Shown here piece by piece: positions 1 to 64,000 of a stretch of DNA of 64,000 nt. The notes beneath the pieces were generated by a model. That model was not told where the DNA came from and did no database searches. It saw nothing but the letters and a program-made list of their open reading frames with translations. The DNA is taken from the NCBI RefSeq assembly GCF_048128805.1, contig NC_136016.1:4263501-4327500 (forward strand). The letters are read 5' to 3'. A program made the translations under genes and the position numbers. This DNA is from Centroberyx gerrardi. Lineage: Eukaryota > Chordata > Actinopteri > Beryciformes > Berycidae. How positions within the stretch are numbered: the stretch's first letter is position 1; each line of letters begins with the position of its first letter.

Positions 1-735
1 TCAGGATGAACAGAGGTGTAGATCTATCTGCAGGAGCTCTGGAGAAATCCCTTAAATTGTTTATTTTTATTTTATTTATTTTTTCTATTGATCTAAATAT
101 GTATGCATATGTGCGCCTATGGAGAACTATGTGTTTATGTATGAATGTATATACATATATATATAGTCAGCATTATCTCTCCACAGTAATATTACCTATC
201 ATTAATATTCATAGATTGTATACAGGCACAAGTCTCAAGTCAAGTGTCAAGTCTAAATGTGGATTACCTAGTCAAGTCCAAGTCATTAATGTTAAGTCTC
301 AAGTCTAAATGTAGCAAGTCAAGTCAGAACAAATCAAGAGTCCAGTATCAATTTAATATCTTAAAGAAAACTAAATATCTAGGACTTTTCAATGCAATAT
401 GGTTTAAATAGGATAAAAACTTGGTAAGAGCATCATGAGTTTGATTTCTATAATCAGTTTCAACTTCAATAAATTAAATCATTCCATACAAATTCAGAAA
501 ACAGAATTTAAATTCAGTCGTCTGCTGGAACAAATCTCATCACTTTCAATCTAAGTCATTTGCACAAACACAAGATCTCAAGTCAAGACTTTAGAAACCT
601 TTTCAAGTCATCAAAGTACAAGTCAGAGTCAAGTCCCAAGTCAGCAGAACCCAAGTCAAGTCAAGTCAAGTCTTCTCTTCATGCATCAAGTCAAGTCTCA
701 AGCAATTCAAACTGTGACTCGAGTCCCCACCTCTG
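1..735. mobile_element. AAGTC-rich element, right part of a hAT-like repeat
   Basis: From about 225 on, the DNA is built of many degenerate CAAGTCAAGTCTCAAGT-type units. It ends at GACTCGAGTCCCCACCTCTG, whose reverse starts CAGAGGTGGGGACTCGAG, a typical hAT-style terminus. The other end is not visible, so no target duplication can be read. Confidence 0.45.
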
Positions 736-1023
736 ATATCTATACACAGCAGTGTGAGTGTGTTAATGTGTTCACCCTTCCTTTCCCCTGCATCTAACAC
801 CCCGACTTGCTGGAAGTCACAATGTGTTCTTACTCAGCTTGCCTTGTAAATTAGGGTGAAAAAAAAAAAGATGATCAGAGTAGACGTGTTGCGTAAGAGT
901 CAAATGTCTGCAAATATTCAAATGTTCTCAAATCATGTGTCTCAAGGGCATTACACTGGCAGCAGAGTTGTTGTGCCATCCTGGGGATTTATGCCTTCTA
1001 CTCGGGTTTCAAGTCTGCGATGT

Positions 1024-1039
1024 TCTCTCTCTCTCTCTC

Positions 1040-1073
<34 letters not shown>
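1024..1073 (+). repeat. (CT)n microsatellite
   Basis: Nearly pure CT dinucleotides, one interruption; it produces spurious Leu-Ser and Arg-Glu ORFs. Confidence 0.95.
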
Positions 1074-1075
<2 letters not shown>

Positions 1076-1188
1076 GCCAAGGAGTCGTGCCACATCCTTG
1101 CTTTGATCATGGAGGAGCTGGTACAACCATCTATGGACAAGCCACATCACCATCCTCCACTCACTAGACACTAGTGTTACGCATACGG

Positions 1189-1189
<1 letters not shown>

Positions 1190-1242
<53 letters not shown>
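1190..1242 (+). repeat. (CA)n microsatellite
   Basis: Pure CA run of about 26 units. Confidence 0.95.
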
Positions 1243-1244
<2 letters not shown>

Positions 1245-1967
1245 GGGAAAAAGGGGAAGCTACAGTTTACTTTCAACTGTTCTGCCCTCTCCTAAATTTT
1301 AACTGCCAGAGTAATGAAGCTGGTTGAAAAGTGAATGCTGCCCAATTCACAGACATACACACTAACTCTTTCTCACTTATTCACTCAGTTCTTCAGTTCA
1401 GTTTCTTCTTCTACTTCTTCTTCTTATTTGAATTGAGCATTTGCTTTTAAAAGCTAAATAATTTGTGCACCAAAAGTGCTGAAACGGGAAAAATGAAATG
1501 AATTTATGAATAAATGAATGAAAAAAACATGGTTTCACTGTGCTCTTTCTTTTATGTGATTTTGCCTGTATTCTGATTATATATTGCTGCATATTGTATA
1601 AAAAATGTTTTGCCTTGTGCTGCATTCAAGTCACATGGGGAGGATGGTAGATAAGAGCATCCTACTTGAAAATACAGTTCACTTCAGCTTTCAGGTGGTT
1701 AAATACATTTTTTTTGCCTTAATTAATTAATAGTTTAAAGTTGAAAGAGACAGAACATTCTGGGAGAGAGACGGGGATGACTGACGTGAGGTTCCATGCA
1801 AGTTCAGGACTCGAACCCATGGACCCAGGACTGATTTCTTCCACTTCCTGGTTTCTTGTATTCTGAACGTCGCCAAACAGGAAATACCTGCAGTCAAGTG
1901 CTCGGAAATACATATTCATGTCAAATAAAGTGAACAACCATTTCCGTTACATAAGTTATTTTATGAC

Positions 1968-2195
1968 CACCATTTTGAAAATGTCATGGCAAGACACAAC
2001 AACTTGCTGGACTTTTCTTTTGCGGTTGACATTGCAACGCTTAGTATGCTGTAAAATATGAACTCTAAATGTATCATCCGCGAAGTGCATGTGTGTTAAG
2101 TGTGAAAATCCGATTAGTAGCTGGTCAGTAGCAACCAAGTCTACGGGAAACTTCAAACACGGCGTTTGACGGCTTCAAACGAGTTTGAACAAGGT
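1968..2195. repeat. Dispersed repeat B, copy 1
   Basis: Resembles 61765-61975 over its length: shared blocks include a CATGGCA(A/G)GACA start, TTGCTGGA-TTTTC, GGTTGACATT, AAATGTATCA and a TTTGA-G-CGTCAAA-type end. Sequence divergence is marked, so the element is old. Confidence 0.55.
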
Positions 2196-2385
2196 GAATA
2201 CTTGTGGTTTTCCCATGTGAAGACAGACAGGGCAACCTTAGGTTTCCTATTTCAAAATATAGCCGTAAACCTGCTAAGAAAATCTAGGTCCACCCATCTC
2301 GTCTCAGCCAACCAGAAGAGAGTGAACTCTAACTGTGTCCAATCAAAGCACAGGGTCGCTTCTTCCAGACAGAACGCTCCCCAAC

Positions 2386-2486
2386 ATGGCGGCTCTTTTA
2401 CGGGAAAGGCACAGAGCTACATTGGATATCCGACAGAAAAACGAGTAATATAAAGGATATTTACACGGAATTGAACATAGCGAATG
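2386..2486 (+). other. tmem94: Probable 5' noncoding exon of tmem94 with a 20-codon uORF
   Basis: CAACATGGCGGC at 2382-2393 fits a YY1 site overlapping a start codon, a common core-promoter arrangement. The ATG at 2386 opens a 20-codon ORF that stops at 2446-2448. A clean donor (AATG/GTGAGT) follows at 2486/2487. CCAAT (2339-2343) lies just upstream. I infer this is the first exon of tmem94, 2.2 kb before the coding start; no other plus-strand gene lies between. The transcription start is not determined. Confidence 0.5.
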
Positions 2487-2754
2487 GTGAGTTCGTAGAC
2501 AAATATTATGTACAAACGGACTGCGTTGTTGTTCAAACGAATGCTGTAACAGTGTAATTTGAAGCCCGTCTTAGCATCTGCTTTTGACACCGAATGAAGG
2601 GGACGCCTTGCCCCACTGCGAGCCGCTCTCTTTCGTACGGAGAGAACGATACGCCAAGCTCCAGTCAATATCCTGTCAATTTAATTGTTCCTTATTTATC
2701 GACAATGTTATATACCTGGTCGAACATGACTTGCGATGTTTTCTTAATTTTTAG

Positions 2755-2995
2755 GATCCACCCTTCAACACGGCATACATTCAATACACCAAGCAACGCT
2801 CAATTCAATATGTTTTGACCTTTGAGAACTGGTTCTCCTGTACTTCCCGCAATCTCCTTCCACCATAACACTAACTTAGTGGGCGGTAGCGAGAAGTGTG
2901 AACCAATTAATCAGAAAAGTTACGATTTAATAAAGTGCTTGTTGATGGATCAAATGTATGCCGAAGTTAAGAGTGGCTCCTAACGATTGGTTAAA
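2755..2995. repeat. Dispersed repeat C, copy 1 (tmem94 intron 1)
   Basis: Shares CGGCATACAT, CACACCA/ACACCA, GTGGGCGGTAGCGAG, GAACCAATTA, AAAGTGCT, GGATCAA and TATGCCGAA in the same order with 33115-33310. Identity unknown. Confidence 0.55.
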
Positions 2996-4365
2996 ATGTC
3001 TTGAGTCATGTTCTAGGAGGTCTTTACTTTTGCCGATATGCAAGGCCATATTATTTTTGTATGGTGTTTGATACAGTAACGTTAGCTAGCTAATGCATGA
3101 GCAACGTTGTAAACACAAACTGGGATGTGATTGATTGCAAGTTACGTCACGTGTCTGACGTTAATTATTTAAATTTACGTGAAATGGCTCGTGCCAACCA
3201 TGTTTGTGGTTTCAGGCAATCCAGCTGCCTTTTATTATAGCATTGTCAGTCTCGCTCTGCTGTCTAAAGTAGCTGAGAGCCCTCGAAGGGCTAACTAATG
3301 TTAGCTCACTGAATAGCTAAGTTTACCTAGTAGTAGACTAGTTGTAACGTGGGTTGTCAGGCCTGGCACCGTCTGCTGTGGCACGGCACGCTTATCAGAG
3401 AGCTTGATTATTCCAGGCAAAGTGAGAGTTAATCCAGAGATAAGCACCCCAGCCAGAAACTATAACATCGGCCAGGAGTAGATTTAGTTTGTGAGTGACA
3501 GACACTGGCCACAAAAGTAGCGGTTTCCTGGCACAGGATGACTGTCTTTGACTCTGTGGGCTATTTAAAGCTTTGATTCTTTAGAGATTGCTTCACATAG
3601 GTATTAAATTCTCGAAATGCACACACTACACATTCCCTCTTTAGAACAAGGTGTGGCTGCATCCTGTAGAGTTACCTGTAACCTATTGGATATTGGATAT
3701 AACTTGCATTACCTACACTGTACATTCCCTGCACTTCCCCTGGCAGTGCAATAGGATTGTTTTTGGGTTGGATCTTTTTTTGGATGATCTTATTTTGTAG
3801 TCGGTGCACCCCATCACCCTTCTGTCTGTCTGTCTGTCTCTTTTCTTCTCTGTTTGGCTGAGCGCTGTCAACTCTTTGCCAATGGAGACTGCTGACTCTG
3901 GAGTTCAGTGGGTGTTTTGTGCCAGAGGAAGCTGCTTATGTGGTCAGTGTGAGTGAGGCTGGTGTCAGTAGATTCAGGGCCTTGGTCCCATTTTCAATAG
4001 AGCTATTATGCTAGCATCTGGGTCCTGTAGCTGTAGTTACGCTGTAATAACGCTATACTCCATGACAGCATGGAACGTACTGCATATAAGTAGCTCAAAC
4101 CGGTTTGGCAGCAGTAAAGCCTCCCCAAGCAGGGTGATATGTGTTAAGTAACGCCCAACACCTTAATCAACCTGCCCTGCATTATGTGCTTGTCATTCCA
4201 GTTCAACTTACATATTAATGCACACCCATTTCATTCATCCACAGATTCCTACATGCATGTAATGAAGAGGACACCTGTGCTGTGGCCAGCCCTAAACGAC
4301 AATTAATCTCCCAAAGAAAACCCCATATCCCAGAGCTCCCTACTTCTGTCTGCTGGCCCCTACAG

Positions 4366-4645
4366 GTGTGGGTGTGCCTGCCATCAGACTGGCAGAGGAG
4401 GCGGGCAGGAAGGTGTTGCCAGGTGGGGGACCAAGGCTGCACCCACCTGCCTTCTCCATCTTCCTCCGCCCTTGGCTGAAGGACTGGAGCTGCAGCTTCC
4501 AGAGGCAGCCGGCTAAGAAGGATCCACCCGGGGGCCTCGAGTGTGCGGCGTCCAGCTTTGGACATTGCAGAGTGGCATTGGCAGGGCTCTGCCAGGTGTC
4601 AGTGGCTGGTTGAGGAGCAGAGTATGTTGAGTGGCTCTGGTTGCC
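4366..4645 (+). other. tmem94: Likely 5' UTR part of the tmem94 first coding exon
   Basis: A pyrimidine-rich tract ending CCCCTACAG gives the best acceptor upstream of the coding start at 4646, so the exon may run 4366-4669. Two overlapping short ORFs here are not conserved protein as far as I can tell and are treated as untranslated. Other AG dinucleotides nearby could also serve. Confidence 0.35.
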
Positions 4646-7600
4646 ATGGAGCCGCAGGATAAGAAGCAGGTGAGTTTGGTTGCCTCGCGCCCTTCAGCAT
4701 CTGCCTCTGCTACCTACCTGTCCCTGGGGTGGAGAGGTGTTTATGGAACAGACAGGGCCCCCGGGATTTACACTACATTGAGGAGAATGCTAAGCTAAGC
4801 TGCAGTGTGCGCCAGCATAGGCTCCTGCTGCTACACAGTGATTTTGGCATGTTTCCGGTGAATAATGCAGGTCAATGTATGCAATACTCTTCAGGGAAAG
4901 TCTTTGTTTGCGATATAGCAGATGTATAATCAGAAGTCTTGAGGTTGCTGATTGAGATGCCAAAGGGGAAGTTGAAATGCTGTCACTTCATTCTTCAGAA
5001 GTTGCAAAAGTGTCAGTTACACACACAGGTTCTATATAGTACCAGAGGTTGGCTCTTTAAGTTTGTAACATAGCAAAACCCTTTTTGGTGCTATGAAGAA
5101 CTCTTTCAGAAAGGTTCTCTATAGCACCATACTCAAATGGTTCTACCTGGAACTAGGGGTGGGCAATAGTTTACTAGTCAGCCAACAACCGACTGTTCGA
5201 CTAGGCTTATACATTTTTTTTTTCACCTTTATTTTGACTTCCAAATTATGTCAAAGTATATTTTACACTATGTTATTAGTGTTTTCATGTCTACTAATTT
5301 GATATAAGCCATGAATCCAATTTTCCCCTAGGGGATCAATAAACCTTTATCTTTATTAAGCCTAGCTCTACATTTTGAACCTGTGCATGGCGGTATGAAA
5401 TGCTGCATACTATAGCCTTTTCAGACATGGCTGCAGGTCCATGTTCAACACGAGCACAAGGGAAGAAGTAGACCAGAAAGATCTTTTAAATTTCTCTTTG
5501 CCCTTTTTCTTAATTAATGTAAAAAGAAATTGATAAGCATTCTGCCTCAAAAAATGCACTGTTCATGCTTTTTCATGATTAGATAGCCAAGAATCTTATT
5601 CTTAAAGCCTATCTACAGTACAGTCTAAAGCCCTTTTCAGACAGAGAAGTCGGCACACGTTAGTGCAAATGCATCATTGCTAGTTCCAAACCCATTCACA
5701 CCTCCTTTAGCAAGCCATCAATTTGCCGGCTTGTACCCTTTCACACACAAATCACTACTGCTGTTTTTGCTAAGCAATGCAAGACACGCATCAGCTGTTA
5801 AAGATGGCGCTGAGTATAGAAAGTATATATAATATAGGTTTTTTTTTTTTTTTAATATCTTCTTTGTTTGAAAGCGCGCTAAGGCAGTGGAAGTTATACT
5901 TACAGCTACTAGTAAAGCAGAGCAGTCTTCTAAAGAACTTGACTGCGGCCAGGAGAAGATATCACACAAAAAGCACCATTATCCACAGGCGCTGGCTAGT
6001 CCAAGCCTCTCGGTAAGTAAGTAAACAGACGTGATGGCGTATTGTAGTTTCTGATTGGTTATCTTCGTGATATAGTGTAACATTTTATAACAACATATAC
6101 CACATAATGCGTAAGAAAGACGTCTTTTTAAAGAACTCCTTTCATAGAGCACAAAAGCCAGCTTTGAACTGGTTTCATAACTTGGGCAGAAGGAAATGCT
6201 GGTCTGACCTTTTCGCACAGAACTCAAAGCTGCCAAAAAGCCGGTTTCAAGCCACATTTTTCATCTGTGCGATTTAAATATAGGCCTTTCTTAAGACTGA
6301 CTAGTCGACCAATCGTTCGGACAACCCACTTACTAGTGGGTTACCTTTTGCACATCCTTACCTAGAACCCTTATACTGCAACAAAGATTAATTTAAAAAT
6401 GCATGAAATGTCCCAAATCAGCAGTTTTAGAATAACTTTTTAAGAGCCACACTAGGTTCTTTGTTTTAATTTGCCAGCTTTTTATTTGAATAAATCAGAG
6501 GGTTCTTTCAGTCATTATGATTCCATACAGAATCACTACCACAACCAAAGAACCCTTGAAGCTTCCTTCGGCTCCTTTTTCTCTGTGGAGATTGGAGAAT
6601 GTAGGAGAACGCCTCGCATTCTCCCACATTCACTTTCTCACATAAGCGCTCACCATCCCAGTTTTGTTTCGGGCATTTCAGATTACTCATCTGAAGGGTC
6701 AATAGATCAAACCTCTTTAGTTAAACATAGATGTGTAGGAGAGACATTTCACAACGGAGCACCGCTGGGTCAACATAACGCGGGTAGGAATGGAAAAATG
6801 GCTGCCGCTGACCTGTTGCTCAACAGGCTCAAAGAAGAGCTCTTTCTCCCTCTCCTATCTCAGCGTTCCCACCTATGTGCTGCCTTCTATTATATAATCA
6901 TTAACTCATAACTGTACAGTCAAGAGCATGTAGCCGGCCCTCCTCCTGAAGGAGACATGAATGTCCTAGAAGTCGTAGAGGTAGAGTAGACCTTCCACTT
7001 TCCACATTTGAAATATTTTACATTATTACAGTATGATTGATACAGTGAGCAGGTATGTATAAAATCATACTGGCTAGTAGCTATCTAGGGTATTGGATAT
7101 ATGATGATCATACTGTATATAAAACTGGTTATATACTGCATTGTGATTGCATCTGTAAGAGATCATCTTGTGTGAGGAACGATGGGCCATAAGCCTTATT
7201 CACATAGGACTGATATTACCAGGGGACGTCCATTGATTTGTAATAATTGCAGAGATTGTCATTGATCTTAATACTGTGGGAATCTGCCATGTCTGTAATT
7301 TGTTAAGTAAAAATTCTAGCACAAACTACCTACCGTATTTTGGTGAAGACAGAGAAAATGGAGGCAGTAGTGGAAGTGACAAATTGTAAAATCTTGACCT
7401 TATGTAACTGTATCCTGGACGCTGGTGATTTCAGCGATTTTCATTATCTTGCGTGAGTGCATTTCATGAAACGCAGAGGTTGAGGGGTAATTCATTAATT
7501 ACATGAGATTTCCGGTCCCATATAATACTAGTCCCATGTGACTAGGCTATAGGGTGAGTGGCTTGAATGATGTTTGCGATCTTGCAAGCAGCGGCCCGTT

Positions 7601-8883
7601 TCTCTGCGTGAGGTTATGCGATTTTGGCCGAGGGAAGCTGTCCCGAGTGCGATGGAGGTTAAGTGCCGGGACTCTGTACTTTCCTCTGGGCTCCATTTCA
7701 CGCCGTCTGATACTGGGCCAGGCACCGGCCAGTTCAGCAAGGACACCTGCTCTTCGTCTCTTCCTCCGCCTCACTGTCTTCCCTGCTCTTGATCTCTCTG
7801 TCTTTACTCCTCTCTTATCTCTAGTTGTGTCAGTTTTCTCTCTCTGTCCCCTGTTTGTGCATCGCTACATCACTGCAAAATATGCTTCGCTGGCAAGAGG
7901 GGAACAAAGCCCAACTAGGGTTATGCAGGCCAGGTTGGCAATGTTCCTCTTGTCAAAAGAGCCTCTTTCTCTCCCCCTCTCTGTCTGTCCCTCTTTTTCT
8001 CTTTCAGCCCCCCCCCTGCAGTCGGGGCTTTGTTGCTTAGTTGCCCAGCCAGCTACTGAACAAGGCTCGGCCCGAGCCAGAGAGGCAGCCAGACTTTGTG
8101 TTTTTGAATGAGAGTCCAGCTGGCAGCCTGCACTGATGCTGGGCTCGGCTGGCTGGGCTCTGCTGTGTCTGCGGCCCAGTGAAGAGAGGAATTTGGGTGA
8201 GGTTTTTGCAGCATCACCGACTCTCCCCGGCTACAGAAATGACCAGGCCAGTTCTTTAGCAATGACTTAGTTATGGTCTGTTTTTGACAGCTAGTTTCCG
8301 GAATATCACTATTCGTGTCACGCATCGCGGCTGCCGTTAAGACACTGTCCTCGCAGCTTCGGCAGCAGCAGTACAGATCTGAGAGCGAAAGGGAACAGCA
8401 GGGCCGTCATGGTGCTGAAGATGAGAGAAGGGATCTGTCTCAGGAAGAAGAGGACTGTAAGTTGGCCATCTTAGTATGTTGTCTCTTGTCCGATTAAAGC
8501 TGTATCTGTCTGTCTGTAGCCGAGCAGATTAAGCCTCTCAGAGCGGATAAATAAATGGAGCAAGGCTGTTTTTTTGCCTGTTTGGGTGAGAGAGAGTGTG
8601 TCAGTCAAATAAAGTTCAGGCGAGTCTTTTGGTGTGAATAGTGATGGTTGCATTTTTGTGCAATACGCATGCTTGTGTTTTGCTCATGAGCATCCGAGGT
8701 TAATCTAGGTCCTGCTCAGGTAGTGGGTGCACTCTGCTTCACTAAGGCTGCTTAGGCTCCTTGTGTCTCTGCTGCGTGTTTATGTCTGTCTTGAGGATTT
8801 TGTTGAGGCTTTGTTACTCTGGGGAAATGGGAAGATATTTATAGCCTAGCTAAGTGGGATGTGGAGCTTGAAAGCTGAGCCTT

Positions 8884-8923
<40 letters not shown>

Positions 8924-11900
8924 TCATATTTGTGTATGTCTGTCCGTGTGTGTATACGCAGGCCCTTGTAGACACACACATCCTCACGCTGACATGGGAG
9001 TGTGGGAAAAGGTTGCTTTCCCACTAACATTAGATATGGCTCTCTGTCTTTCCCTTTCTCTATTGCAAACGCATTGATTTCCTCTTTGCTCAGCTATTTC
9101 CATGTATGGACTGTTGCCTGATGAAGTTCAGCATCAACATCTACTAATCAGGCAACAGTACTGAAGGTCTCAATTCCAATTGTTTGCCATTTAACCTAAA
9201 TCACCACTGCTCCTTGTCAGTATGTGACTTATGTAACAGTGTTTCTTCTTATCATTCTCTCATAGGTATAACTAGAACGCGCATGTATTGACCCCAACAG
9301 TATTTGTGTGAAATGTTAGTATTCAGGGGGGTTAAATGTATTCACCTACTGTTTCTATTAGGGCAGCACAATTAATTGTCTATTGCAATTCCACATTTAT
9401 AATATTAGAATACTGGCATGGTGGCAATATTGAAACATTTCATTTAGAGTGTCTGCTGTAGTTGCTAATAGTCAAAATGTTGATGTATGGTGCAAATACT
9501 GCAGTTAAATAATTTGGTCTTCAAATCAATCAAGATTGTCGTTTCAGCCAAAATCGTGCAGGCCTAGTTTCCATGGCAAAGCGGTAAACAAATGTATGAA
9601 AGCGATGTTCAATGTGCTGTTGCAGGAGGAGGAGGCTGTGACTCTGGGCCTCTCCACCGGCCAGGCTCTGGGGAAGCTCCGGGACCAGCTCTGCAGCCTG
9701 CTGGAGCAGCACCAGAGGACTGCACGCAGACGAACCTCTGCACAGGTACAGGCACACGCACACGCTCGTATCAGTGTGCTTCCCTTCACTACATTCATTC
9801 CCTAACCTAAACCAAATCCTAATTCTAGTCTTAACCCTAAACCCTAATCCTAATCCTAAACTAACCCCTTGTAGGAGTGAGGGCTGGCGAGAATGTCCTC
9901 ATGTTCGAGGATTTTCATCATCTTTGTATTCTTGTGAGGATGTTTGGTCCTCATAAGGATAGAGGCATAAGAACACACACACAAAATGCTATGCTTGATC
10001 CCATCTACTAATAGCGACACAGCTCCCCATCCAAACTCTTTAAATAAGCCGTCACATGCTATGTCAAATGTGTTGCGTAACGCGCTGCGTATCGTTTTGC
10101 TTACTTGTTGTTTTATCCGGTTATCATAGGAACAGTGGGTGAAGAGCTTCCTTTACCATGGCAACCGTCACTCCTGTCTCCAATGGCCAGGAGCCGCGCT
10201 CACTCTACTCGTGGTGCTGGGACTCTTCTGTTGCCATGGCAGCCAGCCAAAGGGCAGGTAGGTGCCCTCTTTTTACACGGAGCTGAATCGTCCTAGCTTT
10301 GAATGTCTATGAAGGATGTACAGCATTAACAAAAAAATGCTGAAGATGCAGTGCAGTGATTTTTAATTCAGCTAGGAAAGACTTGTATTTCTAATTCTAA
10401 TTTCAGTGCTGCCTCTTGGCCAGGTCTCCCTTGTAAAAGAGAAATTGGTTCTCAGTGTTCAAAAATGCGAGGAGTGTCATTTTTTCAGTTCTTCTCTGCA
10501 TTAGTGCTCCTCTCTTTACGCTTAGCTAATTCTCAGCAGTTGGAGGTGGTGTGGCGCTATCCACATGTTTAGCACCACCCACTTTTTGATGACCATCATG
10601 TCTGAAGCTGCAAAAGCGTACTCTAGAAATCAGGAAATATGTCTCGTCAAATTAGAAACTACAAGCCGGGGGTTATCGACACGTAGGTCTCCCTCTCTCT
10701 CTCTGCCGTACTCGCTCACTTGCTCACAGACCAGTTCCCTGAAGTGAGAAATTGCAAATAATCGCATTAGTGTCATTTTACACCAGCTGTCATTGCTCTC
10801 ACCATACACCATACAAGACAATCTTTCACCTCTCTTTCACACTGTCTGCGGCTACCTCATTAATTATGCATCCCATTGACCAATCAGAGTGCTCATTGAA
10901 ATTGGGGTATGTTTGATGTTATTTTCACTGAGAAGTAGATGGAATTGGTGCAGTTTGATTCTGTTGACAGCCAGAGGGCATTAGTCAAAGTTCCACAACA
11001 GTTATAGTTATATTTGGAGAAACTTTACATCAGCAAGCCTTTTGTTAAGCAATACCATGAGATTGGGAAATGCGATTGTCATTGCACTGGACCTTTTTAA
11101 AGACTGATTAATTCTCACTTCCCTCATTTGTCACATTATGGATCTGCTCTCTCTTTTCCTCTCCGCTCATCTTCCCATTCCTCTCTCTCCTCCACCCTAG
11201 TTCTGGTATAGAGCTGGTGAACGCCGCAGCCCTCCTCCTCCTCTTCCTGCTGAACCTGCTGCTGGTCGGACGGCAGGAGAGGCTGAAGAGGAGCGAGATG
11301 GTCCGGCGCCTGAAGGGCATCATCACACAGCTCGACGGTGAGTGAGGCTGGTTGACTCAGAATCCTTGTGTCTTTGTTAAACTCTTCTTTCTCACTCAAC
11401 TTCAACATATTTCATACGTAACATATTTGTTACTGATTGGCTGAGAGAGGAACTGCATCATTTGACATGTTTACTGTTATCTTGTTATACTCTATTTTCT
11501 CTAGACTATCTGTCGCGGTGTGTGGGTGAACCGGTGCGGTGGTCTCCATCTCTCTACCCCGACCTGTACACGCCCTCATCCCCGTCCTGGTCCCTCCACT
11601 GGACCTACCGCGACTCGCAGCTGGTCAACCTGCCTGTCAGTCTGCTGGTGGAAGGAGACATCATCGCCCTGAGACCCGGGCAAGAGGCATTTGCATCCCT
11701 TAGAGGGATTAAGGTTAGTTTGCGTGTGGTTGCATGTGCACACACACATACACACACAAGACATGCATACAAGTGAGGGGTGTGTTCTAGCTCACACAGT
11801 CGTCAATTGCATCTTCTTCATTTGAGGAGGCTTTTAATCTTGGAAAAGCCAGCTGTTTGCATGTTGATGTCCCTCTTTTCTTCTCTTTAGGGTTCATTTA

Positions 11901-14504
11901 CCAAAACACAGAATCTGATGTAACTTTCCCTTATGCTGTTTTGGATGAGCACTTGGGCGTACACCTAGTTCACAACATTATCCGATTTCTAACCTCTCTA
12001 CTGGTCTCAACAACAGTAGGCTGAAAGGATGGCTGACCCCTCTGGCTCGAAACAGCCCGCTCAGCAGCGCAGAAACTGAACCATGTGTCACCAGCTTTGT
12101 CCGGTTCCCCCTCTACAGGATGACGAGCACATTGTGTTGGAGCCAGGAGATTTATTCCCCCCGTTCTCCCCTCCTCCCTCCCCGCGGGCCAACGAGAAGA
12201 GAGGCCCCCAGAGCCCCCAGCAGCACCGCCTCTTCAGGGTGGTCCGAACTCCGGTACTGGACCCTGTCAGGTGGGGAACTTGGCTATGTTGGGCCTAGAG
12301 GTTCACAGTTGTTTTGTGCTGCTGGAATGTGAAGGAGAGAGAATATAAAATACAAGATTAAATGTTAATAGAAATGTTCAAAGATCTGTTGTCCAGCTCA
12401 CTGTATTTGATAGTATTAAGGTGAAGGTATTTCCTTAGTTCTTAATCATAAATCTGTAAAAACCACCCTATACACATCCATATGTACAAGAAAATGCAGG
12501 CTGGAAGGAGCTGTCAGTATGTTAGTACAAAGTGTTAATCATTTCTGAAGAGGTGCGTTAGGGGTGAGCATGTTTTCCCATCTTCTGAATGATTCTCCAG
12601 GCTTTCATATATCCCATCCAAATGCAGATGTATGATTATAGATGTTGGGGGGTGGGGTGGGGGGGGGGGTGGGGGGTTAGGGTTAGATATTCAAGTTTTA
12701 TAAAAAGTTTATTATCCTTTTGTCCTCTCTTTGTTTCAACAGGAACAGTTTAGAGCAGGCGCTGTCTCGGCCAATCACCGCGCTGGATAATGAGAGGTTT
12801 ACTGTGCAGTCAGTCATGGCCAAGCTAGCCTGTCCTATCGTGCTGGTGAGCAATTACATGGAGGATCTAAATTGCTTCTGCCATGTGTTTGGCATCGCTT
12901 GTTATCTGCTTAAAACAACCCAAGGACAGCTCTTCATCTTATTCAGAAGTAGCCGACTCCTCTTGTTAAATGAATAACGTTTTCTATGACCTCTGCCTTT
13001 AGGTGGCGTTCTTGCTGGTGAACATTGTCCGGTATTTCTGTGATGCACCCAGTCTCACCCCTCCCTGCTACAACTTCTTCCAACTGCAGGTAAAAACATT
13101 CAAAATTATAAATGTTTAGAGTATTTTGCCACTTTCACCATGCTATATATTTGCTTTTTTTGTGAGTATTATGATTATTAAAATGAGGATAAATGCGCTT
13201 TAATTGATCCAGCTAACCCAGCTATTGGACTGCTGCCTTTTGAGCTCATACAGTAAAAATTGTCTCTCACAATACATATTATGTGATTTAATTGTATTTT
13301 TGCTTATGGACAATGGATGTTGTTTGTCTGGAACTTTAATGTTTGCTAAGAACGTCCTGATAGAAGGGGCTGGAAAAGTCTTAAATTATACTATCTAAAC
13401 CCAGGGCCTTCAAAGTTCTTGAATAAAGTTAAATGAAGCATGTAAAATCCAATCTTCTTAAATTCAGGTTTAGAGGTGTTAAAATTGTTGACATTCAAAA
13501 AGTCAGGCTTCTGGCCAGGTTTCTCTTGAAAGGCAATATATATATTTTTTTAAATCTCAACAAAACTATCGATTTGAATAAAGGTTAAAAACTAGATGGC
13601 ACTCAACAGAGCGCATACCTCTGCCTATGTGATTGTCAAGATATGCCAGTCAGACTTTCACCAAAAGTTAATAATTTCTTCCATAGATATGCCTGTTCAA
13701 ATTCTTGCCACTTTAAATTGGCAGCTCTCCAGTGGTTCCATGTTGTTTGAGCCAATAATGGAGGGTTTGTTATATGCCTTTTTGTGAGAAGCCACGCCCC
13801 CCTTTGGCCAATCAGTGTGAAAAGTGAATCAGTTCTTCCTTGCCCCATAACCAACCTTTCCACAAAATTTCATGGAATTCCATAACATAACCCCCGAAAC
13901 ATAAACAAATGAGGTGTCGAGATGAGATGTAAATGTGTGAAATGGTGTTTGCAGCTGATGGGCGTTCTGCCCATCTTGCCCCTGCTCTTCCCCATCATGT
14001 GGGTGCTGGTGAACGCCTATGGAGAGGCCCGGGTCCTCGCCGAGTCCAGCCGCGCTTCACCCACAGGCCTGGTGAGAGACCCACACACACGCACACACAC
14101 AGTCACACTTAACTTTTTCACGTAACTTTGTGTTGTGCGCTGACAGGAACAGAGAGAGAGCTGTCACCACTAACAGAGGATTCATGCCCTTGTGTTCTAT
14201 GTTGTAACTAACAGCTAAAGACAGACACACACACACACACACACTTTAGGGTTAGACCGATATTGTGGTTTGGGACATTTTGATCAGATTCTACATAAGC
14301 GTCCATGAATATGCTATTGTTCTTCTATTCTTATTGTCATCCTCAGTTTCAGTGGAGAGTTTTAGTATCCCATGATGGTCAAAATACTGTTTCAGAGGCT
14401 TTTCCACCCCGACAAGAATAAAAGTATCTGGGAAACCATAGGCAGCTTCAGTCCAAAAATATTGGTATTGGCCTTCAAAAACCCATATCGGCCTAACCCT
14501 AACA

Positions 14505-14536
<32 letters not shown>

Positions 14537-17500
14537 TAGACACACAGAGGAGAAACAGTGAGGGCCTCCCTCTGTTTTAACTAGACTCTTCTCTCGCCCC
14601 AGCTTGCTAAGTTCTCTGAGGATACTCTAAGCAGCTACACCGAAGTGGTTTCCTCCCAGGTATAACCTCTCGCTGTCTCGCTCCCCCCCTCCCTCCCTCC
14701 CTCCTCCGCTCGCTTGACCCCCCCCCCCCCCCCCGCCTGTCTTCACTCGCTCGCTGCAACCCCCTCTGTGGAACCCTGTACACAGCTCTCACTATCCCCC
14801 GCCCCACCACCACCCTCACCCTCACCCCCCACTTCGTCTTTTATTTCTTTACTTTGGAATCATCATCACGGACGTCTTCTGATTCAACCATCTTGTTTTT
14901 TTATTTACTTATTTTCTTTTAACTTGAGCACCCTGCTTTGTTTCCTATATTTTCTTTCATCTTGCACGATGAGTTATTTTGTTTCCTTTGACTCTTTGGT
15001 TATGGTCACTCTTCATCTATGGATTATCAGTCGACGCGTCTCGACCGAGCACCTCTGGATGTAAGTCTCACCTCACCTTTTGTTGTCTTATTTTGGCAGT
15101 CCACCCTGCCTCTTTTTAAGATCATTTTCTCACCTTTCACCCCTGGGTACAACTTCCCGTTCTCACGACCTCTCACGGCTCCTGACCAAACCCGATCTTT
15201 GACCCCTCCTCCTTCATTGTTTGCCGGTCTGTAGTAATCAAAATAAAACCAAAGTGAATCAACAATCAACAGTTGATTACTACCGATCCGCCTTCCTGAA
15301 ACCATCAATGTTGTGTTCCCGGCTATGGCTTTGCTACAGATGAATAAACGGGAAGTGGTAGAATATAGGGAGGAGGTGATCCTGAGAAGGGCTTCCACTT
15401 AAATCTGTGCCTGACCCTCCACCTCTGCCCGTCTGCCTGCACTGCATGACTGGAAATCAGCCCCACTCTGGCCCTATGCCAGTAAATTCTCTAGGTTTTC
15501 CACTCCTTGAGTCCTTTCCTTATCTCCTTTGGAATTACCATGAAAATCTTTTTGATGTGCTCACAGGGTCCAAAATTAACACCCGCCAAGCGTCAGATGC
15601 TAGTAAGATTTGTCTGGTAACTTTTTGAGACAATAACATAACACCTCAGACTCTCTGATCATGAGCCATTCAAATCAAACAGGCTACTGATTGGCCGCCT
15701 GTTATGCTGCTCTACATAAATTGTAGCATCTAAACTTCTGTTTCTCCACTGCCTGGATGGTTAACTAGCCTGATGTTAGTTGAAATTTAACATTATTTCC
15801 ATATGGCAAGTCGCTTCATGATGAATTACAAACTTGACCCATTGCAGTGGGTGAGTGAGCAAGTTTTAAATTAAAACTAAATCTGCTCTCGTCTCTTTAT
15901 TGAATGAAATAGCATTGAAAACAGGTAGTGGTTGCTGTGGAAATGTGTATATTGATTATTTTGACTGCCAACTATTCCTGGGCGCGTTAATGTTTTTTAG
16001 TTCACCAGTTCTTGGCGGGTGAGCCAAAAAGTTAATTTGGGACACTGCTTGCTCATGATAAAAAGAGGAGGCAAGGAAGGGAATCTGTCCAAACTGATCA
16101 GGCAGTTGCCTTGGCGCTGTCAGGACTGAGTCACGGTGATTGGTTTGTCCCCCGCTGAACGAGCCATCGTGGATTCCATCCATAACAAAATCAAGAAGCG
16201 CATGGAAATGTTTTGGATCATATACTAATGCCGCAGTTTCATTAGGCTTTGCCTTCTTGCCATGTAACAGTAGCGTTATAGCTTAGAGGCTTTGTCTTTT
16301 TTTTCTTTCTTTCTTTTTTTAGCCCAATCACAAAGCTGATACAGGCATATTAATTTGCTTTAGAGCTGGTTTAGGCTTTTCAGGCTGAGCTTTTCACTCC
16401 ATTTGCTCTTCCTTGCTACAGAAAGCTAGCTTTTCAAATTTTCATTTTGAATAGCTTTATCGCTTTAGTTATGACAGAAGTAGCGCTTGAATACGAATAC
16501 GATTTGCATTTATTGGGACATGCGTCCCTCTTTCTAGCATTTAGTAGAGAACAGTGGTCTGACTGTATGTGTGTGTGTATGTGTGTGTGTGTGCAGGAGA
16601 TGCTGCGTTGTGTGTGGAGACACCTGGTGGGCGTCCTGAAGGGAGAGTCTCAGACACTCTGCTACACTTCCAGCCTTTTACACACTCTGGGATCTGTCAC
16701 AGTGAGTATTGTGTGTGCGCATGTGTGCCCACATGGTACTATGGGCATAGGTTTTGCTAGGGACATAAAAAAAACAGCCTGATAATTAAAAGTTATGGAA
16801 GAAAGGAAAGAAGGAAGTATAGCTGAAATAGATGGAGAAAACAAACATTCATGGAAATGTAGTTTTCCTGTACTCTTCTACTGTTTTTTGAGATGCATGA
16901 AATGCCTTTAGGCAAAATTTAAGGGTCAAACATCCCTCCCACCCTCAAAATAGACCATCTAAGCCACTTTATATTGTTGGTGTGTGTGCGTGAGTTTAGT
17001 TCTAAATTTGCTGTGTGTCCGCTGTGTGTGTAGGTGCTTTGCTGCGTGGACAAGCAGGGCATCCTGTCGTGGCCCAACCCCAGTCCAGAGACCGTGCTGT
17101 TCTTCAGCGGGCGGGTGGAGCCGCCTCACGACAGCCAAGACGACCTCCAGGATGACCTGTCAATCAACTCCTACTGCCGAATGGAGACCGACGACGACAG
17201 GGATGAGGTAGAGGTGTGTGTGTGTGTGTGTGCGTGTGCGTGTGTGTGAATGTGATCGCTCAGGCAACTTTTTTCATTGTTTCATCGGTCAGTGATTCTT
17301 GCATTGAGGAGAGTTTCTCCTCAATGAAAAATCTACTGTTTTGTTGTTGTAAAGCGCTCCTGGCTGCCCATATGTGTGAGTGACATCTAGTTAGACCTAT
17401 TTTATCTCATACAGCGCAGCGGTGTCATGATGTAGGAGTCCAGTCTTGTCTGTATGGTTGAATTTAAGTTATGTTTTAAATGTCTAGATGTTCAGTACCC

Positions 17501-19362
17501 ATGAATAGTAGTAATTGGGCGTGTTCACACTATTTTGTAGAGAAAGTGCTACCTCAACTGCCTTTTGTGCTGATTTTGTAAAAGAGGATTGCGTTTCCAT
17601 AACAACCAGTAGTAGCTGCGACTGTCAGCAAACATACTTGGGTACAACTCTCAAACACTTACCAGAGAGACCTACAGCACAGCCAATGTACTCCGAGTGG
17701 CGTTAACACGGTCAGTAATTAGTATTTCAAAGTGTTGGATCCTCTCCTGATTGGTTATGACCACTGTGCATTAGGTCCAGGAGGTGGAGGCTCTGCTCTG
17801 TCTACCAACGGAGTCTTCCATCCAGCTGGGGGACGGGCCCGAGCCCAGCGAGACGTCGCACGACACGGCCCGCTCCTCCGACACACTCCGGCCCCGACAC
17901 ACCTGCCAGCACACGCACACTCGCACCAAACACCACTCCGGATCCAACGTCAGCTTCAGCCACGACACCGAGGGAGGCGAGGACGACCAGGCACAGGTAA
18001 CCCTCCGGAAAGTCATGGGAAATTACAGAAAATGCTTTTTTGTCATTTGAAGATTTTGGGAACTGCACACAAATGTATGGAAAAAATATTATTGTTCATT
18101 GATTGTCGTGACATGCAAATATGACTTCACAACTCAAGCTAAATTAAACTAAACTTTAATGATTAACTGAGTCATCGCAGCAGCAGATAGTAGGATATAG
18201 ATAAGAATAAGACAATAAGGATCTTTTGCTTTTATTGATTTTATGTAAAGCACACTTTCATACACTCCTTGTGTATGAAATAGGCTATACAAATAAAATC
18301 TGACTTGACTTTGGTTTTGACTTGACTTTAGGTTATTTGTCCTCCTTGTCTTTTTCTTTTTGTCCCATTCGTCCCCAGGACCTAGCGCTGGGCTGCCCGG
18401 ATGCAGAGGCCGAGGACTTTGTGTGCGACTACCACCTGGAGATGCTCAGCCTGTCGCAGGACCAGCAAAACCCGGTCAGCATCCAGTTCGACGACCTGTC
18501 CTGGCAGTGCCACCTGCCGTCCCTCAAGCCTTTGGGCCTCAACATCATGCTGAACCTGTGCAACGCCAGCGTCACCCAGCAGCTCTGCCGCTTCTCCGAC
18601 CACCTGTCCAACCTGGCACTGCAGGAGAGCCACGGCACCGTGCTGCCCGTCTACGTGCCCTGGGGGCTGTGCGAGCTGTCCAGGCTCATAGGTGTGTTAT
18701 TTTACACTCTGGCTTGGTTTGACCCTTAGTTGGGTTTGTTTGGCCATATGAGAACACAGTAATCAGACTGCGGCTTTGTTGAGAGGGAGGTTTTTACTGT
18801 TTCCAACCCTGGAGTTTTGTTCGGAGGGAAAACATGACATGACATGTTGAGTTTTACACCAGAAGAAAGTCCTTTCCCAGACTAACTTTCTGATCGATGA
18901 AGGAAATGGCTGCTCCCACATGGCTTTGATGATAAATTATGGCTACGAGTTGTTGCTTTGTTGCCTTTATGTATTGGTTTGGTTATATTTCACCCGGCGA
19001 AATTTCAAGCAAACTATAATTCATCTCCAAAAGCCACATGGGAGCAGTCATTTCCTTCATTGGTCAGAAAGTTGGTACATAAAAGGACTTTCCTCTAGGG
19101 TGAAACTCATCCATAACCCATAAATTACAGTGTTTTAAAGGAGTAGTTCACGCAAAAATCTATGGTTGGATCATAAAGTCCAAATGAATCTCTAGTGTTG
19201 GTTTGAAAACGTAGCGAGAAACCTCCCTCTCAGCAAAGTGTGTCTGATTTCTGTGTTGTCATTTTGATAAACAAACTAAGGAGGAAACCAATGACAGAGT
19301 TCAGTATTAACTGCTGTAAACCAACCAGGTGTACACCCCGACACAATTTGCCCTCTCAATTC

Positions 19363-19398
<36 letters not shown>

Positions 19399-22300
19399 AG
19401 GGTTCACCCCCGGCGCGAGGGAGCTGTTTAAACAGGAGAACCACTTGGCTCTGTACCAGCTGCCGTCCGGAGAGAAGGCCAAGGAGTCGGCTCCCCGTCG
19501 CCTGCATCACTTCATCAAGCGCCAGCCTCCCATGTCCCACCTCATCTCCCTGTTTGTACGAGACGCCTCCTCCAGTGAGTACACACACTTGTCTTTCTCT
19601 AGCAAGCTGCCTATCTCACTCTGTCCCACTGTGCTGTTTTGTTCTGCTTCGTCCTTTTTACCACAGCGCTGTTGGCAAGCAGAGTGAGACACTTCATTTT
19701 CATTTCATCATTTTGTATCATGTCTGTTTTTCACTGAACTGTATCTAATTAATAAAAGGAAGGTGTGAAAATGTACCTATAAATAGAATATTTTAACTAT
19801 AAATCTTCACACTAGCTGTATTTTTTTTCACAACTTCCATAATCCTCTTTTTGTATGTAAATTAAATTCACATGTCGTTACACAAAGGGAGAACTTGTTC
19901 TGGGTTCTTTGTTAGTTTGTATGGACTGCTGCCATACAGTGATGTATTGCGATATACATTTCTAAATCTTCTAATGATGATAATGCAGCACATATCTGGC
20001 ATTTTATAATAAATCGCATAGTTGTATAAGCAGTACTTCTTAGTATACTGTATGCATTTTGTCTTATTAATTCACCCTTTTTTCCCTGTTTCTTTTTCTG
20101 GCCTATATATGGCATAGTAAGTTGGAGAGTTAGTTTGTTTTCGTTTTTGACCTCCTGAAGTAAATAATGTAACTCGCTCTGTCTGCCCTCTGACCTGTCT
20201 GCTATAGATAACGTCCAGATGCTGTCCCACGGCTCGGCTGACCTCATTCTGGAGGCCTGCACTGACTTCTGGGACGGAGCCGATATCTACCCCTTGTCAG
20301 GCTCCGACAGGTATCACACAGACTGATTTATTTTCTCAAATTATCCAATGGAATTCAATGAAAGTGCTTCTAAAGGCATAAAATACTGGTATTCATATCT
20401 TAGGCTTACATAACTGTTTTTGCTCTTTCCTTTGCCCTCTTGCAGAAAGAAGGTTCTGGACTTCTACCAGCGTGCCTGTCTGTCGGGCTACTGCTCGGCC
20501 TTCGCCTACAAACCCATGCAGGTGTCGCTGTCCTGCCAGCTGAACGGGAAGTGCGTGGAGCTGGCCCCGGGTCCCAGCCTCTTCTCCGGGGTGGAGCTGC
20601 CCTCCACCACCCCCATCAAACACAGCTCCCGCAGGAACAGCTGGAGCTCTGACGGTATGGAGGAGGGACGGAGGGAGGGATAGTTAAGGGGAAAAGAGAG
20701 AGGGAGAACTGAAAAGAGTGGATTTTCAGTGGGAAAGTGATGGATAACTGCTCAAGTGTGTGATCCCCTCCTCACTACTTTGTCATTTCTCTTCCTCCCA
20801 CATTTTTTCCTTCTCTCTTTCCCTCCCAACATCTTTCCTCTACAGAGGGTATAGGTGAGGGTGTAGAGCGGGAGGACTGTGTCCAGGCCCTGAGTGGTCA
20901 GATCTTCATGGGCATGGTGTCATCCCAGTTCCAGGCGAGGCTGGACACGGTCCGGCTCATCGACGCCCTGGTCACTGCCTGCATCCGCTTCGTCTACTTT
21001 TCCATGGAGGATGAGCTCCGCAGCAAGGTGAATATATTATTCTGGGTTTCTACAAAGCCCAGATACATGTGAAACACCCCATGGTCAGCAGAGAATATTG
21101 AGACAAATAAAGTGGAATAATTATTTTAAAAAAAATCAAGATATATGCAACCTATCACACAACAGAAGAACATGAGAAGTGTTTCGGTGTGCGTTGTAAA
21201 AAATACTATTCGCCTTATCAATATATTCAATTTACAGATGTAGATAGCATAGGTGTTTAATGTGCAGATTTGAATATGTGCATTACTAAACATTCACCTT
21301 GTGGAAAAACCCCAGATGGAGGAACCATATTACACGTGTACGTTGTTGTCTGTTCTCATTAGCATCAATGCTATCTTGTCTGTGCAGGTCTTCGCAGAGA
21401 AGATGGGTTTAGAGACAGGCTGGAACTGTCACATCTCTCTGACTCCTAACGGAGATAGTCCCTGTGACGGAGGTCCATCCAGCCCCGGTCAGGGCTCCTT
21501 GCATGAAGACTTGAACCAAGGTACCATACCTGTGTTTGTGCATTTGAAACTGCGCTTATGATGTGTTTCTATGCATTGTATTCCGCTTATGCCGGGGATA
21601 CACTGCATGACTTTTAGGCTGGTTATAGCCACGATTTGGCTATCAGTCCTGATTTTCAAGATTGGTGCTAGTTTGGATCTGTCATACAAATTACCTTCTA
21701 GTGTGTCTGAGGTTTCAGGACTTTAATCTCTTGCCACCCAATCCAGTCGGAACCATCACCATTATTTCAAACACGCTTGATTTTTACGACTCAAATCTGG
21801 CCAAGTCATGACATCCTCCTGTAGTGTGAACTGGTCAACGAATCAAACCTGAAGTGTGTGATGCCCACTCTGTTTTGCGGTGTGTCCCCAACCTTAGACC
21901 GCTGTATTTGTATGTGTTATAGATTCTCGGGATGAGGCGGAAGGTCCATTACTCCCAGAGGAAGAAGCCCATTCTGACCTGGCCAGTTTCCAGCCCACGG
22001 ACAGCGATGTCCCCAGCTTCCTGGAGGACTGCAACAGGGTAACAATGGCTTTGTCAATACCAATAAAGTCACTGCGCAGCACTCTTCACAATGGCAAAGG
22101 GCCTGTGTCTGTTCCTCCTTCACCCTTACAATACAGGCTGGTTTCTCTCTTTGAACTGACGACTGTAAGTCCCTGTCCAGCTGTCTTACCCTGCAGAGTA
22201 TATTCAGGAGACAGCATATTATCCCTATTTTAGCTTTGATTCATTCCACTCTGAGATCCTCGGGCAACGTTCTTTTAGTGGTTTCACAGTCCATGCTGAA

Positions 22301-25300
22301 AACGAAAGGCTGATGGAGTTTTCTACACACTGTTTTTCGGCTTTCATTTATCTTCTAAAGTACTTCGTAACTCGATTTTGATAAGTGCTCTATAAATAAA
22401 TGTTATTATATTAAAGCTGAACTATGCAAGTTTTTGGGTGCATTGCCCTGTGGATTAACATATTGCCAGTGTACCATTTTGGAGTTAATTTGCTTTGATT
22501 TAGTCTAATGATGTTGATACTGAATATGTATCCTTCCTCCCTGCCCCTTCCCCAGGCCAAGCTACCTCGTGGTATCCACCAGGTTCGTCCTCACTTGAAG
22601 AACATTGATAACGTGCCTCTTTTGGTGCCCCTCTTCACCGACTGCACCCCTGACAGTGAGTCTTCATCTTACTTCATGGATAGAGCAGATGATCTGAATA
22701 ACTGCTGTCTAAAGAAATACACTGGATACACTCAGTGATGTTGGGTGCTTGGCTTTGAAGTGAAATTTACATTTACTCACACTTGTGTTTCTCCACAGCA
22801 ATGTGTGAGATGATGAAGATCATGCAGGAGAACAGGGAGGTTACATGCTGTCTGGGAAGTTCTGCCAATTTCCGCAACAGCCGCCTGTTTCTCCAGAGCG
22901 ACCTCAGGTATACACACACACCCCTAAACACCCTAAACAGCTGTTGTTTTGTTCATATTTTCATGTATAAATGAATGTTATTGATATTAGGGTTTGACCA
23001 GTGTTGGTTTTTCAAGGTTGATACTGATATTTTTGGATTGACACTGTTGATAGGCGATATTTTGTACCGATATTCAATATTTTACCATTTTGAATTTGAC
23101 CATTCCAAAAAATTACAAGCATTCAGTGTTTCCTCCAGATTTTCTATTCTTAGCAGGGTGGAAAATACTGATACATCATGTACCGGCACTAACCGCCTCC
23201 CTCCTCCCTCCTCCCTCCACAGCATCGCTCTGGACCCTCTGTACCCGTCTCGGTGTTCGTGGGAGACGTTTGGCTACGCCACCGGCGGAGGATTTAACGG
23301 AGATGCCGAAGGCCTGTCTCCTCTGAGGCTTTCTGGACAGCTCAACAGTCTGGGCTGCTCCGTCACCTTCCACCAGGGAGAGAGCGTCAGCATGGTCAAG
23401 CTCATAGAGCAGGTTCGGAACACTCACTCACACACACACACACACACACACTCAGAAAGTTAAATAGAGCTATTTCATTCATTGAAGTTGTCTATTTCTG
23501 AATCAATTCCAGGCGCGACACACAACTTATGGCATCCGCAAGTGCTTCCTGTTCCTCCTGCAGTGTCAGCTCAGTCTGGTCATCATCCAGGTGAGAGACA
23601 AACATAATACAAAACTGGTGTCAAATTGGCAAACATGTTTTGAACGTATGAATGTTTAGATACCTGCAGTTTTATTAATGGTTTATAAAGCAAATGGTCT
23701 TGCACTGAAGTAGGGATGCACCGATCCGACTTTTTCAGTCCAGATACCGATACCGATAACTGGGCTTTGGGTATCGGCCGATACCGAGTACCGATCCGAT
23801 ACCAGTGTTTAATTAATAAACTGTAGGCTATGCCTCACTGTGTGGAAGAGACTGGGATCATTCTTTTATGTGTAAAGCAACATCAGGCTTGACTTTAACA
23901 TTGCTTTCCTAACTTTGTAAAACAAAATGTAACAAATAAATACATAGATATAAATGTACTCAATTGTTATTTATTATTAAAATAATAAATAATCGTGCTC
24001 CAGCAACTTGGTAAAACATCTTCAAAATTAACAGGAATTACAATTCAAGTGTAAACCTTTTAAATGCAGCAACAAATTGGTCAGGAATTAAAATTCCAGT
24101 ATAAAACAATACAACTGCATCAAATGAGAACAAAATGTAAACATTAAATCACAATTAAGTCACAAACTAGTGCAAACAAACTTGATAAATTAAATCACAA
24201 TTCACACAAGTAGTATAAACAAGTAACTTGGTAAAAACAAAACATTCAAAATATGCAGAATAAACCTAAATTACTGAAATAACTCTGGCTTAACTGGTAA
24301 TCTTGCTTTATGAAACAGCCCTCAGAAAAAAAATCAAGGTATGTTAGTCTGACTATGTGTCGGCCGAATGGAGCAGCAGTACCTGACGAACAGGGAAAAC
24401 ACTTTAAATCATGTTGTGGCAGGAAACAACGTTGACCTACAGCCGAGTCCCCGTAAACCTTGGATTTATGAATGGAGTCTGGCTGGACGCGCCGATTGTA
24501 TAATTGGTGGAAAACTACTTTACCTCGCAGGTTAAATGGCAGCCTGCTCGGCCGCGCGGTGACCCGGGAGAGTTTAAACATATAACCGAGACAAAGTATT
24601 CATGCAGGTGTGTTTTTAACTACCGAGCATCAGCACCGACCCCCGGTCAGCTCACCCCGACCCCGGCTCTGTTATGAGGGTTGGGCGCCAGGTTAGCTTG
24701 TTAGCCTGGATGCTAGCTGCGGGAGGCTCGCGCCCCATGAGCGAGAATTCAGTGCGCGAGACGCTGCGCGGCAGGCGGGATCCTCCGGAGCTGCTGGACC
24801 GGAGGAGCCACCGGACGGACCGAAGGCAAATGGCCGGGTCTACCGGCTCGCTGCTGACGCATGACGTAGTATGCGCACGTAGACATAAACATAGAATTGA
24901 ATTGAATAGATCGGCCCCATTGTCACCGATACCCGATCCAGCTATTTGAGTCAGTATCGGACCGATATCCGATATCAGTATCGGATCGGTGCATCCCTAC
25001 ACTGAAGTACATTTTAGATGTGCTTGTGTGTTACGAACCCACTAGAACCCTTAGATCATCAGGTAGAAGCTTTTTATCTATTCCCAGGGTTAAATCAAAA
25101 ACCGGGGTAGCTACTTTTTGGTTTTATGGACCAAGTAAATGGAATGCCCTGCCTGAAGCTGTGAGAGGTGCCACAAGACTTAATGCTTTTGAATAAAAAC
25201 TGAAAAATTATCTTTTTAATGGTGCCTTTGACTAGGCTTTAATCAGTTTGGGTTCTGGGAGCCTATAGTTTGTATCTTATTATTTTTTACTTTATTTTAT

Positions 25301-28300
25301 TTTATTTTTGTTGTACTTTATCTTTTCTCTATTTTTTATTTTCTCTACTGTGTACTTTACACTGTATTATTATTACAGTGGCTACGGCCAAAGAAAGCAG
25401 GACTCACCAATGACGACTGAACCGACCGCCAAAAGATTTTTTTTCACCATCTCCACCCCTACCAGCCACTAAGAAGAGAAAATTAGATCCTATTAGTGCA
25501 CAGTTTACGTTGCATGGTTTTTTTGGGTAATGAAGTCCTTCAAACTTTCAAAAATGCAAAACTGTTATCTTTCACTGCTAGTTGGGCCGCGAAAGTGTGA
25601 AATTGTTCAGTGCCGCTTTAAAGTGTGTGAAAAGCAGATTTTGTTGATATTGTATGATTGAATGCAATGTGTTTTTCTGCAGTTCTTAGCCTGTCTAGCC
25701 CAGCTCCCTCCTCCCATGAACACCACTGACATCCTCTGGCTGTCCTGCTTCAGCTGCCCACTGCTAAGGTACTCACACACACACACACACACACACTCAC
25801 TCCTAACATAATAAGGAAACTAATAATACTATGGCATATCACTGTGCAACAGAACGTCACACTAACCATCCGTATATATTTTGTTGACAGCGTGTCTCTT
25901 TTGGGGAAGCCACCAGACAGTTCAGTCATGACAGTTGCCACAGGGAAGAACCTAGATGCCATTCCTAGGAAGGTAGGATCACATACCACTGCTCTGTAAG
26001 CTTTAGTTACTGGTGGGTTACTGCTAAAAAAGCTTACACAGAGGTTGAAAAATTCACTATAATTGATGATAGCAATCGTAGAAGATAATAAGCCTACTTG
26101 ATACAGATGGGCTGTCAACAATAGAATGAAGCTGGGCAGGTGACTAACATGGGGAAAATCCCTTGTTGAACCAATAGACTGGTTGAACAACAGTACCATG
26201 TGACTAGACAGCTCTATAGGTGTTTAGAATAGCAAATGTAAAACACACTGATGGAAAGTTCATCCCGCCACCATATCTTTTGACCTACTGCGAAGGTTGT
26301 AGGCTGGATTAAAGTGAAAATTTTCATAGACTACCTTTAAGTTTAATTAGACGGAGGATTTTATCATCGTGTCCTCTTCCACCAGACCCAGAACTACTTC
26401 CTTGGCTGTTTCCTGCTGAAGTTTGGCCTGACTGTGTGTGCCTACCTAGTGGGCTTCGGCTTCACCCTACAAGAGGTTTGCCTCAGAACCAGCAACTTAA
26501 CCCTGGCCGACAACACCACCACCCTCAACTGCACGCATATACTCACAGCCAGGTAGGAGGAACCCTCACCATCGCCTTAATATAGCATGCAAATGGACAT
26601 AAAGGATATTTAAAGGTGCTACATGTAGCATTTTAACCTCAATAAATCATTACCACTTTAATTTTAGACATAAGTATAATTACTGTAAACAAAAGAGACC
26701 ATCGCCGAGACGACTGGTAGCCTCCACTGCTGTGCTCTACGCTATATTTTACATTGTGTGCCACCAGGTCGGATTTGGCGGGAAAAGGAGCTAATGGAGC
26801 TAAAGATTTCAGACTTTCTCTCAATGGCAGATGGTGTAAGGAGTGAAAGGCAGATGGGAAAATCACTTCCAACATGTTTATCCTCTTCAGTAAAGCCAAA
26901 GAGAAAATAAACAAACTCAGGGTGACACCATTGAGGGGGACGAGGATAAGTGCCAACATCTGCTTTGCCATAGGAAGTAACGGGGTTTGTGGGAGATGTA
27001 GTCTTAATCTTGACAACAGTACCACTGGTGTGAAGTAGAGGCTACCAATCATCATTTGTTTACAGTAATTAAAGGTATCACGATTAATATGACTACGATA
27101 TTGATGTTTAAAATGATACAACAGATACATGCACTGCTCACTGGTCCTCACATCTGATAGAGTAAAAATAGTCAAGAAAATAAGAGATTTAATGAATCAG
27201 TTCAATGACTTCTCACTGTATTTGTGAATGCAGCTCTTCTGAGAACGCCCCTCATTGGTTCAGTGAGCTGTCAAACGGTCTGCTGCTAACTCAGAAGGTT
27301 ATGGCCGGGTTCCTGGCCTTGCACACAGGTATGAACTGTGACCCAGACATGCAGCATAAACAACAATCAAGCCTATTCATGTTTTTCTTTTTTAATAAAT
27401 GTCTACCCTCTCCTGTTTGTCTACATCTATCTCGATTTCCCAGTGGTGATCTCCCTGAGCTATGTGCACCGCTCTCAGCCTCTGTGGAGAAAGAGTCCCT
27501 TCAGCAATACCTGGTGGTGTCTCACTGTACCTGTGGTGTAAGTGATCGCTTCCTCATTGATTGCCTTTGCCTGATTGCTTTCTCAAGTCATGCTCTTGTG
27601 TCTTTTTCTCCTCCTCTTTCCTCCACTATATCTGCTCTATCTTGCATATTAACAAGATCCACAGATTTAGAGGTAATTTATCTCATCGTATTTAGATTAC
27701 TGCAACTTTCTCAATTTCTATTTTATACAGAGAATTGATTTTGAAATTTTTCTGATCATCTTTAAAGCAAAGTTAGGTCAGGACCCCAGCTGTATTGCAG
27801 ATCTCTTAGTTTCCTATGAGCCGGAGCCCTCCTGCCTGTCCCTCAGTCTAGACTCAAGACTAAAGGTGATTGAAGGGTCTTGTGACTGTCCCTCAGTTTA
27901 GACTCGAGACTAAAGGTGATCGAAGATACTTCTGACTGTCCCTCAGTCTAGACTCGAGCCTAAAGGTGATCGAAGGGTCATCTGACTGTCCCTCAGTCTA
28001 GACTCGAGCCTAAAGGTGATCGAAGGGTCATCTGACTGTCCCTCAGTCTAGACTCGAGCCTAAAGGTGATCGAAGGGTCATCTGACTGTCCCTCAGTCTA
28101 GACTCGAGCCTAAAGGTGATCGAAGGGTCATCTGACTGTCCCTCAGTCTAGACTCGAGACTGAAGGTGATTGAAGGGTCCTTCTGACTTTTTTTCAGTCT
28201 AGACTCAAGACTAAAGGTGATACACCTTTCACTTGGTTTTAGTTACGTTTCCTTTTTAGCTCCTCTTTATATATTTTACTATCCTTGTTTCTATGCTTTG

Positions 28301-29065
28301 CTGTGAAGCGCTTTGTAAACTCTGCTTTTAGATCAGTATTCTATAAAGATAGTTATTATTAGCACATCTCGTTTAATCTCTACTTTTCATCTCTTCTTTT
28401 GAGTCTTTCTCTTCAACCTTCTGGATAAAACACACACATTCTCAACCCTCGCTCCCTCCTCTCCTCCAGTTTGCTCGGCCAGGTCGTTCAGGCCACGGTG
28501 GATTACCAGTTGTGGTGCGACCGGAGCAGCACACTAACCTTTGACCTGGGAGACATACCTCTGCTAGCCTGGCTACTGGTCTCACTGTCCCCGCTGCTGG
28601 TGATGTTGGTCAACGAACTGGTCAAGCTGCACGAGATACGGTACGAAACAAGGGCGAAAATATAGGAGGGAGTAATACAAAACAGTAAAGCGGGCAGTTC
28701 TGGATTGAGGGGAAATCTACACTGTAACATGCATTTTAAACAAATCATGGTGCTGTGTATCATGGGAGATGATTTGTGGGAAACGGATGGCAGAAAGAAG
28801 CAGTAGAGAAAGTGAAGCAGATGACGCAAACAGTTTAAGATTGCGGGAAAAACAGATGGGATTAGAGTGGGATTAGAGGATTATTTAGAGATGAGATCAG
28901 TCTTTCATTTTCTCTCGTCTCATGAAGCCATGTCTTGATCATGTGGTGTGATTTGTCCCCTCTCTCTCTCTCTCTCTCTCTTTCTACTGCAGGGTGCGAG
29001 TTCGCTACCAGAAGAGGCAGAAGCTGCAGTTTGAAACAAAGCTGGGGATGAACTCTCCGTTCTGA
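4646..29065 (+). CDS. tmem94: Transmembrane protein 94 (ER Mg2+ transporter, P-type ATPase-like), 31 coding exons
   Basis: Exons read by splice sites and phase: 4646-4669, 9626-9745, 10130-10257, 11201-11337, 11505-11713, 12119-12270, 12743-12845, 13003-13089, 13955-14071, 14603-14659, 16597-16701, 17034-17207, 17775-17996 (or from 17781), 18379-18691, 19401-19574, 20208-20310, 20446-20654, 20846-21027, 21388-21520, 21923-22038, 22556-22655, 22799-22907, 23223-23412, 23513-23590, 25683-25768, 25891-25972, 26386-26552, 27234-27328, 27444-27537, 28470-28640, 28993-29065. They join to 4110 nt, 1369 residues plus stop; human TMEM94 is about 1356. Four hydrophobic segments lie near residues 67-84, 93-114, 281-303 and 321-343, and about six more after residue 1095. 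The VEGDIIALRPGQ stretch resembles a P-type actuator domain. DKQG at 419-422 stands where classical pumps have DKTG. NLT, NTT and NCT glycosylation sequons lie in the loop coded by exon 27. The C terminus is KLGMNSPF. The family is reported to load Mg2+ into the ER. The start gives MEPQDKKQ and suits the short family N terminus. Confidence 0.95.
5154..6360. mobile_element. hAT-type nonautonomous element, 1207 bp, in tmem94 intron
   Basis: Ends TAGGGGTGGGCAA and TTTGCACATCCTTA are inverted repeats. Flanks CCTGGAAC (5146-5153) and CCTAGAAC (6361-6368) are an 8-bp target duplication with one mismatch. Inside are ACTAGTCGACCAATCG-type subterminal repeats and a LINE-like tail near 5320-5350. No transposase frame is seen. 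It interrupts an older repeat (about 5040-5150 and 6361-6570) of GGTTCTTT / AAAGAACC type. Confidence 0.75.
8300..8456 (+). other. tmem94: Candidate alternative first exon of tmem94
   Basis: An ATG at 8409 opens 16 codons (starting MVLKMREG, ending RKKRT) that end exactly at a donor, ACT/GTAAGT at 8456/8457. The phase is 0, so it joins in frame to the tmem94 exon starting at 9626. The upstream kilobase lacks a strong acceptor and is richer in G and C than its surroundings, which suits a second promoter. Family evidence for this exact N terminus is lacking; it could be chance. Confidence 0.3.
8890..8918 (+). repeat. (GT)n microsatellite
   Basis: About 14 GT units in tmem94 intron 1. Confidence 0.9.
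9359..9566. mobile_element. hAT-type MITE, 208 bp
   Basis: Ends TAGGGCAGCACAATTAAT and the inverse AAAATCGTGCAGGCCTA; flanks GTTTCTAT (9351-9358) and GTTTCCAT (9567-9574) form an 8-bp duplication with one mismatch. It ends 60 bases before tmem94 exon 9626-9745. Confidence 0.75.
9798..9867 (+). repeat. Degenerate CCTAA/CCCTAA tract
   Basis: Irregular CTAACC, CCTAATC and CCCTAA units in a tmem94 intron. Too degenerate for a telomere; probably a simple-repeat remnant. Confidence 0.6.
10385..10460 (+). repeat. LINE-type 3' tail remnant
   Basis: CTTGGCCAGGTCTCCCTTGT followed by AAAAGAGAAATTGGTTCTCAG matches the tail commonly found at fish non-LTR elements. A second, weaker copy lies at 13495-13585. 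Confidence 0.4.
12644..12677 (+). repeat. G-rich tract with G-quadruplex potential
   Basis: Runs of two to ten G separated by single T in tmem94 intron 6, about 65 bases before the next exon; several G3+ runs lie close together. Confidence 0.8.
13495..13585 (+). repeat. LINE-type 3' tail remnant, second copy
   Basis: CTTCTGGCCAGGTTTCTCTTG and a following TTTAAATCTCAA and AATAAAGG resemble the copy near 10.4 kb. Short and diverged. Confidence 0.35.
14246..14503 (-). mobile_element. Dispersed TIR family A, copy 1
   Basis: Begins TAGGGTTAGACCGATAT and ends ATCGGCCTAACCCTAA, near-perfect inverted ends. Internal landmarks shared with other copies: CCATGATGGTC, TTTCAGAGGCTTTTCCACCC and GGCCTTCAAAAACCCATATCG. 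Flanked on both sides by CA repeats. Confidence 0.7.
14507..14544 (+). repeat. (CA)n microsatellite
   Basis: CA run with a few TA interruptions directly beside a family A element. Confidence 0.9.
18750..19262. mobile_element. Foldback (long inverted repeat) element in tmem94 intron 14
   Basis: The left arm reads ACACAGTAATCAGACTG, then GAGAGGGAGGTTT, AACTTTCTGATCGATGAAGG and GCTCCCACATGGCTTT. The right arm carries the same blocks inverted (AAAGCCACATGGGAGC, CCTTCATTGGTCAGAAAGTT, AAACCTCCCTCTC, CTGATTTCTGTGTTG). Arms are about 180-230 bases, the left one shortened. No coding capacity. Confidence 0.75.
19366..19397 (+). repeat. (GT)n microsatellite at an exon acceptor
   Basis: The run ends only three bases before tmem94 exon 19401-19574, so it replaces the usual pyrimidine tract. 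Confidence 0.9.
21593..21895. mobile_element. Small TIR element in tmem94 intron 19
   Basis: Left end CCGGGGATACACTGCATGAC and right end GTGTGTCCCCAACC are inverted relatives. Internal GGACTTTAATC and TTTTTACGACTCAAATCTGGC also occur in 35985-36270. No ORF. Confidence 0.5.
22986..23175 (+). mobile_element. Dispersed family A, copy 2 (partial)
   Basis: Starts TAGGGTTTGACCAGTGTTGG and contains ATTCAGTGTTTCCTCCAGA and CAGGGTGGAAAA; truncated about 45 bases before tmem94 exon 23223-23412. Confidence 0.65.
23429..23451 (+). repeat. (CA)n microsatellite
   Basis: Short CA run just after a tmem94 donor. Confidence 0.9.
23711..24999. mobile_element. hAT-type nonautonomous transposon, 1289 bp, with perfect target duplication
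   Basis: TAGGGATGCACCGATCCGA begins the element and its exact reverse complement ends it (19 of 19 bases). CACTGAAG flanks both sides (23703-23710 and 25000-25007), a perfect 8-bp duplication. Subterminal CCGATACCGATA repeats lie at both ends. The right half is GC- and CpG-rich, unlike the AT-rich left half. No intact transposase frame is seen. It lies in tmem94 intron 24. Confidence 0.9.
25040..25340 (+). mobile_element. L2/Maui-like LINE fragment (end of ORF2)
   Basis: One frame reads FWFYGPSKWNALPEAVRGA, then RLNAFE and, after a stop, LKNYLF, the usual end of L2-like ORF2 (WNxLPxxVRxAxSLxxFKxxLKxxLF). Frame broken; inactive remnant. Confidence 0.7.
25773..25796 (+). repeat. (CA)n microsatellite
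   Basis: CA run four bases after a tmem94 donor. Confidence 0.9.
26610..27105. repeat. Probable dispersed foldback-ended repeat in tmem94 intron 27
   Basis: AATTACTGTAAACAAA near 26677 is mirrored by TTTGTTTACAGTAATT near 27056. The sequence between has no conserved protein in spite of a 178-codon minus-strand ORF. I recall similar DNA as repetitive in fish, but cannot check. Confidence 0.35.
27640..28380 (+). mobile_element. L2-like LINE ORF2 C-terminal fragment, split by a minisatellite
   Basis: Reads LDYCNFL, then FKAKLGQDPSCIADLLVSYE, matching the L2-type pattern FKALxGxAPxYIxDLLxxY. The tail after the minisatellite (AAGCGCTTTGTAAAC and TATAAAGATAGTTATTATT) resembles L2 3' ends. Lies in tmem94 intron 29; degenerate. 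Confidence 0.65.
27836..28220 (+). repeat. 50-bp minisatellite, about 8 copies
   Basis: Unit of 50 bp (period clear from AAAGGTGATCGAAGGGTCAT at 27962, 28012, 28062, 28112). The central copies are almost identical, the outer ones diverged. Translated, a unit contains SRLEPKGDR, the same as the RSRLKTKGDR stretch of L2-type ORF2, so it arose from the surrounding LINE. Confidence 0.85.
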
Positions 29066-31750
29066 TGCGTTCCCCTCCGAGGAACTCGGCGGTACGGCAA
29101 TACTGGGAACCAGTCGCCGCTCTGGGAAACAGGGAAAGGGCAGGGTGCGAGTGGCGCCCGCTCTAACACTCACTACCCCTGCCTTGTTTTAAGGGCACTT
29201 TGTCCCGCTTCGGCCCAAAAGCACTGCAACCATCAGGTGGAGCAGATATCAACCAAACGGCAATGTCGGGGCTTTACGATACAAATATTCAAGATCCTCC
29301 ATTTCTGTTTTATTGAAATGATTGGTGTTATATCATGGTTATTTGAAGGGCAGGGGAAAGGGAAATTCCAAAGCATATTCATTTCTCTTTTCCTTTTTTT
29401 AATAGAAAAGAGCCCAAAATAGGCGACTATTTATTGTATGATTTTTTTTTTTGTTTGTTTTAAAGGCATGAGGAATGTTTTTTGAAGAGGTTCCGCTCGT
29501 TCACAATCACTTTTATCCTCCCTCTCCGGGCCGATCGCCGAGAGACGAACACTTCTGCATGGTCCTTCTCATCCTGTGCTTCATGTCCCAGGGATACCGC
29601 AGGTCCTCAGGAATCCACTAAATGCATTAGACTTGCTACTTTGAAAGGATTTGGGTATTAAGTTCATCTAAATTCCATTGGGATCCTTCTTGGTCTGAGC
29701 GTCTCTGTGCTTTTGCGGAATTTCGGCGTCGACGGAGGCGGATCCTGAGGACCTGCATTGAACCGCGACATACCGTTAGACTAGTTCAGCCTTCATTTAA
29801 AGGACGTCCGTGAATGTCAGCGCGTCTTTACCATGAGAATCCCATAGAGCTGAAAGCAAAAAGGTAGTTTGTAATGTCTTAAAGTTCGGTATCGGCTTGA
29901 GATGCCTGTGGTTGGGCATCTGCAGGGAAAGGGTGTAACGCTACCTCTCGCAATTCAGGACAGCTTGGAAAAAAAATGTGACAAAGAAACATTTGTAAAC
30001 TGGCTTTCCGCGGGCCCTTCTGTAATTCAGCCCTCGAGCCACATTATCAGCATAATCTCCTCTCTGCTGTTATGTTTTATTTCACAACAAACGTTCTTTG
30101 TTGCTACCCACGCGCACCAGTTCCCGAGCTAAGCCGAGGTCAGTCCTGCTGTAACGCAATAAGCAACGAATACGAATGTGATTGTTTTCTGTGAAGGATA
30201 AAATCGGATCGGTCACATTTTATACATATATAAATATATATATACCTATCTATCTGAAGAATGTGCCGGCATGCCACTTAAACCCATGCACTGTATTGAA
30301 AGAGCAGTGTTTTGTTTTTTTAACCTTAGGGAGAATCCATACAACTGGCTACAAAAGGCGAAGGTTTTACCGAGCAAATGCCGAGGTTCGCTCTGCGGTA
30401 TCCTAGCGTTACCGGTCGTGCGAAAGGTGCTTCATATCATTCAGTTGCCTTCTCTCTCTGCCCGGTTCACCGCTCGGCGGCCCTGTGCGAACCCGCGGGG
30501 GTAGAGACGGACGGGAGCTCAGGATACCGTTCCGTTTCGAAGTAAATGACTCGCTGGAGAGATTTCATCCCGCAAAGTTGTTTTAATAACCCCCCCCCCA
30601 ATTTCTTAGTTCATCCTCTGACCAGCATATTCCAGGGATTAAGAATAAAACGTTTGATCTCTTCGTCCCTGATAAACACCAGATATCCCGTCTAGCCTGC
30701 AGCTTTCTACCCCGTTTATTTCTACTAGGCCTATTTATTCACAGTCAATGTGCGGCATCAGCAGCGGACGTCTGTATCACTGATGGTCTTCTTTGATCGG
30801 ACCAGCCTTCTCTGTGGTGCTCTCGTCGTTTCAGATGGATGTCATGTGACACTGCTATATGAATGGGATTCTGCTGTCATTTTCTGGCAACGCATTGCTT
30901 TGATGTCACTCAACCTTCTTTTGCATGAAAACAATGAAAGTCATTCGTGTCCACTCAGTGTGGCCTGATCCAGAGAGAGCACAAAACATGGTGTGTGGGG
31001 TTAACTTGCGTGATTGCGTGTACACTTGTGCCTGTTTTAGTTCTGCTGCCCTTTCAAGTACACATTTGAATTGGGGTGTATGTGGATTAGCTGATGTGAT
31101 GTGAAAGTACCAGTTGGTCATCCGGTGGCATCCGAGGCACTGAAGTTGATCACTTTGGGATGAACACAATAGTCGGCAGGTTAACCGATGCCTCAACTGA
31201 AGCTATTGAAGACGATTTTAAACATTGCAATGCAACAATCCATTTACGATATGTGATTTTATTTTTGTTTTTGCCCTCTTTTATACTTTTGGTTTGTTTT
31301 GTATCATCGCAAAACATCTGGGCTATGCTGCATGATTAAGAAACAATGGATGCTCCGTCTTGGTCAATGTTGATGTTTCTATATGATTTTACTGTTCCGT
31401 TCTAGTTGGTTTACTACACAAATCGAATCCAGTCAAGCATGGACTGCAGGTGTTGCTAGTGTTTTCTCACCACACTGACTGCTGACATGACACAGCCCTA
31501 TTACAGCCTGCGAGGTTGATGCGAGGCATTTTGATAACGTTTTCATGCATATGCTTGCAGCTGAACTCTGTGTCAGCTGATTCTGGGGGGTAAAAAGTGA
31601 TGGACTATGATAAGGTTGTTCACAAGATACATAAATGTATATTTTGTATTTTTTAAAGTGTCTATGTAAAATTATTTCAGTTATTTTTTTTGGCAAATTT
31701 TGTTTGTGTATTGATTATGTCATGTTAATAAATATGGTCTTTTTTTATTT
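29066..31750 (+). other. tmem94: 3' UTR of tmem94
   Basis: About 2.7 kb follow the stop without introns or conserved coding frames. AATAAA at 31727-31732 is the best polyadenylation signal and is followed by T-rich and TGTG sequence, as expected downstream of cleavage. Confidence 0.65.
31727..31732 (+). terminator. tmem94: Polyadenylation signal AATAAA (tmem94)
   Basis: Canonical hexamer about 2.66 kb past the tmem94 stop, with T-rich DNA and a TTGTTGTG stretch within 40 bases downstream. Confidence 0.6.
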
Positions 31751-32224
31751 ACATGATTGTTGTGTTAAGATGTAACTTCCTGTCTGGAAATTGAATCGTT
31801 GCAGCGGCCAATGGCAATTGGATACAGCAATGAAAATAGAACATAAGTAGAAATATTGCAAATGGGAGGTATGTAAGTGTGATGCAAATGACAATTACAA
31901 CACTAGGACCTATTTAGAAGAAATGTGTGAAAAATATATGAATTGCTGCATGTATGAGGAAAGTAGAACATACTGAGGCAAAGAAAAAATCAAATATGTA
32001 CAGTGAAAATATACCAAAAATATGACATATATATACAGTATGAAAATTAATAAATAAAAAATCGAAATATATACAATACATGAGAATGAGAGAAGTATAG
32101 GAACAAGAATAAAACAAATGTATAAAAAAATGCATAACAAATACAAACACGGGCTTTGGCCTCTCTTCTATCAGCACTGATTGAGGTACCGTTTCTCTTC
32201 CGCAGCGGTCCTTTCAGCTTAAAC
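31751..32224. other. Intergenic DNA between tmem94 and tdrkh
   Basis: AT-rich, with ATAAATA-like runs around 31980-32130. Overlapping minus-strand ORFs here are hydrophobic low-complexity translations. I see no gene. Confidence 0.5.
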
Positions 32225-32651
32225 ACGATTGGATAAGAAACGGGCGAGTGTAGACCCCAACCAATCACAGCGGATACTTCACGCCCCACGCGTGATTTGT
32301 AGACCAGTGTCAAGCTAGCTAAAATTAGCACTTCTGGTTGAACTTTCAAAATAAAACCCTTACTGACGAACATATTGCAACGTTTTTGAGTTCTACAAAG
32401 TACCAAAGTGCAAACAGAATATATTTACGGAGGAATCTGTTGAAAATGGCAATACATTGTTGTTTTTATAAATGTATTCTTCTGTTATGTACACATCTAA
32501 ACTTCATTATTCTTTTATCCACAAGAGTGACAAATTCTAGGCTTTTATTTTAAAGGCAAAACCACCTAACCTCTGGTAATATTCTGGCTTTCTTTGGCAA
32601 ACTTGACGCAGCTCTTGCAGGCAGCGGTCGAAAGAGAGAGAAGGTCTATCT
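32225..32651 (+). promoter_or_regulatory. tdrkh: Probable tdrkh promoter and first noncoding exon
   Basis: An inverted CCAAT box (GATTGG, about 32228) and a direct one (CCAATCA, about 32261) lie in a CpG-containing stretch. A donor, ATCT/GTAAGT, follows at 32651/32652. The next plus-strand acceptor that leads into a known gene is the one before the tdrkh start codon. I infer this as the 5' end of tdrkh; exact start unknown. Confidence 0.4.
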
Positions 32652-33114
32652 GTAAGTGTCATATTGTTTTTAATTCTACTCTTTGCTGTTCAGCTCATGA
32701 ATTAGACTTTGATGATATTCAAAGACCGTATTAATTGTCATGGTTTCTATGCACCTTAATGATGTTAGCTCTTCTTAGTATTTGCTCATGTCAACCAGGA
32801 CCCAGCTAACGTTAGCAGGGTTAGCAGACAGGAGAAAGTGTGTTGGCGATCGTTTTGACCGCTCTTAAACAGAAAATATATGCTGGCCATTTGGACATGA
32901 TAGTTTTGGTGGCACACAGCTGTGTGTTGACAAAATAATTAGTCCACGTGACACGCCTTGGGGGTTAACGTTAAACCCCGGCCAAGGTTAACTATCCAGT
33001 AGTCCCGGCCGGTACGTGGTGCCGTTTTCTTTGGTATGGAGACAACGCCAAACTCAATTGCTTATCGGGAAATGCACATACTTGGTAGAATGTCACTCAA
33101 GACATTTTACGGAT

Positions 33115-33310
33115 CGATAGGAGCCACTTGTCAATTCGGCATACATGCAACACACCAGGCATGCGTTCTTACTGAAACGTGTTCTGACTGGCGTGTTTGC
33201 CTGTTATTCCCACTGTGGGCGGTAGCGAGCAGCATGAACCAATTATAAAACGTGAGATTGTATCGATGTAAAGTGCTGATTGGTGGATCAATTATATGCC
33301 GAATTTACCC
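33115..33310. repeat. Dispersed repeat C, copy 2 (tdrkh 5' intron)
   Basis: Same block order as 2755-2995, including GTGGGCGGTAGCGAG and GAACCAATTA. Both copies lie a few hundred bases downstream of a gene's first exon. Confidence 0.55.
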
Positions 33311-34479
33311 GAAGTCCTTAACAATTTGCTGCAGGTCTCATGTCGTGTTTTTCGATGTGTGTAATTTTTTCAGGAAGTAATGCCACATTAAATTAGCCGT
33401 TTTTTGAATGGAGTTCGGTGTGAAGTTCCCCTTTAGAAGAGAAAACGCAACTGGACGGGACTGCAGCCAACATTCAGTATGCAGACACGAGCTACGCGTA
33501 AATGTATCGATTTTAACAAAACTTTAGGAAATTCTGTGTAATAATGTGAAGCTATCATCTCCATCAGCTGTAATCCTCTCATGGTTTTGCACTTAATATA
33601 ATAATATGGCCAGGCCTAGCCTATATGGGTTTGCATGTTCCTACCACAGCCATACATAGGTTTAAGATGAGTTATGATGGCATGCTCTCTCCACAACAGG
33701 TTTCTTGAAGACATCAAAGTACAATATGACTGACATGTTACTAGATCATGTAGTGAGTGACTGATACAGGCTATTCTGCAAGGCCGTGTTTTGAATGCTG
33801 AAACTTTTCCCCCCTTTCACCTGTCTGTCAGTAGTCTTGATCTTGGATTTCTTTTAAAAATCAGAGCCGAGATCAGAGAAGATTTGTGTCTTATTGTCAC
33901 GATTCTTCCAAGATGGACGTGGGCGTCTCAAAGTCCCACGTGTTTCTCAACTACAGCCCCAGAGCCTTCTTCTCCCAGTGAGACAACGCACTCTGCATGG
34001 TGGTGTTGTGTCACCGTTTGCTCCTCGGTGCTGCGTGGGCAGAATACACTTCGCTGTTGGCTTACCTCCAGTGCATTGTGTGTCATGGCGTGAGTCGTAG
34101 TAATCGCAGTATGATGGTAAAAGCCTCATAAAGAATTGGGTGGAAGTATTCTGTGCTCTTGTATTTTGTTTTTACCCTCGTAATGGAATGGCTGGAGGTC
34201 GCCCAACTCTGGTATTTATTGTATGCAGCAGCTTCCAGAGCATTAGGTCCTGCAGTCCCGCTCAGGACTGGGGCCACGGCGGTTTGGCTTAGTGCTTCAG
34301 AAAGAACCACAGTGCCACGTGTGTGTGTGCGTGCACTAAATGTCTAATCATTTAGGGGACTATTGTGTATGTGTGACTGTGCTTGTGCACGTTTTTTTTT
34401 TTTTTGCGTGCTAATAATCAACATTTTGGCAAGTGATGTAGTCTGGAGTAGTGAAAGGCTACATCATAAGAATCTACTG

Positions 34480-34757
34480 CAGTGGTTCTCAAAGTGGGGT
34501 CTGGGGACCTTCAGGGGTCCTTTATAGTTTCACTATAATTTCATTTACTATCATCCCAATTAGAGAATGTATAAGAATGACTATTGTAATCATAAGTTTC
34601 ATTCACCACTATTATCTCCCCTATACAGTGTACAATGTAGACAGATGTACAATTCAATACTAAATTGTAACAAAATCTTCCCATATGGGTCAATGGGACA
34701 AAATCTTATGTATGCCTATTTGGAGATCTATAATATGAAAATATTTGAGAACCCCTG
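34480..34757. mobile_element. hAT (Charlie-like) MITE, 278 bp
   Basis: CAGTGGTTCTCAAA at the start and TTTGAGAACCCCTG at the end are inverted repeats. Flanks ATCTACTG (34472-34479) and ATCGACTG (34758-34765) form an 8-bp duplication with one mismatch. No ORF. Confidence 0.8.
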
Positions 34758-35124
34758 ATCGACTGTATTGAATTCAGGCTGGCTCATGCTTTCATTTTTG
34801 TGCTGCATGACTGTGAAGCTGTCCAGCAAGCGAACAATACACTGAGGATTGTACATGACAGTAACTCATACATTCTGATTGCAGCGAAGATCATTTTTAC
34901 GTGCATATGTGTATTTTTTGTAAGTTTTTTTTAAATTATTTTCAAGCATTAATAGAGGCCTGACTTCATGTGAAGACATTGCTGAATGGGACAGCAGGCT
35001 GCCAGCGTGAAAATGCGCAGTATGACAAATCACGTGTAGTTTCAGGACATTTTGCTGCCAGTGGAAAGAGACTTGTTCCCTGTCTCTGTTTAGGTGGAGT
35101 CTCCCGCTGGGTGCTCGGCGTGTC

Positions 35125-38100
35125 ATGGACGCAGTGAAGGAGGGTCACAAGAGCACCCTGAGCTCAGGCAAGATGGTGGCCCTGGCTGCAGGGCTCTCGG
35201 TCGGGGCCACAGTGGGCTACATTGTCTACCGCCATATAAGCAGCACCAACCACTGTGAGTCTATGACTTGAGGGTTAAAATGCAAAAGGCAAATGTAAAA
35301 TCCATTTGTACACAAGCAAAATATGTGGATATATGACACATTGAAGATTTAGTGTAATTTATTCCCTGATTAACTTGGCTGTGAATGACATGGTCTGTTC
35401 TGCCGTTAGCAGCTCAGCTGCCCAACATTGAGGAGTCCAGGATGACACTTCCCCTAGAAGTGTATAGGAACATATCCAGATACCAGGCCACGTTTTTGGA
35501 TATGGTGAGTAGTGTAATACCAGATGACTACTGTGCATCAGCTCAAAGTAGTGGAAGTGGTTGAGATTTGAAAATGAAGTCCATTCTGTATATTTGTTCT
35601 CCCATAATAGGTAGCGATGCACATTTGCCCACACATCCGCTTCAACTAAAAACCTCTAAATCTGTCAATGAAGACACTGTATCTTTATTTGTTGTTATTT
35701 TTCTATTCATTCTGTTGGTGTGATTACTTTTTTTCTGCACTAGTACTACTGTCTTATTCTCTCTATTGTCTTATTCTTAGCTATATCCTGTTCTCTGCTG
35801 CTGCAAAGACCCAATTTCCCGATGGGGATCATCAAAGTTTCATCTAATCTAATCACCATGGGGGTCTATACTGTGTCTATGGTCCCACATTTATTTATAT
35901 TTAAAAATTTGCTTTAGTTTCGCTTTATTTGTGCATCTTCTGTTAAATTGTTTATTGCTACTTCTAAGGCTGCATCTAGAAAGCGCTAGCGCACCTGTTG
36001 CAGACATGTTCGATTTTTAGGACTCAAATCTGGCAACAGCCAATGAGAGTTGAGCTCCAGAGAAAGGAAAAAAATACAGCAAGTGTTGGAAGAAAATTGC
36101 TCCACCTCCATGCTAGTTCTGTTTCAGCATTGCAGCAGTGTGAGAATTTGCTTTCGCAAGTGCTGGTGTGTGTTTTGCAGTTAGTTTTGGGGAACACACA
36201 CACTAACTGGCTGCCAAGTGTGTGATGTCCAATCTTTTCATCCTGAGTCATGTCGTGTGTCCCCAGCCTAACTCTCTGCTCTCCTGCTGTCTCTCCCTCT
36301 CTCCTCCTCTATTTCCAGGTGAACCAGAAGTCTGGAGCTCATGTCAGGGTGCTGCCGGAGTCCGGGGAGCCCGGGTGCCAGAGCGCTGTGTGTTTTCTGC
36401 TGCACGGCTCTCCAGAGCAGGTCCTGCTGGCCCGCTGCGTCCTGGAGAACCTGGCCACCGACTGTGAGCCGGCCACCGAGGTCTTGGAGGTTCCTCAAAC
36501 CGCCTACGGCCGGATCATAGGTAGCGTACAACAAAAACATGTTTGTTAAGGATGATTGGATTAAGATTTCTTCTGGCAATTTTTCTCAGGGCTTTTTGTT
36601 TTCAGCACTGGCATTGAGCTAATGCTGTACAGCCTGCTGCAAATAAAACTCTTATTAGATTTTCTCCTTGGTGAACTCCTGTGATACCATTTGCTTACCT
36701 ATCTGCTAGACTTGGTGTGTCTTTAGGTTTAATTAATATGTTGTTTTTTTTAAGGCTGATGCCAATATTTAATGGATTGAAGCTGCCGATAGCAGCCATT
36801 TTGTGATATTCTATATCTGTATTATGTATTCAGTGTTTCCTCCAGAATTCTATTCTTGTCAGGATGGAAAATCCTCTAAAACTACATTGAGACCATCATG
36901 GAACACTAAAACTCTTCATTGAAAGCCAGGAAAATATTAATATTCTTGCATACTTGTGTGGAATCTGATCAAAATGTCTTAGAATCAGGTCAGAGGGTTA
37001 AGGTTAGGGTTATGTCTTCCCATAGACAACCAGTGTAGTATTGATCAATTCTACAATAAATATGTAACTAATCAAACTGCATCATATCAGAGGTGGACCA
37101 CACTGACCGGGCCATATCTGGTAATAAAAGGCCAATCTGTTTATCTAACCTTAGTGTCCATCCCTGTGTGTGTGTGTGTGTGCTGCAGGCCGAGGGGGAG
37201 AGTCTCTGAAGCTGATCACCAGGACCACCGGGGCCAGAGTAGTGTGTCCCAAGGAGAGGACGCAGGGCCTGGAGGCCAAGGGCAAAGTAACGATCACAGG
37301 GACCCGGCAGGAGGTCAGACAGGCCAAAGTGAGTGGGACTCAGCCATTTTGGACACTTAATTCCACTTAACTATTGACATGTAATTGAGAATGAATGAAT
37401 TTCCTTTTCCCATTTTCTATTCCCAGGAGATGATTCTGGAGAAAGTCAGAGATGACATGGCGGTGAGGAAGAAAATCTCCCAGTCCTCGGCTCTGCGCCA
37501 GAAACGACGGCCCCAAGACCCGGAGGGTCAGAGGCCGGACATCATGGAGACGGAGCCAACAGCGGGCTTGAACAACAACGGCCCCTATTCTCTCAAGGCA
37601 GAGGAGAAGGGGCTCGTCCAGGCCAACGGGACCACAGGAGAACCAGAAAAGATGTGCGACGAGGCACAGGAGCTCAAAGCCACCGACCCAGGGAACAAGG
37701 AAGAGGAAGAGGAGGAGGATGAGGATGAGGCGGAGGAGGAGGAGGAGGAGGAAATCATCTCCCCAGACTCGCTCTCTGAAGTGTCCAAGTTTGAAAGTGA
37801 GTTTGCATCCTCTCCTTTTCAATATTTACTCATATTTAATATTCATTGTGCACAATAGCTACAATGCATATTTACATATTTCTGTATATTTGTTCCTTCT
37901 GGTGATGCACATCTGCCTCAATCTGGAACCTGTCAGTGAAGATGCTGTATCTTTATTTCTATATTTATTTGCTGTATTCTTATTTTTCTTTTGATACATT
38001 CGGTGAATGTAATTACTTGTTGTATTGCCTTCAGTAATCTATTGTGTTATTCTTTATATCTCATTCTTTGTTGTTTCGACAACTCATCTAATCAAATCTA

Positions 38101-38650
38101 CCACAGCTAATATTTCCTCTGGGAGATCATATTTTATTTTCTCCGTATGGTGTCCCAGTTCCCAGCCCGGACCTGAGCTTCCAGCCCGACGAGCACCTAG
38201 AGGTTTATGTTTCCGCCTCGGAGAACCCGAACCACTTCTGGATCCAGATCCTGGGCGTTCGCTCGCTCCAGCTGGACAAGCTGACTGAGGAGATGAGCCG
38301 CTTCTACAACAGTAGCACCCCGACTGTAAGGAGAAATCCTACAATTTATGTTCTTTCAGTTGTAGGGGAAACGCATAAAACAAAGGGAATATATACATGA
38401 GCAGTGATGGGTGGTAACGCTTAATGGAGTAATGCATTACCGTAGTATCATTACTTTTCCTAGTAACGAGTAATGTAGCAAATTACTGTTTCAATTAGGA
38501 TTTCAATTAGAGTTAGACTGATATATCGTTTGCTCATATATCAGGTCTATTTCATTGAATTGTTCAATAATGTCTTTGTAAATTAATTCCCCTACCACTG
38601 AGCAGGTGTGGTGGAAAGTTTTAGTGTTCCATGATGGTCTACATTCTGGG

Positions 38651-38712
<62 letters not shown>

Positions 38713-41700
38713 TTGAAATTTTTTGTGCATGAAAACTTTAAAGATAAAATTTAAAGATATTGAATATCGGCACAAAATATTGGCTAACGGCGACTTCAGT
38801 CTAAAAATATCGGCATCGGCCTTCAAAAATACATATTGGTAAAACTCTAGTTTAAATCTCACTAATAAAATTACAGATACCCATCAAGAAAATAAGTTGT
38901 TACTTTTGTTATTACCACTTCCTAAATATTGTATTCAAGTGGAATCATCCAAAAACTATAAATATCCTCCCCCAAGTAGATGACAAATTATACAACAGTT
39001 GACTTTCTCTCGTTGGAAGTATTCCCACTACTTTGATTTTCATCCAGTAAAAGGAAGAGAAGAACATCAACACTTTCAACACTGCACAAGAGGCTGAGAC
39101 CTGCCACAAGATCCTATTGGACTGCGTCCACTACTTGCCATTGTCCCTCTCATACTATAAATTTAAGAAATGACAAATCTAATCCACAAAGTGGCTTTCT
39201 GGTTGTCTGTCCTGCAGGAGCAGAGGGTGGAGACCATTGTGGTGGGGGACATAGTGGCCGCTCCGTACCGAGACCACGGCACATGGAACCGGGCCAGGGT
39301 GCTGGGAGTGCTGGGCTCCGGACTGGTGGACCTTTACTACGTGGACTTTGGGGACAACGGGGAGCTGCCCAGAGACAGCCTCCGCAGTATGAGGTGAGGG
39401 ATCAGGGCTTATAAGGTGAAGGAAATGTCACGGTCATAACTGGGTAGTTAGCATGAGCAGTGATAGCCACCATGGCTGAACAGATAAAGAAAAGAGCGCC
39501 ACCTACAGAAACTCACACTGCATCAACAGAAAATCCAAGGAAAAAGACGTGACAGTACTGGATTGACAAGTGATCTCTGCATTTTTTTGTATTCAGTATT
39601 ATTTTGCATTTTGTATGTGGTACTAATAAATGGCACAGCGTAGTTGTTTACGGTAGCTTTTGCTGCATTTGCATTTCAGGAGCGACTTCCTCAGTTTACC
39701 ATTCCAAGCCATTGAATGCAGCTTAGCAGGAGTGAGACCAGCAGGTAAAACTGATGTTTTCAACTTTATCGCACAGGCATATAACTAAGAATAAGATATG
39801 TGCTATGGTCTGTGCAACACTTATCGCTTTAATATTCTAATTCAAAATAGAAAAATGGAAAATTGAGTGCATTACTCAAAGAAATAATGTGAGAAAGTTG
39901 AAATATGGGTCTAATAAACTGGGGTATTTTTAATTTCAACAGCATAGCATAGGTTTATTGGCATAGGGTACAGCAAAGTGATGTCTGGACTTGCTTCTTA
40001 TTGGTCAGTGGGGCCCAACATCCCTTTTCACAACAGCCATCTGGATGTGGCATAGCAGGGTAAACACAGGTGTAACAAATAACATTAATGATGGTTCTAT
40101 TACATTTAGGCGTGCCACAGCCATTCCAATGAGCTAGCATGCACAATACCAGGGACCTGGCACTGGAACACCTAAGTGGATTGGAACCATCATTAATGTT
40201 ATTAGTCACACCTGTGTTTACCCTGCTATGACACATCAAAATGGCTGCTGTGAAAAGGGTCCTTACTCCAGTTTAGTGTCCAAGACCGATATTTCAATCT
40301 TCAAGTCAATTATCTAAGTGGCAGCAATGTGAGGGTTTAGAATATTGCACTAAATTGTCCAGTTTTCTCTCTGATTTTGAATTAGACTATTAAACATGCT
40401 ATGTGCATCCTAATCTGACTGTCCCACTCTGTTGTTCAGGAGAGGTGTGGACCGAGGCGGCCCTGGATGATTTTGACAGGCTGACATATTGTGCTGAGTG
40501 GAGACCCCTGCTGGCCAAGCTGTGCAGCTACTCTCACTCCGAGATCTCCTCCTGGCCCAGCGTCAAGCTCTACGACAACAATGAGGGCAAGGTCAGCCAG
40601 GAGTCTCCGCCCACTTCATCATGACTGTTTAACTGTGGCTGCTGGCTACATATTTCATGTATCATTGCTTTGATTTATTTACTCTCTCCCTCTGTGTGCT
40701 GTTTTCCTGGTTGCACATATTATGTACTGCAGGCAGTGGATCTGGGTGAGGAGCTCATCCGGCTGGGCCATGCTGTCGGCTGTCAGGATGTGGTGAATGG
40801 GAGGGGCGACGGAGACAACCTCGGCTGTCTGCAGAGGATGCTGGTGAGTGACTGAACAACCGAAAGTGTTATTAGCCTTATCAGCTCTGACAGTGACAAC
40901 TAGGGTTCAACTGATGTGTTCTGAAGGAAGATACCAATGTTTTGGATTGAAGCTACATTTTCTATCTTTAAATTTGACAATTTTCATGCCAAAAAAATTA
41001 CAAATATTCAGTGTTTCTGCCAGAATTTATTCTTGACAGGGTGGAAAGGCTTCTGAAACAGCATTTAAATCATCATGGGACACTAAAAGTCTATTGAAAC
41101 TCAGGATGATAATAATAATAATAATAATAATGATAATAATAATAATAATAAAACATATTCATGCATGCTTGTGTGGAATCCAACCAGTGTTGCCAATTCT
41201 GCAATAAATATGTAATCAATCAAACTGCATCATATCCATCATATCAGAGGTGGACAACACTGACTGGCTGATATCTGAATTTTAATAAAAGGCCAATATT
41301 GGCCCCATATATCAGTCTAGTCCTAGACTGCACCCCTCGTGGAAATATCCTCTCAATCCTCAAACACATTCAGACGTCCTTATTTCTTGTCCTCCTGCAG
41401 GATGACGTGATCGGAGCCTCGTCAGAGCTGAGTCTCTCCTGCATCAGCTTATCAGGTAAGTTCAACACAATGAATGATCTGTAAAGGGGAAGTTGTTTAG
41501 TGTGCGACTCCAGCAAAATCAAAATCTCTACTAATCTCTACTCTGTATTACTGTTATTTTTTGGGGGATTGGGATTGATTAAAGGCAATTTGCAGCAAAA
41601 CGGAGAGTGGGTGTCGGCGCGGGTGTCGGCGCGGGCGTCGTCCTCGCCGTCGTCCTCGCCATCATCCACATCGTCGCCACATTTACTGAGATCCCTGGAG

Positions 41701-43695
41701 CTCCAAAGGGCCGACGCAGACGACAGCCTCTCGTCCGGATTCGGCCGTGGCTTCGCCCACTCCACCCCGGCCGAACCCATTCACATCGCCGAGTCGTCCG
41801 CAATAAACCGCAACGCCGGCCCCTACGGCGACGACGTCTCCGTCTCGCCGCTGCACCTCACAGACACGCAGCTTCCCCTTTCCGAATCCTCCACTTCGTC
41901 CTGTTCGACGCACTCCTCGTGCCTCGGGGCGTCGACAGGAGATTTCGGCTCCGTGGCGATCGGCGACAACCTGGAAGGAAGCAGCTACGACGGAGACATA
42001 GAGGGCGAAGCAGCCGGGTCGTCCGCAGAAGGAGGAACCACGGAGAGCTCTGACTCCTATTGGACCGCAAGCATGGAGGAAGAGGAGAGCCTGCTGGAGA
42101 ACCGCAGCGGAGGAGTCATCAGCATATCCTCCACATCCGCCTGCTCCCACACAGGCGAGGACTCGTGCCAGAGCGACGAGGATCAGCAGGACGAAGATGA
42201 AGAGGACAGTCGATGTGGCAGTAACTTTATAGATGGCAGCGTGGTTACGGTGAGTGACAGCAGCTTCCTTAGTGGGAATACTAGCAGTAGCAGTGACGTT
42301 ATTTACATGGGGTTCACTGAGCCTGCTAGAGACTGCGTTCAGCCCGACGGAAGGAAGCGGGAACAACCGAAAAGGAAAAAAGGGCCGCCGCCACCGCACG
42401 CACTTGCAGTAGAACTGAGCGCGGTGGAAGACGGGGCAAATGGCAACCAAAACGGAGCTGGAACAGACGAGAAAACCGAGGATCTGGGAAATACATCGGG
42501 CGAAGAAGAGATAGAAGATGCTAGGAAGCCACAGCCGAGGAGGCCGGTCTGTTCCGACACAGGAGGCAACGGCGTCAAGATGAAACCGGAAGACAAAGAG
42601 CCTCAGTCTTACTCAATTCAGCAGGAGATGCTGAGACGGCGAATGGACCGTTCACCAGAGCGTCTGGCCGCGACGCGCAGCCAAGAATCAAACGGAGAAG
42701 TGCAGCAGAAATGTGCAACCGACACCCTTAAAGACTCGAAGGAAACGAGAAAGGAAACCGTTTTCAACTCTGACACTCGCTCATATCCAACAGATTATGA
42801 TGGTGAATATTGAAAGAGAACTCCTATTTTCACACAACGGGGGTCATTTCTACAAGAGAGCACATAAGGAAGCACTGATATCTCTTACACCCTTTTCACA
42901 CCCATGATCCAGGAATATTACAGTATTGGTGTACCATGACTAACCAATGCATTCATTCCAGTACTTCTAATTTCCCACGGGTAGTGCAGGCACTCAAACA
43001 CTGGAGGCTTGTAGCAACTTATAATCAAATAACTGCTGGATAATGTTAGAATTTGTCAAAATGTAATAAAATGTCTCTCTTAAATGGGTTGAAAATGTAA
43101 TAAAACCTGTAATGAATTCCTGGATAATGTAATAACATCACATTATTGCATTAACCAGCGATTGTGACTTCATGATATAGCACAATCTCCAGTATGTAAT
43201 TGCTTTTATACAGCAGTTACAACAAAGATAGAAGCTTTGGGTTTTAATTTAATAATTTTTGTTTGGGCCTTCAACAAAGAAATTAGTTCCCCGTTGCTAA
43301 GCAATAAACATCCTTGCTTGCTTGATACTAAGTGAATAAATGAAATGTAAACAAGGCGGAGGGGTACCATAGGAGTTATATAGTACAAGTTTGTATATTG
43401 CGGTTATAAGCACTCATGGAACACCTGTCTTCCAGTTACAATGTGTGGTTGGAAACATGTTTTATAATAATGGGATATTACATACCTTATCTGGCAATTA
43501 TTACATTATCAGTTGCTACAAGGCTTCTGCACTGCGGTGGATGAAAATGAAAGTGGATACTTGACTCAAGCTGTTCAGATTGCTGGTAGGTTAACTGCTG
43601 AATGTCCATTAACTGGAGTGTCTTCTCTTTATACTTCAGAAGTCGCCTCAATCTCAGGAAGCGTTGATGACGTTCTAGAGGATGAGCTGTTCTGA
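35125..43695 (+). CDS. tdrkh: Tudor and KH domain-containing protein (piRNA pathway), with a large extra exon
   Basis: Conserved coding exons: 35125-35254 (exon may begin 35094), 35410-35504 (or from 35413), 36319-36520, 37189-37328, 37427-37796, 38159-38325, 39218-39393, 39680-39744, 40440-40591, 40733-40843, 41401-41455, 43640-43695; plus the extra exon 41585-42802. Without the extra exon they make 572 residues (human about 561); with it 978. Order: N-terminal membrane segment (about 17-36), degenerate KH1 (about 44-120), KH2 with an intact GRGG loop (143-146), acidic run (281-298), Tudor domain (about 313-430, core DLYYVDFGDNG). The family anchors on the outer mitochondrial membrane and binds methylated arginines of PIWI proteins during piRNA 3'-end trimming. 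The last exon, VASISGSVDDVLEDELF, matches the mammalian C terminus, so the conserved gene end is certain. Confidence 0.93.
35605..35850 (+). repeat. LINE-like tail, family D copy 1
   Basis: GATGCACATTTGCC, TCAATGAAGACACTGTATCTT and GTGTGATTAC recur in the same order at 37893-38125. Ends CCCAATTTCCCGATGGGGAT then ATCTAATCTAATC, like non-LTR tails with short terminal repeats. Confidence 0.45.
35985..36270. repeat. Relative of the 21593-21895 element
   Basis: Shares GATTTTTAGGACTCAAATCTGGC and the end TGTGTGATGTCC...GTGTGTCCCCAGCC. Ends about 50 bases before tdrkh exon 36319-36520. Confidence 0.4.
36725..37154 (+). mobile_element. Dispersed family A, copy 3
   Basis: Contains CAGTGTTTCCTCCAGAATTC, TTGTCAGGATGGAAAA, ATCATGGAACACTAAAA, ATTCTACAATAAATATGTAA and AATAAAAGGCCAAT in the family order. 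Fills most of tdrkh intron 3. Confidence 0.65.
37893..38125 (+). repeat. LINE-like tail, family D copy 2
   Basis: Same block order as 35605-35850, ending in TCATCTAATCAAATCTACC; about 30 bases before tdrkh exon 38159-38325. Confidence 0.45.
38512..38856 (-). mobile_element. Dispersed family A, copy 4, with (TA)n block
   Basis: Begins AGAGTTAGACTGATATATCG and ends ATCGGCCTTCAAAAATACATATTGG then AAAACTCTAG. The family block CCATGATGGTC is directly followed by a (TA)n run at 38653-38710. Confidence 0.65.
38653..38710. repeat. (TA)n microsatellite
   Basis: About 29 TA units; self-complementary and able to form a cruciform. Lies inside a family A element. Confidence 0.95.
40021..40260. mobile_element. 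Foldback palindrome in tdrkh intron 8
   Basis: Left arm 40021-40097, right arm 40183-40260, spacer 85 bp. Perfect core blocks: AACATTAATGATGGTTC against GAACCATCATTAATGTT, and CATAGCAGGGTAAACACAGG against CCTGTGTTTACCCTGCTATG. Only a few mismatches separate the arms. No ORF. Confidence 0.8.
40900..41328 (+). mobile_element. Dispersed family A, copy 5, with (AAT)n block
   Basis: Starts AGGGTTCAACTGATG. Contains ATTCAGTGTTTCTGCCAGAA, CAGGGTGGAAAGGCTTCTGA, an (AAT)n run at 41108-41150 and AATTTTAATAAAAGGCCAAT near the end. Confidence 0.65.
41585..42802 (+). CDS. tdrkh: Extra in-frame 406-codon exon of tdrkh, disordered acidic/serine-rich
   Basis: The exon before it ends in phase 1 (TCA G/GTAAGT). 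Acceptor GATTAAAG at 41584 leads into an open frame in the matching phase; the donor GATG/GTGAAT at 42802/42803 restores phase 1 for the last conserved exon. The length is 1218 = 3 x 406. The frame has no stop across the whole stretch. The peptide is rich in Ser, Glu, Asp and Gly, with SSSPSSSPSS near its start, an acidic DEDQQDEDEEDS run in the middle and a basic KREQPKRKKG patch later; no globular domain is recognisable. Codon use is GC-rich with many CpGs. The mammalian protein lacks it. It could instead act as an alternative terminal exon (TGA at 42811-42813). Confidence 0.7.
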
Positions 43696-44530
43696 GACCA
43701 AAGACGTAAATATCAAGGTATTAAGTTGTTTTGTTTTTTTGATAAATGATATTACCAATCTGTACAAAATGAATGGTATAATGACCCCCAGCTCTCATCT
43801 TCCAGCACTGACCATCAACTCCTCAGCATCAATTCAAATCGGATGAAGTGAACATTTCCTTAGCTGGCCCAAACCCAACCACACGACTCCTCATCAAGAA
43901 GCCTTACTTACTTGACAAGTGTGCGACAGACAGTTCTTCCAGCCATATTCGTTTTGCTGTTGCTACTCCAATACGGGATACATTCTTCAGCTTTTTGTTT
44001 TTGCCTTTCACGCTGTTCTGTTCTGCCTACCGCTGCTTTGCTTTTATGTGTTGTTACTATGCTATGTGTTCAGTTACTGAGAAGAACAGTGAACAGTGGA
44101 ACAAAAAATGGAATGCCAGTATTATTATTGATGTTTAAAGCACTGTGATATAAGTCACTGGAACCAGAGGGCGGGTGGTCTGTGGCTACTGATGTTCGGT
44201 TTCTGTTTGCTTTTTACTTTTTTTTTCCAATTTGTATGTACATTAAGATTTAAAGGCCTACATATTGGGCTTCAGAAGTTACCTATGTTGTGGAAATGAA
44301 AATATATCCTTGAATGTGGTCCTCATATTTTGTTCAATAGGAAAATGTTACATATCATTAGCTAACTGACAGAAGAAATTGTTGGTTTGTCTGCAGAGGT
44401 ATAATAGATTGCACTTTAATAAAGGCTTTATTTTATGTCTTCAGCTTTGTGGCGTGTCTTCCACTTTCAAACACTGCATATGACACCATAATTGTATATT
44501 TCTAAATAAAGTATGGATAATGAAGAGCAA
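43696..44530 (+). other. tdrkh: 3' UTR of tdrkh
   Basis: Follows the conserved stop codon. Two polyadenylation hexamers lie at 44418-44423 and 44505-44510. Short ORFs in it are AT-rich and not recognisable. Confidence 0.6.
44418..44423 (+). terminator. tdrkh: Polyadenylation signal AATAAA (tdrkh, proximal)
   Basis: Canonical hexamer about 720 bases after the tdrkh stop, followed by T- and TG-rich DNA. A second hexamer at 44505-44510 could serve as a distal site. Confidence 0.5.
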
Positions 44531-44844
44531 TGTTTTCATTTAAAATCATTGCATGCAGGGACTTAGTGGAGGGTAAAACCTTTTTATTTATGTAAGAAAG
44601 ATTATCCAACTTTTTATAATGGCATAGATCTTAATCACATAAATGCATAGTATACATGTTAGTAAGCAGTAGCAAATAGATGCAAGTTATATGAATATAA
44701 AGCATAAATTGTTTGTTGGAATGATACAGGAAAGTTGCTTGTTATTATATTGTATTATATTATATTATATTATAGAAATCATTCATTCATTTCCATTGCA
44801 GAGTCCAGTGTTGTTGTTTTCTGCATCAGTCGATGACCTCCATT
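44531..44844. other. Intergenic DNA between tdrkh and mbtd1
   Basis: AT-rich with a TTATA-repeat at about 44746-44775. No gene seen. Confidence 0.5.
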
Positions 44845-45038
44845 CCACACTGACCAATCGCATGAAAGTAGGTTACGCTCGCACATGCGCAGAATCACCA
44901 GAGTAATTTGTTGATATCCTGCTTGGTAGTATTCATTTTTAGACATTGGCATTTCAAAGCCAAATACATCCCCAAATTAGGGGTTTTATTCGTATTAGGC
45001 AGCCCAGTTCCCTAGAACGTCATCTATATGAAGGGCTG
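44845..45038 (+). promoter_or_regulatory. mbtd1: mbtd1 promoter with CCAAT and NRF1-like sites, and 5' leader
   Basis: GACCAATCG (about 44852) and CGCACATGCGCAG (about 44880-44892, close to the NRF1 consensus) precede the first coding exon by 150-190 bases. The leader holds a three-codon uORF (ATG at 45028) whose TGA overlaps the main ATG. The exact transcription start is not visible. Confidence 0.5.
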
Positions 45039-54531
<9,493 letters not shown>

Positions 54532-56277
54532 GGGGACGAGGTCGGACGGAGCGGGACGCACGCCGGGGACGGGACACACACACACACCTCTGGAAAGGCC
54601 GCGAGGATCAAGACGACCCGCCTGGAAACGCACTCGCAGACCAACGCCACGGCCCCTCCCATCCGATCAGCGATGGCGAGCGGGAGGAGGCGCGGTCGTC
54701 TGACGCTCCTGAGAAAATCCCGGAGAGACAAATTTTTTTTTTTCAAACTTCGTAGCCGTGCGTGCACAAACTCAGTCACTCACAAAACCTGTCACGACTG
54801 AGGGGTTCGAAAGCACCCGGGGGCGGGTCGCTGATGTCCGGGCATTCTCTTTTTTCGTATTTCCAAAATCCTCTCTCTCTCCTCTCCCGTCTGAACGATC
54901 CGCCCGGACGAGAGACACTTTCAGCTCTGGGGCGGATCCGCGAAAACCTCCTCTCTCTCTCTCCCGGGGAGGAGGGAGTCCTGCAAGATGACGTCAGTCC
55001 ATCCTGCCTCTGCCAACACTCTGGGCCACGCACAGAGACCTGTAGAAACTGTGAGCAACTTTTTATTGAGCCAGGTCTTTAGGTTTTTTTTGTTTTTTTT
55101 TGTTTTTTTTTTGTCGTCGTCGTCGATTTCAGGTTATGAGAGTCAGCCACTGAAGGCAGAATTTCCATCGGGCCTCGGGAGAGAAGAGAGGCTGGCAGAG
55201 AGAGAGAAAGAATTGTGTATATTTTGATTTTGATTTTCTTTCAGAACAATTTCGCCAGGTGGACTTTTACTTTGTTTATAGTACTTGAAGTTTTTTTTTT
55301 TTTTCCCTTTTTTATTTTGTAATGTTCAGTTTTGGAGTTGTTTTTGTCTTAAACGATGATTTACTTATTTTTGCGTATACATTTTTGGTGGCTGGATGGG
55401 AAACTTAATGTGCGTCGTTGCATAAGAGTGATTATATTCATATAGTATGATGAGACCTATTCATATAGAACTACAGTATATAAATATTAAGGTTTGTGAT
55501 TTGAAGAGAGTGAGCTTTGAATAGTACAGTGCTGCTCAGCATTATTGATATTCCTAACTTTCTTTTCTTTTTGATGATGATTCTGTTTCTTCCAATATTA
55601 GCTGCCGTCTTTTCCACAGCTGCACTTTTCTGATTCGCATTACAGAACCGATATATATGATTTAAATTAAAAATGTAACAATATCATTCAAGCAAAGGAA
55701 AGTGGGTGTTGTGGAGAATATCTGGTCTGTGTTACAATTGTTTTAATATCCACATTTTGAGCTGAATCACGCCTAAAACTGTAACTGTCACTTTTCCTTT
55801 CAGTTCCATCTGGTAAACTATGGACTGACTCACCTAGGATAAGCTTAATGAAGAGTGTGTCATATGTAACAGTGTTAGGCTGGTGTGATATCTTAATGTG
55901 GAGTTCTAGGGACCTATCGCAGTGACCAGATATCCCACTACACCGCCACCCATTGCAAGGCATTGAAGGAACTCAAAGCAGCAGCGGTGAAGTCTTATGT
56001 GCCAGTATCACTATTTACGACATGATTTAAGTGATATCTTCGTTCTGTAATGTCGGAACAAAGATAGTGAAGCTGTGGAGATGCAAAGCTACTTTAAAAA
56101 AAAACAAAAATCACCTCATTTTCGAAGAAATAATGAGTAACACATTTGCAAGGCGAGACGATAACTGAGCAGCAGGGTATGTTATATAAATGAGAAACCT
56201 TACTGGTATGATAGGGCACACTCTGACATGCTTTTTTTTGTTTTATTCCCATTGTCCAAACCTGCATATTTTCCTGC

Positions 56278-56505
56278 GTAGGGTTCGACTGATACCGATA
56301 TATTGAAGCCGATATTCAGTATCTTTACATTTTTTTCCATCTTCATGCCAGAAGTATTCAGCGTTTCCACCAGAATTGTACTCTTGTCAGGGTGGAAAAG
56401 CCTCTGAAACAGCATTACTGCCTTTTACATGAAGAATTAATTTACAAGAAAACATCTTTGAACAAGGAAATGAATTAGCAAAATGTGTATCGGTCTAACC
56501 CTACC
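56278..56505 (+). mobile_element. mbtd1: Dispersed family A, copy 7, in the mbtd1 3' UTR
   Basis: Ends TAGGGTTCGACTGATA and TATCGGTCTAACCCTA show the clearest inverted termini of the family. Contains TTGTCAGGGTGGAAAAGCCT; short, internally deleted. Confidence 0.75.
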
Positions 56506-56639
56506 GCACAGGATGGAAGTGCTGTGGATACATCACCTAAACACTCTCGGGTTGCACTACAGAAGTGAATCAGATTTGCCTGTGGAAGCCGCAGGTGTGG
56601 GTGTGTCTGTTGGGTTTTGGACTGTCTACTGTACTCATC

Positions 56640-56657
56640 CCCCCCCCCCCCCCCCCC
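56640..56657 (+). repeat. Poly(C) tract
   Basis: About 18 C in the mbtd1 3' UTR. A similar run lies at about 14717-14734 in tmem94 intron 10. Confidence 0.9.
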
Positions 56658-59107
56658 AGAGGAGGATGAAGGGTCCAAAGTGGAAGCTGGAACTCTTCCT
56701 CGTTCAGCATTTGTAGCGTCGCGTCGCGTTTTTTCCGTGGTGGAAAATAAGACTTTCCATCTCCAAATGCTGAAAGGAACGTGTCGAACATCACATTAAG
56801 ACGATATGCAATGTGTTTTTTTTCTTTTTTTTTTGTTTGTTTTTCATCGCTTGGGTTGTTCTCATGTCAGAGCCATATGTATGCAAGCTAGTCCATTATT
56901 CAGCTGAGCCACAGAATAACAGGTTCGTTGTCGATGACGAAACCGACAAAATGCACTGCTTTCCCATTCGTCTCCGAAGGCAGCGTTCACACAGGACGGC
57001 GGGATCTGACAGTGGCATAAATACATAGCAGATTCTATATATAATCATTATGACTATGACGGTATGGAGCAACGGATCCGGATTAGTCAGAATTCCTCTC
57101 GACTCCATGCCCGGGCGTGGAAATAACCAAGAATCCTTATCCTTTCATTCTTCTTAGAGCTAGATTTTTGCAGCTATTTATCTACTACCTCCTGATGCTA
57201 GCCAAGTTTAGCAAATATAAGAGTGTGAAATAGGCTATGGCAGTGTGTTAGCATATGCAAATGCAAACAATGACCTAAAATGATCCACTTGAAAGACTAG
57301 ACACCAAACATGGAAGAATTTTTATCACAGCACATGAGGTAGTCCTCTAATTTGAACGATATGCAATAATAGTTCCCGTATTATTTTGCTATGTTAAAAA
57401 AAATAATCTTCTAGCACCCTTAAATATCAAGATCACTACATTAATATAATTTACATATGAAATAATTTAACAAAAAATGGTATTGTATAACTGTGATTTT
57501 GGTGAGCGAGGGTTCACATACAGGAAACTCAGAGCAGCACTGTATGGCCTAACGCTATATTGTAATGCAGAACAGATTTAAACCGCTCAGTGATGGTAAA
57601 AGACCCCGAATTTCTCTTTATACCAGTAAGGTTCACAAATCAAATCTCAGGAAGCGTTTGCTTATTTTTTTTTTCTTAGTCGCAAAGGTTGCATAGTGCG
57701 TTAGTCACTAGTCTAAATCAAATTGCATTGGGTTTGAACAGCTCAAGGAAGGCGTCTTTACCATGTGCATCCATTCAACACAAAAAAAAAAGGTCTTATC
57801 TCACCATTCGATGTGTTTTGTCCACATTTTGTCGCTTCTTCTTCTTCTCTTCAAAGTGTTGCGTGTTCTGTTGTTGAGTGACGACACATTAACGGTCGTT
57901 CATGGTTCTGTTCAGTGGAAGTCGTTTCGTTCGATCTGCTTTTTTTGTAGCCTGTTTTCCTACTGTTCTTTACCAACGGGATGTGAGATTAATATATTTT
58001 CTACCAGTTTCCATTTTAATTTGTCTACCGATTAGATTGGATATAAAACGTAGCTTAAAAAAAAAAGAAAAGGCTATGGTTCTAAGACCAAATGAGCAAT
58101 AAAATACAGTGTCTCACAATCAAATGAAGCAGAAAGGTTTCAGGTTCGGGTGTATTTGTCTTGTTCCCCCTCTGATGTGGGAGGGCAGGGTGAAGCATTA
58201 AGTAATGGTCACGGTCACAATCTTAACTCACTGACCAAACTGCATAATACCTTAGTACAAAAAAAAAAAAAAAAAAAAGTAAGACTGTTCTATGGACTAA
58301 CTTTGCTGCTACCCTCTTCCAGATTAACCCAAAATAATCAAATGCACAATCAACACTGTTTGGATCTTCTGTTTATGTGAGAAAAAAACAACAACTCACT
58401 TTTCCTTGTAAGTTGTAGATATGAAACCTCCCTTTTTCACCTCGAGGCCCAAATCTAAGAGGAGCTAGGGGCCTCGGCTAGGGACCTGTGTCTCTAGTCG
58501 GGGACTTGGTGAGTTGATTTGGGACCGGGTGCACTGATCAACTGAATGCATGTAGAGCAGAAAAGCGTCGTGCCGATGTTGTGCTGAGCTTGTTTTCGTT
58601 GTGACAGTCATTGGTTGTTCTTCGGTCCGGCTCTGAGTTTGTTTTTCCTCCGCTCCGATTCAGAAAGGATGAGATTGTGGATGCAGTGTCCTTCTAGATC
58701 TGGGCGGTGATGAGGAGCAGACTGGAGTCGGCTATTTGTTTCTCCTTGGATACTAACACGGGTCTTTTGTATGTGATAGCCCCCTCCCCCCAATTATATT
58801 CAACCATTATATTGTGGTGCTATATATTTGATAAAAATGAGTTATTGTATTGGGATTATTGTCTGAAACTAATTGTGAGTTGAGAGGGTTAAGTTATGGT
58901 GCGAAATTTATTTTGGATACAAATACAACAAAAAAAAAAGTATATGTTAATAGTTATAAATCTATTGAAATTATTAACACTGACCCTAGAGGTACATATT
59001 AGATTGCAGTTTAAAGTTTGTACATCTTTTTGATAGTGTCTATACATGTTTCCTTTCTTATGGTAAATTTGTGCTGTGATCAAGCTTTGATAGACTTTGA
59101 ATTTGTA

Positions 59108-59113
59108 AATAAA
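59108..59113 (+). terminator. mbtd1: Polyadenylation signal AATAAA (mbtd1)
   Basis: Canonical hexamer near the end of the long 3' UTR; another follows at 59243-59248. Either ends mbtd1 about 450-600 bases before the nme2 transcript end coming from the other side. Confidence 0.5.
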
Positions 59114-59270
59114 GCCAAAATATTTGGATCATAATATTGGTTGTAATGGATTGCTTCTTTGTTTACAAGCATTGCAAACTGTTTCCGCATGGCTGTGAAA
59201 GGTTATCTGGTGATTTTTTTGTAAGATCCAACTTTTACACTGAATAAAAATGCTTATGACTTGGAACCTT

Positions 59271-59700
59271 GTGGTGTCGTTTCGCTCCAATGAACGTTTG
59301 CAAGGTTTCAGCAGTTTAATCTTTCAGAGGGCAGTGTGTCCTTTGGCCACAGGTGACTTTGCTCTTATCCATCCTGCATGGCAGAGAAACTGAACCCTCT
59401 TATCTGCTGGCCTCCTGCTGTCCATGGCAGCACAAACCATTGGAGCTGAGAGCCAAACTACTCTTCTAATCTCAATCTCAGATTAGAGGATGCCTAACTA
59501 ATCCTTCCTAATGGCCATGAATAGCCATGAAGAGCCGGATGTATCCAGGTTCATGTTAACCATCACGAGTTAATGCATCATTAAAACAAACCCCACTCTA
59601 TTCCGTTTGTCAGCAGGGCAACACACTATTGCACTCAAGTACATTAGTGAAGTGTCATTGTGTACTATGGGCATCTTGCAAGAAAAAACAAACCCAGAAG
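59271..59700. other. Tail-to-tail intergenic gap between mbtd1 and nme2
   Basis: Lies between the polyadenylation signals of the two convergent genes. I see no coding frame, repeat or RNA gene in it. Confidence 0.5.
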
Positions 59701-59717
59701 GATGGTATTGTGTGCGT

Positions 59718-59723
59718 TTTATT
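59718..59723 (-). terminator. nme2: Polyadenylation signal AATAAA (nme2)
   Basis: TTTATT on the plus strand, about 317 bases past the nme2 stop codon on the minus strand. Confidence 0.55.
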
Positions 59724-60039
59724 GGAAAGCGGATCACCTTTTAACAAAACTGACAGCAAAGACAAATTCAAGTCGTTAACTGTACATTCAAGGTTGGGAA
59801 TGGAATGTTTAAAAAGGGAATGGAGCTCAGGAATGAAACTGGAAATGCAGACTTGGACCTCCAGAGAGACCAGACAGTACAGTATGTTGAGGCATGGTGG
59901 GTGATGAGGAATGTGGGAAACCGTCACCGAGACACCGATCTACAGTCAGCTCTTCCCCCTCTATCCTACGTGTGGAAAAAACAGGAACTTGAGGCGAGCC
60001 GACTGGTCCCAGGTCAGTGTCTGAGGGCTGCTGAGCGGC

Positions 60040-62916
60040 TCAGTAGAGCCAGCTGAAGGCACAACTATCGTAGCTGACCAGCTCCTCGGGCTTCGGGAAC
60101 CACAGAGCGATCTCCTTCTTGGCGCTCTCTACTGAGTCGCTGCCGTGGATGATGTTCCTGCAACAGGCAGAGAGGAAAACTAAGACCAACGCAGTGACAA
60201 GAATCGAGTCGGCACATAAATACTTAATATTCAAGTATGAGATATTCCACTATATACATACTTCTGCATGCAAGCACATCCTGGATGCCAGCATTACTGA
60301 CAATCTATATAGTAAATGTTTTTCATCTCACAGACCCCCCCAGATATGCACATTAGGGCCTGTGTTTGATTAAAGTTTCCTCCCAGGGACCCCATAATTG
60401 TGAAATCTCCAATTAGAAAGTCATTCTTTGACATTTTCTAAATGGGACAATATCCAGTGAATTTAAATAAACCATTTCTCGTTTTGCTGGGGACCCTCAA
60501 GGACCCCTGGGATTTCTGCCACTTTGAGACCTGCTGTTTTAGGCAGTGCTTTCAATCAAACTAGCATGAACTACAGACATTAAATGGACAGTTTGCAAGC
60601 AGAAGCCTCGGTGCCTGCAGGAGGCCAAACACGGCCTAGTGCCTCCACCAGGAAGGGAGAATGCAAACGGCACTAACTTGCTGACGTCGATGCAGAAGTC
60701 TCCTCTGATGGTTCCAGGCTTGGAGTCGGCGGGGTTGGTCTCGCCCAACATGACCCTGCCTGTCTTCACCGCGCCCTTGCCTTCCCACACCTAGGATTAC
60801 ACAAGAGCAGAGGGATATGAGCAGAGGTACGAGACTAGACTGCAGCCAATTCAGCAGCTGGCTTCTCTTCGAGCATCTTTTTGACTGCAAGCTACAAATT
60901 AATTGCTTAAAAACACGAGGTGCTCGAGCTGCCTGATGTTCTGTCATAATCTCCATGATAAACATAACAGTTATGTTAATGAGGCATTAGAAAATATTTC
61001 CATGTCAACATACTTGTCCTTACATAACACATGGCTGGTATTAATATGAATGCCATATTTTAACATTAAGAAGTTATAGTAGTTTCAAGAAAATTCCTGA
61101 TTGTGTGATGTGAACGTTTTGGATTGCTACAACCATCACCTCATCAGGAAATTTTGTCATTTGAAAACAAAAAAGATCCAAAAGCAGCAAAGCATTTGAA
61201 GAAAAGTTGGGTATTCATTTGCCACAATTCCAGGTAGGGAAAACAAGTTACAGACTACAACTTTTCTCCCAGGTTTAAGACCTTTTGGCTCAAAAGGCAT
61301 CTAATGTTACTTTACACCATGTTATCTTCTGGTGTCTTACCATGGCAACCACTGGGCCAGAGTTCATGTATTTGATGAGGGTAGGGAAGAACGGCCTCTC
61401 CTTCAGGTCGGCGTAGTGCTGCTTCAGGTGCTCCTCGGAGGCCTGCGGCAGGTAGACACAAGTTATTAATTCCTGTAACTACTGAGGTAGATCAAAGCTC
61501 AGGGCTTACCAACTACACAGGTGGGTGGGATCTTTTCCAATAAGACTGTATGCTGCATTCATATCTTATGGGAAAAGATAGATACAAGTTTCCTACTAGA
61601 AGATACCCTTCACCTCAACTTCCACTACTTGGGAAGTCAGGGGTTTGGCGACAGACCCCGATTCACCACTGAGGTGATCCAACGCCTGTAGTTAAATGTC
61701 AGGGATGAGGAATTTGTCATAAAACCAGCAAAACGGACAATTTTCATCATTTAAGTCATTTTGTCAAAACTCTTAAAATGCCATGGCAGGACATGACTAG
61801 TTGCTGGATTTTTCATTTGTGGTTGACATTACAATGTTTGGGTTTGCTGTCAAACATCAAGTCAAATGTATCACTAAATGCATGTGTCAAGCATTGAAAG
61901 CTGACAAGTAGTAACTAATGTCCATAGAAAATCATGGTGTTTGATGCCGTCAAATCTGTGAACACATTCAAATCGTCACTTTGAGCTGACAAGTTGTCTC
62001 AACATTTACTCCCATATGATGGTAAGCGTTTAAAATTTAAGTAGTTGAATACCCAGAAATCTTGTAATGTGAAGTCAGTAAACTGCACACAGCACGGTCA
62101 TGTTTACCAACTCAGCTGGATTGTGATGCTTCATACCAAAGGAGACCAAAGAAAAAAAGCTCTTAAAGAGATCCAATGTTTGTCAGTCCAGCCTTCTCTG
62201 GACAGAGCGCTGCTCACTGCTCTTTTGGAGACATTTCATTCCCATGTTTTGATTTATCACTTCCAGTATAGAGAAGTGACCGTAGCAGACAGAATTTCAT
62301 TTGGGCAAATCTGACGTCTCAATTGTGGGGGGTGGGTGGACGTTCTTCAGTTGTTGCCCCACTTAGGCTCATAAGTGGGGCAACAGGTGCATTTTACATA
62401 AAATCTTGCATAATGCGGTTCTAAAATAAGCCACAGTGAATCGTGACCAGTTAAGCGTCGCGCCACCAGGTCAGAGATCACAGGGAGATGCTACAGAGGA
62501 TAACGAAACCTCAACTCAGCACTAATCGCTTGTGCTACAGTCAGGAATAGACGAGCAAGCTAATCAGCTCACTGGAGGTCTTAGCTGTCACTGCACAATC
62601 ACAAGATCATGTGCACATAGGTGACTCAACCCAAGAGAACACTAATAACCATTATGAATGCTATGCAACCAATATCAAACCATTTGCCTTAGATGCAAAT
62701 ACAGGCCTATGTTCCAAGCACATTGTGTGTGTTGTAGTGTCACAGGCCTGCCAACAGTTACACAAGAGTCATTGATTTGTTACTTACATGGAGCATTTTC
62801 ATGCCAACGAGTTTGAAGCCTTTCACCTCGAACCTCTTGATGACCTCACCAATAATTCCCCTCTGGACGCCATCGGGCTTGATGGCGATGAAGGTGCGCT
62901 CCTCAAGCTCAGCCAT
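60040..62916 (-). CDS. nme2: Nucleoside diphosphate kinase A/B type, 4 coding exons
   Basis: Minus-strand coding exons in order: 62916-62788, 61442-61341, 60790-60678, 60157-60040. They join to 462 nt, 153 residues, against about 152 for the family. Transfers the gamma-phosphate between NTPs and NDPs through a phosphohistidine. Seen: KPDGVQRG (13-20), the EEHLKQHY and KERPFF segments, [14 protein letters not shown], and the catalytic motif NIIHGSDS with His119. The signature residues are all intact, so the enzyme should be active and cytosolic. Lack of a signal peptide and the [16 protein letters not shown] segments favour the NME1/NME2 group over NME3. The exact fish paralogue cannot be fixed. 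The tail reads [11 protein letters not shown], one residue longer than the usual WFKPEEL, and the usual terminal Glu is absent. Confidence 0.93.
60300..60540. repeat. Possible old hAT (Charlie-like) remnant in nme2 intron
   Basis: GGGGACCCTCAAGGACCCCTGG and CACTTTGAGACCTGCTG resemble the GGGGACC / TTTGAGAACC landmarks of the element at 34480-34757. The left end is unclear. Confidence 0.3.
61765..61975. repeat. Dispersed repeat B, copy 2 (nme2 intron)
   Basis: Aligns by eye with 1968-2195: AAAATGCCATGGCAGGACAT, TTGCTGGATTTTTCATTTG, GGTTGACATTACAA, CAAATGTATCACTAAATGCATGTG, TTTGATGCCGTCAAA. Confidence 0.55.
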
Positions 62917-63150
62917 GATTCTGCAACAAAGTAACGAGGATTTAAAAAACAAAACGCCACCAGCACACAATGTGCAGCAGCAACAAGTGTGGAAAATCAC
63001 TCACGCAGTTTGGGTGCACGTGGCACAGTCGGTGGGGCCGGATGCCGAGGGCCCCGACCCCATTGCAAAGCAAATTGCATTGACTGCACCGCCGGGGTTA
63101 GTCTGGATCTTGCAGTGCGAACAACTTAACTGACTGACTTAGTGTGTGTT
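62788..63150 (-). other. nme2: nme2 5' noncoding exon, intron 1 and start-codon exon
   Basis: On the minus strand a donor (CTGC/GTGAGTG) ends a noncoding exon at 63005. A short intron with acceptor TTGTTGCAG leads to the exon 62920-62788, whose ATG sits four bases in. A noncoding first exon followed by an ATG right at the start of exon 2 is usual for NME1/NME2 genes. Confidence 0.6.
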
Positions 63151-63164
63151 GACTGACATGTGAG

Positions 63165-63185
63165 CGGCCCGCCCCGCCCTCTGGA
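63165..63185 (-). promoter_or_regulatory. nme2: GC-box (Sp1-type) promoter element of nme2
   Basis: CCCGCCCCGCCC on the plus strand, i.e. GGGCGGGGCGGG read toward nme2, about 170 bases upstream of its first donor. No TATA box is seen, which fits a housekeeping promoter. Confidence 0.5.
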
Positions 63186-63678
63186 AGAGCTTGAGCCCTT
63201 GTTTTTTTTTTTGTATGTACTGACAAAATAAAAGTGCCAGGGTTAAACTACACAAATCTTGTCAATATTTAGTCAAGGCTTGTTTTTTATTTATTTATTT
63301 ATTTATTTATTGCTTATCTCACCTAATTCAGTGCTTTAATGTTCAAAAATAACATTCTGAGTTAGTCCTTTATTTCCCTGTGGTATGCAATTTCCCCAGT
63401 TTAATAAAGTTTAAAGATAAAAAAAAACCAAAACACACATGCAACACGCAAGTGACAGGGAGATATGTAAATTGGTTGTCCCTGCTGAAGTCACACTAGT
63501 ATTCAATTATGACCTTTCTAACTCTTGATCCCCAGCTGAAGATGTCTGACGCAAGGCCTGCTTTGCGCGTGCGCAGTGTCTAGTGTCAAACCAGCCAGAA
63601 TACAACACTTCCGACCATAACTTTCAAAATAAGAGCCCCATTGTCGAACATAGGCCTAAAACCGTGGCACTACTATTC

Positions 63679-63718
<40 letters not shown>

Positions 63719-64000
63719 GCCACATGCCATATAGGGTTACCTAAAGGCTTAAAATAAGATTTTGATAAGGAAAATCGCCTAATTTACAGTCTTTTCCCCG
63801 CTCTCTCTGGCTGGCTTGACGTCCCGTTGCCAAATCCATTCACAAATGTGGCAGTTTAATTCTGCCCTGCTTTTCTGCAAACCTTTAGAACATGACTTAA
63901 AAAAACCTTTCACCAATTGGTAGGTCCTTCTGGTAACATCGGCATGCAAGTAACTTAAGCCACCAAGCCGTGCTTTCGTTTCATTAAAAACTAAACTAAA
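63186..64000. other. Upstream flank of nme2
   Basis: Contains a (TTTA)n run (about 63284-63312), an AATAAA near 63404, an NRF1-like GCGCGTGCGCAG at about 63565-63576 and a poly(A) of about 35 at 63680-63714. No exon is recognisable; another promoter pointing out of the window is possible. Confidence 0.4.
63680..63714 (+). repeat. Poly(A) tract
   Basis: About 35 uninterrupted A. It may mark the 3' end of an inserted retrosequence, but no such body was recognised before it. Confidence 0.9.

Follow-up and report, generated by a model that had tools for sequence, protein, structure and literature searches.

A candidate 1218-nt, phase-symmetric exon in fish tdrkh that would add a long, probably disordered arm to a Tudor-KH protein

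TDRKH / Tdrd2 / Papi is a mitochondria-anchored Tudor-KH protein of the piRNA pathway, 561 residues long in human. According to the sections of a mouse study considered here (PMC10943014), TDRKH has a preference for unmethylated MIWI, which it retains in unloaded form at the mitochondrial granule, a bond that is weakened by piRNA loading, and excerpts of another report (PMC12624062) describe the recruitment of TDRD1 to mitochondria by TDRKH and PIWIL1 together in transfected cells. The closest precedent for the variant described below is zebrafish ddx4-L, with its alternative exon 4, an isoform that, in the words of an introduction (PMC11673608), regulates germ-granule aggregation through phase separation. 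Internal exons longer than 1000 nt, some of them RBMX/RBMXL2-dependent, are described in mammals with RNA backing in the excerpted parts of a further paper (PMC11446547).

Here, we analysed a stretch of 64,000 nucleotides of the Centroberyx gerrardi genome (the window), in which the tdrkh gene carries a long open frame between its last two exons. As with ddx4-L, going by the introduction of that report, a fish germ-granule protein would here be varied through an alternative exon; however, the gene is a different one, and the tdrkh exon is a candidate read from genomic sequence. It is likewise long (1218 nt) and contains a strong inner donor of cryptic type at 42249, resembling the ultra-long exons as excerpted from PMC11446547, but those are mammalian and RNA-backed, whereas the tdrkh candidate is read from DNA and has a poor acceptor context. 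The Tudor-KH family, ultra-long exons and disordered alternative exons are already known, and what would be new is such a variant in a piRNA receptor. We consider it reasonably probable that 41585-42802 is a genuine tdrkh coding exon that probably behaves as a cassette in alternative splicing.

In the window, tdrkh comprises 12 exons (35125..43696, forward strand) with AG before every acceptor and GT after every donor, which join into a 571-aa product. The relevant features are:

35125..40843, forward strand: tdrkh exons 1-10, encoding the N-terminal hydrophobic segment, KH, acidic linker and Tudor
41401..41455, forward strand: tdrkh exon 11, acceptor score 13.7, donor score 12.5, ending in phase 1
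41585..42802, forward strand: candidate tdrkh exon 12, 1218 nt = 3 x 406, phase 1 at both ends, adding 406 residues
42811..42813, forward strand: TGA, 9 nt past the putative donor, the end of the frame if that donor is unused
43640..43696, forward strand: last tdrkh coding exon, acceptor score 10.3, starting in phase 1 and encoding the acidic tail ...EVASISGSVDDVLEDELF followed by the stop

A Pfam search of the 571-aa product returned a KH domain (PF00013, residues 127-193, E 4.8e-19) and an extended Tudor domain (PF00567, residues 321-443, E 1.8e-26), with a single KH stretch and no second KH at the setting used. The nearest solved chain is 6pi7_A (E 7.2e-78), a Tudor and KH domain-containing protein, aligned to residues 322-527, and the hydrophobic stretch MVALAAGLSVGATVGYIVY in the translation is a candidate mitochondrial outer-membrane anchor. 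The last exon, which we take to match the tail of mammalian TDRKH, lies beyond residue 527, where the best solved chain stops. Among 40 matches of the tdrkh protein in the 779-Mb genome, 11 fall at the tdrkh locus, including the 8 best; the other 29 are weaker (E 1.4e-12 or worse) and resemble other Tudor or KH genes. With KH and Tudor in common, the 571-aa form of the fish protein is an ordinary TDRKH, and it is the 406-residue insertion that sets the longer candidate form apart. We know of no TDRKH with such an insertion, and among the papers listed on the topic, titles and abstract openings yielded none on a long fish Tdrkh form.

The preliminary description of this DNA had placed at 41585-42802 an uninterrupted, phase-symmetric frame of 1218 nt that nearly doubles tdrkh. 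The coordinates and length are right, with flanking AG and GT; the end of exon 11, both ends of the candidate exon and the start of the last exon share phase 1; and no stop interrupts the frame between 41485, 100 nt upstream of the acceptor, and 42810, just before the TGA. Because the phase of the exon (1/1) is that of the junction it interrupts, the product grows in frame from 571 to 977 aa, an enlargement for which "nearly doubles" was generous wording, the factor being 1.71. The reading frame is kept with or without the candidate exon, as in a cassette, and if both sites are used, the internal exon would belong to the ultra-long class (>1000 nt). Retention of the whole intron after exon 11 is unworkable, since codon 10 read on from exon 11 is TAA.

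That such a frame is unlikely to have arisen by chance, as had been claimed, is borne out by its codon content and by its openness. The codon model was built from 1319 window codons, 571 from tdrkh and the rest from 12 segments chosen by a tdrkh-trained scan, so that the latter are not independent. With this model, the frame scored -0.07 per codon (shuffles averaging -0.42; z 6.2), a value matched by none of 2000 dinucleotide shuffles of the candidate exon, in none of which the frame stayed open; a model from tdrkh exons alone gave z 6.8, as high in 0 of 1000 shuffles. No in-frame stop occurs in its 405 codons, compared with 6-15 in each of the other five frames. An open frame produced by chance in a GC-rich block could appeal to the order-2 Markov copies, 2 of 2000 of which reached 405 codons (a lenient control, trained on the ORF itself, where order-1 copies gave 0 of 2000), but given the dinucleotide shuffles and the codon signal we assign this explanation a negligible probability. 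Of ten sliding windows with starts inside the exon, nine placed the ORF frame top of six, some by hairs, and in the first a reverse frame scored slightly above it. The period-3 signal was 8.7 for the candidate exon and 25.8 for the joined other tdrkh exons; in equal-length sliding windows, it reached 8.4 and 4.3 where these overlapped the exon and at most 4.1 elsewhere.

The signal is unevenly distributed along the exon. The 5' part (41587-42249) has a codon z of 6.6 and a frame open in 32 of 3000 shuffles, whereas the 3' part (42250-42801) is weakly biased in its codons (z 1.9, a level reached by 90 of 3000 shuffles) and has a frame open in 0 of 3000; GC3 drops from 0.77 in the part up to 42186 to 0.53 in the rest. 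Codon-frame signal, openness and a break in composition together give good support to the coding nature proposed earlier, and 41585-42802 is likely to be real code whose 3' part is less biased.

The complementary strand also carries a long frame:

41686..42612, reverse strand: antisense ORF of 309 codons, probably a shadow of the sense code

If the coding strand were the reverse one, this frame would be the gene, casting the sense frame as a shadow, and its openness (in 0 of 1000 shuffles) and codon score (z 3.0-3.2, with 0 or 3 of 1000 shuffles as high) would be explained. Over the same span, however, the sense frame scores z 6.5-7.0; it stays open past both antisense ends and matches the tdrkh phases, while the antisense frame ranks third of six over the whole candidate exon, making a reverse-strand gene extremely improbable. 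A second forward frame, open for 156 codons (41583-42050, forward strand), runs across the start of the candidate exon; entered from the AG at 41594-41595, it reads as a hydrophobic, membrane-like sequence, GAGVGAGVVLAVVLAIIHIVATF, probably a by-product of GTC/GCG-rich sequence.

The high CpG content reported in the preliminary description was also found. CpG observed/expected is 1.07 in the candidate exon, compared with 0.55 in the window and 0.52 in the other tdrkh exons, and TpG/CpA observed/expected is 0.96, showing no excess, against 1.22 in the other tdrkh exons. Change-point analysis delimits a GC-rich block that starts at 41583-41610, the acceptor being at 41585, and ends at 42678-42760, somewhat before the donor. 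The undepleted CpG would fit a block that is either unmethylated in the germline or young. Further CpG-undepleted blocks lie at 24301-25200 and 54101-55200, the latter around the end of an apparent MBT-repeat gene.

If the intron harboured a separate gene or an alternative promoter, the CpG-rich block being an unmethylated island with its own start, this would account for these CpG and TpG/CpA values and for 600-bp windows over the block with GC >0.5 and CpG observed/expected >0.7. The first in-frame ATG, however, is residue 163 of the ORF, downstream of much of its best-scored part, and the strong coding signal ahead of this ATG means that the frame needs an upstream exon. As the start of the GC-rich block also coincides with the splice acceptor, we regard a nested gene or promoter as very unlikely.

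Several other origins were considered. The DNA of the candidate exon has a single match in the 779-Mb genome, namely itself, and a protein search of the same genome gave only itself and one match at E 4.4; a duplicate, retrocopy, paralogue or exonised repeat was rejected on this single-copy result. For a viral origin, six short peptide patterns compared with viral contigs gave 8 pattern matches, none of which was confirmed, and no relative was found. The intron before exon 11 (40844-41400) is repeat-rich, with at least 50 genome matches (40 of 4847 candidates scored).

Splicing of the candidate exon into tdrkh is plausible from its phases and from the layout of its splice sites:

41529..41584, forward strand: putative 3' splice site, with TACTAAT at 41529-41535, then pyrimidine-rich sequence and AG at 41583-41584
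42800..42808, forward strand: putative 5' splice site, ATG/gtgaat, score 6.1, a value reached by 4.7% of the 3872 GTs in the window

With a simple matrix, the candidate acceptor receives -4.1, the lowest score of the gene's 12 and one that is matched or exceeded by 62% of 3936 AGs; its near tract (-20 to -5) holds pyrimidines at 6 of 16 positions. Further upstream, the branch-point-like TACTAAT places its A 51 nt before the exon and is followed by sequence that is 75% pyrimidines. The 69 nt before the acceptor's own AG are AG-free, and the first AG past TACTAAT is the in-phase one. A branch-point-based score, devised after the motif had been seen, places the candidate acceptor in the top 2% of AGs; by the same score, one other tdrkh acceptor fails outright and four more rank no better than 14-20%. 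The forward strand of the window has 9 occurrences of TACTAAY, against about 13 expected. The motif and the AG-free zone may partly offset the poor near tract of the putative acceptor, which is support rather than proof.

The poor near tract and the weak codon bias of the 3' part are also what would be expected of a former exon in decay, or of one that was coding only in the lineage's past, but 0 stops in 405 codons, against 6-15 in the other frames, and CpGs without decay speak against this explanation, which we judge highly improbable. Returning to a cassette exon, its weak borders lie between strong outer sites (exon 11 donor 12.5, last-exon acceptor 10.3), an arrangement that would point to skipping by default and to regulated inclusion.

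Within the exon, a donor at 42249 (ACG/gtgagt) scores 10.4, compared with 6.1 for the end donor, and is surpassed only by the donors of exons 11, 7 and 10. It defines one further element:

42250..42621, forward strand: possible in-frame exitron of 372 nt, acceptor ...caattcag/CAG scoring 5.1, both ends at codon boundaries

The exon might be shorter or split, either by removal of 42250-42621 as an in-frame exitron or by an end at 42249. The score of the donor, the acceptor at 42622 lying at a codon boundary (5.1), the divisibility of 372 nt by 3, the drop of codon bias past about 42249 and the cryptic sites known within ultra-long exons, as excerpted from PMC11446547, all favour such a structure. 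Against it, none of the 184 codons beyond 42249 is a stop, which holds for 0 of 3000 shuffles, suggesting that they are translated at least sometimes, and an exon ending at 42249 would leave the last exon out of frame. We consider a shorter or split exon distinctly unlikely.

Downstream of the candidate exon lies a repeat that bears on how the exon ends:

43005..43525, forward strand: dispersed repeat in the intron after the candidate exon, with inverted ends (42-nt arms, 81% complementary)

The repeat, from about 43000, has at least 71 genome matches (40 of 874 candidates scored) and contains AATAAA at 43065, 43099, 43303 and 43335; a second repeat is seemingly nested within it. The candidate exon could be an alternative terminal exon, in which exon 11 is spliced to 41585, translation stops at the TGA at 42811 and cleavage follows at a downstream AATAAA, giving a product of 962 aa that ends ...DYDGEY and has no acidic tail. 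Such a structure would make downstream splicing unnecessary, and both the TGA 9 nt past the putative donor and the AATAAA at 43065 and 43099 would suit it. These AATAAA sites are, however, part of a dispersed repeat, and an in-phase donor (6.1) stands just before the stop, a coincidence of roughly 3% by rough estimate; we hold a terminal exon to be unlikely.

The encoded peptide of 405 whole residues is rich in Ser (17.3%), Glu (9.4%) and Asp (8.4%), in line with the composition given in the preliminary description, and has a net charge of -36; RKREQPKRKK forms a basic patch, and the middle is strongly acidic. No Pfam family matched it at E<=1, as expected from the earlier statement that it holds no known domain, and a PDB match to coiled-coil domain-containing protein 12 (E 0.039) was judged to be chance. 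On a Uversky plot, the peptide falls on the disordered side of the boundary, and AlphaFold2 run without an alignment gave a mean pLDDT of 41, with 363 of 405 residues below 50, weak evidence in that it comes from a single sequence. Composition and predicted fold thus agree with the disorder proposed before, and the peptide is probably disordered.

Two motif-based roles, bearing on the earlier suggestion that the extension could tune PIWI binding or germ-granule condensation, were tried and rejected. An intramolecular RA/RG pseudo-ligand for the Tudor groove, prompted by SARVSARA and GFGRGF, found no enrichment of the dipeptides (9, with 7.0 expected), nor did a CK2 phospho-arm find enrichment of CK2-like sites (17, with 16.8 in shuffles); no single motif mechanism is therefore favoured.

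In the mechanism that we propose, skipping would join exon 11 to the last exon and yield the ordinary 571-aa Tudor-KH protein, and inclusion, in which the spliceosome would use both candidate sites, would insert 406 mostly disordered, acidic, Ser-rich residues downstream of the Tudor region and ahead of the short acidic tail, with the frame unchanged. The strong outer sites might favour skipping, with inclusion being regulated. More tentatively, the long arm might act as a spacer or as a multivalent acidic arm, altering the way in which Tdrkh, anchored to mitochondria, assembles PIWI and granule partners, akin to the effect on germ-granule aggregation ascribed to alternative exon 4 of zebrafish ddx4; following the Tudor region, an arm of this length could keep such partners apart, crowd them or steer them electrostatically. 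Going further, one could imagine in this fish lineage a two-state piRNA receptor, in which the acidic arm of a germline-regulated exon turns a PIWI dock into a granule scaffold and the exitron provides a third state, a speculation to which we attach little probability.

If the exon is included, a fish isoform longer by 70% would be a natural variant with which to ask whether a mitochondrial-side disordered arm governs the gathering of PIWI into the granule and its exit, and tdrkh would join ddx4 as a fish germ-granule gene in which splicing controls disorder. Should the exon never be spliced in, the locus would still be instructive about intronic frames that are long, open and CpG-rich.

Around tdrkh, the window holds a presumed TMEM94 at 9600-24000 (forward strand), a gene at 45900-54530 (forward strand) that we take to be an L3MBTL2-like MBT-repeat gene, and what is presumably a nucleoside diphosphate kinase at 60000-63000 (reverse strand). 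Elsewhere in the genome, C17:6604548-6609278, C18:4313553-4316798 and C18:19628287-19632459 are each a single open frame, 1885 to 2005 codons long, with several Tudor-like matches, and these three probably represent large intronless Tudor genes.
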